Part shown: in pieces, positions 1 to 64,000 of the stretch
Layout of the letters: each line of letters opens with the position of its first letter
Position numbering within the stretch: position 1 is the stretch's first letter
Position numbers and translations under genes: made by a program
Source of the DNA: Rhizobiales bacterium 64-17
GTDB taxonomy: Bacteria > Pseudomonadota > Alphaproteobacteria > Rhizobiales > Xanthobacteraceae
DNA: 64,000 nt
Direction: 5' to 3'
NCBI GenBank assembly: GCA_001899285.1
Contig: MKWA01000008.1
Location: forward strand, 186,001-250,000
Notes under the pieces: model-generated
Databases searched by the model: none
The model's input: only the letters and a program-made list of their open reading frames with translations
What the model was told of the DNA's origin: nothing

Positions 1-1
1 C

Positions 2-1327
<1,326 letters not shown>

Positions 1328-1347
1328 CCGGCAGGCATCGTGAATAG

Positions 1348-1377
1348 AAAAAGGCCCGGAGTGATCCGGGCCTTTTT
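1348..1377 (+). terminator. Rho-independent terminator after ppdK (possibly bidirectional)
   Basis: A perfect inverted repeat, with left arm aaaaaggcccgga, a 4-base loop and a right arm ending in five T. The A-run on the left arm becomes a T-run on the other strand, so the same hairpin could end the convergent chemoreceptor transcript whose stop codon lies just downstream. Confidence 0.85.
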
Positions 1378-1399
1378 ATGCGATCCTGGTCGGATGGCG

Positions 1400-2722
1400 T
1401 TAGGCGGCAACCTTCTTGAGGAAGGTTTCGACATTGTCGCGCAGCTTCGCCACCGCGGCTTCGACCGCGGTCGAGGTGCCGAGCACGGTCTCGGCCGAGC
1501 TGCGGGTCTCGCTGACTGCGCCCGAGACTTCGTTGAGCACCGTGACGACAAGGCTCGTGCTCTTTGCTGCATTGGTGACGTTGTGGGAGATTTCGCCGGT
1601 GGCCGCGCTCTGCTGCTCGACCGAGGCGGAAATCGCCGAGGTGTATTGATCGATCTCCTGCATGCGCGAGGCGATGCCGCGGATCGCATCGACCGCGCTG
1701 CCGGTGGAGGTCTGCACGCCGGCGATGTGGCTTGCGATCTCTTCCGTCGCCTTGGCGGTCTGCACCGCGAGTGATTTCACTTCCGCCGCGACCACGGCGA
1801 AGCCGCGCCCGGCTTCGCCGGCGCGCGCGGCCTCGATGGTGGCGTTGAGCGCCAGCAGGTTGGTCTGTTCAGCGATGGCGCGGATCAGCTTGACCACATC
1901 GCCAATCTTCTGCGCGCCGTCGGTCAGCCCGCCGATATCGGAATCCGTTGCATTGGCCTGGCTGGTGGCAAGCCGCGCCACATCGGAAGCATGGACGAGC
2001 TGGCGGCTGATCTCGGCGATCGAGTGCGATAGCTCGTCGGACGCCGCGGCGGCACTGTCGACATTGGAGGAGGCTTCGTTGAACGCCTGTACCGCATCGG
2101 CGGTACGCTCGGAGGTTTGCTGCGAGGCGCTGAACAAGGTCGCTGCCGTCAGCCGCATGCTGCCGGCATTCTCCGTGAGACCGTCGACGAGCTGTTCGAT
2201 CTGCGGACGGAATTCGGCGATCGCCTGGTCGAGGATTTGTCGTCGCTGCTCCTGCTCGCGCGCGGCGGTTCGCTCGCGTTCGACTGCGCTCAGCTCGGTC
2301 GCGTCCTCGTGAGTGGCGATCCAGCCGCCATCCACCGGACGTTCGTTCACGGTGATGGTGCGATCGTCCACCTTGACGATCTGTGTGCTCGGTTTTCCGG
2401 CCTGGTTGCGTGCGATCACATCGTCAACGTAGGCATTAACGTCGCCGGCGAAGTGTCCGGCATTTTTTCGATGACTGACGATGTCGTGCAACGACGCGCC
2501 GGGTTTCACCACGGCGTCCGACATGCCGTACATGTCGATGTAGCGCCGATTGCAGAACAGCAGCACGCCCTTGCTACTCCACAGGCACAGGCCCTGCGAC
2601 ATGGAATCGAGCATGCCGGCGAGGCGGCGACGCTCGCGGCGCCATTTCAGGGCGAAGCCGGCAAGGATGCAGCAGACAGCCAGAAGTCCGATGGCGGCGC
2701 CTTGATCGATGATAATGCTCAC
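1400..2722 (-). CDS. Methyl-accepting chemotaxis protein with PAS domain
   Basis: A 440-residue chemoreceptor-like signal transducer. One membrane helix lies near residues 8-25 and is followed by a basic stretch. A PAS domain (about 35-145, beginning [13 protein letters not shown]) follows. The rest is a long helical signalling domain with the conserved hairpin tip [19 protein letters not shown], which contacts CheA/CheW. There is no large periplasmic sensor and no obvious HAMP domain, so the input is probably cytoplasmic through PAS. I chose a GTG start at 2722 because GAGG lies 8 bases upstream and the protein then begins with its membrane helix. The open frame continues 121 codons upstream, but that part looks like spacer. 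No che genes are nearby, and the ligand is unknown. Confidence 0.85.
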
Positions 2723-2920
2723 GGCGGAAACCTCGGGAAGGATGACGGTCCGGGATTCCCGGATATTCGGGCGGGACGCTTTATTTAAAGTTAAAGGAGG
2801 ATGAATCGGGAACCCGAGTGCGGCCGTGCCGGCGTGCTGCAACGCGGGATGCGTCCGGGTAGACGGGCGGATTTCCCATGCTAGCTTTCGCGCGGGGCGC
2901 GCGGACGGACCGGGGGATCC

Positions 2921-4942
2921 ATGACGGACGCAGAGAGGCCGGTGGCGGAGGAGCAGGTCGTCACCGAGGAGGGGCTGCGCAAGGCTGAAGAATACGTCCA
3001 GCAGGAAGAAGGTGCCGCCAACCGGCTGTCCGGCTGGGCCGGCATGATCGTGACCGGCATCGCCGTGGCGATGTCGCTGTTTCATCTCTACGCGGCCTAC
3101 GAGATCGTCCCGACCCAGCCGCTACGCTACATCCACGTCGCCTTTGTCCTGGTCCTGAGCTTCCTGCTGTTTCCGCTGGCGCAGCGGTTCCGCAACCGCA
3201 TCCAGTGGTTCGATCTGATCCCCTGCGTGCTGGCGATCGCCGCGCTTGGCTATGCCTTGTGGGGCGGCGACGATTTCACCGACCGCGCCGCGGTGCCGGA
3301 CCGGCTCGATGTCGTGTTCGGCGTGATCCTGATCGTGTTGGTGCTGGAAGCGGCGCGCCGCACCACCGGCCCGATCATGCCGATCGTATCGATCCTGTTC
3401 ATCGTCTACGCGATGCTCGGCCCTTATCTGCCGCCGCCGTGGACGCATCGCGGCTTCGAGGTCGCGCGGCTGGTCGGCCATCTCTACATCACGCTCGAGG
3501 GGATATTCGGCGTAGCCGTCGACGTCTCCGCGACACTGATCATCATGTTCACGATCTACGGCGCGATCCTGCTCTATTCCGGCGCCGGCAAGTTCTTCAT
3601 CGATTTCTCGCTGGCGGTGATGGGCGGCAAGCCGTCAAGCGCGGGTCGCGCGGTGGTCGCCTCGTCGTTCCTGCTCGGCGGACCGTCCGGCTCCGGCGTC
3701 GCGACCACGGTGATGATCGGCACGGTGGCCTATCCGATGCTCGCGAAAGCCGGTTTCGAGAAGAACGCCGCCGGCGGTCTGCTCGCGGCCGGCGGCCTCG
3801 GCGCTATCATTTCGCCGCCGGTGCTCGGCGCGGCCGCGTTCCTGATCGCCGAGTTTCTCAAGATCAGCTATCTCGACGTGATCTGGATGGCGATCATTCC
3901 GACGCTGCTCTATTACGCGTCGCTGCTGTTCATGGTCGAACTCGACGCGTTCCGCTTCGGCGCGCGCAACGTCGTGCTCAAGGCGGAATTGCCGCTCTGG
4001 GAGATGACGAAGCGTTACGGCTTCCATTTCATTTCGCTGATCGCCGTCGTCGTCTTCATGGTGATCGGCTTCTCGCCCATGCTCTCGGTGTTCTATTCGA
4101 CGCTGCTTGCGTTTGCGCTATCGTTCCTCAATCGTGACACCGCGCTGGTGCCGCGGAAGCTGGTCAAGGCGCTCGCGGAAGGCTCGATTGGCGTTCTCAG
4201 CGCCGCGACCACCTGCGCCGCTGCCGGTATCATCGTCGGCATCGTCACGCTCACCGGCCTCGGCCTGAAATTCTCCTCGATCGTCATCGGCTACGCCGGC
4301 GGTAGCCTGCTACTGACGGCGATCTATACAGCGTTGATCGTCTGGATCATCGGCCTCGCCGTGCCGGTGACCGCGTCCTACATCATCTGCGCGGTGATCG
4401 CAGCGCCGGCACTGATCAAGCTCGGCGTGCCGGATTATGCCGCGCATATGTTCATCTTCTACTACGCGGTATTGTCGGAGGTATCGCCGCCGACCGCGTT
4501 GTCGCCGTTCGCCGCAGCCGCGATCACTGGCGGCGATCCATACCGGACCACGATGCAGGCATGGAAATATACCATCCCGGCCTTTCTGGTGCCGTTCGTT
4601 TTCGTCTGCGATCCGCAGGGCGTCGGACTGCTGATGAAGATTCCAAAGGATGGCTCGATCTACACGATCATCTGGATCACCGCGATCACTGGTGCGGGGC
4701 TCGCCGCGCTCGCCGCCGGTGCGCAGGGCTGGGCATTACGCCGCACCATGCGTGTGGAGCGGGTGCTGTTCGTCCTCGCCGGTCTGCTGCTGGTGTTTCC
4801 AAGCCTGATCGAGGGGTTGATGGAAACGTTGACCGGGGCGGATATCCCTTATCCGGCGCCGCTCGGTCTGGCTCTCGGTGCGGCTTTGCTGCTATGGCAA
4901 TGGAAAACTGCGGCGCAGGCGGCGTCGCGTATGACAAGCTGA
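2921..4942 (+). CDS. TRAP transporter permease, fused 4TM/12TM subunits (TAXI-TRAP type)
   Basis: A 673-residue inner-membrane protein fusing the small and large TRAP permease subunits, as is usual when the partner is a TAXI binding protein. The N-terminal 40 residues are acidic and cytoplasmic, then many hydrophobic segments follow. The large-subunit signature [15 protein letters not shown] lies near residues 249-263, with further Gly/Pro-rich re-entrant stretches ([13 protein letters not shown]). It would drive Na+- or H+-coupled uptake of an organic acid handed over by the binding protein encoded 38 bp downstream. The ATG is preceded by GGGGGA. The substrate cannot be read from sequence. 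Confidence 0.9.
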
Positions 4943-4980
4943 CAACAGCGAAAATGGAAACGCGAAAGGGAGGATCGACA

Positions 4981-5949
4981 ATGCGACTGTTGAAACATCT
5001 GGCTGCGGCGGCCACCGTCGCGGTGGTTGCTCTGCTCGCCGGCGGGGCGGACGCGCAGCAGCGGACCATCGCCATCGGCACCGGCGGTACCGGCGGTGTC
5101 TATTATCCGATCGGCGGCGGCCTCGCCAATCTGCTGTCGAAGAACCTGCCGGGTGTGCAGGCGACCGCCGAAGTGACTGGCGGTTCGGTCGACAACATCA
5201 AGCTGCTCGGCACCGGCCAGAGCGAGATCGGCTTCTCCATGGCCGACGCGGCGCTCGACGCGGTCAAGGGCCAGGACAAGTTCAAGAGCGGCAAGGTCGA
5301 GTTGCGCACCTTGATGGTGCTCTATCCGAATGTGATGCACGTCGTCACGGTGGACGGCACCGGCATCAATTCGGTTGCCGACCTGAAAGGCAAGCGCGTC
5401 TCGACCGGCTCGGGCGGCAGCGCCACCGAGGTAATGGCGTTCCGCGTGATCGAGGCCGCCGGTCTCGACAAGGACAAGGACATGAAGCGCGAGCGGCTCG
5501 GCGTCGCCGAATCCGTGAACGCGATCAAGGACCGCAAAATCGATGCGTTCTTCTGGGTCGGGGGCCTGCCGACCTCGGCGGTGACCGATCTTGGCGCAAC
5601 GCCGGGCGTCAAGCTCAAGCTGATCGATCATTCCGATCTGGTCGCGAAGATGAATCAGAAATACGGCAACCTGTATTCGGAGAACGTCATCAAGGCCGGC
5701 GTCTATCCGGGCCAGGATAAGCCGAACAAGGCGACGGCGGTGTGGAACATCCTCGTCACCAACGACAAGATGAGCGACAAGGACGCTTATGACATCGTCA
5801 AGCTGATAGTGGAGAAGAAAGCCGACCTCGTCGCGGTTCACAAGGAAGCCAACAGCTTCTCGCTCGAGAATCAGGTGAAGGCGAATTCGCCGGTGCCGTG
5901 GCATCCGGGTGCGCTGAAGTACTACGCCGAAAAAGGCGTGAAGATGTAA
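4981..5949 (+). CDS. TAXI family TRAP transporter solute-binding protein
   Basis: A 322-residue periplasmic binding protein. A signal peptide covers about residues 1-24 (MRLLKHLAAAATVAVVALLA, cleaved near ADAQ). The mature start TIAIGTGGTGGVYYPIGGGLA is the TAXI family hallmark. It captures the solute for the fused permease immediately upstream, and both clearly form one operon. The start at 4981 is set by a good ribosome site (GGGAGG 6-7 bases before ATG) and by the signal peptide; the frame is open further upstream but overlaps the permease gene. Many TAXI proteins are linked to glutamate- or dicarboxylate-like ligands, but no ligand is evident here. Confidence 0.92.
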   Translation: MRLLKHLAAAATVAVVALLAGGADAQQRTIAIGTGGTGGVYYPIGGGLANLLSKNLPGVQATAEVTGGSVDNIKLLGTGQSEIGFSMADAALDAVKGQDKFKSGKVELRTLMVLYPNVMHVVTVDGTGINSVADLKGKRVSTGSGGSATEVMAFRVIEAAGLDKDKDMKRERLGVAESVNAIKDRKIDAFFWVGGLPTSAVTDLGATPGVKLKLIDHSDLVAKMNQKYGNLYSENVIKAGVYPGQDKPNKATAVWNILVTNDKMSDKDAYDIVKLIVEKKADLVAVHKEANSFSLENQVKANSPVPWHPGALKYYAEKGVKM

Positions 5950-5958
5950 TCCGGATCA

Positions 5959-5989
5959 GGCCCGGACCACACGTGGTCCGGGCCGTTTT
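5959..5989 (+). terminator. Rho-independent terminator after the TAXI-TRAP operon
   Basis: A 12-bp GC-rich perfect stem (ggcccggaccac and its complement) with a 2-base centre, followed by gtttta. It separates the TRAP operon from the small membrane-protein gene that starts 27 bp later. Confidence 0.8.
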
Positions 5990-6015
5990 ATCGCTTGCGA
6001 GACCAACACAGTCCC

Positions 6016-6300
6016 ATGATTTTGACCCTCACGCATTACTTTCTGGCTTTCACGCTCGCGGTTGGCGTCGCCGTCGGTGCGGCGATCGTCGAGTTCCCGG
6101 CGCTGCGCGACAGCAACCTGCCATCCTATCTGCTGATCCTGATCGGCCTCGCGGCGTTCGACGTGCTTTGCTACTGGCGCAGCGGCGGCGCTCCGGGCGG
6201 CATGGTCTCAATGCCCGTGCGGTTTGCCGGCTTCGGCCTTGCTTTGCTCGCCATGCTGGCTGTGACGTCATGGGCCGGTGTCGATGCCAAGCTGATGTGA
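6016..6300 (+). CDS. Small membrane protein of unknown function
   Basis: A 94-residue protein with three hydrophobic stretches (about residues 3-25, 36-53 and 68-86) and short polar loops. I do not recognise a family. The ATG at 6016 was preferred over an in-frame TTG seven codons earlier, because the protein then opens directly with its first helix. It follows the TAXI-TRAP operon but a strong terminator intervenes, so co-transcription would need readthrough. It may be an accessory membrane protein or unrelated. GC-rich third codon positions support it as real. Confidence 0.6.
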   Translation: MILTLTHYFLAFTLAVGVAVGAAIVEFPALRDSNLPSYLLILIGLAAFDVLCYWRSGGAPGGMVSMPVRFAGFGLALLAMLAVTSWAGVDAKLM

Positions 6301-6440
6301 GGTCGTCCGCGAGACAATGGAACTTGACCTGGTGCCACCGAGCGCTCGCGATTAACCGGTTCGCAAGGTTAATCAGGCCATAACAACATGGTTCGCCTTG
6401 TCGCCATTCCGGCCGGGCGCTTGTTGTTGGTGGCGTTGCG

Positions 6441-7736
6441 TTGGTCCGCGTTCGCTCGCGAAAACCTGTCAGACATTGGCGGCGACCGGGCGGCCGGACC
6501 TCTGCGCTTGCGGCGGCGGTGTTCTTCCTGCTGCCAAGCCAGGTTCATCAGGCCGACATCGCCTCGCTGATCGCCAGCCAGCCCGCCGTGCTCGCGCGTG
6601 CGCACAAGCACATCATCGCGTCACCGTTTGGCACCATTCATGCGGCGACGTTCAGTTTTCCGCGCCCGCTTGGCACGGCGATGCCGCGCCCGCTGGTCGC
6701 CGAACTGGTCGCGCTAAATACCGGCAATCCGCTCGGCGATCCCGTTGGTCCGCCGCCGCTGACGTTTCCGACCATCAACCGCACCAACAAGGGCGACGTG
6801 CTGATCCCGCGCCCGCGGCCTGATAATCCGGATGTGAAGATGCCGGAGGCGCTGGCGCCGTTCCCGGTCGAGGAATTCTCCGAGACGCCAGCGGAAACTG
6901 CCGACACCGTCGAACTGCCGTACAAGGATTTGCCGCCGCTCGACCTGCAGGCCGCGGCGCGCGCCGAGCGTGCCAGCGCCCCCGCCGGATCGTCGAGCAT
7001 GCTGTTCGGAATCGATCCGACCGCGGCAGTGGAATCGATCGTGCCATGGTCACCGGGCGAGGCGCCGGTTTTCGTCGAGCCTTCGCTTGACCCCGATCTC
7101 AAGCCGTCGGTGGTGCTGGCTTCAAAGGGGACGGCCGATGAACGCGAAAGGGGTGGCGTCAGTGTCGCGGTGAAGGGCGAGGTGACCGGCGCCGGTCATC
7201 GCCCGAAGACGCCAGCCGAGCGGCTCAGCCTGCTACCGAATTCCAAGAGCCGCGCCAAGGCCGAGAAGTGTCTCGCCAACGCCGTCTATTTCGAATCGCG
7301 CGGCGAACCCGTGCGCGGCCAGATGGCGGTGGCGCAGGTGGTGATGAACCGCGTGTTCTCCGGCTTCTATCCGGGCGACGTCTGCGGCGTCGTCTATCAG
7401 AACGCGCACCGGCACCTGGCTTGCCAGTTCACCTTCGCTTGCGACGGTATTCCCGATGTCGTCACCGAGCCGGACGCCTGGGAGATCGCCAAGCGGATCG
7501 CTGCGGACACGCTCGACGGCAAGCTGTGGGTGCCGGAGGTGGCGCGCTCGACGCACTACCACGCTTATTGGGTGCGCCCGAGCTGGATCAACGAGATGCG
7601 GCGCATCCTCAAGCTCGGCGTCCACACCTTCTATCGGCCGCGCCTGTGGGGCGATGGCGCGGAATTGCCGACCTGGGGTGATGCCGCCGCCACCCGGGAA
7701 GAAGCGGCACGACTCGAAGCCGGGCGGAAAAGCTAG
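6441..7736 (+). CDS. SleB-type cell wall hydrolase, membrane anchored
   Basis: A protein of about 431 residues. It has a basic N-terminus, a hydrophobic anchor or signal (about residues 22-35), a long Pro-rich linker, then a C-terminal hydrolase_2/SleB domain (about 265-400). The domain opens AKAEKCLANAVYFESRGEP, the conserved segment with the catalytic Glu, and continues GQMAVAQVVMNRV. Such enzymes cleave peptidoglycan, probably as lytic transglycosylase or amidase, in the periplasm. The N-terminal segment with IASPFGTIHAATFSFPRP resembles Rhizobiales homologues. The start is uncertain: the longest frame begins with TTG at 6441 and has no clear ribosome site. It stands alone, followed by an MFS gene. 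Confidence 0.82.
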   Translation: MVRVRSRKPVRHWRRPGGRTSALAAAVFFLLPSQVHQADIASLIASQPAVLARAHKHIIASPFGTIHAATFSFPRPLGTAMPRPLVAELVALNTGNPLGDPVGPPPLTFPTINRTNKGDVLIPRPRPDNPDVKMPEALAPFPVEEFSETPAETADTVELPYKDLPPLDLQAAARAERASAPAGSSSMLFGIDPTAAVESIVPWSPGEAPVFVEPSLDPDLKPSVVLASKGTADERERGGVSVAVKGEVTGAGHRPKTPAERLSLLPNSKSRAKAEKCLANAVYFESRGEPVRGQMAVAQVVMNRVFSGFYPGDVCGVVYQNAHRHLACQFTFACDGIPDVVTEPDAWEIAKRIAADTLDGKLWVPEVARSTHYHAYWVRPSWINEMRRILKLGVHTFYRPRLWGDGAELPTWGDAAATREEAARLEAGRKS

Positions 7737-7867
7737 TCTTTCTGTGAGGTTAGCTCGTGGACCGGTCGCCAGCCATGCGGTCCGGCGATCGGAGCCATCA
7801 GCATTATTCGTTATCGCCGCCTCCGCGAAGCGCTTATACCGTGCTGCCTCAACCGCGGAACATTCCC

Positions 7868-9103
7868 ATGGCTTCGACCGGCGCTCCCTCGACATTATCC
7901 TGGCGGACGCCCGCCGTCGTCATTCTTTGCGGTTGTCTCGTCGCCCTGATCGGCTTTGGTCCGCGCTCGGCGCTGGGCCTGTTTCTCTCGCCGATGTCCC
8001 AGGCGAACAACTGGAGTCGTGAAGTCTTCGCACTCGCGCTGGCGATCCAGAACCTGCTGTGGGGCGCGGGCCAGCCGTTCGCGGGCGCGATTGCGGATAA
8101 ATATGGCACCAATTACGTGCTGACGGTCGGCGCGGTGCTGTATGCGCTCGGCATCGGATTGATGGCCTATTCGACCACGCCGGGCATGCTCGACATTACT
8201 GCGGGCGTGCTGATCGGCTTCGGTCTGTCGGCCTGTTCGTTCACGATCGTGATCGGCGCGTTCGCCAAGCTGCTGCCGGAGAGTTCACGCCCGATGGCGT
8301 TCGGTCTCGGCACCGCCGCCGGTTCGTTCGGCCAGTTCCTGTTCTCGCCGTTCGGCGTTGCGGTGATGGATGCGTATGGCTGGCAAACGGCACTGCTGGT
8401 GTTTGCCGCCGTACTGATGCTGATCATCCCGTTGGCGACGGCTTTGGCGACGCCGCGCAACACCAGCGTCGCGGCAGCGGCTGCGCCGACGCAATCGGCG
8501 CGGCAAGCGCTGGTCGAAGCATTTGGCCATCGTTCCTATGTGTTCCTGGTGCTCGGCTTCTTCACCTGCGGTTTCCAGCTCGCCTTCGTCACCGTGCATC
8601 TGCCGGCCTATCTGATCGACCGGGGCCTCTCGGTGCAGGTCGGTGGCTGGACGCTGGCCACGATCGGCCTGTTCAATATCATCGGCTCGATTCTCGCCGG
8701 CTATCTGATCGGCCGGATGCCGAAGCGTTATATCCTGTCGATCATTTATGCGTTGCGCGCGGCGTCGATCGTCGCCTTCATGCTCGCGCCGACCTCGACG
8801 GTGAACACGCTGATCTTCGGTGCGGTCACCGGTCTCCTTTGGCTCTCGACGGTGCCGCCGACCTCGGCGCTGGTTGCGGTGATGTTCGGCACGCGCTGGA
8901 TGACGATGTTGTTCGGCTTCGCCTTCTTCAGCCATCAGGTCGGCGGCTTTCTCGGCGTGCTGCTCGGCGGCATCGCCTTCGAGCGCACCGGCTCCTACGA
9001 TCTGGTGTGGTGGCTCTCCGTGCTGTTCGGTGTGCTGTCGGCGCTGATCAATCTGCCGATCATCGAGCGGCCGGTGGCGCGTCCGGCCGCGGCAGCGGCC
9101 TGA
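7868..9103 (+). CDS. MFS transporter
   Basis: A 411-residue major facilitator with about 12 hydrophobic segments. The TM2-3 loop reads AGAIADKYGTNYVL, a recognisable MFS signature, and GRMPKRY marks the equivalent loop of the second half. It resembles the monocarboxylate/oxalate-formate-like carriers common in Bradyrhizobium relatives, but the substrate cannot be inferred. ATG 7868 was chosen because the preceding in-frame 37 codons are polar and unlike an MFS N-terminus. It is followed 109 bp later by a GTG-started oxidoreductase gene; co-transcription is possible. Confidence 0.85.
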   Translation: MASTGAPSTLSWRTPAVVILCGCLVALIGFGPRSALGLFLSPMSQANNWSREVFALALAIQNLLWGAGQPFAGAIADKYGTNYVLTVGAVLYALGIGLMAYSTTPGMLDITAGVLIGFGLSACSFTIVIGAFAKLLPESSRPMAFGLGTAAGSFGQFLFSPFGVAVMDAYGWQTALLVFAAVLMLIIPLATALATPRNTSVAAAAAPTQSARQALVEAFGHRSYVFLVLGFFTCGFQLAFVTVHLPAYLIDRGLSVQVGGWTLATIGLFNIIGSILAGYLIGRMPKRYILSIIYALRAASIVAFMLAPTSTVNTLIFGAVTGLLWLSTVPPTSALVAVMFGTRWMTMLFGFAFFSHQVGGFLGVLLGGIAFERTGSYDLVWWLSVLFGVLSALINLPIIERPVARPAAAAA

Positions 9104-9212
9104 TCCTTCTATCGTCGGCTTGATTTCTCGGCGTGCCCGCTTCTAGGCTCTCGCTCGTCTAATCCGGCGAGTTTCGGATTCGGGACACTAGCGTGCGAGC
9201 GGGAGAGCCGGC

Positions 9213-10211
9213 GTGTCGACATTCAAGGCCATCGTTATCGAGAAGGCGGAAGAGGGCGCGAAACCGGCGACCCGTGCGGCGCTGACCAGTTTCGATGACG
9301 CCAATCTGATGGACGGCGACGTTACCGTTCGCATTGGCTACTCCACCATCAACTACAAAGACGGACTCGCCGTCACCGGCAAGGCACCGGTGGTGCGCCG
9401 TTTCCCGATGATCGCCGGCATCGACTTCGCCGGCACGGTGGAAAGCTCCACTCATCCGGACTGGAAAGCGGGCGACGCCGTGGTGCTCAACGGCTTTGGC
9501 CTCGGCGAGACGCATCTCGGTGCCTATGCCGAAAAAGCGCGCGTGAAGGGCGACTGGCTGGTGCGTCTGCCGGCGACGCTCTCGCCGCACGACGCCATGG
9601 CGATCGGCACCGCCGGCTACACCGCGATGCTGTGCGTGATGGCGCTGGAGCGGCACGGCGTGAAGCCTGCCGACGGACCGGTGGTCGTCACCGGCGCCAC
9701 CGGCGGCGTGGGTTCGGTCGCCATCGCCATCCTCGCCAAGCTCGGCTTCACCGTGCACGCTGTGACCGGCCGGCCGCAGGAAGCGAATTACCTCAAATTG
9801 CTCGGCGCCGCCGAGATCGTTGCGCGGGAGGAACTCACTGGCGCGGTCCGTCCGCTCGCCAAGGAGCGCTGGGCGGCGGGCGTCGATACGGTCGGTTCCA
9901 CGGTCCTGGCCAACCTGCTGTCGATGACGCGCTATGGCGGGGCGGTCGCCGCTTGCGGGCTTGCCGGCGGCATGGACCTCCCGACCTCGGTCGCTCCCTT
10001 CATTTTGCGCGGTGTGTGTCTTCTGGGCATCGACTCGGTGATGGCCCCCATCGCGCTGCGCCGGGACGCCTGGAAACGGCTGGAAACCGACCTTGACCGG
10101 GCCAAACTGGCCGCGATGACCACCGAAATCCCGCTTTCCGAGGTGCCGGACGCCGCGCGGCGGCTGCTGGCGGGGGAGGCAAAGGGTCGAATCGTGGTCA
10201 AGATCGGGTAA
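9213..10211 (+). CDS. MDR-family NADPH oxidoreductase, AcuI/YhdH type (acryloyl-CoA reductase-like)
   Basis: A 332-residue zinc-independent medium-chain reductase of the YhdH/AcuI branch, which typically reduces acryloyl-CoA to propionyl-CoA with NADPH. Visible are the N-terminal GroES-like domain with [14 protein letters not shown] and [12 protein letters not shown], and the Rossmann segment [14 protein letters not shown] (about 157-170). It also has the family ending [12 protein letters not shown]. Length matches the family. The GTG start at 9213 has GGGAG upstream. AcuI activity protects against acrylate and works in propionate or 3-hydroxypropionate metabolism, but nothing adjacent fixes the physiological role. 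Confidence 0.85.
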
Positions 10212-10310
10212 ACATGTTCAGGATTTGTCGACGATCTTGCGCCATAGTGCGCTAGATTCGCCGGGTCGGTTCCCGGCTCGTGTGTGCCTTGTGGTGTGAC
10301 GGAGTGGGTG

Positions 10311-10766
10311 ATGTTGCGTGGTGTCGTGGCGGCCAGTCTGTTGTTGTCCGCTGTTCCGGCCTTTGCCGGTGATATGTCCGCCGAAGATGCCCGGCGCTTC
10401 GTGATCGGAAAATATTTCACCTACAACTGCTTTGAAGGCACGCGCGGTGGCGGCCGTGTCCATGCGGACGGTTCGGTCGTCGGTACCATCCAGATCCGCG
10501 GCGACGGACCGGTGCGCTATGCGCATATGCCGCCCGGCACCTTGCAGGTGAAGGGAGAGCGCGTCTGCGCCTCGGTGCGCGGCCTGCCGATCGAGCCGTG
10601 CTTCAACCTGCAGCAGACCAGCGAGCACTCTTTCCGCGGCGCGATCTCGGGTCTCGGTTTCGCCTATTGCGAGTTCACGCGGCGCGGCGGCGACAAGCGC
10701 ATCAATGTCGCGCACGGCAACAAGCCGGTGTCGTTGAAGCCGACCACGACCGCCGACGCCGACTGA
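10311..10766 (+). CDS. Secreted hypothetical protein, four cysteines
   Basis: A 151-residue protein with a clear signal peptide (MLRGVVAASLLLSAVPAFAG, about 20 residues), so probably periplasmic. The mature part contains four spaced cysteines (in TYNCFEG, ERVCASV, IEPCFNL and AYCEF) that could form two disulfides. I do not recognise the family; similar secreted proteins occur in Rhizobiales. ATG 10311 was chosen because GGAG lies six bases upstream; an in-frame GTG nine codons earlier is less likely. It converges with the thioesterase gene, 9 bp between stop codons. Confidence 0.65.
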   Translation: MLRGVVAASLLLSAVPAFAGDMSAEDARRFVIGKYFTYNCFEGTRGGGRVHADGSVVGTIQIRGDGPVRYAHMPPGTLQVKGERVCASVRGLPIEPCFNLQQTSEHSFRGAISGLGFAYCEFTRRGGDKRINVAHGNKPVSLKPTTTADAD

Positions 10767-10775
10767 CGTTCTGCT

Positions 10776-11252
10776 TTAATCTTTCGCCGGAAAGATCATG
10801 CACGTCGTCGTGGCGTGCGCGTAGAGTTTGCCGTCTTTATCTTTGATGTCGCCTTCCGAGGTGGCAATGCTGCGGCCGCGATGAACGACGCGGCCTTCCG
10901 CGCGTACCGGGCCGGTGGTGCCGGTCATGCCACGCACATAGTTGATCTTCAATTCCAGCGTCGTCCATGCCTCGCCGGCCTTGAGCGCCGAATAGATCGC
11001 GCAGCCGAGCGCGGAATCGAGCAGCGTTGCGGCAAAGCCGCCATGCACCGAGCCGATCGGATTGTAATGGCGCAGCTCCGGCAGACCCTCGAACACCGCG
11101 CGGTTCGGCGAAGCCTCGACCAGATGGAAACCCATCACCGCGCTGATTGGCGGTTGCGGATACGTACCGTCGACGATGCCGCGCAGGATGTCGATGCCGT
11201 CTTGCGAGCGCATCGCATCGCGCGGCAGAAGGTCGTAGCGATACGCGCTCAT
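10776..11252 (-). CDS. PaaI-family hotdog-fold thioesterase
   Basis: A 158-residue hotdog-fold acyl-CoA thioesterase-like protein. The family core HYNPIGSVHGGFAATLLDSA is present, with the Asp and the HGG turn used in PaaI-type hydrolysis of acyl- or arylacyl-CoA. Then comes LELKINYVRGM and the strand ending ATTTCMIF. It is the last gene of a five-gene minus-strand operon: its ATG overlaps the stop codon of the phosphatase gene (ATGA at 11249-11252). Substrate unknown. Confidence 0.87.
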   Translation of the reverse strand: MSAYRYDLLPRDAMRSQDGIDILRGIVDGTYPQPPISAVMGFHLVEASPNRAVFEGLPELRHYNPIGSVHGGFAATLLDSALGCAIYSALKAGEAWTTLELKINYVRGMTGTTGPVRAEGRVVHRGRSIATSEGDIKDKDGKLYAHATTTCMIFPAKD

Positions 11253-11782
11253 GCCTTGTCCTGTGGAGATGAGGTCGCGGCGGCGAGATCGAGCCGGAAC
11301 GGAACGCCTTCATAAGCGCCGTTGCCGGGGCCGATGGCGCGGATCGCCTCGATCATGCGACCGCGCCGGCCGAGCGCCTTGTCAGCGAGCGCAATGAAGC
11401 GAGAGTTCGGCTGCGCGATCGGTGTTGCCGCGCGGATGGCGCGCGCGATCTCGTATTCGTCGCGGCCGGGATTGAGCGCGCAGACAGTCGTATAAGCGGC
11501 CGCCGTCGAACGGCTGATCCCGGCATAGCAGTGGAACACGATCGGCGTGGCACGATCCCAGCGCCCGACGAACCGCACGAGCTGATCGACATGGTCGTCG
11601 AGCGGAGCGGCATATCCGTCAAGCGGATCGATGATGTCGTCGATACGCAACACCAGATGGTCGGTGCGGGCAATGCCGGGCGGGCGGGGCACGACGATGT
11701 CGCGCAGCAGCGTCACGACATGGCGCGCGCCGGTCGCGGCGACGGTTTCGTTCAGACGGGCGAGCGAGCAGATATGGATCAT
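11249..11782 (-). CDS. Tyrosine/dual-specificity phosphatase family protein
   Basis: A 177-residue cytoplasmic protein with the cysteine-phosphatase signature HCYAGISRS (HCX5RS), the P-loop that holds the phosphate, around residues 82-90. An upstream IDDIIDP segment may supply the general-acid Asp. Rhizobial proteins of this type are usually annotated tyrosine phosphatase-like. The start at 11782 gives an ATGA overlap with the HD hydrolase stop; an earlier in-frame start lies inside that gene. Substrates are unknown. The operon context with an HD phosphohydrolase and DNA or FeS repair genes suggests housekeeping rather than virulence. Confidence 0.8.
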   Translation of the reverse strand: MIHICSLARLNETVAATGARHVVTLLRDIVVPRPPGIARTDHLVLRIDDIIDPLDGYAAPLDDHVDQLVRFVGRWDRATPIVFHCYAGISRSTAAAYTTVCALNPGRDEYEIARAIRAATPIAQPNSRFIALADKALGRRGRMIEAIRAIGPGNGAYEGVPFRLDLAAATSSPQDKA

Positions 11783-12414
11783 GGTTCCTGCAGCGCCTTG
11801 ACGAGCCGTTCGCGGAACCGCCGCTCCGCGGTGCCGGCCGGCCATGGCGCAAGATAGTCGCGTACCAGGGCTTCGGAAAAGGCCGGTGCGCGCCCAAAAA
11901 AACGGACCGCCTCCGCCGGCGCAAAGCCGGCGAGCCGTGTCGCCTCGAGAAATGCCGCGCCGCGGTCGGCGCGCTTGATCATTGTCTCGACGCTCTCCGG
12001 CAGCCTCGGCGGCAGGCCGAACCGCACATGGATCGCCGCCAGTAGCCGGCGTTCGACGACTTTGTAGCTACCGCCGATCACCGCCTTGAACGGCGAGATC
12101 ATATCGCCGATCACATATTCCGGCGCGTCGTGCAGCAGCAGCGCGAGGCGGCCGCGCCGGTCGAGACCGGGCGCGCCGTGCCGCGCGATCGCTTCGACCA
12201 GCAGCGAATGCTGCGCAACCGAGAAGATATGCGCGCCGGCCGTTTGTCCGTTCCAGCGCGCGACACGGGCGAGGCCGTGCGCGATATCGTCCGGCTCGAT
12301 GTCGAGCGGCGAGGGGTCAAGCAGATCGAGCCTTCGCCCGGACAACATCCGCTGCCACGCACGCAGCGGCTTCGTGCCGCCGGTCGAATGTTTCGGAACG
12401 GCTTTCCGCGTCAT
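11779..12414 (-). CDS. HD-domain hydrolase (YfbR-like)
   Basis: A 211-residue predicted metal-dependent phosphohydrolase. The HD metal ligands can be followed: His in FSVAQHSLLV (about residue 66), HD in ALLLHDAPEYVIGD (about 92-93), and a later Asp in MIKRADRGA. YfbR-like proteins dephosphorylate deoxynucleoside monophosphates, so a nucleotide clean-up role is plausible. The ATG at 12414 overlaps the tag stop codon as ATGA, and its own stop overlaps the phosphatase start. Start choice is supported by these overlaps. Confidence 0.82.
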   Translation of the reverse strand: MTRKAVPKHSTGGTKPLRAWQRMLSGRRLDLLDPSPLDIEPDDIAHGLARVARWNGQTAGAHIFSVAQHSLLVEAIARHGAPGLDRRGRLALLLHDAPEYVIGDMISPFKAVIGGSYKVVERRLLAAIHVRFGLPPRLPESVETMIKRADRGAAFLEATRLAGFAPAEAVRFFGRAPAFSEALVRDYLAPWPAGTAERRFRERLVKALQEP

Positions 12415-13037
12415 TGTCGCTTGAAGGTGCGCGCGGCCTTGGCGCCGATTTTCTCGCACGCCTCATGGCGATGACACGTCACCATGTGATCGTTGACCAT
12501 GCCGACCGCCTGCATGAAGGCATAGACGATGGTGGGGCCGACGAACTTGAAGCCGCGTGATGCGAGGTCTTTGGAAACTTTCTGCGACAGCGGCGTCTCG
12601 GCCGGCACCTGGCTCTTGCTGCGGAACCGGTTCACCTTCGGTGCACCGTCGAGATAACCCCACAACAGGTTGGCGAAGCCCGGTCCCTTCTCCATGATGT
12701 CGAGATAGACTTTTGCCGATTTGACCGCGCCCTCGATCTTGGCGCGGTTGCGCACGATGCCGGCATCCTGCATCAGGGCCTCGATCTTCTTGTCGGAGAA
12801 GCGCGCAATCTTCTCCGGCTCGAAGCCGACAAAGGCTTTACGGAAATTCTCGCGCTTGCGCAGGATTGTGATCCACGACAATCCGGCCTGGAATCCGTCG
12901 AGCATCAGCTTTTCATAGAGCGCACGATCGTCGTATTCGGCCACGCCCCATTCTTCATCGTGATAAGCGACGTAGAGCGGGTCGATACCCGGCCAGGCGC
13001 AGCGGTTCTTGCCATCGGCGTGGACTGGCGTGCTCAT
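12411..13037 (-). CDS. tag: DNA-3-methyladenine glycosylase I
   Basis: A 208-residue base-excision repair enzyme that removes 3-methyladenine from alkylated DNA. The family N-terminus is evident (CAWPGIDPLYVAYHDEEWGV), as is the conserved FQAGLSWITILRKRENFRKAF. The C-terminal FKFVGPTIVYAFMQAVGMVNDH and a terminal CHRH belong to the zinc site formed with an N-terminal Cys. The ATG at 13037 overlaps the ygfZ stop (ATGA). A much longer open frame continues upstream but is antiphase to ygfZ and is not coding. Confidence 0.95.
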   Translation of the reverse strand: MSTPVHADGKNRCAWPGIDPLYVAYHDEEWGVAEYDDRALYEKLMLDGFQAGLSWITILRKRENFRKAFVGFEPEKIARFSDKKIEALMQDAGIVRNRAKIEGAVKSAKVYLDIMEKGPGFANLLWGYLDGAPKVNRFRSKSQVPAETPLSQKVSKDLASRGFKFVGPTIVYAFMQAVGMVNDHMVTCHRHEACEKIGAKAARTFKRQ

Positions 13038-13930
13038 GCGGGGGTGTTCTGCTCGCCGGGAAAGCGGAAGCGCGCCCAGCGCGGCTTCTCCAGCCAGATT
13101 TCGACGCCGCCGGCGCTGATCGGCGTGCCTTGCGCCATGGCGTCGCCGACGCGATCGAGCCGCAGCAGCGCGAGGCCGCGCCCTTTGGCAGTCGAGCCAA
13201 GCGCGCCGACATTTTTCTCGCCGGCCACCACGGGCAATCCGGGTAGCGGCGAGGCATCGGCATAACGGATCGGCACGATGCGCGTGCGCGCGGTGCCGCG
13301 ATGCTCCATCCGCGACACGACCTCCTGGCCGATGAAGCAACCCTTGGCGAAGTCGACGCCGCCGAGCTGGTCCATGTCGGTCTCGTGCGGAAACACGTCG
13401 CCGTAGATGAAGTCGTGGCCGCCGCGCGGAATGCCGAGCGCGATGCGGTGGGCATCGTAACTGTCGTCGTCCAGTGCCAGCGCCGCGCCGAGATCGGCGG
13501 CGGCCTCCGTCGCGGTGTCGGGCGGCAGGATCACCCGCAGGCCAAGCGCGGGCAGACGCGGGTCGGGATAGCACAGGCCATGTTCGGTCGTCGTCGTGTC
13601 ATCGCCCCACACGGCCATGACGCCAAGCCGGTCCGACAGGTCTTCGATCGTCACCTTGGCGCGCAGTTTGTAGAAGGTAAGGCGCTTGGTCAGCTCCGGC
13701 GCCAGCGCACGCGGCACGTCGATGTAGAATCCGCCGCCGTCGTCCGTCGCCGCCTCAGTGACGATGAAATCGACGATGATCTTTCCCTGCGGGGTCAGCA
13801 GGGCGCAAAAGCGCGCGGCGCCGGGTTGCAGCGTGTCGACGCTTGACGTCACCAGCCGGTCGAGGAAGGCGCGGGCTTCGTCGCCGGATACCCGGATGAC
13901 CCCACGGTCGGAAAGAAGAGCTGCCTGCAT
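13034..13930 (-). CDS. ygfZ: Folate-binding protein YgfZ (Fe-S cluster maintenance)
   Basis: A 298-residue GcvT-like folate-binding protein that supports assembly or repair of certain iron-sulfur enzymes. The diagnostic motif KGCFIGQE, with its redox Cys, is intact near residue 192. The N-terminal half carries the folate-binding fold (RFCALLTPQGKIIVDF). The ATG at 13930 begins MQAALLSDRGVIRVSG, a typical family start. It is the first gene of a minus-strand chain in which every junction is a 4-bp stop/start overlap (ygfZ, tag, HD, phosphatase, thioesterase). Confidence 0.92.
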   Translation of the reverse strand: MQAALLSDRGVIRVSGDEARAFLDRLVTSSVDTLQPGAARFCALLTPQGKIIVDFIVTEAATDDGGGFYIDVPRALAPELTKRLTFYKLRAKVTIEDLSDRLGVMAVWGDDTTTTEHGLCYPDPRLPALGLRVILPPDTATEAAADLGAALALDDDSYDAHRIALGIPRGGHDFIYGDVFPHETDMDQLGGVDFAKGCFIGQEVVSRMEHRGTARTRIVPIRYADASPLPGLPVVAGEKNVGALGSTAKGRGLALLRLDRVGDAMAQGTPISAGGVEIWLEKPRWARFRFPGEQNTPA

Positions 13931-14193
13931 GGTCGTTCGGCTGTTACTCGCGGTCGATTGTCGATTCGCCGGCGGTGGCCGGAACCTGTGCCGAAGATAG
14001 GGGGTCTGGAACGATCCTGCCGCCCGGAACGTCTTTGATACGAGGAATAGTTGTGGTGCTTCAGGGGTTCTCCCCAAGCAAAATCACGGAAAATCCCGAA
14101 TTTACGTCTGTGGAATTGCAAACCCGATACGGGTTGTTATGACCGATAATCAGGGAACCTCAACCGGTGCTTCGGGCCGGCTGGGATTGGGGC

Positions 14194-14931
14194 ATGATCG
14201 ACGATCTGATGCTTCTGAAGGTCTTGGTCGCGGCCGATGGCGCGGCCGAGCGTAATTTGTGGCGTCAGGCTGCCGGACAAGCCTCGGTTCCGGTCGAGGT
14301 TCTCGAAGCCGGTTCGACCTCCGAGGCAGGCACGCTGCTCAAGCGAGGCGGTGCCGACATCGTCCTGATCTGCGCGGAACTGACCGGCGCACGGGATCTG
14401 GCGACCGCCGCTCAAGCTCATGGCTCTGCACCGCTGGTAGTGGTCGTGCTGCCACGCGACTATCCGATCAAGGTCGATGACCACACCGGCACGGTGCGGC
14501 GGCCAACCAGTCCCGAGCAGGCGCGAGACATCCTCAACAATGCGATCCGCGCCCGGATGCCGCTGCGGGCGATGATCGTCGATGATTCCGCGACCATGCG
14601 CTCCTTGGTGCGCAAAATTCTCGACGCCACGCATTTCAAGCTGACGGTCGAGGACGCGGCGGAAGGGATTGACGCGCTCACGCGCATGAAGAGCGGGTCG
14701 GTCGATCTCGTCTTTCTCGACCACAACATGCCAGGGTTGAGCGGCATCGAGACGCTGACCGAGATCAAGCGCGAGATGCCGCATGTGGCGGTGGTGATGA
14801 TGACGTCACAGATGGAGCCGGCGGTGATCGCCAAAGCCAAGGCGGCAGGGGTGGCCGGCTTTCTGAAGAAGCCGTTCTATCCGCGCGACGTCAACGAGGT
14901 GTTGACGCGCCACTACGGGCTGCGCGTCTAA
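14194..14931 (+). CDS. Response regulator with degenerate plus intact receiver domains
   Basis: A 245-residue two-receiver protein. The C-terminal receiver (about 125-245) is complete: acidic pair in AMIVDDSATMRS, phosphoacceptor Asp in VDLVFLDHNMPG, Thr/Ser in VVMMTSQ and the conserved Lys in GFLKKPF. The N-terminal half (about 8-118) has the same alternating pattern, but Cys stands where the phosphoacceptor Asp should be (ADIVLICAEL) and there is no Lys-Pro signature, so it looks like a pseudo-receiver. There is no output domain and no adjacent histidine kinase. A CheY-like or phosphorelay role is likely. The ATG at 14194 has GGGG upstream; 14209 is an alternative. Confidence 0.85.
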   Translation: MIDDLMLLKVLVAADGAAERNLWRQAAGQASVPVEVLEAGSTSEAGTLLKRGGADIVLICAELTGARDLATAAQAHGSAPLVVVVLPRDYPIKVDDHTGTVRRPTSPEQARDILNNAIRARMPLRAMIVDDSATMRSLVRKILDATHFKLTVEDAAEGIDALTRMKSGSVDLVFLDHNMPGLSGIETLTEIKREMPHVAVVMMTSQMEPAVIAKAKAAGVAGFLKKPFYPRDVNEVLTRHYGLRV

Positions 14932-14937
14932 AACCTG

Positions 14938-15189
14938 TTATTGGCGCGGGCGCTCGAGAGTGAACTCGCCATTGCGGATGCGGTCGCTCAAGCCCGAGGC
15001 GAAATGCGCGGTCGCGTCCTCGCCATAGGTGGAGACGAATTCCAGGAACGCGGTGAACAGGCTGGCCTGCGCCAGGCAGTCGCCGTCGATGCCGTCGAGG
15101 CGCGCTTCGGCCCAGGCTTCCTGCAGATAGCCGAGCGCCATGCGCTTCTGATCGTGATCGGAGGCCAGTTCGGCCGCGGTCGTCTGCAT
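14938..15189 (-). CDS. Conserved hypothetical protein, small acidic
   Basis: An acidic, soluble, probably all-helical protein of about 83 residues (MQTTAAELASDHDQKRMALGYLQEAWAEAR is its start, broken here only by reading convenience: residues 1-10 MQTTAAELAS). No catalytic motif or known family is visible. I prefer the ATG at 15189, which has GGAA 7-10 bases upstream; an in-frame ATG at 15219 would add ten residues. It is convergent with the two-receiver gene, 6 bp between stops. Confidence 0.6.
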   Translation of the reverse strand: MQTTAAELASDHDQKRMALGYLQEAWAEARLDGIDGDCLAQASLFTAFLEFVSTYGEDATAHFASGLSDRIRNGEFTLERPRQ

Positions 15190-15335
15190 TCCTGATTCCG
15201 TTCTCAATTTGTCGCGCATAAGTCCGCGGCCCTGTGACGCAACGGACGTTATCACGGCGCCCCGGAGCGGCGAGGTGCACCTTACCGAAAGGTTAATACC
15301 CACAGGGGGTTAGTCGGAAAGCACCGGCCAGGCGG

Positions 15336-15725
15336 CTAATTCGCGTAGCGGGCGGTGATATCGCGGGCGATCTTGGCGCCCTCGTCGAGATAGCGGCGGA
15401 TGGCGAAATTGGCCTGTGGGGTGCAGGTCCGATAAGTCTGCTGGAACCCGCGATAGCCGTGGTTGAAGCTCTCGACGATCCGGGCCCGGCGGGGGCCATT
15501 GGGGGCCTCGGCGTCGACCAGCGCCTGCATCTCGTTACGCCATTTGCCGCCGTCATTGCTGCCGCACAGCGGCCGCAGATAGTGCAGCGCGCCGAGGATT
15601 TCCGACAGCCGGGCCAGATCGTTGTCGAACGGCGCGGGAGCGCCTTCGGCCGCCCGCACGGGCGCCGCGGCGAGGGTCGTCAGCAGGCAGGCAGCAAGGG
15701 CGAGATAGCGGAGCATGACGGTCAT
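15336..15725 (-). CDS. TIGR02301 family secreted protein
   Basis: A 129-residue protein with a signal peptide (MLRYLALAACLLTTLAAAPV, cleaved near VRAAE). The mature part LSEILGALHYLRPLCG, then WRNEMQALVDAE and FNHGYRGFQQTYRTC, matches the Rhizobiales-restricted TIGR02301 family. Function is unknown, and two Cys could pair in the periplasm. Start candidates are ATG 15725 and ATG 15716; both leave the NUDIX gene stop (15757) upstream, so the two genes are adjacent on the same strand with a 31-bp gap. Confidence 0.78.
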   Translation of the reverse strand: MTVMLRYLALAACLLTTLAAAPVRAAEGAPAPFDNDLARLSEILGALHYLRPLCGSNDGGKWRNEMQALVDAEAPNGPRRARIVESFNHGYRGFQQTYRTCTPQANFAIRRYLDEGAKIARDITARYAN

Positions 15726-15756
15726 ATGCGCCCAGCCGATAGCCGCCGCAAGCTCA

Positions 15757-16194
15757 TCAAGCTCCGGCGAGACGGAGGGCGGCGGCGGCGATCTCGGCCA
15801 GCCCATCGGTGGTTTTCAGTCCGGCGAGCGCATCCACACCGAGCCAGTCCCCGGCATCGTGCTCCTCGTTCAGCACGAATTCCCCGCCGGTCCAGCGGGC
15901 GAGGAACGGCAGAACCACGAAATGCCGCGCCACCCGTCCGCCGGGATCGCGGATGATCACGTCGCGATGGCCGATCAGCGCACCGACGGACACATCGAGA
16001 CCGGTCTCTTCCTTCACCTCGCGGGCGACGGCTGCTTCCAGCGTCTCGCCGAGCTCGACCCCGCCGCCGGGGAACGTATGCCAACCCTTGCCGGGCTGCC
16101 GCGCGCGGCGCACGACCAGCAGCTTGCCGTCGCGCACGATCGCGGCGCTGACGGCGAGAAAAGGCCGGGTGGGATAGGTGCGTTCGTCCGTCAC
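15757..16194 (-). CDS. NUDIX hydrolase
   Basis: A 145-residue pyrophosphohydrolase. The Nudix box is complete: it begins GGGVELGETLEAA and ends REVKEETGLDV, holding the Mg2+-binding REXXEE residues near 58-63. The N-terminus (PFLAVSAAIVRDGKLLVVRRAR) resembles ADP-ribose or nucleotide-sugar hydrolases that sanitise nucleotides, but substrate is not predictable. It uses a GTG start at 16194, only 5 bp after the stop codon of the preceding same-strand gene, so the two are probably co-transcribed. Confidence 0.88.
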   Translation of the reverse strand: MTDERTYPTRPFLAVSAAIVRDGKLLVVRRARQPGKGWHTFPGGGVELGETLEAAVAREVKEETGLDVSVGALIGHRDVIIRDPGGRVARHFVVLPFLARWTGGEFVLNEEHDAGDWLGVDALAGLKTTDGLAEIAAAALRLAGA

Positions 16195-16199
16195 GGACG

Positions 16200-16715
16200 T
16201 CAGGAGGCGCGGTTGAGCAGGCTATCGACGGCGCTCTGCGAATTGGGATTGGCCGCCGTGTCGCCGTTGATGACGGCGCCGGCGCGCGCCACCAGCGGCT
16301 TGAGGCCGCTGACCACACTGCCGGCGAGCGCCTTGGCCTCATCCTCGGCGAGATTGGCGCGCATCGCCGTGCAGGTTGCCTGCAACACGACCGACATCAT
16401 GTCGCTGATCTGTTCGAGATCCTTGCGCGCCACCGGATCGGCGGCGTCGTAAGCCGCGAGCGCGACCTGCCGGTCCTTGAACCGCGAGGTGGCGAAATGC
16501 TCGCGATAGGTCTTCGGGTGCCAGGCCAGCAGATCCTCGCGGCAGCTCGGGTCGCTCACGAACAACTCGAGCAGCATGATCGCTTCGTTGAAGTGGTTGA
16601 GATAGTCGGTCGCGAGCCAGGTCTTCGGATTGATGTTGGCGGCCGACAAGGATTCCGCGCGCAGCGGCGTCGCGGCATCGGCGTCAGGGTCGAGCGGAGG
16701 GGTAGGGACGCGCAT
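16200..16715 (-). CDS. Conserved hypothetical protein
   Basis: A 171-residue soluble protein without signal peptide or membrane segment. After a Pro/Ala-rich, probably disordered N-terminus (about 25 residues) it is mostly helical. A Trp/His-rich stretch runs WLATDYLNHFNEAIMLLELF and then CREDLLAWHPKTYREHFATS. I do not recognise a characterised family; similar proteins occur in Rhizobiales. ATG 16715 is the last start before the divergent SRAP promoter; a longer frame runs antisense into the SRAP gene and is not coding. Likely first gene of a unit with the NUDIX gene. Confidence 0.65.
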   Translation of the reverse strand: MRVPTPPLDPDADAATPLRAESLSAANINPKTWLATDYLNHFNEAIMLLELFVSDPSCREDLLAWHPKTYREHFATSRFKDRQVALAAYDAADPVARKDLEQISDMMSVVLQATCTAMRANLAEDEAKALAGSVVSGLKPLVARAGAVINGDTAANPNSQSAVDSLLNRAS

Positions 16716-16790
16716 GGTGGCACGGGCTCGGCTGGGGATAAGGCGGCCGCCAGTGTCCGGCGCTACGGTTAATTCGGTATTAAGCACATC

Positions 16791-17534
16791 ATGTGCGGCC
16801 GTTTCGTCATCACCTCGCCCCCCGACGCGATGCGCCGGCTGTTCGGCTATCGCGAGCAGCCGAATTTCCCGGCGCGGTACAATGTGGCGCCGACGCAGCC
16901 GATCCCCGTGGTGCGGCTGATCAACGGCGCACGCGCGTTCACGCTGATGCGCTGGGGCCTGCTGCCGGGATGGGTGAAAGACCCGAAGGGCTTCACGCTG
17001 CTGATCAATGCGCGCGCAGAGACCGCCGCGGAGAAGCCGGCGTTCCGCAACGCGCTCAAGCGCCGCCGCTGCCTGCTGCCGGCCGACGGCTTTTACGAGT
17101 GGAAGCGTGAGGGGGCTCTGAAGCAGCCTTATTTCATCCGTCGGCGCGACCGCATGCCGTTCGCCTTTGCCGGTCTGTGGGAGACGTGGAGCGGGCCGGG
17201 TGGCGAGGAGATCGACACCGCGGCGATCGTCACCACCGAGGCCAGCGCCGACGTGGCGTCGCTGCATCACCGCATGCCGGTGACGATCGATCCCGACGAT
17301 TTCGATGCCTGGCTCGACGGCGCCAGTGATGCGGAGGCCGTGCATCGACTGATGCGGCCCGCGCCGGAAGGACAGTTCGAGTTGTTTCCGGTGTCGGACG
17401 CGGTCAACAAAGTGATCAATGATGATCCGCGCAATGTGGAAGAAGTCGCGGCCCGCGCGATGCCGGCAAAGCCGGAGCCTGACAAAAAGTCCGATGTCGC
17501 GCGCCCGGATGATGGGCAGATGTCGTTGTTCTAG
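16791..17534 (+). CDS. SOS response-associated peptidase (SRAP; YedK/HMCES family)
   Basis: A 247-residue protein of the family that covalently captures abasic sites in single-stranded DNA. The essential Cys2 (MCGRFVI) becomes the N-terminal nucleophile after Met removal. The other active-site segments are present: NVAPTQPIPVVR, the Glu in DGFYEWKR and the His in LHHRMPVTID. The length and the ATG at 16791 are fixed by Cys2. It is divergent from the 171-residue hypothetical gene with a 75-bp spacer; I saw no clear LexA box there. Confidence 0.93.
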   Translation: MCGRFVITSPPDAMRRLFGYREQPNFPARYNVAPTQPIPVVRLINGARAFTLMRWGLLPGWVKDPKGFTLLINARAETAAEKPAFRNALKRRRCLLPADGFYEWKREGALKQPYFIRRRDRMPFAFAGLWETWSGPGGEEIDTAAIVTTEASADVASLHHRMPVTIDPDDFDAWLDGASDAEAVHRLMRPAPEGQFELFPVSDAVNKVINDDPRNVEEVAARAMPAKPEPDKKSDVARPDDGQMSLF

Positions 17535-17537
17535 CCG

Positions 17538-17984
17538 CTACGGCGTCATCGGCCGGCCGTCGAGCCAGCGCGCGAACACGACGCGCGGCTGCTCGTCGTA
17601 GCCGGCGGCACGGTAGAAGGCGCGCACGCGGTCGTTCTCCGGCCGCACCATCAGCATGATCTTCTCGATACCGCGCTGACGCAGCCAGTCTTCCGCGGCG
17701 CGCATCATCGTCCGGCCATAGCCGCTGTGCTGTCGTTCGGGATCGACGGCGACGTAATAGACCCAGCCGCGATGGCCGTCATGACCGACCATCACGGTCG
17801 CGGTGACGACATTGTCGAGGCAGCCAACCAATATGTCGGAGTTTGTCTGGCCGCGCGCGCGGGCGATGTCGCCGATGGCGTCGTTCCACGGCCGCGTCAG
17901 GTCGCAACGCTGCCACAATTTAACGACGGCATCGACTTCGGCGTCGATGATCGAGGCAATGTTGAGTTCGTTGGTGAAGCTCAC
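17538..17984 (-). CDS. GNAT family acetyltransferase (YpeA-like)
   Basis: A 148-residue single-domain N-acetyltransferase. The acetyl-CoA pyrophosphate loop reads RQHSGYGRTMM (Q/R-x-x-G-x-G/A, about 84-94), preceded by the beta-4 strand GWVYYVAVDPE and followed by RGIEKIMLMVRPEN and FYRAAGY. The overall pattern is that of YpeA-type GNATs of unknown substrate. The GTG start overlaps the upstream oxidase stop (GTGA), so it is translationally coupled to that gene. Convergent with SRAP, 3 bp between stops. Confidence 0.87.
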   Translation of the reverse strand: MSFTNELNIASIIDAEVDAVVKLWQRCDLTRPWNDAIGDIARARGQTNSDILVGCLDNVVTATVMVGHDGHRGWVYYVAVDPERQHSGYGRTMMRAAEDWLRQRGIEKIMLMVRPENDRVRAFYRAAGYDEQPRVVFARWLDGRPMTP

Positions 17985-19414
17985 AGCACCTTGCCGGGAT
18001 TGAGGATGCCGTTCGGATCGAGCGTGCGCTTGATCGCACGCATCACCTCGATTGCGGTCTTGTCCTTGATCGACGGCAGCAGGTCGCGCTTCATCACGCC
18101 GACGCCGTGCTCGGCCGAGATCGAGCCGTTAAGCGACAGCACGATGTCGAACACCACCTTGTTGACGTCGTGCCAGCGCGCCAGCCACGTTTCCTTGTCC
18201 ATGCCTTCCGGCTGGATCACGTTGTAGTGCAGGTTACCGTCGCCGAGATGGCCGAAGGCGAGGGGGCGCGAGCCGGGAAACGCCTTCTGCGTATCCGCAT
18301 GGGCGCGGGCGATGAATTCCGGAACCTTCGCGACCGGCACGGAAATGTCGTGCTTGATCGAGACGCCGATGCGGCGCTGTACCTCGGCGAACATCTCGCG
18401 CATGTGCCAGAACGCCTTGCTTTGCGCCCCGCTCTCGGAAATGGTCGCATCCTCGACGATGCCGCGTTCCAGGCCTTCGCTCAGGATCGCTTCCATCGTG
18501 TCGCGCAGGCCACTTTCCCCCTGCGATGACAGTTCGATCAGCACGTACCAGTTGTGGCGGCCGGCGAGCGGATCACGGCTGCCTTCCACATGCTTGAGCA
18601 CGCCGTCGATGCCGATCCGCTCGATCAGTTCGTAGCTCGTCACGTCGCCGCCGGCGCGGCCGAGCGCGATGCCGAGCAGTTTGAGCGCGTCGTCCGGCGT
18701 GGCGAGGCCGACGAACGCGGTTTCGGTCGAACGTGGACGCGGCAGCAGGCGCAGCACCGCGCCGGTGATGACGCCGAGCGTGCCCTCCGCGCCGACGAAC
18801 AGATTCTTCAGATCGTAGCCGGTGTTGTCCTTTTTCAGCTTGTTGAGATTGTTGAGCAGCCGCCCGTCGGCGAGCACCACCTCGACGCCGACCACCTGCT
18901 GGCGGGCGATGCCCCACGCCACCGCGGTGACGCCGCCGGCATTGGTGGAGAGATTGCCGCCAACCGTGCACGAGCCTTCCGACGGCAGCAGCAGCGGATA
19001 AAGCCGGTCGACCGCGGCGGCAGCCTCGCGCACCTGCTGCAAGGTCACGCCGGCGTCGGCGGTGAGGGTGTTCGACACCGGATCGACGTCGCGGATGGTC
19101 GTCAGGCGGTTGAGCGATAGCACCACCTCGCCGTGATGCGGGATCTGCCCGCCGACCAGGCCGGTGTTGCCGCCCTGCGGCACGATCGCGGTCTTGGTCT
19201 CGTTGGCGAGCGTGAGAATCTTGCGCACCTCATCGACCGAGCCCGGCCGCAATACCACCGGCGTGTGACCGTGATAAAGGTCGCGCATCTCGATCAGATA
19301 GGGATGCTGCGTGTCCGGATCGGTGATCGCGTATTTCTCGCCGACGATGGCGGTAAAGCGCGCCAGCAACTCCGGCGATAGTTTTTTGACGTCGGCCTTC
19401 GCCTGGATGTTCAT
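17981..19414 (-). CDS. FAD-binding oxidoreductase, GlcD / D-2-hydroxyacid dehydrogenase type
   Basis: A 477-residue flavoprotein of the vanillyl-alcohol-oxidase fold. The FAD-binding half shows PVVLRPGSVDEV, VPQGGNTGLVGG and GGNLSTNAGGV. The C-terminal substrate/metal domain shows FGHLGDGNLHYNV and SISAEHGVGVMKRD. This arrangement is typical of D-lactate, D-2-hydroxyglutarate or glycolate (GlcD) dehydrogenases passing electrons to quinone, cytochrome or ETF. No glcE/glcF is adjacent, so a single-subunit D-2-hydroxyacid dehydrogenase is more likely. ATG 19414; 19 bp downstream of the tsaC stop codon on the same strand. Confidence 0.88.
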   Translation of the reverse strand: MNIQAKADVKKLSPELLARFTAIVGEKYAITDPDTQHPYLIEMRDLYHGHTPVVLRPGSVDEVRKILTLANETKTAIVPQGGNTGLVGGQIPHHGEVVLSLNRLTTIRDVDPVSNTLTADAGVTLQQVREAAAAVDRLYPLLLPSEGSCTVGGNLSTNAGGVTAVAWGIARQQVVGVEVVLADGRLLNNLNKLKKDNTGYDLKNLFVGAEGTLGVITGAVLRLLPRPRSTETAFVGLATPDDALKLLGIALGRAGGDVTSYELIERIGIDGVLKHVEGSRDPLAGRHNWYVLIELSSQGESGLRDTMEAILSEGLERGIVEDATISESGAQSKAFWHMREMFAEVQRRIGVSIKHDISVPVAKVPEFIARAHADTQKAFPGSRPLAFGHLGDGNLHYNVIQPEGMDKETWLARWHDVNKVVFDIVLSLNGSISAEHGVGVMKRDLLPSIKDKTAIEVMRAIKRTLDPNGILNPGKVL

Positions 19415-19433
19415 GACGTTGTCCTGTGAGTGC

Positions 19434-20444
19434 TTACGGCCGTGGCGCGGCGGCGCGCGCCAGCCGGTCGTTGATGGCTTCGCCGAGTCCTTCCTGGGGA
19501 ATCGGCATCACCGCGATGGTGGTCGCGCCCGCGTCGTCGAGCGCGCGCAGATGCGAGAACAGATTGGCGGCGGCTTCCGCGAGATCACCGCGCGGGGAGA
19601 GATTGAGTGTCGCCTTCGCCCCCGCTGGCGCCTGCGGGCCGAAGGCGAGCAGCGCCTCGTCGGCCGTGACGCTCACGGCATCGAGTCGGATGCCGGCGCG
19701 CGGCGCGTAGTGGGATTCGAGCATGCCGGGCGCGAGCGGCGCGTCGCTGCCATGGTGCGCGGCCTGCGGCCGATCGGCGAGCGGCACGCCGAGCACGGCT
19801 TCGACCGCTTCGCGCGGCGCGCCGCCGGGGCGCAGCCATTGCGGTGGCCCCAGACAAGACACGATGCTCGACTCAACGCCGACCGGCGTCACGCCGCCGT
19901 CGAGGATCGCGTCAATGCGGCCGTCGAGATCGGCGAACACATGCGCGGCGCTGGTCGGCGAGACATGGCCGGACCGATTGGCGGATGGCGCGACCACGGG
20001 GCGGCCGAGCGCGGCGATGAGCGCGCGGGCCACGGGGTGCGCCGGCACGCGGATTGCGACGCTGTCGAGCCCGGCGCAGGCGAGGTCGGACAGGCCGGCG
20101 TCGGGGCGGCGCGGCAAAACGAGGGTGAGCGGGCCGGGCCAGAACGCGGCGGCGAGTTTCTCCGCGGCCGGGTTGAAAAAGGCGAGCTTCCGGGCGGCGG
20201 CAAGATCGCTTACATGGGCGATCAGCGGATTGAATTGCGGCCGACCCTTGGCGGCGTAGAGGCGGGCGACCGCCTCGCCGTTGCCAGCGTCGGCGCCCAG
20301 CCCGTAGACGGTTTCGGTCGGGAACGCGACCAGGCCCCCGGCGGCGAGGGTCCGGGCGGCAGCCGGAACAGCCCCCGGATCGGCGGCGGACAGAAGGGTT
20401 GTGCGACCTTCGAAGATCGCCGGACGGACTGCTTGCGGCTCCAT
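19434..20444 (-). CDS. tsaC: L-threonylcarbamoyladenylate synthase (Sua5/TsaC)
   Basis: A 336-residue enzyme making threonylcarbamoyl-AMP for t6A modification of ANN-decoding tRNAs. The YrdC domain is evident: FPTETVYGLGADA, KGRPQFNPLIAH and APSANRSGHVSPTSA. The length includes the C-terminal Sua5 domain, ending near residue 336. ATG 20444 was chosen; the frame stays open another 19 codons, but those lie over the 5' end of the divergent tRNA gene. Only 29 bp separate this ATG from the tRNA, so the promoters must interleave. Confidence 0.92.
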   Translation of the reverse strand: MEPQAVRPAIFEGRTTLLSAADPGAVPAAARTLAAGGLVAFPTETVYGLGADAGNGEAVARLYAAKGRPQFNPLIAHVSDLAAARKLAFFNPAAEKLAAAFWPGPLTLVLPRRPDAGLSDLACAGLDSVAIRVPAHPVARALIAALGRPVVAPSANRSGHVSPTSAAHVFADLDGRIDAILDGGVTPVGVESSIVSCLGPPQWLRPGGAPREAVEAVLGVPLADRPQAAHHGSDAPLAPGMLESHYAPRAGIRLDAVSVTADEALLAFGPQAPAGAKATLNLSPRGDLAEAAANLFSHLRALDDAGATTIAVMPIPQEGLGEAINDRLARAAAPRP

Positions 20445-20473
20445 AATCAGGCGGTTATAAGCCCGCCCACAGT

Positions 20474-20550
20474 CGGAGTGTAGCGCAGTCTGGTAGCGCA
20501 CCTCGTTCGGGACGAGGGGGTCGCAGGTTCAAATCCTGCCACTCCGACCA
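20474..20550 (+). tRNA. tRNA-Pro (anticodon CGG)
   Basis: A full cloverleaf with encoded CCA. The acceptor stem cggagtg pairs with cactccg. The D-arm is gcgc/gcgc, and the anticodon stem cctcg/cgagg encloses the loop ttcggga with anticodon CGG at 20508-20510. The T-arm gcagg/cctgc has loop ttcaaat, followed by A-CCA. It is 77 nt long and transcribed away from tsaC. Confidence 0.97.
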
Positions 20551-20764
20551 TGATTTGAGCGGAAATTCCCGGTTTCCGCCCCTTTCCAAGGATTTTGGCG
20601 ATTAGCCGGCCGCGAAGCTGCCCGATGTGGCTCGCGTAGGGGGCGGCGGCGATAGATTGAATTCACCGATGGTTTCGTCCTCCCGGGGCTGTAAGGCGCC
20701 CCTGCACGGCCTGACCCTAGGGGGGCGCTCGCCGCCGAAACCCACCCGCATCTTCGTCGTCGGT

Positions 20765-23700
20765 TCAATACTCCCATTCCATCCCGGCGCCGACGCCGGT
20801 ATTGCCGCTGGCGTCCGCGTCGCCCTTGAGGCGCAGGTGGCGCGTCACATCGAAATCCACCGTCACGCCGCTGTCGGTTGCAGCGGTTCCGGTTTTCACG
20901 CCGACGCTCAGCCGGCGGTTGATCGAGCGCGATAATCCGACCGTCGGGTTGCCGTTGGCGCCGACCGACACGTCAAGACTGTCAACGCCGAGCGATTTGC
21001 GAATGCGCTCGAATGCGTCGTTGCCACCGCCGCCCGAGAATTGCGCGGCGACCTGGGCGAGTTGCAGCGCCTGTCCGGCCGAGAGGCCGCCGCTGGCTTT
21101 GGAGAACAGGATGCGCGACAGGACTTCGTCCTGCGGCAGATCGGGTTCCGAGGAAAACGTGAAGCTGGGTTCGCGAGCATTGCCGCCGACCGTGATGATC
21201 GCAGTGACTTCGCTGACGCTGGTCTGCGCCACGAAATCAAGCGACGGCATGAGGTCGCCGGTGAATACGACGCGGCCACGGGTGAAATCCAGCCGCGTGC
21301 CGGCAACTGAAATCCGCCCGCGACGCAGCTCGAATGCACCGTCGGTGACCGGATCGGAAAGCTTGCCGCGCAGCCGCAGATCGCCGCCGAGTTCGGCATC
21401 GACACCGCGCCCGCGCACGAACACCCGGTTCGGCGCGCCGACGGTAAGATCGAGCGCCGCGTCGAACGCCGGCTGCCGGCCGGCGCGTGCCTTGTCACGC
21501 GCGGCGGCGGCAAGGCGGGCCCGCGCCGCGGGCGGCGGGGCCACATGAACCGTGCCGGGGAGGGGACTCAGCGTCGTCGGCAGCTTTTCCGGAATGGTGA
21601 CGTCGAGCGATACAACGTCGACTTTTCCAGCGATCCTTGGATCGCGTGCCAGCGGACCGGACAGCGTCAGACCGAGATTGGCCACGAGGCTGTAAACGTC
21701 GTTCTCGATCAGTTTGGCATTGTTGCTGGTGATCGCGATATTGCCCGGGAAGCCCGCCGCTGCATCATTTTCGACAGTGCCTTGAGCGGTGATGGCGCCG
21801 CCGTTCGGCGTTTGCGCCGACAGACGTTCGATCGCGATCCGGTTGCCGTGAGCGACGATGCGTCCGGAGATATTCGTGTAGCGGAGCCCGAGCACGACGT
21901 CGCTATAGCTGCCCCCGGCGATCATTGCGGTGCCGCTAATCTCAGGACGCGCGAGAGCGCCACTGGCCTTGACGTCGATGTCGAGTGCGCCAGTCGCGCG
22001 CCGTCCGGCCTGCGCCAGAAAGCGATCCGTCACGCCGAGATTGATCCGGCCTTTGGCGGTAAGCGCGAGCCCATCACCTTGCAGTGGCACGGTACCATTG
22101 ATGCGGATCGAGCCGGCGGCCTTGCTACCGACCGTGCCGTCGATGGTGGTGCGGCCGTCGGCGAGCCGCCCCGCAGCATTGATGTCGATCGGCGGCAGGC
22201 CGGCATCGCGTGTCTGCGGCGCAGTAAGGTTGTCGATGGTCAGTTTCCAGGCGCCGCTCGGCGCTTCGGCTGTGCCGGCGATCGTCGCTTCGGCGTTCAG
22301 GGTGCCGGCCAGGCCGAGCTTCGGCATGACAATATCGGCGATCGAGAGCGGCACGGCTTTGGCATTGATGGCGATGTCATAAGTCTTGCCGGCATGACCA
22401 TTGACGGTGAGGCGGCCGGTATTAAGCGTCAGCGCGAGATTACGGATATCGACGCCGCCGTCGCGCAGCGCCAGCGTTGCCCGATTCAGGAGGGCCAGCC
22501 GGTTCCTGGCGCGCTGTGCCGTGAAGGTGGAAAGATCAAGACGAATTGCATCGGTCGCGATCAGGCGTCCGCGTGCGTCGAGCGCGAAGCCGCGTGCCTG
22601 TGCGGTGACGGTGATGTCGCTCGCAGTGGTTGCACCCTCCGCCACCAGCCGGACTTGCGAAATCTGCTCGCCGGCGATGACGGCGCGGTCGATGCTGACG
22701 GTGCCGTCGATGGTGGGCTTGCGATACGCATCCGTCGCGTTCAGCTTGGCGTCGAGGCGGTCAATGCTGGCGCTTGCGGCTTTCACGCCGCGCGCCTGCG
22801 CGGTGAGCGTGGCATTCTGGCCGCCATCGGCGATGGTCATTGCCAGGTCGGCCTGCATCTGTCCCGCGAGCTTGGTCAGGGCGAGGGGTGAGAGATCGTC
22901 GAGATTGCCGGCATTGATCATCATGCGGCCATCGGCCAGCCAATCGGCGCTGACCGACCCCGCGCCATTGACGGTGACGGAGCCGACGCGAATGTCGCCC
23001 TCGCTCACGCGCCAGCCACCATCGTCCCGCCTGACCACATGCACGACACCCTGCGCCGGCTTGTTGTCGACGGTGCCGGACAAGGTGGTCCGCGCGTCGA
23101 TCTGGCCGATGATGTCGGTTGCTATCGTCTCCAGCACAAGGCGCGGGATCGAACGGCCGAGCGCCTTGGCATCCGCCACTGTCAGGGTGGCCTTGGCGTC
23201 GGGGCGTTCGAGCGTCCCAGTCAATTTTGCTGTCAGGTCGGCGTGGCCGGTCAGACGGCTGTCTGCACGTCTCAGATCGGGGATGTCGGCTTGAATGTCG
23301 ATATTGACTTGATCGACCGTCGCTTGTCCGTCGAGCCGCGCGGAGGCGTGGGCGCCATTCAGGCGCAGATCGCCGAACCCGAAGCCGCCGGCGGGCATCG
23401 CGCTTGCGCGGCCCTTGAGCGCGAGACGACCGCCGGCGAGACCATCGATGGCAGCGATGCCGGTGCCGAAGCGCGTGGCCTGACCATCGAGATCGGCGTT
23501 GATCTGGCTGTTCTTCGGCACGCCGGTGAGGTCGGCCTTGAGGCCGAGCGCGCCGCGCAGCTGCAGGCCCGACAGGCCGCTGAACCGCGCAAGATCTGGA
23601 ACGTCGGCTGTCAGCCGGCCTTTCAGTTCCTTGCTGCCGATCCACCCGTTGAAATGTCCCTTCGCTGTTGCGGTTTCGATCTGCGCAGTCTCGACATCGG

Positions 23701-25063
23701 CGCCATCATCGCGCCAGCGCCCCGCGAGCGTGAGCGACAAAGAAGAGCCGAGCGCGCTGGCGAGCGCAGTGTCACGGGCGGACAGCCCGCTGGCTTGCAG
23801 GCGGCCGTTGAACGGAACGGCTGTCGTCTTTTCGGTGACGTCACCGCTCGGTGTGGCTTCGAAGGTTGCGGCGATGGTCTGCGCCTTGCCTTGCGGCGTG
23901 GCGATATCGCGCGCATCGAGTTTGGCTGTGATACGCGGCCCCATCAGCGGGCCAGTGACCGCCGCGTCGAAGTTGAACGTGCCAACCTCGGCGCCGCCTG
24001 CCGCAGTTTTGTTGCCAGCATTCGGAAGTGCGCGGGCAGTGATCTTGAGATCGGCAACTTGATCGGCGCTGAGATCGCCGGTCACGTCGAGCCGCGCGGT
24101 CTGCGACATCACGGTGAGTGGCGCGATGGTGATGGCACCGCCATCGGCAAATCCCACGCTGGCGTTCAGTTGGGTCGTGCCGGCGAAGATCGGCGCGGCC
24201 ATCGGCGGCAGCAATCCCTCAATCCGCGCCTTCATGTCTGCATTCAGCTGCCGTGTCGCTCCGGTGCGGCGCAGCCAGGCCGATCCGTCGGCGCCAATGC
24301 CGTCGCCGGCATCGAAAGAAAGTTGTGCGTTGAAGTTGTCCAGCGTGCCGGACCCGTCGAGATTGAGTTTCACCGGCGGCTGATTGGGAATGTTGAGCAC
24401 ATGCGCGGCGATGCCGTTCGCCGGCTCGTCGACGGCGAGTTTGAGCGTCAGCCGCTCCGTGCGCGGCACCAGTTCGAGCCGCGCGGTCAACGTGCCTGCG
24501 GCGTCGAGCCGCCGCGCATCGAATGTCAGGTTCAAGCCTTCGGACGGTTTGCCGAGCGACAGCGCGCCGGTCGCGCCGATCTGCGCCGCGGTGCCGATCA
24601 CCGCTTCGCCCAGCGTCATGTTCTTGAGGCTGAAATCGGCGATCTGAACGTTCACCGGGAGTTCCGGCAGGATCGGCTCGTCCGATACGGCTGCCGGCTG
24701 TTCGTTCGGCAGGGGCCGCCGCAGAATGGTGATTGTGCCGATCTCGAGCTTGTTGACCTGAAGCTTGCGCAACAGAAGCGCGGATCGGGTCCAGTCGAGT
24801 GTGATTTTGTCGATCTGCAGCCAGACACCCTTGCGGTCGGCGACACTGACATCGCTGATGGTGGAACTGGAAAACAGCGCGCCGTCCACCGATCCGATCG
24901 ACACGCGTGCCGCCGGCGTCGACAGCGCGCGCGACAGCAGGCTTGCCAGAATCCCCTTGTCGTCGTCCGCGCTGCGGCTGATCAGGGTCGAACCCGCCAG
25001 CAGGGCGCCGGCTATCAGCAAGCCCAGCAATCCGACAAGAATGGTTGTCCAGTACCTGCGCAT
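20765..25063 (-). CDS. tamB: Translocation and assembly module subunit TamB
   Basis: A 1432-residue inner-membrane-anchored periplasm-spanning protein. One N-terminal membrane helix (about 7-29) is followed by a very long repetitive beta-rich region with alternating hydrophobic strands, forming the lipid-conducting groove of AsmA/TamB proteins. The conserved DUF490 C-terminus is at about 1100-1432, ending GVGAGMEWEY. It works with TamA in outer-membrane protein insertion and anterograde phospholipid transport. Its ATG overlaps the tamA stop by one base (TGATG), indicating coupled translation. Length is within the family range. Confidence 0.93.
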   Translation of the reverse strand: MRRYWTTILVGLLGLLIAGALLAGSTLISRSADDDKGILASLLSRALSTPAARVSIGSVDGALFSSSTISDVSVADRKGVWLQIDKITLDWTRSALLLRKLQVNKLEIGTITILRRPLPNEQPAAVSDEPILPELPVNVQIADFSLKNMTLGEAVIGTAAQIGATGALSLGKPSEGLNLTFDARRLDAAGTLTARLELVPRTERLTLKLAVDEPANGIAAHVLNIPNQPPVKLNLDGSGTLDNFNAQLSFDAGDGIGADGSAWLRRTGATRQLNADMKARIEGLLPPMAAPIFAGTTQLNASVGFADGGAITIAPLTVMSQTARLDVTGDLSADQVADLKITARALPNAGNKTAAGGAEVGTFNFDAAVTGPLMGPRITAKLDARDIATPQGKAQTIAATFEATPSGDVTEKTTAVPFNGRLQASGLSARDTALASALGSSLSLTLAGRWRDDGADVETAQIETATAKGHFNGWIGSKELKGRLTADVPDLARFSGLSGLQLRGALGLKADLTGVPKNSQINADLDGQATRFGTGIAAIDGLAGGRLALKGRASAMPAGGFGFGDLRLNGAHASARLDGQATVDQVNIDIQADIPDLRRADSRLTGHADLTAKLTGTLERPDAKATLTVADAKALGRSIPRLVLETIATDIIGQIDARTTLSGTVDNKPAQGVVHVVRRDDGGWRVSEGDIRVGSVTVNGAGSVSADWLADGRMMINAGNLDDLSPLALTKLAGQMQADLAMTIADGGQNATLTAQARGVKAASASIDRLDAKLNATDAYRKPTIDGTVSIDRAVIAGEQISQVRLVAEGATTASDITVTAQARGFALDARGRLIATDAIRLDLSTFTAQRARNRLALLNRATLALRDGGVDIRNLALTLNTGRLTVNGHAGKTYDIAINAKAVPLSIADIVMPKLGLAGTLNAEATIAGTAEAPSGAWKLTIDNLTAPQTRDAGLPPIDINAAGRLADGRTTIDGTVGSKAAGSIRINGTVPLQGDGLALTAKGRINLGVTDRFLAQAGRRATGALDIDVKASGALARPEISGTAMIAGGSYSDVVLGLRYTNISGRIVAHGNRIAIERLSAQTPNGGAITAQGTVENDAAAGFPGNIAITSNNAKLIENDVYSLVANLGLTLSGPLARDPRIAGKVDVVSLDVTIPEKLPTTLSPLPGTVHVAPPPAARARLAAAARDKARAGRQPAFDAALDLTVGAPNRVFVRGRGVDAELGGDLRLRGKLSDPVTDGAFELRRGRISVAGTRLDFTRGRVVFTGDLMPSLDFVAQTSVSEVTAIITVGGNAREPSFTFSSEPDLPQDEVLSRILFSKASGGLSAGQALQLAQVAAQFSGGGGNDAFERIRKSLGVDSLDVSVGANGNPTVGLSRSINRRLSVGVKTGTAATDSGVTVDFDVTRHLRLKGDADASGNTGVGAGMEWEY

Positions 25064-27048
25064 CAGAATGCCTGCCCAATGCCGATATAGAGCCCCCAGC
25101 GGCTGTCGCCGGGGCGGGGGTTGAGCGGTGTGGCGATGTCGAGCCGGATCGGCCCGACTGCGGTGTAATAGCGAAGGCCGATCCCGGCGGCGTAGCGCAG
25201 ACGCTCCTTGAAGTCGGGGTATGGCGAATCGAATGCGCCGCCCATGTCGACGAACGGAACGACGCCGATCGTGTCGGTGACTTTGATCCGCGCTTCCAGC
25301 GAGGCTTCGAGCAGGCTGCGTCCGCCAATCACTTCACCGGTCGGGCCGAGCGGACTGAGACTTCGATAGCGATAGCCGCGGACCGAGCCGCCGCCGCCGG
25401 CATAGAACCGATGGGTCGAGGGAATATCGGCGAGTGACGCGCCGCTGACCGAGCCAAGGCCAATGCGGCCTGCCAGCACGTAGCGCGCTTCATCATCGAT
25501 GGCGTAATAAGTGGAAGCCTGTGCCTTGGTTTCGAACAGGCCCACGGATGACCCGAGCCATTTCGGATAGGCCGTGGCCATGGCGGTCGCCCGGAATCCG
25601 GTCGTCGGGTCGAGCAGGTTGTCCGTTGAATCGTAGGTGACTGAAACCGGAATGCCAATCAGGCGATAATCGACGGTGCCGAGCGTGTCGCTGGTCGTGC
25701 CGAATTCGCCGGTGATGCCGAATTGAGCGGAGAACGTATCGGAAAAGCGATGGCGGATCGCGGCCGAGGCGACGGAGCGCCGGCTGGTGTATCCGCCGTA
25801 TTGGTCGCCGCCGGTGATTTCGCGTTCGACCATGCCGTCGAGCAGCAGATCGTTGCGTGAACCGCCCAGACCCGGTTTGACGAAGCTGGCCTTGAGGCGG
25901 CCGCCCAGGTCCGACAGGTTGAAGCTCTTGAGATTGTCGAACACGGAACTGGTCGTCTGCCGCAAGGCGAACAGATCGCCTTCCAGCCGCAGGCTCTCGG
26001 CGCCGCCGAACAGGTTGCGATGCTGCCAGTAGGCACGTAGCGCCGGCCCGTCGAGCGTCGAATATCGCGCCGAAAATCCGACCACGCGTGGCTTGCGGTC
26101 GGTGACATCGGCGGTCAGCGGCAACTGTCCGTTGGCATCCAGCTGTTCCGCTTCGCGCATCCGTATGGAGCTGATCGCCGGCAGCTTGAGAACCGATTTG
26201 CGGGATGCTGCGACGGCTTTTGCAGAATAGGGGTCGCCTTGCTCGATATAGATCATCGAGCGCACCACTTTCGGGTCGACGTCCGATTGTCCGGATACGG
26301 TCACCGGGCCGAAAGTCGCGCTTGGTCCGGTCGCGACCTGGATATCGACGTCCATCGCCGTGTGTGGATGATCGACGCGTGGACGCAAGCGCGTCACTTT
26401 GGCCAGGGGATAAGAGCGGTTGCGGAAATGATCGATCAAGGCCGCCTGTGCCGCACGGATGCTGGCGGCACGCGCCGGATCGCCGGGTCTGATCTTGACG
26501 GTGCTCGAAGGAAGTTCGGCTTCGGTGAAAGCGCGCCCGGTGTGTGCATCGCTGACCACAATGGTGCGCAGACGGAACAGCGGACCAGGCTCCGCGCGAA
26601 CCGTGATCGGTACGGCTTCGCGCGCACGAAAGCTCTCGGCCGCGCGCGCCACGCGTGGCCCCGCGGTCTGCCCCAGCCTGAGCGGCAGCGCGGCGATCTC
26701 GATGGTCAGCTTGGCGTTGTAATAGCCCGCGCCCCAGAGCGCGTCGAGCAACGGCGCGAGGTCTGCTTCAGCACGCCGGACCAGTGTGTCGCCATCGGGC
26801 GGCGGATCCTGCCGGGTGCGGTAAAGTGTGGATGCCTGCTCGAGCGCATCCTTCACGTCTGATGGCGCATCTCCGGTGTCAAATTTCAGAAGATAAGGGA
26901 GCGCTTTTCGGGATGGTTCGGGGGATTTCTCGCCGAATAGCCCAAACAGATCGAACGCAAACGCGCTCACCGGCGCCAGACTAACCCCGGAGAAGATGAT
27001 GGCGGCAATCAACCACCTCAGACTTGGCCATCCATCGACCCGTAACAC
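25063..27048 (-). CDS. tamA: Outer-membrane assembly factor TamA (Omp85/BamA family)
   Basis: About 661 residues: a signal sequence (LRWLIAAIIFSGVSLAPVSAFA), a POTRA region (about 45-325) and an Omp85 beta-barrel (about 330-661). The barrel carries the lid-loop signature GGGGSVRGYRYRSL, with the conserved VRGY, and ends in Phe as outer-membrane proteins do. It is the outer-membrane partner of TamB encoded directly downstream. The start is uncertain: GTG 27048 has GGGG just upstream and places the signal peptide near the N-terminus; a TTG at 27087 would add 13 residues. Confidence 0.92.
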   Translation of the reverse strand: MLRVDGWPSLRWLIAAIIFSGVSLAPVSAFAFDLFGLFGEKSPEPSRKALPYLLKFDTGDAPSDVKDALEQASTLYRTRQDPPPDGDTLVRRAEADLAPLLDALWGAGYYNAKLTIEIAALPLRLGQTAGPRVARAAESFRAREAVPITVRAEPGPLFRLRTIVVSDAHTGRAFTEAELPSSTVKIRPGDPARAASIRAAQAALIDHFRNRSYPLAKVTRLRPRVDHPHTAMDVDIQVATGPSATFGPVTVSGQSDVDPKVVRSMIYIEQGDPYSAKAVAASRKSVLKLPAISSIRMREAEQLDANGQLPLTADVTDRKPRVVGFSARYSTLDGPALRAYWQHRNLFGGAESLRLEGDLFALRQTTSSVFDNLKSFNLSDLGGRLKASFVKPGLGGSRNDLLLDGMVEREITGGDQYGGYTSRRSVASAAIRHRFSDTFSAQFGITGEFGTTSDTLGTVDYRLIGIPVSVTYDSTDNLLDPTTGFRATAMATAYPKWLGSSVGLFETKAQASTYYAIDDEARYVLAGRIGLGSVSGASLADIPSTHRFYAGGGGSVRGYRYRSLSPLGPTGEVIGGRSLLEASLEARIKVTDTIGVVPFVDMGGAFDSPYPDFKERLRYAAGIGLRYYTAVGPIRLDIATPLNPRPGDSRWGLYIGIGQAF

Positions 27049-27233
27049 ATCGCCCCACGCACTTAACTCAATGATACAACTCAACAAAAATGGCCATACA
27101 GTGTCAACTGCGAGGCGGCGACACGCCGTCAGGTTGCTTGTGACCGTCTCACCGGCCGGGATCGATCTTTAGCGCAGCGCGATGGGGATGCTTTTCAGGT
27201 GCTACGGCTGATCAGGTGGCGCTCCAAACCTGG

Positions 27234-28700
27234 TCAAAGCGCGCGGTTGTAGATGTCCTCGACACGAACGATGTCATCCTCGCCCAGATATGCGCCGGAC
27301 TGTACTTCGATCAGGTTGAGCGGAACTTTGCCGGGGTTTTCCAGGCGGTGCATGGCGCCAAGCGGAATGAAAAGCGATTCGTTTTCGCGCAGCAAAATCT
27401 GCTCGTTATCGCGGGTCACCAGCGCCGTGCCATTGACCACGACCCAGTGTTCGGCACGGTGAAAATGTTTCTGCAATGAGAGCTTGCTGCCCGGATTGAC
27501 GGTGATGCGCTTCACCTGAAATCGCTCGCCGAGGTGGATTTGCTGATAGTAACCCCACGGCCGGTAGACGCACGGCGTCTCCGTCGCAGATCGGTGTCCA
27601 TTGATTTTGAGGCGATCGACGATCTTGCCGATAGCCTGGGAGTGAGCGCGCGTCGTCACCAGAACCACATCCGGCGTTGCCGTTACGATCAGATCGCGGA
27701 CTCCCAGCGCGGCGACCAATGGCCCATCGCTGCGAAGATAACAGTCGTTGGCATTTTCCGAGACGATATCGCCGATCTCAACATTGCCGCAGTCATCCTT
27801 GGATCCGACATCCCATAATGCGGAAAAACTGCCGATATCGTTCCAGTCGAATCGCGCTGGTACGATCGCGGCGCGATCTGTCTTTTCGAGCACCGCATAA
27901 TCGATTGAGATCGATGGCGATGCTGAAAATTCCTGCTCGGGTAGACGAAGAAAATCGAGGTCTGGCTTTGCATATTCGAGCGATGCCCTGCATGCCTTTA
28001 GAACATCGGGCGCAAATTGCTCCATCTCCTCTAGAAAAGTGCGAACCGGAAGCAGGAAAATACCGCTGTTCCAAACATAGGAGCCTTCCTTGACGAGACG
28101 GTCCGCTACCTCGCGTGCCGGCTTCTCAATGAACCGGTCAACCTTGCTGACGCCTTCGATAATCGGTTCGCCAATCTTGATGTAACCATAGCCGGTAGCG
28201 GCCGTGGTCGGCCTGATACCAAACAGGACCAGTTGGCCGTCTGCCGCTGCCGGGATCGCGGTGTTCACAGCCTCGTTGAAGCCGTCGATATCCTCGACCA
28301 GATGGTCGACGGGCATGACCAGCAGCATTGCGTCCGAATGGCTCTTGCGCGCGAGCAGGGCGGCGATTGTCGCCGCCGGCGCAGTGTTGCGGCGCGCCGG
28401 CTCAAGAACGATGGTCGGATCGTTGACACCCAGTGCGCGCAACTGCTCGGCAATGAGGAACCGATGCTCCTGGTTCGCAACGACGATCGGCGCAGTGAAC
28501 CGGCTGCGGTCGGCGGTGCGCGTGATGGTCTGTTGCAGGAGCGTCTTGTCGCCGAGCAGGGACAGAAACTGCTTGGGATAGGTTTCGCGTGACAATGGCC
28601 AGAGCCGCGTCCCGGCGCCGCCTGACAGTAAAACGGGGATGATCGGCCCTGATTTTGTCCCTGTCGAAGAACGTGAGGCTGCGAGATCGAGAACGGACAT
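27234..28700 (-). CDS. manC: Mannose-1-phosphate guanylyltransferase / mannose-6-phosphate isomerase
   Basis: A 488-residue bifunctional ManC/AlgA-type enzyme that makes GDP-mannose. The N-terminal nucleotidyltransferase has the activation loop PVLLSGGAGTRLWPLSR with YPKQFL (about 22-45) and FIEKP. The C-terminal type II phosphomannose isomerase cupin (about 375-488) has RPWGYYQQI, QKHFHRAEHWVVV with metal-binding His, and FIPLGAMHRLEN. It supplies the mannosyl donor for the adjacent exopolysaccharide. Last gene of the minus-strand unit, 29 bp after the acyltransferase; ATG preceded by AAGGAAA. Confidence 0.95.
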   Translation of the reverse strand: MSVLDLAASRSSTGTKSGPIIPVLLSGGAGTRLWPLSRETYPKQFLSLLGDKTLLQQTITRTADRSRFTAPIVVANQEHRFLIAEQLRALGVNDPTIVLEPARRNTAPAATIAALLARKSHSDAMLLVMPVDHLVEDIDGFNEAVNTAIPAAADGQLVLFGIRPTTAATGYGYIKIGEPIIEGVSKVDRFIEKPAREVADRLVKEGSYVWNSGIFLLPVRTFLEEMEQFAPDVLKACRASLEYAKPDLDFLRLPEQEFSASPSISIDYAVLEKTDRAAIVPARFDWNDIGSFSALWDVGSKDDCGNVEIGDIVSENANDCYLRSDGPLVAALGVRDLIVTATPDVVLVTTRAHSQAIGKIVDRLKINGHRSATETPCVYRPWGYYQQIHLGERFQVKRITVNPGSKLSLQKHFHRAEHWVVVNGTALVTRDNEQILLRENESLFIPLGAMHRLENPGKVPLNLIEVQSGAYLGEDDIVRVEDIYNRAL

Positions 28701-28729
28701 CGGTTTTCCTTTCGCCAGACAGGGGAAGA

Positions 28730-30031
28730 TCAGTCAGCAATTGAGCGATGTTTTGCGGCAGCGGAGCTGGCGGTGCCGTGCCGGAACAAGGCCGCGCGCA
28801 GCTTTCGTTCAAAGGGTTTCGATTTCAGCTTCAGGGCGGGGCGTTCGATCGCGAGATAAGTCGCGGTCGAGAGTGCTGCGGTAATCGCCAGGGCCAAGAC
28901 GAAGCTCAGCGCGATGTCCTCGAATGTGTCAGGGCGGCGTCCCTGCCAATACCATCGGAACAGGCCCCAGATCACCGGGAGATGCCAGAGATAGAAGCTG
29001 TACGAGATGGTTCCGAGCCAGCGGATCGGTCCCCATTCCAGCACAGCCGCAAGCCGGTTTGTTCGTCCGTCTATGGTCGCCGCCGTAACGATCAGCATCA
29101 GGGCAGCGAAGAAAACAGCAAAGCCGAAATCACGGTCGAGCCGGGTCAGGATGAGACCCGCGGCCATGGCGCACCAGAGGCCGATCTGCAGCGAGCGCGG
29201 GGAGATGCTGTCGACCAGTGTTGCGGTCGTATGGAAGACGATTGCGGCCAGCATGCCGACGCCGAACAGATCTGCCTGGCACAGGATGCTGCGCAAATAA
29301 ACCGCGAGCCAGTTTCCGCCCCATTGCAGATAGAACTGAGCCGCGGGGTCGCCGTGGACCTGCGCAAGGCCGGTGGTGCGGCAGGCAAGTCCCAGCACAA
29401 TCATTCCGAACGACACCGCGATGGCGGCCCTTTGCAGGCCCATCCGCCGACTGAGATGGACCGTGCCAAACGCCAGCAGCGGTAACACAAGATAGAAGCA
29501 GACCTCAGTCGTCAGCGACCACGATACACCGAGCCCGGTTTTGATGGTCCAGGGCGTAAGCGTATGCGCCAGCAGCAGATTGGCGGCAATGATACCTGGG
29601 TCGCTGATCCGGCCGAGGATGTCCGCCGTTCCTTCGACGCCAGCGCCGCCGAGCAAAGCAGGGTGGGTGTAGGCGAGCCCCAGACCGAAAGTGACAACGA
29701 TGAAGATCACCACATAGGCCGGATAGATGCGCAGGATTCGGTTCGTGAAGTACTGGGGGATATTGAAGGGTGCGCGACGCGCAGCCGCGGTGAGAAACGG
29801 CCCAAACAACAGAAAGCCGGAGAGCACGAAAAACAGTGTCAGCCCCTGGCCAGCAGCATTTAAGACGCGATGCAGAGCCGGCGAGAGAACGTGATCCGGA
29901 ACGAGATGAAGATTGAAGTGGCCGATCATGACCGAGAGTGCGGCTACTGCCCGCAGACCTTCGATGCCGGCGAGACGCCGGCCCGAAGTCGGTGTGGCTG
30001 TGAATGTGGAATCCTGCTCGCACGAGCGCAT
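28730..30031 (-). CDS. Acyltransferase 3 family (OafA-like), exopolysaccharide acylation
   Basis: A 433-residue integral membrane O-acyltransferase with about ten hydrophobic segments. The family start GIEGLRAVAALSVMIGHF with its essential His is at about residues 22-39. R-rich loops such as FTNRILRIYPAYVV and the C-terminal SYSFYLWHLPVIW fit the family. Such proteins add acetyl or other acyl groups to polysaccharide units at the inner membrane. Flanked by the initiating sugar transferase and manC in one minus-strand operon, it very likely decorates the exopolymer. The acceptor sugar is unknown. Confidence 0.88.
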   Translation of the reverse strand: MRSCEQDSTFTATPTSGRRLAGIEGLRAVAALSVMIGHFNLHLVPDHVLSPALHRVLNAAGQGLTLFFVLSGFLLFGPFLTAAARRAPFNIPQYFTNRILRIYPAYVVIFIVVTFGLGLAYTHPALLGGAGVEGTADILGRISDPGIIAANLLLAHTLTPWTIKTGLGVSWSLTTEVCFYLVLPLLAFGTVHLSRRMGLQRAAIAVSFGMIVLGLACRTTGLAQVHGDPAAQFYLQWGGNWLAVYLRSILCQADLFGVGMLAAIVFHTTATLVDSISPRSLQIGLWCAMAAGLILTRLDRDFGFAVFFAALMLIVTAATIDGRTNRLAAVLEWGPIRWLGTISYSFYLWHLPVIWGLFRWYWQGRRPDTFEDIALSFVLALAITAALSTATYLAIERPALKLKSKPFERKLRAALFRHGTASSAAAKHRSIAD

Positions 30032-30073
30032 CTACAGTAGCGGCATCTTCTGTATCAGAGGAAAGCGTGCCGA

Positions 30074-30838
30074 TTAATCGGCGCGCGCGGACAGCAACTC
30101 GTGCCTGATGGTCCACCAGATGATCTTGACGTCGAGCCACAATGACCAGCGCTCGATATAATCGAGGTCGTAGTCGACGCGGGAGATCGCCTGATCGGCA
30201 CTGGCTGTACTGCCGCGGCAACCGCTGACCTGCGCAAGGCCCGTGATGCCCGGCTTGATGGTGTGCCGTTGAAAGTAATACGGAACAAGATTTTCATAGA
30301 GCGTGCTGGCCGCCTGCATGCCGGGTACATGCGGGCGCGGCCCTACCAGCGACATGTCGCCGGTCACCACGTTGATCAATTGGGGCAGTTCGTCGAGGCT
30401 GGTCCGGCGAAGAAAGCGCCCAATGGACGTGACGCGCGGATCATTGGCGATCGTTTGCTTGACGCCGAACGCGTCGCCGAGATGGACATGCATCGTCCGA
30501 AATTTGTAGATGCGAAATCGCTGATTGAGATGCCCATAGCGGTTCTGTGTGAAGAATATCGGTCCTGGCGATGTCAGCTTGATGGCGATACCGATCGCGG
30601 CGAGCAGCGGGGACAGAATGATCAACGCGCATGTTGCGCTGGTGACATCGAACAAGCGTTTTGTTCGCGAGCGGGGCGGTTCGCTCAATGTTCCGCGATG
30701 TGACACATAATAGAGAGGCCGACGAGGAACGCGTCGATGCTGCTTGTATTGGACCGGTGGTGAAAAAAGCCGCCGCCGGCTTCGCCAGATCGATATAGCA
30801 TCTTCGGATTGCGAGAGCAGCGTAGCAGGTGAAGTCAT
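30074..30838 (-). CDS. Undecaprenyl-phosphate sugar phosphotransferase (exopolysaccharide initiation)
   Basis: A 254-residue bacterial sugar transferase (ExoY/small PHPT type) that loads the first sugar-1-phosphate on undecaprenyl phosphate. It has a basic N-terminal segment and the start RTKRLFDVTSATCALIILSP with a re-entrant helix. The catalytic FRIYKFRTMH and SLDELPQLINVVTGDMSLVGPRP follow, then the family ending PGITGLAQVSG plus DLDYIERWSLWLD. It lacks the long four-helix domain of WcaJ/GumD. ATG 30838 has GGAG upstream; two in-frame Met further upstream are possible. First gene of the minus-strand exopolysaccharide unit. Confidence 0.93.
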   Translation of the reverse strand: MTSPATLLSQSEDAISIWRSRRRLFSPPVQYKQHRRVPRRPLYYVSHRGTLSEPPRSRTKRLFDVTSATCALIILSPLLAAIGIAIKLTSPGPIFFTQNRYGHLNQRFRIYKFRTMHVHLGDAFGVKQTIANDPRVTSIGRFLRRTSLDELPQLINVVTGDMSLVGPRPHVPGMQAASTLYENLVPYYFQRHTIKPGITGLAQVSGCRGSTASADQAISRVDYDLDYIERWSLWLDVKIIWWTIRHELLSARAD

Positions 30839-31500
30839 AAAAATGCTCCGTTGCATTGTTCGGCGGCGCATAGTTTGTCGGAATTCATCACAATCGCGAT
30901 CAATCGCATCGCGCGTCTTGATTGTCCGCTGTCGTCTGAATCTTCCTCACGATTTTCAAATTCCGATTCACGCGGCGCGTGGACAAAGCTCGATCAGGTT
31001 CTTGGAAAAAATGTGGCGCTGCAGCGAAACTAATGAGATTAGGTGTGGCTCGTATTTCAATCGCTGGATGTCTTTCGCTTTTTGATTTTCTGAAAATATA
31101 TCGATGGGCGTGTTGCGAATTTCGTGTTCATCAAAATGGAGATTGCACTATTTTTGTGCGCGAAAGAGAAAATGAAGTTCCGATCGCGACGTTGCAGGGG
31201 ATGCTCGCTTCGACGAGTGCATGTTCTGATTGCAATTTTTCTATCATCGCGAGTTTGTCGATAGCGAGTTTGAGATCGTGATATTCAATCGCTCATCTTC
31301 GATGGCTTATGACTCATTTTGAGCGAGAATATTCAATACGGAACGGCTGGATGTTTTTCAGAAATCTTTGGAACGTTCCTGATCATCATACGTTTGGGGT
31401 CGAGGGCGTGGAGATGCGAAAGCGAGCATCTGTTTCATTCTAAGGCACGTACTCAGCCAGCCACTCCTGCTCTTTGCTCAAATGTTTGAGGTAGAGAAAG
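30839..31500. promoter_or_regulatory. AT-rich divergent spacer of the exopolysaccharide locus
   Basis: 662 bp without a convincing gene; small frames here have no family-like sequence or ribosome site. It must carry the promoters for the sugar-transferase unit (minus) and the OPX unit (plus). Seen directly: a marked drop in GC; a direct repeat atattcaat at 31281-31289 and 31329-31337; an inverted pair tcgctca/tgagcga at 31289-31295 and 31320-31326; and a 10-bp palindrome ggaacgttcc at 31370-31379. A long leader or regulator binding sites are likely. I could not assign a promoter box. Confidence 0.55.
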
Positions 31501-32082
31501 ATGATTTTGCGAACGATCGCAGTCGTCATTTTTGCTATTTATACGGCGGGTTGTTCCGCATCACCTCCGATCGTTGAGACAGGCTATGGGTCTGCCCGGG
31601 CAGAATCTTCGCGGGTTCCTGCAGGAATCTACGCTTTGGGCCCGAATGATCAGGTGAAGGTTCAGGTCTACAATGAGCCGACCATCAGTGGCGATTACAC
31701 AGTCGACGGTGCGGGCTTTCTGGCAATTCCGGTTGCGGGTCGTGTTCGTGCGCTTGGGCTGACGACGACGCAACTGGAACGTCGGATCACTGCCAAGCTC
31801 AACGGTGGAATCCTCAAGGACGCCCGAGTCACGGTGCAAGTGAGTGGTTACGCTCCGTTTTATATCCGTGGCGAAGTGAAGAAGCCGGGTGAGTTTCCGT
31901 ACAAGCCGGGTTTGACGCTGGGCGACGCGGTTGCACTCGCGGGCGGGTACACTTATCGCGCCGACGAGAACAAGGCTTATGTGCGTTCAGCGGGGTCGGC
32001 TGTAGAGATCGCGCGTCCGCTTGATGTTGATCGTCCGGTTTCGCCCGGCGAAAACATTCGAATTCCCGAGCGCTTCTTCTGA
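31501..32082 (+). CDS. Polysaccharide export lipoprotein (OPX/Wza-like, short form)
   Basis: A 193-residue outer-membrane export protein. A lipoprotein signal ends YTAGC, giving Cys18 as the acylated residue. The poly_export domain follows (YALGPNDQVKVQVYNEPTISG, about 44-65; VAGRVRALGLTT), then one SLBB domain (YIRGEVKKPGEFPYKPGLTL, about 123-142). It is shorter than E. coli Wza, as in GumB-type exporters, and lacks the C-terminal amphipathic helix. The outer-membrane pore may therefore be formed with the beta-barrel protein encoded next. Ribosome site GAGG lies 9 bases before the ATG. Confidence 0.92.
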   Translation: MILRTIAVVIFAIYTAGCSASPPIVETGYGSARAESSRVPAGIYALGPNDQVKVQVYNEPTISGDYTVDGAGFLAIPVAGRVRALGLTTTQLERRITAKLNGGILKDARVTVQVSGYAPFYIRGEVKKPGEFPYKPGLTLGDAVALAGGYTYRADENKAYVRSAGSAVEIARPLDVDRPVSPGENIRIPERFF

Positions 32083-32372
32083 TCGCCGATTGAATGCACT
32101 CTGCTGAAAAGAGTGGCAGCAGGTCGCTGTTGGCACCCGCGTTCACGGATGATCGTTCGGTGGGAACTCGCCATCCTCAGAAATGTCGCATTGCAAATAA
32201 ATGATTCCGCAATGCCGAATGACGCTGCGCGAATGATCGACGATGGATGATGTTGTTTTCGAAAGTGCCTCCAAGGTTGCGCTGGCATGTATGTGCGCTT
32301 CCGCGGATCGAATTGTCTGCCGCCATCTAGCGCAGATGTGTATCGCAACGCAGAGGCGAGTTTCCGTTCGAC
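32083..32372. other. 290-bp spacer between export lipoprotein and beta-barrel genes
   Basis: I see no gene, terminator hairpin with a T-run, or strong repeat here. It is more AT-rich than the coding flanks and unusually long for an operon interior, so an internal promoter or untranslated leader for the beta-barrel gene is possible. Confidence 0.4.
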
Positions 32373-33740
32373 ATGCGTGCCTGCTGCAAGCAGATCATCC
32401 GGTATGTTCCGGCGTGGATTGTAACCGTGATCGGGATGGTGGCGATGTCACCATGTGCCTCGGCACAGGTTTCCACGCCCATCACTCCGCTGTCGTCTCC
32501 ACCGTGGAGTTCGCTCGACGTGTTTGATCCCGTTCCCTTCGCCGATCTGCTCTCACGCAATCCGGAGGGTGCCGAAGCTCCGGAGGATACGCCTGTGAAG
32601 ACGCGCGAGCATCCCGGCTACGAGCGGATCGGTGTTCGCGCCGGCCCGTGGATGATCATGCCGTCCGTGACTGGTGGCGTTTCATACGACAACAACGTTT
32701 TTGCGAGCGGCGCAGACAAGCAGGGCGATTTGGCGGCGACGGTCAAGTCATCGCTCGGGATGCAGTCGCTGTGGGAGCGGCACGGTATCGATATTCAGGG
32801 CGACGTCCGTTCGATGCGTTATCGCCGTTTCAGTCAACTCGATCAAACAGACGCGAGCCTACGTGTCCGCGGGCGAATCGATCTCTGGCATGATGCGGCG
32901 ATCCTCTCCAGCTTGCGCGTGGCGAGGCAGCACGAGGGTGTTGGGTCGCTGACATCGCCGACGGCAGCTGCCGCGCCAACGCCTTATGACCTCGCATCCG
33001 GCGATATCACTTACTGGCAGCGATTCAATCGGCTGGCGGCTTCCATCGGCGTTCGGACCGATTATTACAATTATGGATCGACGCGTGCGCGCGACGGTTC
33101 AATCATCAATCAGGATAGCCGCGATGGGCGGATCGCGGTGGCCCATGGCCGTTTCGACTATGCGCTCACCCCAGCGCTGGGATTGTTTACCGCGCTTGAA
33201 ATCAATCGGCGCGACCTGCGCGGAACACTGACGCAGGCACTGGGTTCGCAGGGCTATCGCTCCCTATCCGGTATCAACGTTCGGTTTGGGCATTTGGTCT
33301 GGGGCGAATTCGGTGCCGGCTATGCGAGTCAACGGTTTAATGACTCGACCATCGGTACCATCGCCGGACCGGCATTCCGCGGCATGCTCACCTGGAGTCC
33401 GACGCGGATGCTCGATCTGCATTTCAAGGCAGAACAGATCGTTACTGAAGCAAGCGATACGGTGGTGGGCGGCATCAAGGCGAATACATTTCAGCTCGGA
33501 GCTGATTACGAACTTCGTCGCAATCTCGTTCTGTCCGTGGCGGCGGTATATGAGCGCGATCAGTTCTACGGCCAATCACGCAACGATGAGGTTCGCTCCA
33601 TTCAGACCGAGCTCAAATATATCCTCAATCGCCATAGCTCGATCTCGCTGCAGCACCGTTATTTCCGCAGGGACAGTAGCGTCTCGTCGGCGAGCTACGA
33701 TAAACACGAGGTAGGGGTGAATGTTACGGCGCGTTACTGA
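32373..33740 (+). CDS. Outer-membrane beta-barrel protein of the exopolysaccharide locus
   Basis: A 455-residue protein with a signal peptide (VPAWIVTVIGMVAMSPCASAQ). A Pro-rich linker follows, then from about residue 90 alternating hydrophobic strands with frequent aromatic girdle residues, ending in VGVNVTARY with a C-terminal aromatic. The pattern (VTGGVSYDNNVFAS near the barrel start) fits the putative beta-barrel porin 2 family often found in exopolysaccharide clusters. It may serve as the outer-membrane conduit or polymer-release partner of the short OPX lipoprotein. The stop overlaps the following kinase gene by 20 bp. Confidence 0.82.
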   Translation: MRACCKQIIRYVPAWIVTVIGMVAMSPCASAQVSTPITPLSSPPWSSLDVFDPVPFADLLSRNPEGAEAPEDTPVKTREHPGYERIGVRAGPWMIMPSVTGGVSYDNNVFASGADKQGDLAATVKSSLGMQSLWERHGIDIQGDVRSMRYRRFSQLDQTDASLRVRGRIDLWHDAAILSSLRVARQHEGVGSLTSPTAAAAPTPYDLASGDITYWQRFNRLAASIGVRTDYYNYGSTRARDGSIINQDSRDGRIAVAHGRFDYALTPALGLFTALEINRRDLRGTLTQALGSQGYRSLSGINVRFGHLVWGEFGAGYASQRFNDSTIGTIAGPAFRGMLTWSPTRMLDLHFKAEQIVTEASDTVVGGIKANTFQLGADYELRRNLVLSVAAVYERDQFYGQSRNDEVRSIQTELKYILNRHSSISLQHRYFRRDSSVSSASYDKHEVGVNVTARY

Positions 33741-36042
33741 CGATCGGTTGGAACCTCAAGCTTATTATGAATCGACCGTGTCGCCAAAGACGGCCGCGTG
33801 GGATGGAATAAGCGTATCGGAAATCGTGCGGATCCTGCGTCGCCGTGTGGCGGTGATCGGTTTCACAGTGGCGGTGTTTGTTGTCGCTGCGGTACTCGTC
33901 ATCATCCTTGTAAAACCGACTTATACGGCGACGTCGACGGTATTGATCGACCCGCGCCGTCCGAATGTTGTCAATCTTGACAGCAAAAATCAGCCCGCAA
34001 TCCAAAGTCCGCAGACCGACGATGCCGCGATCGAGAGCCAGGTGCTTTTGGCTCAGTCGATCGCGGTGCTGCGTCGAGTCGTGGAATCGATGAAGCTGAC
34101 CGATGATCCGGAATTCACGCCGAAGCCCGGCATCATGGGAAGCCTCCTGGCCCTGCTCCCCGCAACACGACGTCCGGTCGGCGACACGCAGGATGTCAAG
34201 ACGAAGTCCGCCGTCGCAATATTGCAGAACAAGCTTAAGGTTGTGCGTCAGAAGAATACATTTCTGGTCGACATCAATGTCGGATTGCACGATCCCTATC
34301 GTGCAGCTGAGATCTCCAACGCGATTGCCAACGCCTATTTCGAGGAACTGATCCGATCAAAATCGGATGCAAACAAGAGTGCCGCAGGCTGGCTGAACGA
34401 GCAGATGAGCGAATTGAAATCGCGCGTTGAGGCTTCTGATCGCGCGGTCGAGCAATATCGTGGTGAACACAATCTTACGCTCGCGAAAGGTGAAACGATC
34501 AATAGCCAGCAGGTCTCAGACCTGAATAGCAAACTGGTGCAAGCGCGCGCCGATGCTGCGGAAGCTCGCGCAAAATATGATCAAGTTGCCGAGATTGCAC
34601 GGAACAAGGCCGATCCGGGCTCTCTCACGGAAGCGTTGTCGTCGGACACGATTGCTCGATTGCGGGGGCAGTATGCGCAGTTGCGGGTCAATGAGTCGGA
34701 TCTGTCGAGTCGCTACGGCGCCCATCATCCGCAAGTAGCTGCGGTACGCGCCCAATTGCGTGATACGCAGAAGCTGATCACGGACGAAGTCGCTCGCATT
34801 TTGCAGAGCCGGCGTCACGGCTATGAAGTTGCGGCGGCGCGTGAGCAGTCTCTCTCGAACAGTCTCAAATCTCTGCAAGAGGTGTCCAGCACGTCAGGGC
34901 AGGCGGAGGTACGATTGCGCGAATTGCAACGCGAAGCGGATGCCGATCGTTCGCTCTACGAAGCATTTCTCGGAAATTACAAAGAGGCTACGGCGCGTGA
35001 GAGTTTCCAGTTGCCGGAGGCCCGTATTGTTTCCCTGGCAACTGCTCCAATTCAACCCTCATTTCCGAAGCCGCTGTTGTTTCTGGGAATCTTCATTCCA
35101 CTGGGTGTCGCTTTTGGTTCTCTGATCGCCATCGGGATCGATCGTTTCGATCGGCGCGTGAAAACGTTGGATCAAGTAGAGGCAATTTCGGGCATGGTGG
35201 GAATTGCGACATTGCCGCTGATCGGCTTACGCGAGCTATCACATATGGCCAAGCGCGGGAAAAGCGCGCTATCCGAATATCAGGCGCAAGCGCCTCAGAT
35301 TCTGCCGTTGGCGCTACAACCTCCATTGATGCGTTACATCGCCGAAGAGCCGAACTCGGTGTTTGCCGAAGCAATCCGCGCGGTGCGTTTGAGTGTGCAG
35401 CGTGCCGCGCATGCGCGGCGGATGCAGGTGATCATGCTGACGTCGGCCATCGACGGCGAAGGCAAGACGACGTTGGCAGCCAATCTGGCATTATCGTACG
35501 CAATGATGGGCGTGCGCACTCTGTTGATCGAAGGAGATATGCGCAATCCGGAAGTATCTCGATCGCTCTGCCCCCACGCGGAGGTCGGGCTGTTTGATGT
35601 TGCGCGCGGCGAGGCGTCGCTCCAGCAGGCCGTTTTGATGGAGAAGACAACGGGTCTGTCGGTGTTGCCGTCGCCACTATCGGAAGATTCGGCGGTAATG
35701 ACCGAGTTCGCTTATTCCGAAGCCATGAACATCATCGTGAGTGAGTTGCGTCGCCATTTCGACATGATCATTGTCGATTCACCGCCATTGGTTCCGCTTG
35801 TCGAGAGTCGTGCTCTCAGTGAGCATGCCGACGGGATTGTATTAGCGGTCGGATGGGATCGCACACCGGAAGATTTGGTGGTGCGAGCGGTCGATTTGTT
35901 GAGCCCGGTCCGTGATCGTATTCTGGGAGCTGTATTGACATCCGCTGATCTGCGACGGCTGCGCGGTTACGACTATTATCAGAGTACCGCCTACGTCAAA
36001 CCCTATCACCCCGGCCGGGCCAAGCAGGTTGCCGAGTCGTAG
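33721..36042 (+). CDS. Polysaccharide copolymerase / BY-kinase (Wzc-like)
   Basis: A 773-residue inner-membrane protein controlling chain length and export. A Wzz domain (about 28-130) begins at the first membrane helix (about 43-66). A long periplasmic coiled-coil region with the GNVR segment follows, then a second helix (PLLFLGIFIPLGVAFGSLIA, about 450). The cytoplasmic CpsD-like tyrosine kinase has Walker A DGEGKTTLAAN (about 577), Walker A' LLIEGDMRNPE and Walker B MIIVDSPP (about 682). A C-terminal Tyr cluster (YDYYQSTAYVKPY) is the expected autophosphorylation site. ATG 33721 overlaps the barrel gene and has AGGGG upstream. Confidence 0.93.
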   Translation: MLRRVTDDRLEPQAYYESTVSPKTAAWDGISVSEIVRILRRRVAVIGFTVAVFVVAAVLVIILVKPTYTATSTVLIDPRRPNVVNLDSKNQPAIQSPQTDDAAIESQVLLAQSIAVLRRVVESMKLTDDPEFTPKPGIMGSLLALLPATRRPVGDTQDVKTKSAVAILQNKLKVVRQKNTFLVDINVGLHDPYRAAEISNAIANAYFEELIRSKSDANKSAAGWLNEQMSELKSRVEASDRAVEQYRGEHNLTLAKGETINSQQVSDLNSKLVQARADAAEARAKYDQVAEIARNKADPGSLTEALSSDTIARLRGQYAQLRVNESDLSSRYGAHHPQVAAVRAQLRDTQKLITDEVARILQSRRHGYEVAAAREQSLSNSLKSLQEVSSTSGQAEVRLRELQREADADRSLYEAFLGNYKEATARESFQLPEARIVSLATAPIQPSFPKPLLFLGIFIPLGVAFGSLIAIGIDRFDRRVKTLDQVEAISGMVGIATLPLIGLRELSHMAKRGKSALSEYQAQAPQILPLALQPPLMRYIAEEPNSVFAEAIRAVRLSVQRAAHARRMQVIMLTSAIDGEGKTTLAANLALSYAMMGVRTLLIEGDMRNPEVSRSLCPHAEVGLFDVARGEASLQQAVLMEKTTGLSVLPSPLSEDSAVMTEFAYSEAMNIIVSELRRHFDMIIVDSPPLVPLVESRALSEHADGIVLAVGWDRTPEDLVVRAVDLLSPVRDRILGAVLTSADLRRLRGYDYYQSTAYVKPYHPGRAKQVAES

Positions 36043-36070
36043 CGATCGTTTGCATTGAAAAGGACTGTCA

Positions 36071-37168
36071 ATGCCGTCTGTTTTGATGGTTAGCGGGTCG
36101 TGGCCGCCGGACGCTTGCGGCGTTGGCGATTACACGGAGAGGCTTTGCCGCGAACTCGAGGCCAGTGGGATCGTCGTAGTACGCTTTTCCGACCAGCGTC
36201 TGTCGCAGCTCTATTCGCGTGGTGCGATCGAGGATCTGGCGAAAGTCGATTGCGATCTCGTTCATGTCCAGTATCCGACCGCGGGCTATGGCAGGTCTTA
36301 TACGCCGGCCGCGCTACCGTTTGCCTTGCCCGGTAAACCCGTGGTCGTCACGTTGCACGAGTATGCCATCTTTCGCTGGTATCGACGATCTTGGTTTTCT
36401 CCTTATGCTCGACGTGGTGCAGCGCGAATTTTCACCACCGATGAGGAGAGGCGGCTGTTCGAGCAAAACTTTCCACGTCGCGTTGGTCTCGACGAGACGA
36501 TCGAGATTGCGAGCAATATCCCGATAGCGGTTCCGAGACCCGAACACGACCGAACTCGCATTGTCTCGTTCGGGTTGATTGCACCAAACAAGGGTATTGA
36601 GGATTTTCTGACCCTGGCGGAACAGGCTCGGGCTGCCCAAAGCCCCTTTTCCTTCGAGGTGATTGGCGCGATGCAGGAGCGGCATCGCGCATATGCTGAT
36701 GCGATCAAACGGCGAGGCATGCTGGCGGATGTCGCCTTTTCTATCAATTTGCCGGATGGCGCGGTTGCACAGCGTCTGGCCGGTGCCGGCTATGCTTACC
36801 TTCCATTTCCGGATGGTGCCTCGGCAAAACGGGGAACGCTCGCAGCAGCGTTGATCAACAAGCTCGTCGTTCTCACCCGGCATTCCGCGATCACGCCGCC
36901 ATGGATGGTCGCGGCAACATTTCATGCGCCGGGGGCAAGGGAAGCCCTTTCGTTGCTGAATACGCTGTCGGTGGATCAAAAATCCCGGGAAGTCGCGATC
37001 AGAAAAGGTGCTGATGCAGAGGCGCACTATAGCTGGAACGGAATAGCGCGAAGACACGCTGCTCTTTACGACAGGCTTCTCAGCGTCCGGCAAACGTCCC
37101 CCAGCCGCAGGCTGAATAACTCCTCACAATTAATCTCCGATATCAGCCTGAAGGAAGGTGCACGATGA
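36071..37168 (+). CDS. Glycosyltransferase family 4-like (exopolysaccharide)
   Basis: A 365-residue GT-B protein. The N-domain start VLMVSGSWPPDACGVGDYTERL (given in two parts: VLMVSGSWPPDACG and VGDYTERL) is typical of GT4. So are VHVQYPTAGYG and PVVVTLHEYAIF, and the C-domain begins IVSFGLIAPNKGIEDFL. The usual EX7E pair near the donor site is not evident (PFPDGASAKRGTLAAAL instead), so it diverges from canonical retaining GT4 enzymes. It probably adds one sugar to the lipid-linked repeat. ATG preceded by AAAGGA; 28 bp after the kinase gene and overlapping fkbM-like by ATGA. Confidence 0.82.
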   Translation: MPSVLMVSGSWPPDACGVGDYTERLCRELEASGIVVVRFSDQRLSQLYSRGAIEDLAKVDCDLVHVQYPTAGYGRSYTPAALPFALPGKPVVVTLHEYAIFRWYRRSWFSPYARRGAARIFTTDEERRLFEQNFPRRVGLDETIEIASNIPIAVPRPEHDRTRIVSFGLIAPNKGIEDFLTLAEQARAAQSPFSFEVIGAMQERHRAYADAIKRRGMLADVAFSINLPDGAVAQRLAGAGYAYLPFPDGASAKRGTLAAALINKLVVLTRHSAITPPWMVAATFHAPGAREALSLLNTLSVDQKSREVAIRKGADAEAHYSWNGIARRHAALYDRLLSVRQTSPSRRLNNSSQLISDISLKEGAR

Positions 37169-38022
37169 CGATCGCATTGGAGAATTATGCCAAGCGCTAT
37201 CTGCCGCAGCCAGCAGTCGATGTCCTTCGGCTGATGAAATACCGGATGGACCTGGCGACGTTTCCGAAGAAAGTTGTACAGCATATGTACGGCGCTCACA
37301 CACTGAAAATGAATATCAGCGATCGCGTCGCGTCGGAGTGGTACAACAAGAACTGGACTCTGCCGCCGGAGATCGAATTCTTTTCACACGGGCAGATTTC
37401 GAAGAGTGGTCGCATTTTTGATCTCGGCGCGCATCAATGTTTGATCGCGATGTTGCTGGCGCACGATATCGTTCCCGACGGGGAGGTGGTGGCTATCGAG
37501 GCAAATCGGCATAATGCTGCTATCGCGCGCGACAATATTTTGCTCAATCAGGTCGATAATATTGATGTCATTCATGCCCTTGTGTCGCGAACGAGCGGGC
37601 GAGGGCATGCCGATTTCAGTTTTAATTCCAGGGCCAGGCAAGGGCTTGGCGCTTTGATCGGCGAGACAATTGCGGGGATCAGCATTGATGATCTGGCTCA
37701 ACAGAAGGGATGGCCGGACCTCGTTTATCTCGATATCGAGGGCTTCGAGATCGAGGCTCTGAAAGGTGCTGCCGCGACGCTGGAACGCTGGTGCTATTGG
37801 TTTGTCGAATTGCACGGCGACGAGATGCTGTCCCGCTACGGCGCCCGCAATGCCGATATCCTTCAGTTTTTTGATCGCGATAAATTCGCGCGATACGTCT
37901 GCATGCCTGAGGGGGACAGTTTCCGGCTGGTGACCGAGAATGAGCCGGTGCCGGTCGAACGATGCTATCTCATCTTTGCGCCGCGTTCGGCTCGTCTACT
38001 TAATGACAGGTCGGATTATTGA
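37165..38022 (+). CDS. FkbM family methyltransferase
   Basis: A 285-residue SAM-dependent methyltransferase. The SAM-binding motif I is IFDLGAHQCLIAMLLA (about 91-106), followed by VVAIEANRHNA. The FkbM hallmark YLDIEGFEIEALKGA is at about 190-204. It probably O-methylates a sugar of the exopolymer, judged by position between glycosyltransferase and pyruvyl transferase genes. The ATG overlaps the preceding stop (ATGA) and its stop overlaps a possible TTG start of the next gene, so translation is coupled. Confidence 0.87.
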   Translation: MTIALENYAKRYLPQPAVDVLRLMKYRMDLATFPKKVVQHMYGAHTLKMNISDRVASEWYNKNWTLPPEIEFFSHGQISKSGRIFDLGAHQCLIAMLLAHDIVPDGEVVAIEANRHNAAIARDNILLNQVDNIDVIHALVSRTSGRGHADFSFNSRARQGLGALIGETIAGISIDDLAQQKGWPDLVYLDIEGFEIEALKGAAATLERWCYWFVELHGDEMLSRYGARNADILQFFDRDKFARYVCMPEGDSFRLVTENEPVPVERCYLIFAPRSARLLNDRSDY

Positions 38023-38030
38023 GCAACGCC

Positions 38031-39050
38031 ATGGAGGTGATCTACTACCGAAGTCCCAATGGGAATTTTGGCGACGATCTTAATTCGGTGCTGTGGAAGG
38101 CGCTTCTGCGACCTGCATGCTTCGAAGCAGATGACGCGGTGTTGCTTGGGATCGGCTCGATATTTCGCGAGGATTATCTGTCGGCAAAATCGACTGATCG
38201 CAAGCGGGTTTTCGTTCTTGGCAGCGGCGCTGGAACAGGGCCGCTGCCGAGCCGCTGGCCAAATGCGGATTGGGCTGTTCTCGGCGTGCGCGGGCCGTTA
38301 ACAGCCCGCCTCATCGGCCGGCCGGCGGCAGCAATGACTGATAGTGCTGCGCTGTTGGCGGCGGCGCCAAAGCTGGCGCCGGCGGGGCCGAAGCGCAACG
38401 ATATCGTTTTTATGCCGCATTACAATTCAGTGGAGCATAGTCGATGGCCGGAACTCTGTCGGCGGCTCGGCATGACATTCGTCGATGCGCGTTGGCCGGT
38501 TGGTCGGACACTTGATCGAATTGCGCGTGCGCGGCTGGTGCTTACTGAAGCCATGCATGGGGCCATCGTTGCCGACACGTTGCGAGTGCCGTGGATTCCG
38601 GTGCATTGTTCGCCGGCGATCCTGCCTTTCAAATGGATCGACTGGACGCGATCCCTTGAGCTGAAGTTCCGGCCGATCGCGCTGCCGCCCAGTTCGGCCT
38701 GGGAAGCGCTCAAGCACATCAAGATCCGGACCGTCGATGGTGCCAACGGGATGCACCGGTTGTCGGATTCGGATGACGATCTGATCAACGATTTCTTTCG
38801 TCGTTACGGTCAGATGGCGACAGACGATCTTGCTCCGAAGAAGATCGTCGGCGGTGAACCGGCCAAGATTTTGCAGAGAACCCTGTCATCGTTCGACCGG
38901 GTATTCACCGACCGTGCAGAACGCGCGCTGCTTGCTGCGAGCAAGGGGCAGCCTTTCCTGAGCGCGGAGGCGATCTTCGCGCAGCGCGTTGATCGCCTCT
39001 ATGCTGCGGCGATGAAGCTGGAGCAGACGATCACTGGAACGCTCCATTAG
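38031..39050 (+). CDS. Polysaccharide pyruvyl transferase family protein
   Basis: About 339 residues of the PS_pyruv_trans/CsaB fold, which adds a pyruvate ketal to sugars from PEP. Visible are YYRSPNGNFGDDLN at the start, LGIGSIF, a central VLGVRGPLTARLIG and MTDSAALLA. The conserved LTEAMHGAIVADTLRVPW (about 173) contains the catalytic-region His. Pyruvylation would give the exopolymer negative charge, since no uronic-acid synthesis genes are present here. An in-frame TTG at 38019 overlaps the fkbM stop (TTGA) and is an alternative start. The stop codon interleaves with that of the convergent flippase gene. Confidence 0.87.
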   Translation: MEVIYYRSPNGNFGDDLNSVLWKALLRPACFEADDAVLLGIGSIFREDYLSAKSTDRKRVFVLGSGAGTGPLPSRWPNADWAVLGVRGPLTARLIGRPAAAMTDSAALLAAAPKLAPAGPKRNDIVFMPHYNSVEHSRWPELCRRLGMTFVDARWPVGRTLDRIARARLVLTEAMHGAIVADTLRVPWIPVHCSPAILPFKWIDWTRSLELKFRPIALPPSSAWEALKHIKIRTVDGANGMHRLSDSDDDLINDFFRRYGQMATDDLAPKKIVGGEPAKILQRTLSSFDRVFTDRAERALLAASKGQPFLSAEAIFAQRVDRLYAAAMKLEQTITGTLH

Positions 39051-40369
39051 AGCGTTGAACCGGCGGGCCGTCTCATGGCGGCGGTCATCACGATGGCGGT
39101 GTTGATGGCGGTACCGAATGCGTTGGCCCAGAGAATGCCCGACGCGCCCATGTGGTGTCCGAGTGCGATCCCGGCCGATGCGAATGCAACAAGGCCCACG
39201 ACGCGAGCCGTGAACACGATGCGCGTCCGATGGGTTGCCAACAACGAAATGGACGAGGCATTGCGCGCCGCATCGCAGATGATGGCCAGTGATAGTGGCC
39301 ACAGTAGGGATGCAGAAGCAGCGATTTCCGATTTTCGGTAGATCATTGGTAGCAGCGTGGGTGCTGCGACGATGACGATGATGCAATACGTCAAGGCGCT
39401 GCCGGCGAAGACTGCGGTTCCATTTCGGGCAAACCGCCGCGCATACTCATTGTTGCGATCTGCGACATTGTCGGCGATGCGAGGCAGGATCGTAAGGTTG
39501 AGAGCAGCATTGAACTGGACGATCGGCGTCAACAGATTCTGCAGCGCGCGCACGATGCCGGCGATGGCTGGGCCACTGAGTGCTGCTATGAGCGGGAAGA
39601 TGCCCCACGTAACGAACCAGGACATCACCGCCGCGGGAGTGAGCCAGCGGCTGGCGCTCCAGATTTTTGCTGCGAGCCAGATGACATGGGATGGGCGGCT
39701 GCGGATAGAGCGACCGATACCCAGACAAAGAACCACGATGATGGCGGCAATCGCGCCGAATCCGGAAATAGCGATGGCGGCAGGAACTGTCAGAACCTGC
39801 AGGCTTGTCAAAGCCGAGGCGGCGCCAATCGAGGCGGCGGCATAAGCCGTTGCAGCAGCCGCAGCAACCGATTGCCGGTCTCTGATGTAGCAAAGGCGGC
39901 GGAAGAACAGATAGAAGCGCTGCAGTGGGTTGGTAAGCGCCAGGATCGCAACCGGCCACACATAGGCTGGAAATGTTTGTGCCAGAATGAGGGCGGCGAT
40001 GGCGAGCAAGGCACTGCTCCCCAGGCTGAATCCAGCCACGATCCAGATCGCCGCGCGGTCGACGCGATGACGATTGCGACGGCTGTAGCGGCTGACGATT
40101 GCCGGCAAGGCGTCGATGATCAGGGAACTCTGAACAGCTTCGATGAACAAGGCCGCAGTCCAGACAACGACATAGCGACCAAAATCGTCGATCGGCAGCC
40201 AGACGGCGTAAAGAATGGTCAGCGCGAAATTGCTTGCGCTGTAAAGCCCCTGATCGGCAAATGCGAACAGGAGGCGCGCTTTCCAGCGCTGCATGATTGT
40301 CCATACGGCGAAGATCCGTCCCGACGGTGTGCCGAGTGCGGTCGCGGAAGATCGCGGGTTATCATTCAC
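39047..40369 (-). CDS. Oligosaccharide flippase (Wzx-like, MOP/MATE superfamily)
   Basis: About 440 residues with 12 or so hydrophobic segments and no soluble domain. The first helix region is FAFADQGLYSASNFALTILYAVW, seen here as FADQGLYSASNF, a typical polysaccharide-flippase opening. It should move the lipid-linked repeat unit across the inner membrane for polymerisation. The GTG at 40369 overlaps the stop of the upstream glycosyltransferase (GTGA). ATG 40294 is an alternative giving a shorter cytoplasmic tail. The longest open frame extends further but only over the glycosyltransferase gene. Confidence 0.83.
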   Translation of the reverse strand: MNDNPRSSATALGTPSGRIFAVWTIMQRWKARLLFAFADQGLYSASNFALTILYAVWLPIDDFGRYVVVWTAALFIEAVQSSLIIDALPAIVSRYSRRNRHRVDRAAIWIVAGFSLGSSALLAIAALILAQTFPAYVWPVAILALTNPLQRFYLFFRRLCYIRDRQSVAAAAATAYAAASIGAASALTSLQVLTVPAAIAISGFGAIAAIIVVLCLGIGRSIRSRPSHVIWLAAKIWSASRWLTPAAVMSWFVTWGIFPLIAALSGPAIAGIVRALQNLLTPIVQFNAALNLTILPRIADNVADRNNEYARRFARNGTAVFAGSALTYCIIVIVAAPTLLPMIYRKSEIAASASLLWPLSLAIICDAARNASSISLLATHRTRIVFTARVVGLVAFASAGIALGHHMGASGILWANAFGTAINTAIVMTAAMRRPAGSTL

Positions 40370-42234
40370 CGCGGGATCACATTGGGCACACGAACGCCCG
40401 TGAGCCATTGTTGTGAGACACGCAGCAGAAACAGCGGCATCTGGATCAGATAACGTCGCCACAGCCGGGCTGGCTCATGCAGCAGGCGATAGGCCCATTC
40501 AAGCCGCGCTTTCTGAACCCAGTTCGGAGCGCGCGGTACCACGCCGGCCATGAAATCGAAAAGGCCGCCGACGCCGAAGCCGAGGTGGCAGCCGGTCTGC
40601 TCGAGATGTTCGTTCAGCCACGCCTCCTGTCTTGGGTTGCCCATGGCGACAAGCAGGATATCGGCGCCGCTATGCCTGATCTGTGCGAGGACGCGCGGCA
40701 GATCGCGTTGCTGATAATAGCCATGACTGGTTCCGACGAAGTCGTGTTGTGGGCTCAGTCGTGCCAGTCGTTGCGCGGCCTTGGCCGCGACGCCAGGCCG
40801 GCCGCCCAGCAGGAACACACGATGACGATATCGGCTGGATTGTAGATAGTGCGGGATGAAATCGGTTCCGTTCAGGTTTTCCGGAAACTTTTTGCCGAAG
40901 AGGAGGCGGCTGGCGAAATCAACGCCGATCCCGTCATTGAAGACGATGGCGCGGTCGAGTGCCGTTTGCAGCCCGTGATGGGAGGCCGTCGAATTCAGCG
41001 TATGGGCGTTGGCGAAAGCGACAACGGTCGGAGCCTGGTGTTCGTATTGCTGATCGAGAAGAGTGACAGCTTGTTCTGCGGTTTTGACGAGAATGGGAAT
41101 ATTGAGAATGGTTCGGACGTGCTGCCCACGGACGGTTCGATAAAATCGTTCGTATCGTGCATTGGCGGCTGGCCAGTTGAATGCAGTAGCCGCTTCCATC
41201 GTTCTCCTGCGGTGATCCGCATGAGTGCTCGACACAGTTGCCCAATCTGACAGGAACTGCCGAGCCGCTGTATCGACGTCCGCAAAATTCACCAAGGTTC
41301 CAACCCCGGTATGCTGGGCAAGGTGAACATAGGGCGGGATCGAGCTCAGCACGGGCCAGAGGCCGGCCGACATTCCCTCAATCGCTACAAGGCCGAACCC
41401 TTCGTAGTCGGATGCACTCAGGAAGACGGAGGCTTGCGCCATCGCTTCGCGTACGGAGGCATCTGATGGACTCGCGATGATTCGAACCCTGTCGCCGACA
41501 CCGAGTTCGCTGGCAAGATGCTGCATGTTTTCGGGCGAGACATCCCAGGGACGTCCGGCAATGATCAATGACCAGTCCGGATCATTGCGATTGACGGCGG
41601 CAAGAAAACGAATGGCATGATCGATACGTTTGTTGCTGGAAAAACGACCAACCGCGATCATTGTTTTCGTCGGCGTCGACGATGAGGCGTCAGCATATTT
41701 TTCGATATCAACGCCGTTCTCGATCACGCATAAGCCACGAAAACGAATGGCCTTAAACAAGTTCTCGTCCGATACGCTGACGGCGGCGATCCCGGAATAT
41801 CCGCGGAGCGACAACCGAGTCACGGTGTTGAAATAAAGCTTTTTCAGTCTGGCGGCGAACCCGGTGTGAAAAAATCCGCCATGGGTCGACAAGACAAGTT
41901 TTCGCCGGTGCAGCGGCGCAGTCCAGGCAAGATAGTCGCAAAAGAAATCGACACCATGCACATGAACGATGTCGGCATCGCGAATATGACGGATAACGGA
42001 GAATGCGATTGGATAGCGTTTTGAGCCGAAAAACGGAACTCTGACAACGTCGATTCCATTGCGCTGTTCGCGTCGACGCAAGCGAGGAGCATCAGGTGCA
42101 TTGAACAGGCGATCGAGCGTTACGACGCGGACACGATGACCGTTGGCAATTTGTTCGGCGGACAGCGAAGCAACGACACCCTCAAGGCCCCCCACCGAGG
42201 GATGGAACTGACGCACAACGTGAACGATATACAT
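40366..42234 (-). CDS. Fused glycosyltransferase: GT4 domain + WecG/TagA/CpsF (GT26) domain
   Basis: A 622-residue two-domain enzyme. Residues 1 to about 370 are a GT-B family 4 glycosyltransferase: VRQFHPSVGGLEGVV, VHVHGVDFF, VGRFSSNKRIDHAI and the EX7E pair E278/E286 in DYEGFGLVAIEGMSAG. Residues about 375-615 are a GT26 domain: FNDGIGVD (432-439), FLLGGRPGVA, MGNPRQEAWL (531-540) and VGGLFDFMAG (555-564), with the membrane-associating basic C-terminus. The two activities probably add consecutive sugars of the exopolymer repeat, as the separate GumH and GumM enzymes do for xanthan. ATG 42234 chosen; no frame break is seen between domains. Confidence 0.9.
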   Translation of the reverse strand: MYIVHVVRQFHPSVGGLEGVVASLSAEQIANGHRVRVVTLDRLFNAPDAPRLRRREQRNGIDVVRVPFFGSKRYPIAFSVIRHIRDADIVHVHGVDFFCDYLAWTAPLHRRKLVLSTHGGFFHTGFAARLKKLYFNTVTRLSLRGYSGIAAVSVSDENLFKAIRFRGLCVIENGVDIEKYADASSSTPTKTMIAVGRFSSNKRIDHAIRFLAAVNRNDPDWSLIIAGRPWDVSPENMQHLASELGVGDRVRIIASPSDASVREAMAQASVFLSASDYEGFGLVAIEGMSAGLWPVLSSIPPYVHLAQHTGVGTLVNFADVDTAARQFLSDWATVSSTHADHRRRTMEAATAFNWPAANARYERFYRTVRGQHVRTILNIPILVKTAEQAVTLLDQQYEHQAPTVVAFANAHTLNSTASHHGLQTALDRAIVFNDGIGVDFASRLLFGKKFPENLNGTDFIPHYLQSSRYRHRVFLLGGRPGVAAKAAQRLARLSPQHDFVGTSHGYYQQRDLPRVLAQIRHSGADILLVAMGNPRQEAWLNEHLEQTGCHLGFGVGGLFDFMAGVVPRAPNWVQKARLEWAYRLLHEPARLWRRYLIQMPLFLLRVSQQWLTGVRVPNVIPR

Positions 42235-42569
42235 TATGTGATGATGTCCAGATATTTCTGTGGGAAGAAGCGATGTGCCTTGTGTCCTGTCTGCAGCAGC
42301 GGCGGAACCCTCTCCGGATACAGCCGCGCCATCAAAACGTCGCATAATTCTCAATGCTGCATGATCGCGATAGGCGAACTGTGATGTCTAATCTTGGCGT
42401 CAATGTGCTCGGCCGTCTGCACATCAAATGTGCAGTAGGTGCAGATGATTGATGGAGTGGTGCACTGTCAGTTTGTTTTCGGCAACATCATCGAAATATC
42501 GCTCAACATCATCGTCGTGGAATACATCGCGGGGTTGTTGAGAATCTGCAGCCCATCCTTGTAGCTGTG
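42235..42569. promoter_or_regulatory. Divergent promoter region with a 19-bp palindrome
   Basis: 335 bp between the minus-strand fused glycosyltransferase and the plus-strand GH5 gene. At 42417-42435 there is a perfect inverted repeat, ctgcacat-caa-atgtgcag (8-bp arms). Related gtgca words recur just downstream (42440s-42460s). This is a good candidate operator for both units, though the regulator is unknown and none is encoded in the cluster. No gene is visible in the spacer. Confidence 0.5.
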
Positions 42570-43607
42570 ATGGCGACTATCGTCTGCGCCCTCATGCTGT
42601 TGATGTCAGCATCGGGTTCATTCGCGCAGACCGGTCTGCCGTATCTGACAGGCGTCAACATCGCCGGCGCGGAATTCAACGGACGCAAGATCCCCGGAGT
42701 TCCCAATCGGGATTATTTCTACCCGGCAAAAGCAACAATTGATTATGTCGCATCAAAGAGAATGACCAGTATCCGTGTTCCTTTCCTGTGGGAACGGATG
42801 CAGCCTCAGTTAAATGGTCCGTTGGAATCGGAAGAGTTGCGTCGCCTCGACGAGGTTGTTCGTTATGCCATCGGCAAGCGGCTGTATGTGGTTCTCGACC
42901 TGCACAATTATGCTTATTACCGACAAAAGGTGATCGGCAGCCCCGATGTTCCAGTGACTGCACTTGCTGATATCTGGAAGCGTTTGGCTATTCATTTCAG
43001 GGACAGTCCGCTCGTCGGGTTTGGCTTGATGAATGAGCCTAAGGGATTGCTGACGGAAACGTGGCTTTCTGCTGCCAATGCCGCGATAGCGGCAATCCGC
43101 AATACAGGCGCAAGCAATACGATTTTTGTTCCTGGTAACGGCTGGACCGGTGCACATAGCTGGCTCAGTACTCGCTATGGCGCGCCGAACGGCGATGTAA
43201 TGCTCGGTGTGGTCGATCCGGCAAACAATTACGTCTACGAGGTGCATCAGTATCTGGATTCGAATTATTCCGGGACGCATGCGGCTTGCCGCAGTGAAAC
43301 CGTGGGCGTCGATACTCTGCAGCTTTTTACGCAATGGGCGCGTCAGAATGGGAAGCGCGCTTATCTCGGTGAGTTTGGAGTTGGCGCAGATCCCGTCTGC
43401 CTCGGCGCGCTGAATGCGATGCTGACGTTCATCGATGAAAATAGGGACGTATGGGTCGGCTGGAGCTATTGGGCGGCGGGCGCCTGGCCACCGAGCTATT
43501 TCACCAGCGTTCAGCCGGTGAATGGCGTCGATCGGCCGCAGATGTCGGTCTTGCTGAACCATCTCGGTCGTCCGCAGGAGCGGGCGAACAAGGGAGCGGC
43601 GCAATGA
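42570..43607 (+). CDS. Secreted glycoside hydrolase family 5 (cellulase-like)
   Basis: A protein of about 345 residues with a signal peptide ending SGSFAQ and a (beta/alpha)8 GH5 catalytic domain. Visible are LTGVNIAGAEF, SIRVPFLWERM, the acid/base Glu in FGLMNEPKG, VYEVHQYLD and the nucleophile Glu in AYLGEFGVG. The Trp-rich GWSYWAAGAWPP forms the substrate platform. It should hydrolyse beta-glucan or beta-mannan links in the periplasm or outside, probably trimming or releasing the polymer made here. The start is GTG 42567 or ATG 42570. It overlaps the polymerase gene by ATGA. Confidence 0.9.
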   Translation: MATIVCALMLLMSASGSFAQTGLPYLTGVNIAGAEFNGRKIPGVPNRDYFYPAKATIDYVASKRMTSIRVPFLWERMQPQLNGPLESEELRRLDEVVRYAIGKRLYVVLDLHNYAYYRQKVIGSPDVPVTALADIWKRLAIHFRDSPLVGFGLMNEPKGLLTETWLSAANAAIAAIRNTGASNTIFVPGNGWTGAHSWLSTRYGAPNGDVMLGVVDPANNYVYEVHQYLDSNYSGTHAACRSETVGVDTLQLFTQWARQNGKRAYLGEFGVGADPVCLGALNAMLTFIDENRDVWVGWSYWAAGAWPPSYFTSVQPVNGVDRPQMSVLLNHLGRPQERANKGAAQ

Positions 43608-44986
43608 GTGCCGCTGGCTTTCTCGGTGGCCGTCGGATAACGGTTCGGCGATCGTTCTGGTTGCGACCGCAGACTCTCGCAATATTAATCGCGACACTCT
43701 TTAATGCCGGGCTTTGTTTCGTGAACACCGTGGCCGGCGGTGTCGGCAACAGTGCAGTGATCGGATGCGAAGTCATTATCATCTTCGCGGTGCTGATCTA
43801 TGTATTCCCGACGGTAACCTATCCGCGGCTTTTGGCGATTGGGACAGCTATTCTTTTCCTGGCGGCATTGGCAGGCGCGCGCGCAGTGTTCAGCGGTGCT
43901 CTGGATGTCAAGCCGATACGCGATCTTCTGATTCCCATTGCATTCTTCCTGCTGGGGGCTGCTGCGCCCGATCTCCGTCTAGCGGATCGGATCGTCAGGG
44001 TAATCGTCGTGATCGTCATCGTGGTTGGAGTATTCGAGTATTTATTTCCGGAATTGTTCACGCGCATTTTCAATGTCGCCGGATTTTATATCGAGCGCGG
44101 CACGATGGCGCTGACGCAAGCTCAGCAGTCGTCCGATTTGTTTGTCAGCGGCATGCGGCCGGAAGGCGCGTCCGGGGGGCGTGGTCTGTTTCCTGTTCTC
44201 GGAAATCACCGTGTGTCATCGATTTTTCTTGAGCCGATATCGGCGGGGAATTTCGGGATTGTGGTGTTTATCTGGGCTTTGACGCGCTCGCTGATGGAGC
44301 GACGAGTTTTCTGGGGGCTGTTCCTCTGCGCCGGGCTGATCATCGTGATGGCTGACAGTCGGTTCGGAGCCAATTTTTGTGCCGTGATCCTTGTTTTGGC
44401 GCTTCTCCCGCTGGCGATCAGGAAGATGGTCGTTGCCGTGTTGCCGGTGCTGGCGATTCTTGGCTTGCTGGTCCTGCCGGACCTGTTGTCGACTTCCTTC
44501 AGAATTGACAATGGCTTTATCGGCCGGATCATCTTGTCCGGAAGTATCCTCGACAAGTTCACGACGCTTCAGTGGCTGGGGCTCAGCACGCCGGAATTCG
44601 TTACTTCGGATTCCGGCTACGCTTATACCTTGGGCGGTTTCGGCGTTGTCGGCATCGCGTTGTTCTGGATGGCGCTGATGCTTCTCCGGGGGAAAAACAA
44701 TTCATTTTATTTGATCCGCGACCTCAGCGCGGCCTATTTCGCGATTTTGCTTTGTATTAGCAATTCGCCGTTCACGATCAAGACAGGTGCGCTGTTGTGG
44801 TTTCTGATCGGCGCGGTATCGCAAAATCGTCTCAGTCCGATGAAGGCGGTCCATTTGCCAAGTGGCAAAAATAACGCAAACCTGCGCAGCTCACGCATCG
44901 ACGGGATGGCTCGGCACAGCAAGAACAGCTCTCGAGCCCATTACACTGAGTTGTCCAGGCTCGCGAATGGCGGCGCGGTTAGATAG
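43604..44986 (+). CDS. Exopolysaccharide polymerase (Wzy/GumE-like)
   Basis: A 460-residue integral membrane protein with about 10-12 hydrophobic segments. A large periplasmic loop (about 150-205, FYIERGTMALTQ and GNHRVSSIFLEPISAGNF) carries His/Arg/Glu residues, as in O-antigen-polymerase-like proteins. The last 55 residues are polar and basic, a probable cytoplasmic tail. Position beside Wzx, glycosyltransferases and a glycanase makes it the best polymerase candidate in the locus. Wzy proteins are too divergent for identity by sequence alone. The ATG overlaps the GH5 stop codon, so both products are made together. Confidence 0.8.
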   Translation: MSAAGFLGGRRITVRRSFWLRPQTLAILIATLFNAGLCFVNTVAGGVGNSAVIGCEVIIIFAVLIYVFPTVTYPRLLAIGTAILFLAALAGARAVFSGALDVKPIRDLLIPIAFFLLGAAAPDLRLADRIVRVIVVIVIVVGVFEYLFPELFTRIFNVAGFYIERGTMALTQAQQSSDLFVSGMRPEGASGGRGLFPVLGNHRVSSIFLEPISAGNFGIVVFIWALTRSLMERRVFWGLFLCAGLIIVMADSRFGANFCAVILVLALLPLAIRKMVVAVLPVLAILGLLVLPDLLSTSFRIDNGFIGRIILSGSILDKFTTLQWLGLSTPEFVTSDSGYAYTLGGFGVVGIALFWMALMLLRGKNNSFYLIRDLSAAYFAILLCISNSPFTIKTGALLWFLIGAVSQNRLSPMKAVHLPSGKNNANLRSSRIDGMARHSKNSSRAHYTELSRLANGGAVR

Positions 44987-45076
44987 CATCGTAGCGCGCC
45001 ACGCATCGTAGGCCGGCGGACATGGCCGTCGGGCTGGGCCGGAACTCACGAGGTTGGAAGTGATTGCGGCCTCGTT

Positions 45077-46615
45077 TCACGCGGCGCTGATCGCCGGCAG
45101 CAGATTCGCGCCTGCGGCGGTGGCGACGGCGCCGCTGCGGACAAGATCGGTGGCGCTCTGCAGGTACGGATAGATGTACTGGTCGTCCTCGATATAAGGC
45201 ACTTTGGCGCGCACGCAGGCGCGCACCGCCTGCAGCGGCGCGCTTGAAACAAGTGGCCGGTGGAAGTCGCAGCCCTGCGCGGCGGTGAGCAGTTCGATGC
45301 CGACCACAGCGGCGGCGTTCTCGGCCATGCCGAGCAACCGGCGCGCGCCATGCGCTGCCATCGACACATGGTCTTCCTGGTTGGCCGAAGTCGGGATCGA
45401 ATCGACGCTCGCCGGGAATGCCTTTTGCTTGTTTTCCGACACCAGCGCGGCGGCGGTGACTTGCGGGATCATGAATCCGGAATTGAGGCCGGGCTTGGCG
45501 GTGAGGAACGCCGGCAGGCCGGACAATGCAGGATCGACCAGCATGGCGATCCGTCGCTCGGAAAGCGAGCCGATCTCGCAGATCGCCATCGCGATCATGT
45601 CGGCGGCGAATGCCACCGGCTCGGCGTGGAAGTTGCCGCCGGAGAGCGCCTCGCCGGTGTCGGCGAACACCAGCGGATTGTCGGTGACGCTGTTGGCCTC
45701 GGTCGCGAGCACGCCGGCGGCGTTGCGCAGCACGTCGTAGCACGCGCCCATCACCTGCGGCTGGCAGCGCAGGCAGTAAGGGTCCTGTACGCGCTCGTCA
45801 TTGACGAGATGCGAGGCGCGGATCGCGCTGCCGGCGAGCAGGGCGCGCAGCGCCGCCGCGGTTTTCACCTGGCCCTGATGCGGACGCAGCGCGTGGATGC
45901 GCGGATCGAACGGTGTATCGGAACCGCGTGCCGCGTCGGTCGCAAGTGCGCCGGTCACCAGCGCCGACTGCATCAGCAATTCGGCCTCGAACAGGCCGGC
46001 GAGCGCATAGGCGGTGGAGAACTGCGTGCCGTTGAGCAGCGCCAGACCCTCCTTGGGGCCGAGCACGAGTGGCGCGAGGCCCGCTTTGGCCAGCGCCTCG
46101 CCGGCCGGCAGGCGGCCCTGCGGTGTGAGGATGTGGCCGACGCCGAGCAGCGCGGCCGTCATGTGCGACAGCGGCGCGAGGTCGCCCGATGCGCCGACCG
46201 ATCCTTGCGCGGGAATTTCGGGGATCAGATCCTTGGCAAGCAGTGCCTCCAGCATGCGGATTGTTGCAACGCGCGCGCCGGAAGCGCCCTGCGCGAGGCT
46301 GGTCAGCTTAAGTGCCAGCATCAGTCGCACGACCTCGCGCGGCATCGGGGGGCCCATGCCGGCCGCATGCGACAGCACGATGTTGCGCTGGAGCGTGGCG
46401 AGATCCTCGGTCTTGATGCGCACATGCGCGAGTTTGCCGAACCCGGTATTGATCCCGTAGACCGGCTCGTCGCGGGCGATGATCTTTTCGACCGCCTTGG
46501 CACTGGCCTCGATTGTGGCGAAGCAATCTGCGCTGAGCTTCGCGCCCGCGCCGCGATAGATCGCGCGCCAATCCTCGAGCGGCACCCGGCCGGGGTTCAA
46601 AACGATCTCTGTCAT
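45077..46615 (-). CDS. hutH: Histidine ammonia-lyase
   Basis: A 512-residue lyase converting L-histidine to urocanate and ammonia in the cytoplasm. The MIO prosthetic triad Ala142-Ser143-Gly144 lies in [14 protein letters not shown], the catalytic Tyr53 in [10 protein letters not shown]. Ser82-His83 (LSHAAG) is the selector pair of histidine rather than tyrosine or phenylalanine lyases. The C-terminal SADQ-like [10 protein letters not shown] is also present. No hutU, hutI or hutG is adjacent. It diverges from a HutC-type repressor, with an 18-bp palindrome between them. Convergent with the polymerase gene, 90-bp gap. Confidence 0.94.
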
Positions 46616-46683
46616 CGGTCTCTCCGGTAGTGCGCGCCAGCAACCGCGGCGCCGTGTCCGAACCAGTTAAACCGAGCCGGATT

Positions 46684-46701
46684 ATTTTGTCTATACAAAA
46701 T
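46684..46701. promoter_or_regulatory. Palindromic operator, probable HutC site (copy 1)
   Basis: The 18-bp sequence attttgtctatacaaaat has 7-bp perfect arms around ctat. It sits in the hutH-hutC spacer, 69 bp before hutH. An identical 18-mer lies at 48570-48587 upstream of the DUF6282 gene. TGTATATACA-like palindromes are the known HutC target class, so this is probably the binding site of the adjacent repressor. Confidence 0.75.
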
Positions 46702-46702
46702 A

Positions 46703-46718
46703 GTTCTTTAAAAAGAAC
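46703..46718. promoter_or_regulatory. Second palindrome in the hutH-hutC spacer
   Basis: gttctttaaaaagaac, 7-bp perfect arms around aa, one base after the HutC-type palindrome. It is not repeated at the other HutC-type site. It may bind a different regulator specific to hutH/hutC or overlap a promoter. Confidence 0.45.
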
Positions 46719-46844
46719 CACAGACGGTGCCGCCAGGTTTGTGTGGAATTTCTCCAAGGCTCCGGTGACGCCGTCGCGCTTGTTGCGGACGGGCAAACTG
46801 CGCATAGTCGGTTCTGGGTTCGGCGACAGTTGCAAAAGGTTTCC

Positions 46845-47585
46845 ATGCCACCAAAGACGCGCGCCAGGCGGGCTGTGGCCGTGACGCTCAACGACCGGAT
46901 TCGGTCGGACATCGAAACCAGGATTTTCTCCGGCCGCTGGCCGCCTGGGCATCGTATTCCCAACGAACATGAATTGGCCGAGAAATACGCCTGCTCACGG
47001 ATGACCGTGAACAAGGTGCTGTCCGATCTCGCGGCGAAGGGCATCATCGAACGCCGCCGCAAGGCCGGCACTTTCGTTGCCAAACCGACGGTGCAGTCGG
47101 CAGTGCTGCGCATTCCCGACATCAAGGCCGAGGTCGAGGCGCTCGGTTATCTGTACCGCTACGAACTGCTATTTCTGAAGCGTCGCCATGCCACGAGGGC
47201 GGACCAGGATTTGATGCAGCTCAGTCCGCAGCACGACGTGATCGAATTCCGCTGTTTGCATTGGGCCAACCAGCAGCCCTTCGCTCACGAGCACCGGTTT
47301 CTCAACGTCACCGCTGTGCCGCAGGCTCTGGAGCAGGACTTCGGTGTCGAGCCGCCGGGCACCTGGCTGCGCAATCATGTGCCGTGGAGTGAGGCCGAAC
47401 ACAGCATCTTTGCCGAAGAGGCCGACCCGGAGGCTGCGCAGGCGCTCCATGTGACAAAAAGCGCCGCATGTCTGGTAGTCCAGCGGCGCACCTGGCGCGG
47501 CGGAGAGATGATCACCCACGTCCGCACCATCTTTCATGGTGCGCTTTATCGCCTCAATGCTCACTTCACTCCGACCAACGACTGA
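46845..47585 (+). CDS. hutC: GntR-family histidine-utilisation repressor (HutC type)
   Basis: A 246-residue repressor: an N-terminal GntR winged helix (about 12-80; IFSGRWPPGHRIPNEHELAE, SRMTVNKVLSDLAAKGIIERR) and a C-terminal UTRA effector domain (about 100-240). The latter has the HutC-like FRCLHWANQQPFAHEHRFLN and HHXXY-class ending TIFHGALYRLNAHF. HutC proteins sense urocanate and release DNA. ATG 46845 has AAAGG upstream; the frame is open to 46743, but that part is spacer and contains no domain. Its last 25 bp overlap the convergent DUF6282 gene. Probably autoregulated via the palindrome at 46684. Confidence 0.88.
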   Translation: MPPKTRARRAVAVTLNDRIRSDIETRIFSGRWPPGHRIPNEHELAEKYACSRMTVNKVLSDLAAKGIIERRRKAGTFVAKPTVQSAVLRIPDIKAEVEALGYLYRYELLFLKRRHATRADQDLMQLSPQHDVIEFRCLHWANQQPFAHEHRFLNVTAVPQALEQDFGVEPPGTWLRNHVPWSEAEHSIFAEEADPEAAQALHVTKSAACLVVQRRTWRGGEMITHVRTIFHGALYRLNAHFTPTND

Positions 47586-48538
47586 GTCGTCGAGGCAGCC
47601 GCCTTGCTGTCCATGCTTTCGAACAGCAGCTTGTTGGTGTTGAGCACCGACATCTGCACGATGTCATCTTCCTTGATGCCGCGCTTCTGGAATTCGCTGA
47701 AGAATTCGCGCAGAGCGTCGCCAACATTCGGCGAGAAGATCTGACCGACATCGGATGATAGAATGACGCCTTGCGAGCCGACCGCTTCGATCACCTCGAT
47801 ATATTGCTCATAGGTGAGGTGGTCCATGGCGAGGTTGACGAAGGCGAGTTCGCTGTAGGCGCCGTACTGTTCCCACATGCGCTTCATTGTCTCCGGGTCG
47901 AGTTCGGTCGCCTGAAATAGCGGATGCGTCATGATGATGCGCCGGATGCCCATCTCATAGGCCATCTTCACCAGCGTCAGCGTTTCTTTGCGGTCGAAAT
48001 GTCCGGTTGCCAGAATCAGGTCATGCTCGCGGATCAGTTCGAGCGCCCGGCGCATCGCCGCCATCTTGTCGTTGTCGGCAGTGTCGAAGGTGTAGCCGGT
48101 GCCTTCCGCATAGAAGCGGGTGTATTCGCGTTTGATGCCCCACGCTTCCGACAGGTCGCGGCGGTTATAGAGACGCAGATGCGCCTCGCAGCACACCGTC
48201 GGCATCCACACCACGAAACGCTGTGCATCGGGATCGGCGGCGGTCACGTCGCTCTTCCAGCCGGAGAGCGCCGAGCGCACGCCGTGATCGTCGACGCCGC
48301 CGCAGCCGAAGTTCAGCGCCACCGAGCCGATCAGCGCGACCTTGTCGTCCGGCCGGCGCACCTGGCTCACCTGGGCGGTGGTCGGAATGAAATGGTTCTT
48401 CATCACCACGCCGAAGCCTTCGCGCCGCGCTTCGGCGGCGAGGGCTTCCGCGGAGTATTTGCGGCGCAGCAGTTCCGGGCCGATATGCACGTGCATGTCG
48501 ATGACGCGTTTGTCGCCGACGTGAGGGAGCGCCTTCAT
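47561..48538 (-). CDS. Amidohydrolase-like metal hydrolase, DUF6282 family
   Basis: A 325-residue cytoplasmic TIM-barrel metalloenzyme of unknown substrate. The metal-binding HxH is in VIDMHVHIGPE (about 15-17). Further ligand candidates are GVVMKNHFIPT (Lys/His, about 47-49), LATGHFDRKE, IIMTHPLF and ILSSDVGQIFSP (Asp, about 265). No signal peptide. It is preceded by the second copy of the HutC-type palindrome and diverges from an MFS transporter, so it is probably expressed with hutH. It is not one of the classical Hut enzymes (HutI, HutF); substrate prediction would be guesswork. Confidence 0.78.
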   Translation of the reverse strand: MKALPHVGDKRVIDMHVHIGPELLRRKYSAEALAAEARREGFGVVMKNHFIPTTAQVSQVRRPDDKVALIGSVALNFGCGGVDDHGVRSALSGWKSDVTAADPDAQRFVVWMPTVCCEAHLRLYNRRDLSEAWGIKREYTRFYAEGTGYTFDTADNDKMAAMRRALELIREHDLILATGHFDRKETLTLVKMAYEMGIRRIIMTHPLFQATELDPETMKRMWEQYGAYSELAFVNLAMDHLTYEQYIEVIEAVGSQGVILSSDVGQIFSPNVGDALREFFSEFQKRGIKEDDIVQMSVLNTNKLLFESMDSKAAASTTQSLVGVK

Positions 48539-48569
48539 GATCGTGCCTCCTGCCTTGATGCGTCAAAGA

Positions 48570-48587
48570 ATTTTGTCTATACAAAAT
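48570..48587. promoter_or_regulatory. Palindromic operator, probable HutC site (copy 2)
   Basis: Identical in all 18 bases to the palindrome at 46684-46701. It lies 32 bp upstream of the DUF6282 start codon, in the spacer shared with the divergent MFS gene (ATG at 48691), so one site could repress both promoters. Confidence 0.75.
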
Positions 48588-48690
48588 GTGTTGTCAAGCT
48601 GGAACCGCGGCGCGGAACACTGGCACACGTCTTGCTCACGCTATTCCGGTGTCTTTGGTTTAAAGCGATCCAGAAACGGGGGAAGAGCTG

Positions 48691-49944
48691 ATGTCAATCC
48701 AATCATCAACCACGCACGAACAGGTTGCCGGCGGCGCCGATGCGTCGGCCGACCGCTACGCACGCAAAGCGTTGATCGCATCCAATGTCGGTTATGCGAT
48801 GGACGGCTTCGATCTGATGATTCTGAGCTTCATGCTGCCCGCGGTTGTGGCGGGATTGCATCTCACCGGATCGGAAGCGGGTTCCCTGATCACCTGGACA
48901 CTGATCGGCGCTGTGATTGGCGGCCTCATTGTCGGAACCTTGAGCGACAAGTTCGGTCGGATCCGTGTGCTGTCGTGGACCATCTTGCTGTTTGCCGTGT
49001 TCACTGGCCTGTGCGCGTTCGCGCAGGGCTATTGGGATCTTCTGATCTACCGCACCATCGCTGGCATCGGGCTTGGCGGCGAATTCGGTATCGGCATGGC
49101 GCTGGTGGCGGAAGCGTGGCCGGCGCACAAACGGGCGCGTGCCTCGTCCTATGTGGCGCTCGGCTGGCAGGCCGGCGTGCTCAGTGCCGCGCTGCTTACG
49201 CCGCTGCTGCTGCCGCTGATCGGATGGCGCGGCATGTTCCTCGTCGGCTTGGTTCCAGCGGTCATCGCTTTCGGGCTGCGCCGGTATTTGCACGAGCCGG
49301 AGCTGTTCGTGAAGGCGGCCAAGAAGGAAGAGGGGCGCGGCACCAATCCCTACAGCTATCTGTTCGCCAATCGCGAGGCGACGCGCTCCACCATCGGCAT
49401 CGGCATCATGACGTCGATCCAGAACTTCGGCTATTACGGCATGATGATCTGGCTGCCGTCCTATCTGTCGACGCAACTAGGCTTTTCGCTCACGCGCTCG
49501 GCGTTGTGGACTTCGGTGACGGTGATTGGCGGCGCCTTCGGCATGTGGCTGTTCGGCCAGCTTGCCGACCGCATCGGCCGCAAGCCGCTGTTCGTCGCGT
49601 TCCAGGTCGGCGCCATGGTGATGGCTTTCGTCTATCCACAGATCAAGGATCCGACCTTGCTGCTGATCGCCGGCGGCATCACCGGTATCTTCCTGAGCGG
49701 CATGATCGGCGGTTACGGTGCGCTGATCTCGGAGAGCTATCCGACCCAGGCCCGAGCGACGGCACAGAACGCGCTGTTCAATATCGGCCGCGGCGTTGGC
49801 GGGTTTGGTCCGCTGGTGATCGGCTTGCTGGCGACACAGTATTCGCTGTCGGTCGCGCTGTCGTTCCTGGTTTTTGTCTGGGCGCTCGACATCGTCGCCA
49901 CCGTGTTCCTGATCAAGGAACGCAAGGGCGAACAACTCGTCTGA
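48691..49944 (+). CDS. MFS transporter, aromatic-acid/H+ symporter-like
   Basis: A 417-residue 12-helix MFS carrier. Helix 1 contains GYAMDGFDLMILSFMLP, the DGFD motif of the AAHS-type carboxylate symporters. The TM2-3 loop is GTLSDKFGRIRVLS, helix 4 GIGLGGEFGIGMALVAE, and the second-half loop GQLADRIGRKPLF. It probably imports an organic acid. Its divergent arrangement with the DUF6282 hydrolase and shared palindrome suggest it takes up that enzyme's substrate or urocanate. Ends at an 18-bp-stem terminator. Confidence 0.87.
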   Translation: MSIQSSTTHEQVAGGADASADRYARKALIASNVGYAMDGFDLMILSFMLPAVVAGLHLTGSEAGSLITWTLIGAVIGGLIVGTLSDKFGRIRVLSWTILLFAVFTGLCAFAQGYWDLLIYRTIAGIGLGGEFGIGMALVAEAWPAHKRARASSYVALGWQAGVLSAALLTPLLLPLIGWRGMFLVGLVPAVIAFGLRRYLHEPELFVKAAKKEEGRGTNPYSYLFANREATRSTIGIGIMTSIQNFGYYGMMIWLPSYLSTQLGFSLTRSALWTSVTVIGGAFGMWLFGQLADRIGRKPLFVAFQVGAMVMAFVYPQIKDPTLLLIAGGITGIFLSGMIGGYGALISESYPTQARATAQNALFNIGRGVGGFGPLVIGLLATQYSLSVALSFLVFVWALDIVATVFLIKERKGEQLV

Positions 49945-49951
49945 TCGGCTA

Positions 49952-49992
49952 AAAACGCGCCGCTTGCGTTGCCGACGCAAGCGGCGCGTTTT
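49952..49992. terminator. Long-stem bidirectional terminator
   Basis: A perfect 18-bp stem with a 5-base loop (tgccg), flanked by four A on the left and four T on the right. It can terminate the MFS transcript on the plus strand; the A-run would serve readthrough from the convergent RidA gene on the minus strand. Confidence 0.88.
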
Positions 49993-50040
49993 GATTGTGG
50001 GAGATAAGCGAAGGCTGGTCGCTCATCCGCCTCGGCTCAC

Positions 50041-50517
50041 TTAATCGATCAGGACTTCTCCTTCGATCTCGACCGGGATGTCGAACGGCAGTTCCGCGAC
50101 ACCGACGGCCGAACGCGCATGCTGTCCGCGCTCCTGTCCGAATATTTCAATGATCAGATCGGAAAATCCGTTGATGACGCTCGGCATCTCGCGAAATCCG
50201 GGTGCGCAGTTCACCATGCCGAAGGCCCGGACCCAGGTGATATGGTCGAGGTGGCCGAGTTCGCGCTGGAGGCTGGCGAGCATCGCCAGCCCGGTAAGGC
50301 GCGCGGCGCGATAGGCATCCTCCTTCGTGACCTCGCTGCCGACGCGGCCGAACGGCTTGGCGAAACTGCCGTCCGGATTGATCGGGCCGTGCCCTGAAAT
50401 CAGCGCGCGCTTGCCGCAGACGCGCACGCTGGCGAACGGGAGCACAACGCCGGGTGGAATGCGGGCCGGTTGCGGTAGCACAATGCTGAGTTGTTTCAGA
50501 CGGTCGGAGATGAGCAT
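50041..50517 (-). CDS. RidA (YjgF/YER057c/UK114) family protein
   Basis: A 158-residue member of the RidA superfamily; archetypal RidA hydrolyses reactive enamine/imine intermediates. The longer form with the N-terminus LPQPARIPPGVVLPFASVRV and the conserved ISGHGPINPDGS belongs to the subgroup often paired with catabolic genes. NCAPGFREMPSVINGFSDLI and RSAVGVAELPFDIPVEIE are the trimer-interface and active-site regions. The Arg of the ligand site is probably the one in RSAVG. Convergent with the MFS gene across the terminator. Physiological substrate unknown. Confidence 0.85.
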   Translation of the reverse strand: MLISDRLKQLSIVLPQPARIPPGVVLPFASVRVCGKRALISGHGPINPDGSFAKPFGRVGSEVTKEDAYRAARLTGLAMLASLQRELGHLDHITWVRAFGMVNCAPGFREMPSVINGFSDLIIEIFGQERGQHARSAVGVAELPFDIPVEIEGEVLID

Positions 50518-50770
50518 TCAGATTCGATCCTGGGCCATAACGAGAAGTTTTGTCGGCAAGTCGTGCCGTCGAGCGATGGAGCAGCGGCTTTTCATTCGGG
50601 CAGCGATGCCCGCACCACCTTATAATGTTGGTACCATGATCGTCAGGTGCATCCGGAACCTCGGATTGGATTTCGCTCAATCTCGAATTAGTAGGATTAA
50701 GAGGCGTTTGGATTTGTGAATATGCCGGCGATTGTCAGCTTGGTAACGCTGCCAGTGTGAAGCTGCCGCC

Positions 50771-51067
50771 ATGCAACGCTATTATTTCGAGATCAAAATC
50801 GACGACGCCGTCATCGCCGATGACCGGGGCCGGGATTGCCACGATCTGGCCGACGCTCACGCGCATGCCGCGAAGATCGTCGCCGATTGCGTGCGCTTCT
50901 GTCCGCCGGAGCCGATGGGCAGCCGCGGGCGCATCGCGGTCATGGACGCCACCGGCCACCGCCTGCTGACCGTCTTATTCCCGGCGATAGGACGGCGGCC
51001 ACGGCGGGCGATGGATCGGGTGAAGCGGCGCGCCAACCCGCGCGTCAAGAGTGGGACGGGTTCGTGA
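50771..51067 (+). CDS. DUF6894 family small protein
   Basis: A 98-residue soluble protein. The start MQRYYFEIKIDDAVIADDRG plus DLADAHAHAAKIVAD matches the short DUF6894 proteins abundant in Bradyrhizobium and Methylobacterium. A basic C-terminal tail (RRPRRAMDRVKRRANPRVK) is added. Function unknown. ATG 50771; two other-frame openings overlap but lack family resemblance. The 250-bp stretch upstream shows no gene. Confidence 0.72.
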   Translation: MQRYYFEIKIDDAVIADDRGRDCHDLADAHAHAAKIVADCVRFCPPEPMGSRGRIAVMDATGHRLLTVLFPAIGRRPRRAMDRVKRRANPRVKSGTGS

Positions 51068-51150
51068 TCGGCCGATAGCCGACCTTTCGGGCCGTTCGTG
51101 GTCTGATCGGCGATCCTGATGTCCTTTGGAGGACCAGCGTAGGGTCCAGG

Positions 51151-51366
51151 TCAGTGGGTCACGGAGTGCACCGCGGCGATATCGGAGTAGGGGATTTCAA
51201 CCCAGCTTCCGTCCTCGGCGGTGGCCTGCACCGTGGTCTCATAGCAGATCAGGTCGAGCTCGATCGTGACGCTGCCGCCATCGGTCTTGTCGATGGCAAT
51301 GGCGCCACGGACGCTCCGGGCCTGTTCCAGCGCATTCTGTAGTTTCTGTCGGATCGCGAGGTTCAT
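51151..51366 (-). CDS. Small conserved hypothetical protein
   Basis: A 71-residue acidic soluble protein: a helical N-terminus (MNLAIRQKLQNALEQARSVR) and a beta-rich remainder with VTIELDLICYETTVQAT and WVEIPYSDIAAV. I do not recognise the family. It is convergent with the DUF6894 gene and divergent from the Bug protein gene. Small size makes it tentative, but codon composition is as in neighbours. Confidence 0.5.
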   Translation of the reverse strand: MNLAIRQKLQNALEQARSVRGAIAIDKTDGGSVTIELDLICYETTVQATAEDGSWVEIPYSDIAAVHSVTH

Positions 51367-51490
51367 GACGGCTCAACCGTCCTGGCCCCCATTCGTTCCC
51401 GTGGGGCGCCGATCCGGTGGGCCGGTTGCGCGCTTTGGCCGCAAACCCGGTTGTGCCGGGGCGGTCGCGCCGCGTAACGTGTCCGTCCGA

Positions 51491-51509
51491 TCCGGCCACA
51501 AAGGCCGGA
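51491..51509. repeat. Short GC-rich hairpin, possible degenerate palindromic repeat
   Basis: tccggcc-acaaa-ggccgga, a perfect 7-bp stem in the spacer upstream of the Bug protein gene. It resembles the ccggccat-type hairpins at 54481 and 62980, so it may be a decayed member of the same repeat family. Confidence 0.35.
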
Positions 51510-51556
51510 CGATACAAGCGCCGGAACGTCAATCGGCGAACCACGGGGAAACGCTC

Positions 51557-52522
51557 ATGACACGTTGGCTTGGTCTGTTCCTGTCCCTTTTCATAGCGGC
51601 GGCTGCGGGTGGCAGTGCCGGCGCGGCGGATTATCCGAACCGGCCGGTTCGCTTCATCGTCGGCTATCCGGCGGGCGGCGCGACCGATATTCTCGCGCGA
51701 CTGTTCGGCGACTACTATTCGCGCAAGACGGGACAGCAGTTCATCATCGAAAACCGGCCGGGCGCCGGCAACAATATCGGCACCGAGGCTGTACTGCGCT
51801 CGCCGCCGGATGGCTACACGGTGCTGCTGGTCAATCCGGCGAACGGCATCAACGCTTCGCTGTACAAGAAACTCAACTTCAACTTCGTCAAGGAGGTCGA
51901 GCCGATTGCCGGCTATATCCGCGTGCCGAACGTGATGGAGGTGCATCCGTCGGTACCGGCCAAGACCGTGGCAGAATTCATCGCCTACGCCAAAGCCAAT
52001 CCCGGCAAGATCAACATGGCGTCGTCCGGCAACGGCACGTCGATCCATCTCTCGGGCGAACTGTTCATGCTGATGACCGGCGTGAAGATGACGCATGTGC
52101 CGTATCGCGGCTCGGCGCCGGCGCTGACCGATCTGCTCGCCGGGCAGACACAAGTGATGTTCGACAACCTGCCGCCCTCGGTGCCGCACATCAAGGCGGG
52201 CAAGCTGCGCGCGCTTGGCGTCACCACCGCCGTGCGCTCGGAGGCATTCCCCGACGTGCCGGCGATCGGCGACACCGTGAAGGGCTACGAGGCGAGCGCG
52301 TGGTTCGGCATCGCCGGACCGAAGGGCATGCCGAAAGAGGCGGTGAACCTGATCAACAAGCTCACCAACGAAGCGTTAAAAGACCCGGAGATCGTCGCCC
52401 GGCTAAAGCAACTTGGCGGCATCAATATGGGTGGCACGCCGGCAGATTTCGGCAAGGTGATCGCCGAGGAAACCGACAAATGGGCCAAGGTGGTGAAAGC
52501 GGCCAATCTGTCGGTGGAGTAG
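51557..52522 (+). CDS. Bug-family (tripartite tricarboxylate transporter) binding protein
   Basis: A 321-residue periplasmic solute-binding protein. A signal peptide covers about residues 1-23 (LGLFLSLFIAAAAGGSAGAA). The mature start DYPNRPVRFIVGYPAGGATD is the Bug/TctC hallmark, with NRPGAGNNIGTEAV and the ligand-loop segment MASSGNGTSIHLSGELF. No tctA/tctB membrane genes are adjacent, so it is an orphan receptor, common in this group. The ATG at 51557 has GGGGAA upstream. Followed by repeats and a sugar-acid dehydratase gene whose substrate or product it might bind (inference). Confidence 0.9.
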   Translation: MTRWLGLFLSLFIAAAAGGSAGAADYPNRPVRFIVGYPAGGATDILARLFGDYYSRKTGQQFIIENRPGAGNNIGTEAVLRSPPDGYTVLLVNPANGINASLYKKLNFNFVKEVEPIAGYIRVPNVMEVHPSVPAKTVAEFIAYAKANPGKINMASSGNGTSIHLSGELFMLMTGVKMTHVPYRGSAPALTDLLAGQTQVMFDNLPPSVPHIKAGKLRALGVTTAVRSEAFPDVPAIGDTVKGYEASAWFGIAGPKGMPKEAVNLINKLTNEALKDPEIVARLKQLGGINMGGTPADFGKVIAEETDKWAKVVKAANLSVE

Positions 52523-52535
52523 GAGAAACCTGTCT

Positions 52536-52591
52536 GACCTCATCCTTCGAGACGCGACGCTACGCTACGCATCGCTCCTCAGGATGAGGTC
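52536..52591. repeat. Dispersed palindromic repeat, copy 1
   Basis: Inverted ends gacctcatcct and aggatgaggtc (11 bp) enclose tcgagacgcgacgctacg and catcgctcct. The same words occur in inverted order 50 bp downstream (52642-52687). The ctcatcctgaggagc / cgtctcgaaggatgag type is a familiar REP-like intergenic element in Bradyrhizobium relatives. Confidence 0.65.
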
Positions 52592-52641
52592 AATTCAGGA
52601 TCGCTCGATACAAATTGCCGGGAACGATGATATCTCTCTGT

Positions 52642-52687
52642 CCTCATCCTGAGGAGCCTCCGCAGGAGGCGTCTCGAAGGATCGAGG
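52642..52687. repeat. Dispersed palindromic repeat, copy 2 (opposite orientation)
   Basis: cctcatcctgaggagcctcc followed by gcaggaggcgtctcgaagga and tcgagg. It has inner complementary arms (gcctcc/ggaggc) and shares cctcatcct, gaggag and gtctcgaagga with copy 1 read on the other strand. Lies just before the dehydratase gene. Confidence 0.65.
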
Positions 52688-52741
52688 GCAGCCACTGACG
52701 CACCGCTGGGACCATTTCGGTCCTACAGCCAAAAATAGACA

Positions 52742-54472
52742 ATGACTCAATCCAGGAAACGCCCCGAAGACCTGCGCAGCCATCGCTGGCTCGGCGTCAG
52801 TGACCTGCGCTCGTTCGGGCATCGTTCGCGATTGCGCCAGTTCGGCTATGACGCCGACGACTGGTCCGGCAAGCCGGTGATCGGCATCATCAACACCTGG
52901 AGCGAGATCAATGCCTGCCACGCGCATCTGCGCGATCGCGCCGAGAGCGTGAAGCGTGGCGTGCTGCAGGCCGGCGGATTTCCGGTCGAGATTCCGGCGA
53001 TGTCGCTGTCGGAGCCGTTCGTGAAGCCGACGACCATGCTTTACCGCAACTTCCTCGCCATGGAGACCGAGGAGAGCCTGCGTTCGCTGCCGCTCGACGG
53101 CGCGGTGCTGCTCGGCGGCTGCGACAAGACCACGCCGGGGCTCGTCATGGGCGCGATCTCCATGGGTATTCCGGCGATCTATGTGCCGGCCGGTCCCGCG
53201 TTGCGCGGCAACTGGCGCGGACAGACGCTCGGCTCCGGCTCCGACGCGTGGAAATATTGGATGGAGAAGCAGGCCGGCAATATCACCGAGCAGGAATGGG
53301 GCGAGATCGAGGGCGGCGTGTCGCGCTCGTTCGGCACCTGCATGGTGATGGGCACGGCGGCGACGATGATGGCGATCGTCGAGGCGCTCGGCCTCGCGCT
53401 GCCGGGTTCGTCGTCGATCCCGGCGGCGGATTCGAGCCATCCGCGCATGGCGATGGTCGCCGGCCGCCGCATCGTCGAGATGGTGTGGGACGATCTCACG
53501 CCCGACAAGATTTTGACGCCGGCGGCGTTCGACAACGCGATCAAGGTGCATATGGCGCTCGGCGGCTCGACCAATGCGATCATCCATGTGATCGCCATGG
53601 CACTCCGGGCCGGCATTCCGCTCGACATGCAGCGGTTCGACGACCTGTCGCGCGAAATCCCGGTGATTGCCAATATCCGCCCGTCAGGGACATATCTGAT
53701 GGAGGATTTCTACTATGCCGGTGGCCTGCGCGCGCTGATGAACGCCATGCGCGACAGGCTCGATCTCTCCTGCATGACCGTGACGGGCCGCCCGCTCGCC
53801 GACAGTTTCGAGGGCGTGGAAATCTATCAGCCGGACGTGATTCATCCGCTGTCCGATCCGATCTATGCGGAAGGGGCGACGGCGGTGCTCACTGGCAATC
53901 TCGCGCCGAACGGTTGTGTGATGAAGCCCGCGGCAGCGGAGCCGCGGCTGACGCAGCATCGCGGCAAGGTGATTGCGTTCGAGGATTACAACCACATGGC
54001 GCGCGAGATCGACCGTGACGATCTCGACGTGACGCCGGACCACATCCTCGTGCTCAAAAACGCCGGGCCGAAGGGCGGCCCCGGCATGCCGGAATGGGGT
54101 ATGCTGCCGATCCCGAAGAAGCTGGTGAAGCAGGGCGTGCGGGACATGTTGCGCATTTCCGACGCGCGCATGAGCGGCACCAGCTATGGCGCGTGCATCC
54201 TGCATGTGGCGCCGGAAAGCTATGTCGGCGGGCCGCTCGCGCTGGTCGAGACCGGCGACGAGATCGAGGTCGATGTGGCGCGCCGCCGCATCCATCTGCA
54301 TGTGCCAGACGCGGAACTTGCACGCCGCCGCGCCGCGTGGACGCCGCCGTCGCCGCGCTATCTGCGCGGCTACGGCGCGATGTTCGCCGAGCATATCGGT
54401 CAGGCCGACGAGGGCTGCGACTTCGATTTCCTCAAGGCCGGCCCGGCGATCCCCGAGCCGGAGATTCATTGA
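52742..54472 (+). CDS. IlvD/Edd family dehydratase, sugar-acid type (L-arabinonate dehydratase-like)
   Basis: A 576-residue [2Fe-2S]/Mg2+ dehydratase. The three cluster cysteines are at 59 (INACHAHL), 127 (GGCDKTTPG) and 200 (GTCMVMGTA), and the catalytic Ser is in SDARMSGTSYG (Ser478). Length and sequence around HRWLGVSDLRSFGHRSR and WRGQTLGSGSD fit the aldonate dehydratases rather than IlvD of branched-chain synthesis. The likely reaction is aldonic acid to 2-keto-3-deoxy acid; the exact sugar is not proven. No other pentose-pathway genes are visible nearby, but a Bug binding protein precedes it. Start ATG 52742 with a weak ribosome site. Confidence 0.85.
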   Translation: MTQSRKRPEDLRSHRWLGVSDLRSFGHRSRLRQFGYDADDWSGKPVIGIINTWSEINACHAHLRDRAESVKRGVLQAGGFPVEIPAMSLSEPFVKPTTMLYRNFLAMETEESLRSLPLDGAVLLGGCDKTTPGLVMGAISMGIPAIYVPAGPALRGNWRGQTLGSGSDAWKYWMEKQAGNITEQEWGEIEGGVSRSFGTCMVMGTAATMMAIVEALGLALPGSSSIPAADSSHPRMAMVAGRRIVEMVWDDLTPDKILTPAAFDNAIKVHMALGGSTNAIIHVIAMALRAGIPLDMQRFDDLSREIPVIANIRPSGTYLMEDFYYAGGLRALMNAMRDRLDLSCMTVTGRPLADSFEGVEIYQPDVIHPLSDPIYAEGATAVLTGNLAPNGCVMKPAAAEPRLTQHRGKVIAFEDYNHMAREIDRDDLDVTPDHILVLKNAGPKGGPGMPEWGMLPIPKKLVKQGVRDMLRISDARMSGTSYGACILHVAPESYVGGPLALVETGDEIEVDVARRRIHLHVPDAELARRRAAWTPPSPRYLRGYGAMFAEHIGQADEGCDFDFLKAGPAIPEPEIH

Positions 54473-54480
54473 TGTCTGCA

Positions 54481-54507
54481 GTCATGGCCGGCAAGTCCGG
54501 CCATGAC
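54481..54507. repeat. Palindromic hairpin between convergent genes
   Basis: gtcatggccgg-caagt-ccggccatgac, a perfect 11-bp stem. A shorter relative, gtcatgg-tttgg-ccatgac, lies at 62980-62998. Placed between converging dehydratase and rnk genes, it may act as a terminator, although only a weak T-run follows. It looks like a short dispersed repeat. Confidence 0.6.
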
Positions 54508-54518
54508 GGGGATAGAGT

Positions 54519-54908
54519 TTAGCCCGGCTTGCGCACGCTCATGACAGTGAGCGAGCGCGTCGCGCCGGTTGGCGTCTCGAACTCGATCGACTGGTTGACC
54601 GAGAGCCCGATCAGCGCCGCGCCGATCGGCGTCAGCACGGAAATCTTGCCGTCGTCGAGATTGGCTTCGTCGGGATAGACGACGATGACCGACCGGGTCT
54701 TGCCGGTGTCGTCGTCGCGGTAGACGACCTGTGCGCCCATGGTGACGAGATTGGACGACGCGCCGCCATCGTCGATCACGGTGGCGCGGTCGACCTCGCG
54801 GGCGAGGAACTCGGCGGTGCGCGGGAATTTCTCCGATGCGGCATCGGCGAGGCGGCGCAGCCGCTCGCTGTCATCGGTGGTGAGCGTGATATTCGGCAGA
54901 TGGTTCAT
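54519..54908 (-). CDS. rnk: Nucleoside diphosphate kinase regulator Rnk (GreA/B-like)
   Basis: A 129-residue protein with a short N-terminal helical segment and a GreA/GreB C-terminal-like FKBP-fold domain. The relevant segments are VTMGAQVVYRDDDTGKTRSV, VYPDEANLDDGKISVLTPIGAALIGLSVNQSIEFE (noted in parts) and TGATRSLTVMSV. Rnk binds RNA polymerase and influences nucleotide pools, but lacks the long coiled coil of Gre factors. ATG 54908 has an excellent GGGAGG ribosome site; an earlier in-frame Met is unsupported. Convergent with the dehydratase gene. Confidence 0.88.
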   Translation of the reverse strand: MNHLPNITLTTDDSERLRRLADAASEKFPRTAEFLAREVDRATVIDDGGASSNLVTMGAQVVYRDDDTGKTRSVIVVYPDEANLDDGKISVLTPIGAALIGLSVNQSIEFETPTGATRSLTVMSVRKPG

Positions 54909-55168
54909 GTCAGCCTCCCATGATCGTGCGTGCTGCACGGAACGGATCAAGACGCAGCAAAGCCGCGCTTGGGGTGAATGTTGGATTGTGAGGGTTCAGG
55001 TCAGCCCGGACGGGCGGTCGAAAAAAGATGCACGTCCGGGCTAGACGCCGGCGTGCAGGCGTCCCGCGCGAAAAAAGATCTGCTGCTGGTGCGACGGACG
55101 GAACATGACAGAAAAGCTAGGCACTCGCAGGCAAATGTCAATATGGCTTGAATCGGCTCGAAGCACGG

Positions 55169-56014
55169 CTAGTCGAGCTTGAATCCCTTTTCGCGCACGA
55201 ATGCGCCGAAATCGGCGCGCTGCGGGATGGCATATTGTCGCGCCTTGTCGTCGGACCAGCCATAATCCGCGCGCTCGCCGAAGTCGGCGACGGCGCGCTG
55301 CTTGGCATAGGGCAGGACGGTTTCGCGGTAACGGTCGTAAGTGTCGATCGCTTCGGCGCTGCGGCTGTCGTCGAACCTGTTTTCGTGAACGGTGACCGAG
55401 AGCGGCAGCCGTGGCGTGATCCGGTTCGGGAAATGCGGCCAGCCGACGCACAAACCGGCGACCGGAATGACGCGCTTCGGCAATCCGAGAAGCGTGCTCA
55501 CGGTTGCCGCGTGGTCGCGGATCACGCTGATCGGGCAACAGCCGAGGCCGATCGCTTCCGCCGCGCGGATGAAGGTCGCGAGCACGATGCCGGCATCGAC
55601 CGCGGTGTTGAAGAACTGGTCGAGATGATCGTTGGGGAACGGCGTGCCCTTGCGCGCGGCGAGTTGCGTCAGCCGACGCCCGTTGGCGAGCACGACGACG
55701 AACACTGGCGCCTCGCGCGTCCATGGCATGTCGGCGAGCAGCGGCGTGATCGCGTCGCGCAATGTGCCGTCGCTGACGATCATCAGGTCGGCCTGCTGTA
55801 GATCGCTTTTCGACGGCGCCGACAGCGCGCAGGCGCACAGCGTCCGCAACAGGTCGGGCGCAACCGGTTCGTCGCGGAACTTGCGGTGCGAGCTGTGCCC
55901 TGCAATGCGCGCCAGCTCGTCGAGACCCTGCCAGGCGGCATCGATCCGGACCGGTTCGTTGAAGCGACGCTGCAACCGGCTGGCGACGGTATCGTGAAGG
56001 GGCTCATCCGGCAT
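55169..56014 (-). CDS. Nitroreductase family protein
   Basis: A 281-residue FMN-dependent reductase of the NfsA/Frp-like group. FMN-binding segments visible are HSSHRKFRDEPV (Arg/Ser contact, about 40-51), APSKSDLQQADLMIV, and VDAGIVLATFIRAAEAIGLGCCPIS in the centre. The C-terminal tail FGERADYGWSDDKARQYAIP is typical of longer NfsA-like enzymes. It should reduce nitroaromatics, quinones or flavins with NAD(P)H. ATG 56014 chosen; the frame is open 21 codons further toward the divergent MBL gene, a 100-bp spacer. Confidence 0.87.
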   Translation of the reverse strand: MPDEPLHDTVASRLQRRFNEPVRIDAAWQGLDELARIAGHSSHRKFRDEPVAPDLLRTLCACALSAPSKSDLQQADLMIVSDGTLRDAITPLLADMPWTREAPVFVVVLANGRRLTQLAARKGTPFPNDHLDQFFNTAVDAGIVLATFIRAAEAIGLGCCPISVIRDHAATVSTLLGLPKRVIPVAGLCVGWPHFPNRITPRLPLSVTVHENRFDDSRSAEAIDTYDRYRETVLPYAKQRAVADFGERADYGWSDDKARQYAIPQRADFGAFVREKGFKLD

Positions 56015-56114
56015 CGTCTTCGCTCCGTGCAGGGCTGCCCGGCGTTGGGGCAGGCGGAATTGAACCATCGGCGGCACTGGTTTAAGACGCGCCGTTCAGC
56101 ATCAGGCAACGACC

Positions 56115-57032
56115 ATGGCCGAGGATATTCCGTTTAACAAGAAACTCGATCTCGCCCCGGAAACGGTGGACGAGCCGGTCCCCGGCGTGCGCCGCGTGAT
56201 GTGCGACAATCCCGGTCCGTTCACCTTCAAGGGGACGATGAGTTACATCATCGGCCGCGGCAAGGTGGCGATCATCGATCCGGGGCCGGACGATGAACGT
56301 CACGTCAAGGCGCTGCTCGATGCGGTACGCGGCGAGACGGTGACGCATATTGTCGTCACCCACACACATCGTGACCATTCGCCGGCGGTGCCCGCGATCA
56401 AGGCGGCAACTGGCGCTACCGTCTACGCGGAGGGTCCGCACCGCGCGGCGCGCCCGCTGCATATCGGCGAGATTCACCCGCTCGACTCGTCCGGCGACCG
56501 GGATTTCCGGCCGGACATCGCGGTGGCCGACGGCGACGTGATTGAGGGTGATGGCTGGGCGCTCGAATCCGTGGCGACGCCGGGCCACACCGCCAACCAC
56601 ATGGCGTTCGCGTTGAAGGAACGCGACATCCTGTTCGCCGGCGACCATGTGATGGGCTGGTCGACCTCGATCGTCGCGCCGCCGGACGGGGCCATGAGCG
56701 ATTATATGGGCTCGCTGTCCAAACTCTCGGAGCGGCCGGAGCAGCTTTATTTTCCCGGTCACGGTCCGGCCATTCCCGACGCGGTGCGGTTCGTCGCCTA
56801 TTACCGGCTGCACCGCAGGGCGCGCGAGGATTCGATCCTGCACTGGCTGGCGAAAGGCGAGACCGACATTCCGACCATCGCACGGGCGAGCTATATCGGC
56901 ATCGATCCACGGCTTCTGAAAGCCGCCGGCTTGTCGGTGCTCGCGCATCTGGAGGATCTGGTGGCGCGCGGCATTGTCGTCACCGCTGATGGCGGCCCGC
57001 CGTCGATCGACGCGCGTTACCGCTTGCGCTGA
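56115..57032 (+). CDS. MBL-fold metallo-hydrolase (LACTB2-like)
   Basis: A 305-residue metallo-beta-lactamase-fold hydrolase. The zinc motif THTHRDHS (HXHXDH, about 82-88), PGHTANHMAF with the third His, and FAGDHVMGW with the bridging Asp are all present. The C-terminal winged-helix-like segment (about 225-300, DIPTIARASYIGID) matches the LACTB2-type branch seen in alphaproteobacteria. Substrate could be a thioester or nucleic acid; unknown. Its last 16 bp overlap the convergent DUF1499 gene. Confidence 0.87.
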   Translation: MAEDIPFNKKLDLAPETVDEPVPGVRRVMCDNPGPFTFKGTMSYIIGRGKVAIIDPGPDDERHVKALLDAVRGETVTHIVVTHTHRDHSPAVPAIKAATGATVYAEGPHRAARPLHIGEIHPLDSSGDRDFRPDIAVADGDVIEGDGWALESVATPGHTANHMAFALKERDILFAGDHVMGWSTSIVAPPDGAMSDYMGSLSKLSERPEQLYFPGHGPAIPDAVRFVAYYRLHRRAREDSILHWLAKGETDIPTIARASYIGIDPRLLKAAGLSVLAHLEDLVARGIVVTADGGPPSIDARYRLR

Positions 57033-57877
57033 GCGGGTTTCTGCGCCGGGGCGTTCTTCTCGGCGGCGCGCTCCGCATTGCGCTCGGCCTCACGGTCGAG
57101 CCGCGCCTGCGCTGTGGTGGTGGCCTCGTCGATATCCTCGAGCAGCACACGCACGCGCGTCGCGTTCTCTCCGCCGAGATCGAGGAACGGATAGCGCGCA
57201 GCAGAGCGCGCATCGACGCGGCTGTCCTTGCCGCTGGCGCGTACACGGATCACCACATAATCGCGGAAGCCCATCACCGGCGAGCGTGCCACCGCTTCGA
57301 CGATGCCGTCGCGGCGGCCGGCGACCGGTGCCCGTGCGTCGACCACGCGCCACTTGCGCTTGGTGACGACATCGAGCGCAGCGTTGTAGGCCACCGCTGG
57401 CGGTGAGGAGACCTGCAACGGTGCGAGATCAGGGAACGAGGCTTTCTGCGCCTGTACCTTGGCCGCGGAGAAATCGTTGCTACCGCGTTCGCGCAGGCGC
57501 GCGATCACGTCATAGCGTGGCGGATCGGCCGTATCGGTGGTGATATCAGGGACACTTGGCTGCTTATAGTTACGATAGGCAAGATACGCTGGATAGGGTA
57601 GCAGCGCCGCCGCCAGCACAATGCCGAGCAGCGCCGAGCCGAGGCCGTTCAACCCCTGGCGCCAGATCGCGATCAGTGCGACGAGGCCGAGCAGGATCGC
57701 GAACACCGCGAATGCGAGCGCAGCGGCGAAGGTCGCGAGCGACGGGCCGATCTCCAGCAGTTCGGAGCGGATCACCACGACCGACAGCGCGGCGACGATC
57801 AGCGCGAATACGGCGATCCGCCGCGACCACACCGCGGCGGCGGACTGCATCTGATCGGAGAAACGCCGGCGTACCAT
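57017..57877 (-). CDS. DUF1499 domain membrane protein
   Basis: A 286-residue protein with three membrane helices in the first 105 residues (AAVWSRRIAVFALIVAAL, SLATFAAALAFAVFAILLG and LGSALLGIVLAAALLPYP). A soluble DUF1499 domain follows (about 165-260; KWRVVDARAPVAGR, GFRDYVVIRVR). The C-terminal tail is charged and repetitive, rich in Arg, Glu and Ala. Function unknown. ATG 57877 lies 2 bp after the M48 peptidase stop, and the three genes YjgN-M48-DUF1499 form one minus-strand operon. Confidence 0.82.
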   Translation of the reverse strand: MVRRRFSDQMQSAAAVWSRRIAVFALIVAALSVVVIRSELLEIGPSLATFAAALAFAVFAILLGLVALIAIWRQGLNGLGSALLGIVLAAALLPYPAYLAYRNYKQPSVPDITTDTADPPRYDVIARLRERGSNDFSAAKVQAQKASFPDLAPLQVSSPPAVAYNAALDVVTKRKWRVVDARAPVAGRRDGIVEAVARSPVMGFRDYVVIRVRASGKDSRVDARSAARYPFLDLGGENATRVRVLLEDIDEATTTAQARLDREAERNAERAAEKNAPAQKPAQRKR

Positions 57878-57879
57878 GA

Positions 57880-58983
57880 CTATCCGCACACTTTCTTGAG
57901 TGCCGCCCATTCCGCCGGATCGAGCAGCGGCGTGCCGTTGCTCGCGCGGGCGCGAGCATTGATCACGGACACGCGCAGCCTCGTGTCAGGATGATCCATC
58001 AGGATCTTCATGCCCGGTTCGGTGGCACCGCCGATCCGCGTCAGCAGCGTGCCGAGCGCGCGGGCATTGCCGCCGATCTGGTTCATCAGATCGACGGCAT
58101 AGGCATCCGCTGCCGTCTCGACATCGCGGGTGTAGGAGGATTGCAGCACGGTGCGCGCGGCGACCACCACCGCGCCGCCGCCGACGAAGTCGCCAAGCAG
58201 CATGCCGAACAGGAACGACAGGCCGGCGCCCTGCAGCACTGAACGGGTGCCGTCGCGATGCGCGAGATGGCCCATCTCGTGGGCAATGACGCCGGCGAGT
58301 TCGTCGGGATTTTCTGCCTTGGCGATCAACCCCTGGAACACATAGACGGTGCCGCCCGGCAGCGCGATGGCGTTGGCTTCCTTGCGCCGGACGACCGACG
58401 CCTTCACCGTGACCGGTAGACCGGCATCCTGATTGAGCCGCGCGATCAGCTTGGCGAAGGGGGCGAGGCCGGCGGCTTCGCCCCGGCCGGTGCCGCATTC
58501 GAACGGCACGCCGCTGGCGCTGGCGGTGTCGAGCATGGCGCGGGTCTGCATCTCGACGGCGGCGCCAAGCTTGCGCTCCAGCGACACCGGGATGATCGGC
58601 GCGAGCTTCTCCGCGATCAACGGCACGCCGAACCACGCGACGGCGAGCAGCGATGCGGTCGCCGCCATCGTCCAGACGATGACGTGGCCGCGCTGGCGTT
58701 TCGCCAGCTTGCCGGTGCGGTCGATCCCTTCAGCATAGTCGTCGATGGCGGCGATCAGCGCCGGGTCTGCCACCTCGAGCCGCGCCGGCACCGGATTGTG
58801 CTTGCGCGCGAGCCGCATGATCCGGTCCGGCGTCGCGACGCTTTCCAGTTCGTCATAACGCCATTCGGCGAGGACGCGGCTTTGCGCGTCGGTGACGCGC
58901 AACACCTTGTCGGTCAGTTCCACCGCCACGTCGTGGCGGGCGCTGGTCTTGCCGTCGTAGAACAGTCCGGCGCCGATGGTCAT
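57880..58983 (-). CDS. M48 family metallopeptidase, membrane anchored
   Basis: A 367-residue zinc peptidase. An N-terminal soluble domain (about 1-95) resembles a small beta domain found ahead of M48 enzymes. One membrane helix (VIVWTMAATASLLAVAWFGV, about 102-121) follows, then the catalytic domain with HEMGHLAH (about 232-239) and the third ligand in ETAADAYAVDL. The region after the helix is presumably periplasmic. It likely belongs to membrane/periplasmic quality control. It is separated from the YjgN gene by 3 bp and from DUF1499 by 2 bp. Confidence 0.89.
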   Translation of the reverse strand: MTIGAGLFYDGKTSARHDVAVELTDKVLRVTDAQSRVLAEWRYDELESVATPDRIMRLARKHNPVPARLEVADPALIAAIDDYAEGIDRTGKLAKRQRGHVIVWTMAATASLLAVAWFGVPLIAEKLAPIIPVSLERKLGAAVEMQTRAMLDTASASGVPFECGTGRGEAAGLAPFAKLIARLNQDAGLPVTVKASVVRRKEANAIALPGGTVYVFQGLIAKAENPDELAGVIAHEMGHLAHRDGTRSVLQGAGLSFLFGMLLGDFVGGGAVVVAARTVLQSSYTRDVETAADAYAVDLMNQIGGNARALGTLLTRIGGATEPGMKILMDHPDTRLRVSVINARARASNGTPLLDPAEWAALKKVCG

Positions 58984-58986
58984 CGA

Positions 58987-60246
58987 TCAAATCCCGCCGA
59001 CATGCAGAGCATCCGCCAATCCTTCACCGACCGGTGAGCCGGGCTCCCCGGCGGCTTCGACATGATCGAGGCCGGCGAGACCCGAGAGTTCAGTCGATTC
59101 GACGGTGAGACGCCACTGCGGCATCACCACGGCCCCACGATACAGGGTGGAGAGCCCCAGCATGGCGACCACATAGAAGCCAAGTCCGATCAGCGAGGCG
59201 GCAAGCTCACGCAGGATCGAGACGTCACCGTTGCCGAGCAGCGCGCCATAGATCATCACCAGCGGAATGGCGGCAAGTCCGAGCGCCAGCAGGAACAGCA
59301 GCGCAAGCCCGGCGAAGCGCAGATAAAGACCGTACATCGGCAGCGTACGCAGATGCGAGCGGGCAGTGATCGCGCCGATCCGCAGTCCCGATACCCACCA
59401 GCGGGTGCGGATCGCCTGGAACGCCGGATAAAGCAGGAGACCCAGCACGAGCGTCACGCCGGCCGACAGCAGGGCGAAGACGATGGCGCCGGCAAAGTCC
59501 GGATTGTCACGGGCGATCCGCTCGAGGAAGTCGTTGCTGCTTTCGGCGAAGGCGCGGTCCAGCAGATCCGGATCGAAGCTCTGGCCGAGCGCGGTGAGGC
59601 CGGCGGCGAGCGGCAGCGCCACCAGCAGCCACAGCGGCAGGCCGCGCAGGAAGAGCGAAAAACCATAGCCGTCGAACCGGCCGGGCAGGGTGCCGTAGAA
59701 CGTATGCCGCATCTTGAACCGTTCGAGCCGCGATTCCTTCCACGGGAACGCGAGGCCGAGGGTCAGGGCCGTGAGGCTCCACCATATCGTGGCGCAGATG
59801 GCATAGCGCACCGCCGAGCCTTCCTGATGGAAGCGCAGGCCGCGATAGATGGTGCGGGAGGCGCGGTAACGGCGGGCGCGGAACACGGCATATTGGCCGA
59901 GCACGAACAACAGCGCGATGCCAAGCGAGCCGGACATCTGCCCGAAGGCGCCGACGTCGAGCGCGGCGAGGAAGAAGGCGGCATAAACCGGCACCAGCAA
60001 GGCGAGCGCGATCAGGAAGCCGATCAGCAGTTCGGCGGCGGTGCCCGAATATTCGATGCTCTCGCCATTGACCTCGGTGCTCGACCACAGGAACCGGCGG
60101 ACGTCAGTGGTCAGCCAGAACCGGTAGATGCCGAGCGTGACCATCAGCAGCAGCGCGCCGCGGGTCAGCAGGCGCCAATAGGCGCGCGCGTCGCCGGTGA
60201 ACCGGATCGGGAACGGCGAGGCCGCCGGCGCGGGTGGGCTGGTCAT
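58987..60246 (-). CDS. YjgN/DUF898 family inner-membrane protein
   Basis: A 419-residue polytopic protein with about nine hydrophobic segments. The DUF898 pattern is clear: FTGDARAYWRLLTRGALLLMVTLGIYRFW at the start (written here as FTGDARAYW and TLGIYRFW). FRARRYRASRTIYRGLRF is the conserved basic loop, with further repeats of it as RFKMRHTFYG and WWVSGLRIG. E. coli YjgN is uncharacterised. First gene of the operon with the M48 peptidase and DUF1499 protein, an association suggesting a shared membrane-protein maintenance role (inference). ATG 60246. Confidence 0.86.
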   Translation of the reverse strand: MTSPPAPAASPFPIRFTGDARAYWRLLTRGALLLMVTLGIYRFWLTTDVRRFLWSSTEVNGESIEYSGTAAELLIGFLIALALLVPVYAAFFLAALDVGAFGQMSGSLGIALLFVLGQYAVFRARRYRASRTIYRGLRFHQEGSAVRYAICATIWWSLTALTLGLAFPWKESRLERFKMRHTFYGTLPGRFDGYGFSLFLRGLPLWLLVALPLAAGLTALGQSFDPDLLDRAFAESSNDFLERIARDNPDFAGAIVFALLSAGVTLVLGLLLYPAFQAIRTRWWVSGLRIGAITARSHLRTLPMYGLYLRFAGLALLFLLALGLAAIPLVMIYGALLGNGDVSILRELAASLIGLGFYVVAMLGLSTLYRGAVVMPQWRLTVESTELSGLAGLDHVEAAGEPGSPVGEGLADALHVGGI

Positions 60247-60288
60247 CCCGGCAGGGATAGTCGAGCCGCGCCGGGCAGGCAATGCCAG

Positions 60289-61929
60289 CTACTCCGCCGC
60301 CTCCACGGTCGGCAGGACATGGCTTTTGAACTGCTCGCGCAGGGTCGTTTTCTGGATCTTGCCGGTGGCGGTGTGGGGGATTTCCGTCACGAACGCCACG
60401 TCATCCGGCAACCACCATTTGGCGACCTTGTCGCGCATGAAGTCGAGCAGTTCCTCGCGGGTGGCGCGCTCGCCCTCCTTGAGCACGACGATCAGCAGCG
60501 GCCGTTCGTCCCATTTCGGATGCGGCGCGCCGATCACCGCCGCCTCCGCGACCTTGGGATGGCCGACCGCCAGGTTTTCCAGCTCGATGGTGGAAATCCA
60601 TTCGCCGCCGGACTTGATCACGTCCTTGGCGCGGTCGGTGACGTGCATGTAGCCGTGCGGATCGATGGTGGCGACGTCGCCGGTGTCGAAGAAGCCGTCG
60701 TCGTCGAGAATGTCGCCGCCGTCACCCTTGAAATATTCGCGCGCCACAGCAGGGCCGCGCACCTTGAGCCGGCCGAAGGTCTTGCCGTCCCACGGCAGCA
60801 CGCGGCCGTTGTCGTCGGTGATCTTCATCTCGACGCCGAACGGCGGATGGCCTTGCGTCTGCTGCAGATCGAGCCGCGCCGTGCCGGTCAGGCCCGCATA
60901 GTCCGGCTTCATGGTGCAGAGCGAGCCGAGCGGCGACATCTCGGTCATGCCCCAGGCGTGGATGACCTCGACGCCGTAATTCTTCTCAAACTTCTCGGTC
61001 ATCGCGCGCGGGCAGGCGGAACCGCCGATCACCACACGCTTGAGATAAGGGAGCTTGAGGTTGTTGGCCTCCATGTGTTGCAGCAGCATCAGCCACACGG
61101 TCGGCACCGCGGCCGTGAACGTCACTTTGTAAGTGTCGAGCAGTTCGTAGATCGACGGTCCGTCCATCTTCGCGCCGGGCAGCACGAAGGTGGAGCCGAC
61201 CATCGGCGTCGAGAACGCGAGCGACCAGCCGTTGGCATGGAACAGCGGCACCACCGGCATGCAGACATCGTTGGAGCGCAGCCCCTTGGAATCCGGCAGC
61301 GCCGCCATGAAAGCGTGCAGCACGTTGGAGCGGTGCGAATACAGCACGCCCTTGGGATGCCCGGTGGTACCGGAGGTGTAGCACATGCCGGCGGCGGTAT
61401 TCTCGTCGAACGAGGCCCAGGCGAAATCGCCGTCGACCTCGGCGATCCAGTCCTCGTAGGCGACGGCATTTTTCAATGTCGTCTTCGGCATATGCGCGCC
61501 GTCGGTGAAGACGATATAGCGTTCGATGGTCGGCAGCTTGTCGGCGAGTTTTTCCAGCAGCGGCACGAAGGTGAGGTCGGTCATCATCACGCGGTCCTCG
61601 GCGTGGTTGATGATCCAGATCTGCTGATCCGGAAACAGCCGCGGATTGACGGTGTGATAGACCGCGCCGATCCCGGTGATGCCGTACCATGCTTCGAGAT
61701 GCCGCCAGGTATTCCACGCCAGCGTCGCGACGCGATCGCCGTCGCGGATGCCGTCGCGGGCGAGACGTTGCGCGACTTTCAAAGCGCGGCGGCGGATGCT
61801 TGCATAGTCGGTGGTGTGGATTGGCCCCTCGATCGAGCGGCTGATCACCTTGCGGCCACCGTGCTGGATCGCGGCATGATCGATGATGCGATGGATCAGC
61901 AGCGGCCAGTCTTGCATCAGACCCTGCAT
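60289..61929 (-). CDS. Acyl-CoA synthetase (long/medium-chain fatty acid or related acid:CoA ligase)
   Basis: A 546-residue adenylate-forming ligase. The AMP-binding P-loop is YTSGTTGHPKGVLYSHRS (about 184-201), followed by HAWGMTEMSP (about 327) and FFDTGDVATIDPHGYMHVTDRAKDVIKSGGEW (in parts: DTGDVA, DRAKDVIKSGGEW). The C-terminal catalytic Lys lies in TATGKIQKTTLRE. Length and sequence resemble the DmdB/medium-chain fatty-acyl-CoA synthetases. Substrate is uncertain. ATG 61929 has GGGAGAGG upstream; a 119-codon upstream extension is antisense to the extensin-like gene and rejected. Confidence 0.9.
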   Translation of the reverse strand: MQGLMQDWPLLIHRIIDHAAIQHGGRKVISRSIEGPIHTTDYASIRRRALKVAQRLARDGIRDGDRVATLAWNTWRHLEAWYGITGIGAVYHTVNPRLFPDQQIWIINHAEDRVMMTDLTFVPLLEKLADKLPTIERYIVFTDGAHMPKTTLKNAVAYEDWIAEVDGDFAWASFDENTAAGMCYTSGTTGHPKGVLYSHRSNVLHAFMAALPDSKGLRSNDVCMPVVPLFHANGWSLAFSTPMVGSTFVLPGAKMDGPSIYELLDTYKVTFTAAVPTVWLMLLQHMEANNLKLPYLKRVVIGGSACPRAMTEKFEKNYGVEVIHAWGMTEMSPLGSLCTMKPDYAGLTGTARLDLQQTQGHPPFGVEMKITDDNGRVLPWDGKTFGRLKVRGPAVAREYFKGDGGDILDDDGFFDTGDVATIDPHGYMHVTDRAKDVIKSGGEWISTIELENLAVGHPKVAEAAVIGAPHPKWDERPLLIVVLKEGERATREELLDFMRDKVAKWWLPDDVAFVTEIPHTATGKIQKTTLREQFKSHVLPTVEAAE

Positions 61930-62083
61930 GGGCCTCTCCCTGTTTGTTCCGCCCCTCGCCGTCCTTGTTTGCCCGCGGCTTATGCCAAGGTTAGCGCGCG
62001 GGCCGCCGCTTGCAACCGATGGTCGTTCTGAAGGTGCGGGGTTCCATTCGCTTTCGAGCGGCGAACCGCTTAAACCTTTCGGG

Positions 62084-62944
62084 GTGAAGTGGTGGATCGC
62101 GATAGCGCAGGGCCGGCGTAAACGGTGTTTCCTGCTGTCCCTGGTACTGATGCTGGCTTCGCCGGTTCTGGCGGCGGCACAGGATGTCCCGCTGCCGCGC
62201 CAGCGCCCGAAGATCGTCGTGCCGGTCGAGCCGCATTCGTTCGCGGAAGCAGTCGCCGGGCTCGATTTCGACCCGGCTTCCGTCACCGATCAGCCGACGC
62301 CGTGTCTCGTCGATCTCGATGCCGTGGCGCTGATCGAGCCGCTGCCGCGGCTGATCGGCCCTGGCCAGTGCGGCGGCCCCGACATGGTACGGATGCGCAC
62401 CATCTTCCTGCGCGACAAGCATCCGGTCACGATCAATCCGCCGTTGACGCTGCGCTGCCGGATGGCCGGCACCTTCGCGCATTTCGTGCGCGACGAACTG
62501 ACGACGATCCTGAAAGCCGGCGGCCGGACGCTGCGGAGCATCGACGGCACCGGCTCCTACGAATGCCGCGGCCGCAACCGGATCGTCGGCGCAAAGGTGA
62601 GCGAGCACGGCAAGGGCAATGCCATCGACATCCATTCGGTGAGCTTCACCGACGGCTCGGAGCTGTTCCCGACCGACCTGCTGGCAAACAGAGAATTGCG
62701 CGAAACGCTGAAAGCGGCAGCGTGCGAAAAATTCGCGACCGTGCTCGGCCCCGGCTCGGATGGTTATCACGAGGAGCACGTCCACATCGATCTCGCCGAG
62801 CGGCGCAACAACTACAAGATGTGTCAGTGGAACGTATTGACCGCGGCAGCGTCCGGGGTCGTCACCGGCGTGGTGCCGCTGCCGCGTCCGCGCCCGGTGG
62901 AAGGCGAAGCTGCCGATGAGGCCGACGAGCGGCCGGACGAATAG
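62084..62944 (+). CDS. Extensin-like C-terminal domain protein, secreted
   Basis: A protein of about 286 residues with a signal peptide (CFLLSLVLMLASPVLAAAQ) and a short Pro-rich linker. The extensin_C domain (about 75-245) contains GTGSYECRGRNRI, VSEHGKGNAIDIHSVSF and GYHEEHVHIDLAERRNNY. The SEHxxGNAxD and HVHxD elements look like a D,D-/L,D-peptidase-type metal site, suggesting peptidoglycan action in the periplasm. The start is uncertain: GTG 62084 puts the signal peptide near the N-terminus; an ATG at 61982 is possible. Divergent from the acyl-CoA ligase gene. Confidence 0.85.
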   Translation: MKWWIAIAQGRRKRCFLLSLVLMLASPVLAAAQDVPLPRQRPKIVVPVEPHSFAEAVAGLDFDPASVTDQPTPCLVDLDAVALIEPLPRLIGPGQCGGPDMVRMRTIFLRDKHPVTINPPLTLRCRMAGTFAHFVRDELTTILKAGGRTLRSIDGTGSYECRGRNRIVGAKVSEHGKGNAIDIHSVSFTDGSELFPTDLLANRELRETLKAAACEKFATVLGPGSDGYHEEHVHIDLAERRNNYKMCQWNVLTAAASGVVTGVVPLPRPRPVEGEAADEADERPDE

Positions 62945-62979
62945 GTGCTTAACCAAGAGTGGCGGCCGCTCCCAGGCTT

Positions 62980-62998
62980 GTCATGGTTTGGCCATGAC
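62980..62998. repeat. Short palindrome related to the 54481 hairpin
   Basis: gtcatgg-tttgg-ccatgac, followed by ggcgggg as the copy at 54481 is followed by gggg. Probably a short dispersed intergenic repeat; it could also aid termination after the extensin-like gene. Confidence 0.5.
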
Positions 62999-63071
62999 GG
63001 CGGGGTTTGCCTTGTCTCCCTGACGCCCTCCCTTAGACGTCTCCTTCAGGTTTGGCCGCTACAACACCCCG

Positions 63072-63995
63072 ATGGTTCTGACACGAGACACGATGGCGCC
63101 GCGCCCAGCGATGAGCCGCGGCATCACCCGGCGGCGGCTGCTGACAGCGGGATTCGGCGTTGCCGGCTTCACCGGTCTGATGGGCGCCGGGACCACCGCC
63201 TATGCCGCTAACGAGGCGGCCAACGACCTGGTGCTCACCCGCTACCAACTGACGCCGCCCGGCTGGCCGGCCGGCCGGAAGCTCTCGATCGGGGTGATCG
63301 CCGACATCCATGCCGCCGGGCCGAACATGGCGTTGCCGCGCGTCGAGGAGATTGTCGCGCAGACCAATGCGCTCGGCTGCGATCTGATCCTGCTGCTCGG
63401 CGATTACGTCGCGCATCACCGCTTTATCACCGAGACGGTGCCGGACGCTGCCTGGGCCGGCGTGCTCGCCAAATTGAAGGCGCCGCTCGGCGTCTATGCG
63501 ATCTACGGCAATCACGACTGGTGGCACGGCATCGAGAGCGTGCGCGCGGCGCTCAAGCTGGCGCATATCCCGGCGCTAGAGAACGATGCGCTGCTGCTTG
63601 GACCTCCGGGCGCGCGGTTCTGGCTGGCCGGGCTCGGCTGCACCATCGCCCACCGGCTCGGCCGCGGCCGGTTTCGCGGTGTCGACGATCTGCCCGGAAC
63701 AATGGCACTGATCACCACCGACGATCCGGTGATCCTGATGGTGCACGAGCCGGATGCCTTCGTGAACATGCCGCCGCGCGTCAGCCTCACGCTCGCCGGC
63801 CACACTCATGGCGGGCAGATCCGCGTGCCGGGCCTGTGGTCGCATTGGGTGCCGTCGGCATACGGCAAGCGCTTCGCCTATGGACACATTATCGAGGACA
63901 ACCGGCACATGATCGTGTCGGGCGGGCTCGGCACCAGCGCGGTGCCGTTGCGGCTCGGCGTGCCGCCGGAAATCCTCCGCATCGATCTCGGCTGA
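63072..63995 (+). CDS. Tat-exported metallophosphoesterase (YkuE-like)
   Basis: A 307-residue calcineurin-like phosphoesterase. A twin-arginine signal (ITRRRLLTAGFGVAGF) precedes the catalytic domain, whose motifs are complete: IADIHA (DXH), LLLGDYV (GD), YGNHDWW (GNHD), VHEPD and LAGHTHGGQI (GHXH). Homologues such as YkuE hydrolyse phosphoesters outside the cytoplasm, and some of this group cleave UDP-sugars or lipids; the substrate here is unknown. In-frame starts at 63072, 63093 and 63114 all leave the twin-arginine motif; 63072 is the longest. It ends five bases before the window edge. Confidence 0.88.
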   Translation: MVLTRDTMAPRPAMSRGITRRRLLTAGFGVAGFTGLMGAGTTAYAANEAANDLVLTRYQLTPPGWPAGRKLSIGVIADIHAAGPNMALPRVEEIVAQTNALGCDLILLLGDYVAHHRFITETVPDAAWAGVLAKLKAPLGVYAIYGNHDWWHGIESVRAALKLAHIPALENDALLLGPPGARFWLAGLGCTIAHRLGRGRFRGVDDLPGTMALITTDDPVILMVHEPDAFVNMPPRVSLTLAGHTHGGQIRVPGLWSHWVPSAYGKRFAYGHIIEDNRHMIVSGGLGTSAVPLRLGVPPEILRIDLG

Positions 63996-64000
63996 CTGTC

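Follow-up and report, generated by a model that had tools for sequence, protein, structure and literature searches.

The locus considered here lies in a 64,000-nucleotide stretch of contig MKWA01000008.1 from the Pseudolabrys genome Rhizobiales bacterium 64-17, referred to in its entirety as the window, and consists of two divergent gene pairs, each enclosing a copy of the same 18-mer, followed by a convergent neighbour:

45077..46615, minus strand: hutH, histidine ammonia-lyase, 512 aa (TIGR01225)
46684..46701, no strand assigned: operator 1, predicted HutC-type palindrome ATTTTGTCTATACAAAAT, in the hutH/hutC divergent gap
46845..47585, plus strand: hutC paralogue with GntR helix-turn-helix and UTRA domains, 246 aa, ATG at 46845 taken as the start
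47561..48538, minus strand: DUF6282 protein, metal-hydrolase-like, 325 aa (PF19799)
48570..48587, no strand assigned: operator 2 (predicted), 18-mer identical to operator 1, in the DUF6282/MFS divergent gap, 31 bp off the DUF6282 start
48570..48597, minus strand: promoter-like TTGACA-16-CAAAAT of the DUF6282 gene, a consensus match only, its second hexamer within operator 2
48691..49944, plus strand: MFS carrier, 417 aa (MFS_1, 183.9 bits; nearest NCBIfam model TIGR00895)
50041..50517, minus strand: RidA-like protein, 158 aa, convergent neighbour (PF14588 and PF01042)

A longer GTG frame of the hutC paralogue begins at 46743, and the 3′ ends of the DUF6282 gene and hutC overlap by 25 bp. The window HutH scored 677.9 bits against TIGR01225 (cut-off 539.15), could be aligned over its full length with the solved chain 1gkm, named as a histidine ammonia-lyase, and retains the ASG (MIO triad) and NQEDH motifs, which we take to be the active site. 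It was placed with the HutH of the Aminobacter hut operon in a five-row group (support 95/95) and most likely works as an ordinary histidine ammonia-lyase. The neighbouring regulator scored 292.8 bits against the HutC model TIGR02018 (cut-off 220), with PF00392 and PF07702 both present.

The DUF6282 protein was assigned to PF19799 with 148.8 bits, the gathering cut-off being 26.8. In a metal hydrolase of the amidohydrolase superfamily one would expect an HxH motif, two more histidines and an aspartate, carried on a TIM barrel; across 17 sequences, H16 and H18 (a DxHxH motif), H180 and D263 are invariant and H205 is nearly so. The best PDB profile match was a dipeptidase (E 0.003, C-terminal part only), and an AlphaFold model built from five close sequences, with a mean pLDDT of 40.3, was too poor for use. 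More diverse sequences were sought in viral contigs, where a pattern occurred in 11 stretches, none of which was confirmed. The subfamily looks rare, because an order-wide query at E<=1e-60 matched one of 397 evenly drawn genomes, namely its own; a separate homologue search reached close relatives only, and more may exist. As for the MFS carrier, it resembles the aromatic acid/H+ symporter model TIGR00895 (ranked first in NCBIfam) and MhpT-like carriers (PRK11551/MhpT, ranked fifth), but it scored below both curated cut-offs (325.4 bits against 418.55 for TIGR00895), so that its earlier description as an organic-acid-type transporter is only loosely supported.

The first-pass annotation had reported the identical palindrome in both gaps and ascribed it to HutC; the palindromes are confirmed, and the ascription agrees with the published operator consensus. 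The 18-mer differs from its own reverse complement at two positions, being palindromic at 16 of 18, and no match to it was found in 100 dinucleotide shuffles with up to three mismatches allowed. Both copies contain GTCTATAC, which fits the HutC-subfamily operator consensus GTMTAKAC given in the available part of PMC4494728. The search of the whole 4.63-Mb genome that had been suggested returned the two window sites as the sole matches to ATTTTGTNTANACAAAAT at up to two mismatches. The wider pattern WTTGTNTANACAAW matched five places: these two, two at hutI/hutF on contig C22, and one elsewhere.

Contig C22 carries hutU, hutI, hutF and a second hutC in a hutFC/hutIU cluster, in which no hutH was found; sites of the ATTGTnTAnACAAT variant belong to its HutC. 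The genome holds only two hutH matches, in the window and on contig C7, together with hutU matches on contigs C22, C7 and C4 and hutI above the cut-off on C22, neither of the latter genes lying in the window. No classical hut operon (hutU, hutI and hutG/hutF in one locus) exists at the window locus, and the earlier observation that hutH is the only classical hut gene is accurate for that locus and not for the genome. The alternative urocanate or imidazole pathway suggested from the missing hutU, hutI and hutF was rejected, these genes being on C22; none is needed, because the window hutH could supply the C22 cluster, and it probably provides the step missing there. The hutH on C7 has its own hutU and could likewise serve the histidine pathway. 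The window and C22 HutC proteins share 42% identity and did not group together in the HutC tree, leaving a recent duplication within the genome unsupported; that tree did not settle the exact placement of the window HutC among the HutCs of hut systems.

The comparison with related genomes supports the regulatory link. In a second Pseudolabrys genome, G001, all four genes are present and 95-97% identical, and WTNTGTNTANACANAW has just two matches there, which are the two orthologous sites. Operator 1 is kept at 18/18 bases (152/211 columns in the remainder of the gap), while operator 2 is kept at 16/18 against 109/137 in the remainder of its gap; its conservation is hardly more than that of its surroundings, with a core that continues to match the consensus. 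Two Aminobacter species have a HutC-type palindrome variant unlike that of the window at both the hut promoter (hutI/hutF) and the DUF6282/MFS promoter: these two places, 142-143 kb apart, account for both genome-wide matches of WTNTGTNTANACANAW in Aminobacter niigataensis and for two of the three in A. aganoensis, each genome encoding one HutC above the cut-off. The arrangement is thus present in two lineages, and a common altered operator at regulator and target in each would be as expected of real control. As regards background, the operator pattern hit one unrelated place over 11 genomes, in the Pseudolabrys genome G011, and the backward control pattern gave one match in each of two. That lone G011 match is away from DUF6282, beside a gene that by eye reads like dnaG. 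Length and third-position GC served to select the neighbourhood genes, which means that some of the open reading frames are likely spurious and others missed, as was hutG of A. niigataensis.

The DUF6282/MFS pair was found without an operator in two of the six genomes possessing it. A Rhodoplanes genome encodes a HutC (300.7 bits) and has a HutC-type site ahead of hutH, and the operator pattern gave no match at its DUF6282/MFS promoter. G011 retains DUF6282, MFS and RidA and yielded no match to hutH or hutU and no HutC above the cut-off; the pair therefore needs no histidine breakdown. The RidA-like neighbour is present in all three Pseudolabrys genomes found with the pair (90.5% identity in G001 and 73.6% in G011).

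Taken together, we regard as moderately probable a satellite HutC regulon in Pseudolabrys, in which the second HutC would control both hutC/hutH and the DUF6282/MFS module. The protein would recognise its own operator variant, TTTGTCTATACAAA, at two sites and repress both gene pairs; by analogy with known HutC biology, it would be released by urocanate that HutH has formed or that has been imported. The MFS carrier would probably import an aromatic or imidazole-type acid, and the DUF6282 protein would probably hydrolyse that acid or a derivative. The two form a separable module that would have been placed under HutC: Rhodoplanes has the pair with no operator, and G011 has it with neither hutH nor hutU nor a HutC above the cut-off. 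HutC control of the pair, as proposed from the window, is favoured at the level of sequence by site conservation in G001 and by the variant common to both Aminobacter promoters. Because the same link appears in another genus, the pair probably does belong to the programme of histidine use. Of the two readings offered in the first-pass annotation, the one in which regulation has captured a separate step of catabolism gives the better fit, and most likely the hut response has recruited the pair as a peripheral step of uptake and hydrolysis. More tentatively, DUF6282 and its divergent MFS carrier may import and hydrolyse an imidazole-bearing compound, for instance a conjugate of histidine or urocanate, and so supply the histidine-degradation pathway under HutC control in two or more lineages of Alphaproteobacteria.

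Capture could also have occurred with no metabolic connection, the pair acting on a substrate that has nothing to do with histidine, for instance an aromatic or N-heteroaromatic acid, and having acquired its HutC sites because that substrate occurs in nature alongside histidine or urocanate. The operator-free pairs of G011 and Rhodoplanes agree with this, as do plasmid DUF6282 relatives, for which 43 records matched and six were read: four (Thermus, Alicyclobacillus, Roseomonas and Paracoccus) adjoin genes whose annotations point to the catabolism of aromatic compounds or organic acids, the Thermus neighbours including a catechol 2,3-dioxygenase and an aldolase, and the other two are ambiguous. 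However, all six share less than 31% identity, and such distant relatives may differ in substrate. A lasting functional connection is also suggested by the pair carrying HutC-type sites, of different variants, in two lineages, and we consider this explanation rather unlikely.

That another GntR-family regulator binds the 18-mers, with hutC adjacent by chance, is very unlikely. Further GntR-family proteins are available (25 TIGR02018 matches at E<=0.001, two above the cut-off), but operator 1 adjoins hutC, a position in which autoregulation would place a site, the Aminobacter variant stands at the hut operon itself, and the same core is present in the C22 hut promoter. Least probable of all is that DUF6282 stands in for the N-formylglutamate deformylase HutG, which the C22 cluster lacks. 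The metal-hydrolase-like motifs of DUF6282 and the location of the sole genomic match to the FGase family PF05013 on contig C9, outside that cluster, would suit such a role, but the C9 gene could suffice (39 of the 40 genomes searched had a match to the family), A. aganoensis keeps DUF6282 with the shared operator despite an FGase gene within its hut operon, and G011 has DUF6282 without hutH or hutU.

The proposed satellite regulon resembles the proteobacterial HutC regulons of Leyn et al. (2016, PMC5343134), in which, in the part of the paper available, a GntR-family repressor has hutH as a target, multiple hutH paralogues are noted in Rhizobiales, and lineage-specific transporters are gained, including a COG2814 permease in Ralstonia. 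It differs in its second HutC, which lies in a small cluster of its own and whose operator has an altered edge, and in DUF6282, which that part does not name. The Pseudomonas HutC/Phut system also involves a repressor of histidine and urocanate use, with a site centred on TGTA-N2-TACA according to the available text of PMC12977541; here the core is TGTCTATACA, the predicted targets include DUF6282 and MFS, and hutU, hutI and hutF lie at another locus.

No paper using the term DUF6282 was found within the library searched, and within that library a histidine-linked branch, if real, would give a DUF6282 protein a role for the first time. A defined inducer system would be attached to this widespread family, which directs the search for its substrate towards histidine- and urocanate-related compounds. 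In addition, a single genome with two HutC repressors of different operator edges, and with its hut genes split over several loci, makes repressor-operator divergence testable.

Exact copies of the 18-mer ATTTTGTCTATACAAAAT were found, as the first-pass annotation had claimed, both in the hutH/hutC gap and in the gap between the divergent DUF6282 and MFS carrier genes (hereafter the pair), both being predicted operators:

46684-46701: site 1, within the 229-bp gap from hutH to the hutC ATG at 46845
47561-48538, minus strand: DUF6282 gene
48570-48587: site 2, 31 bp upstream of the DUF6282 gene and 103 bp upstream of MFS
48691-49944, plus strand: MFS carrier gene

No match to ATTTTGTCTATACAAAAT arose in 100 shuffles, even with up to three mismatches, and the proposed search of the rest of the genome (4.63 Mb, 26 contigs) with the pattern ATTTTGTNTANACAAAAT and up to two mismatches returned the two window sites and no third place. 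The core, GTCTATAC, matches the HutC-subfamily consensus GTMTAKAC and is similar to the TGTA-N2-TACA site of Pseudomonas HutC, as stated in PMC4494728 and PMC12977541, respectively. The second hexamer of a promoter-like sequence coincides in part with site 2. The wider pattern WTTGTNTANACAAW has five matches in the genome, namely the two window sites (edges T...A), two on contig C22 (edges A...T), and one at C8:18689. The last (C8:18689-18702; locus L090, around 9684-9707) is a perfect 24-bp palindrome, GTTTAATTGTATATACAATTAAAC, whose core is shared with the hut sites on C22, lying directly before a small gene that presumably resembles DUF1330.

In G001, a genome of the same genus, taken as Pseudolabrys (assembly 83% complete, 6% contamination), the order of hutH, hutC, DUF6282, MFS, RidA, TctC, and IlvD is kept at 90-99% identity, and WTNTGTNTANACANAW occurs at the two orthologous places only. 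Site 1 is identical at 18/18 bases as against 152/211 in the remaining gap; site 2, looked at by itself, barely exceeds the rest of its gap in conservation (16/18 bases as against 109/137), though its core still matches the consensus. A synteny break is placed at about 45 kb because the flank of hutH differs: genes resembling polysaccharide synthesis by eye (about 30000-45000, GC 0.51-0.61, as against 0.68 for hutH) run up to just before hutH in the window, whereas LysR, TctC, and one FAD monooxygenase-like gene follow hutH in G001. G001 has two more HutC over cut-off, one in its hut cluster (C112) and one adjoining a further hutH (C172). The HutC next to that hutH (C172:17676-20217, L073; hutH 74% to the window hutH) scores 252.3 bits and is only distantly related to the window HutC (28% identity); a ATTGTCTATACAAT site lies between the two genes.

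The search of related genomes extended the link beyond G001 to Aminobacter aganoensis and A. niigataensis, where the pair is again divergent (identity 85% for DUF6282, 82% for MFS), has no adjoining hut genes, and encloses a gap containing ATTATGTATATACATAAT. Genome-wide, the operator pattern occurs at two places in A. niigataensis and three in A. aganoensis (backward control, 0); in both species one match is the DUF6282/MFS gap and another the hutI/hutF gap 142-143 kb away, in a locus where hutU, hutH, hutI, hutF, and hutC are recognised from their similarity to the Pseudolabrys genes. A single HutC per genome exceeds the cut-off; in A. aganoensis the HutC of the hut locus is confirmed by model, and hutG (FGase) is also present there. 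By simple arithmetic, the chance that a random site lands in one particular 300-bp gap is about 6 in 100,000 for a genome of 5.3 Mb, and the Aminobacter sites, as predicted operators, are independent support for the HutC link to the pair. The third A. aganoensis site (L106, about 1210-8357), flanked by an Asp/Glu/hydantoin-racemase-family gene on one side and by a nickel/peptide-type (NikA-like) ABC transporter operon on the other, had no counterpart in the genome-wide pattern search of A. niigataensis. When WTNTGTNTANACANAW was searched in 11 genomes with the backward pattern as control, G001 gave its two sites, G011 (another Pseudolabrys) one place away from DUF6282, and the other nine no match; the control matched once in each of 2/11. 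The pattern misses some HutC sites, since G004, G033, and G036, with HutC over cut-off, have hut sites with other edges.

The close DUF6282 type was found in six genomes (the window's own, G000; G001; G011; both Aminobacter; and Rhodoplanes Cfx2-03), all with a divergent MFS gene beside it, and with a HutC-type site in that gap in four. It looks rare, since only the window's own genome matched at E<=1e-60 among 397 evenly drawn genomes of the order. Rhodoplanes has a HutC (300.7 bits) and a HutC-type site before its own hutH, and its DUF6282/MFS gap has no operator-pattern match. The pair can function apart from histidine breakdown, since G011 (one contig, 100% complete) holds it together with RidA, and a search of that genome found no hutH, hutU, or HutC over cut-off. 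The reading in which DUF6282/MFS is a separate catabolic step brought under HutC stays alive, because four of six plasmids carrying distant DUF6282 relatives (of 43 matched records) have them adjoining aromatic or organic-acid catabolism genes. An alternative pathway, formerly suggested by the missing hutUIF, is not needed: the window does lack hutU, hutI, and hutF, but all three lie on C22, and the window hutH may well be available to them.

On C22, hutU and hutI share a strand, with hutF and a further hutC on the opposite one; the gap contains two predicted operators of the ATTGTnTAnACAAT kind. Because this cluster is without hutH and the genome has only two over cut-off, the window gene may well serve the C22 pathway. 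The other hutH is on C7, some 6 kb away from a second hutU that exceeds its own cut-off. These C7 genes (C7:13016-22148, L064) lie near CoA-transferase, aminotransferase, and PrpF genes, and the HutH has YAVNTGFG in place of YGINTGFG, so that its substrate may differ. A thiourocanate hydratase on C4 (23906-25510, L065; NF058530, 1024.1 bits, cut-off 930) suggests ergothioneine breakdown in this genome.

The window HutH and HutC each exceed their own equivalog cut-off. A conventional histidine ammonia-lyase is the most likely identity of HutH, since it aligns near full-length with solved chains of that enzyme and keeps the motifs which we take to be the MIO and active-site ones. The window HutC shares 42% identity with the C22 HutC and 47% with the Aminobacter proteins; in a tree of 12 rows it is not joined to the former and has no clear place, and the window HutH groups with Aminobacter HutH and one G001 HutH (five members, 95/95). 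Judged from these sequences, a separate origin of the window hutH/hutC rather than a recent local duplication is suggested. Across 17 family members of DUF6282 (PF19799), D14, H16, H18, H180, E230, and D263 never vary and K47, H49, and H205 almost never do, and searching the PDB by profile yielded only weak matches (best, a dipeptidase, E 0.003), making a putative metal-dependent hydrolase plausible. The model nearest the MFS protein is an aromatic acid/H+ symporter, scoring below its cut-off.

PMC5343134 already describes HutC regulons that contain transporters specific to a lineage, among them a COG2814 permease in Ralstonia. A literature search found no paper containing the term DUF6282, and the HutC papers listed, judged mostly by titles and abstract openings, gave no description of the pair. 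In the proposed mechanism, HutC would very probably repress both divergent promoters, with urocanate relieving repression. More tentatively, the window HutH might supply urocanate to the C22 enzymes, while the MFS carrier and DUF6282 would import and hydrolyse a compound met alongside histidine or urocanate, or yielding either.
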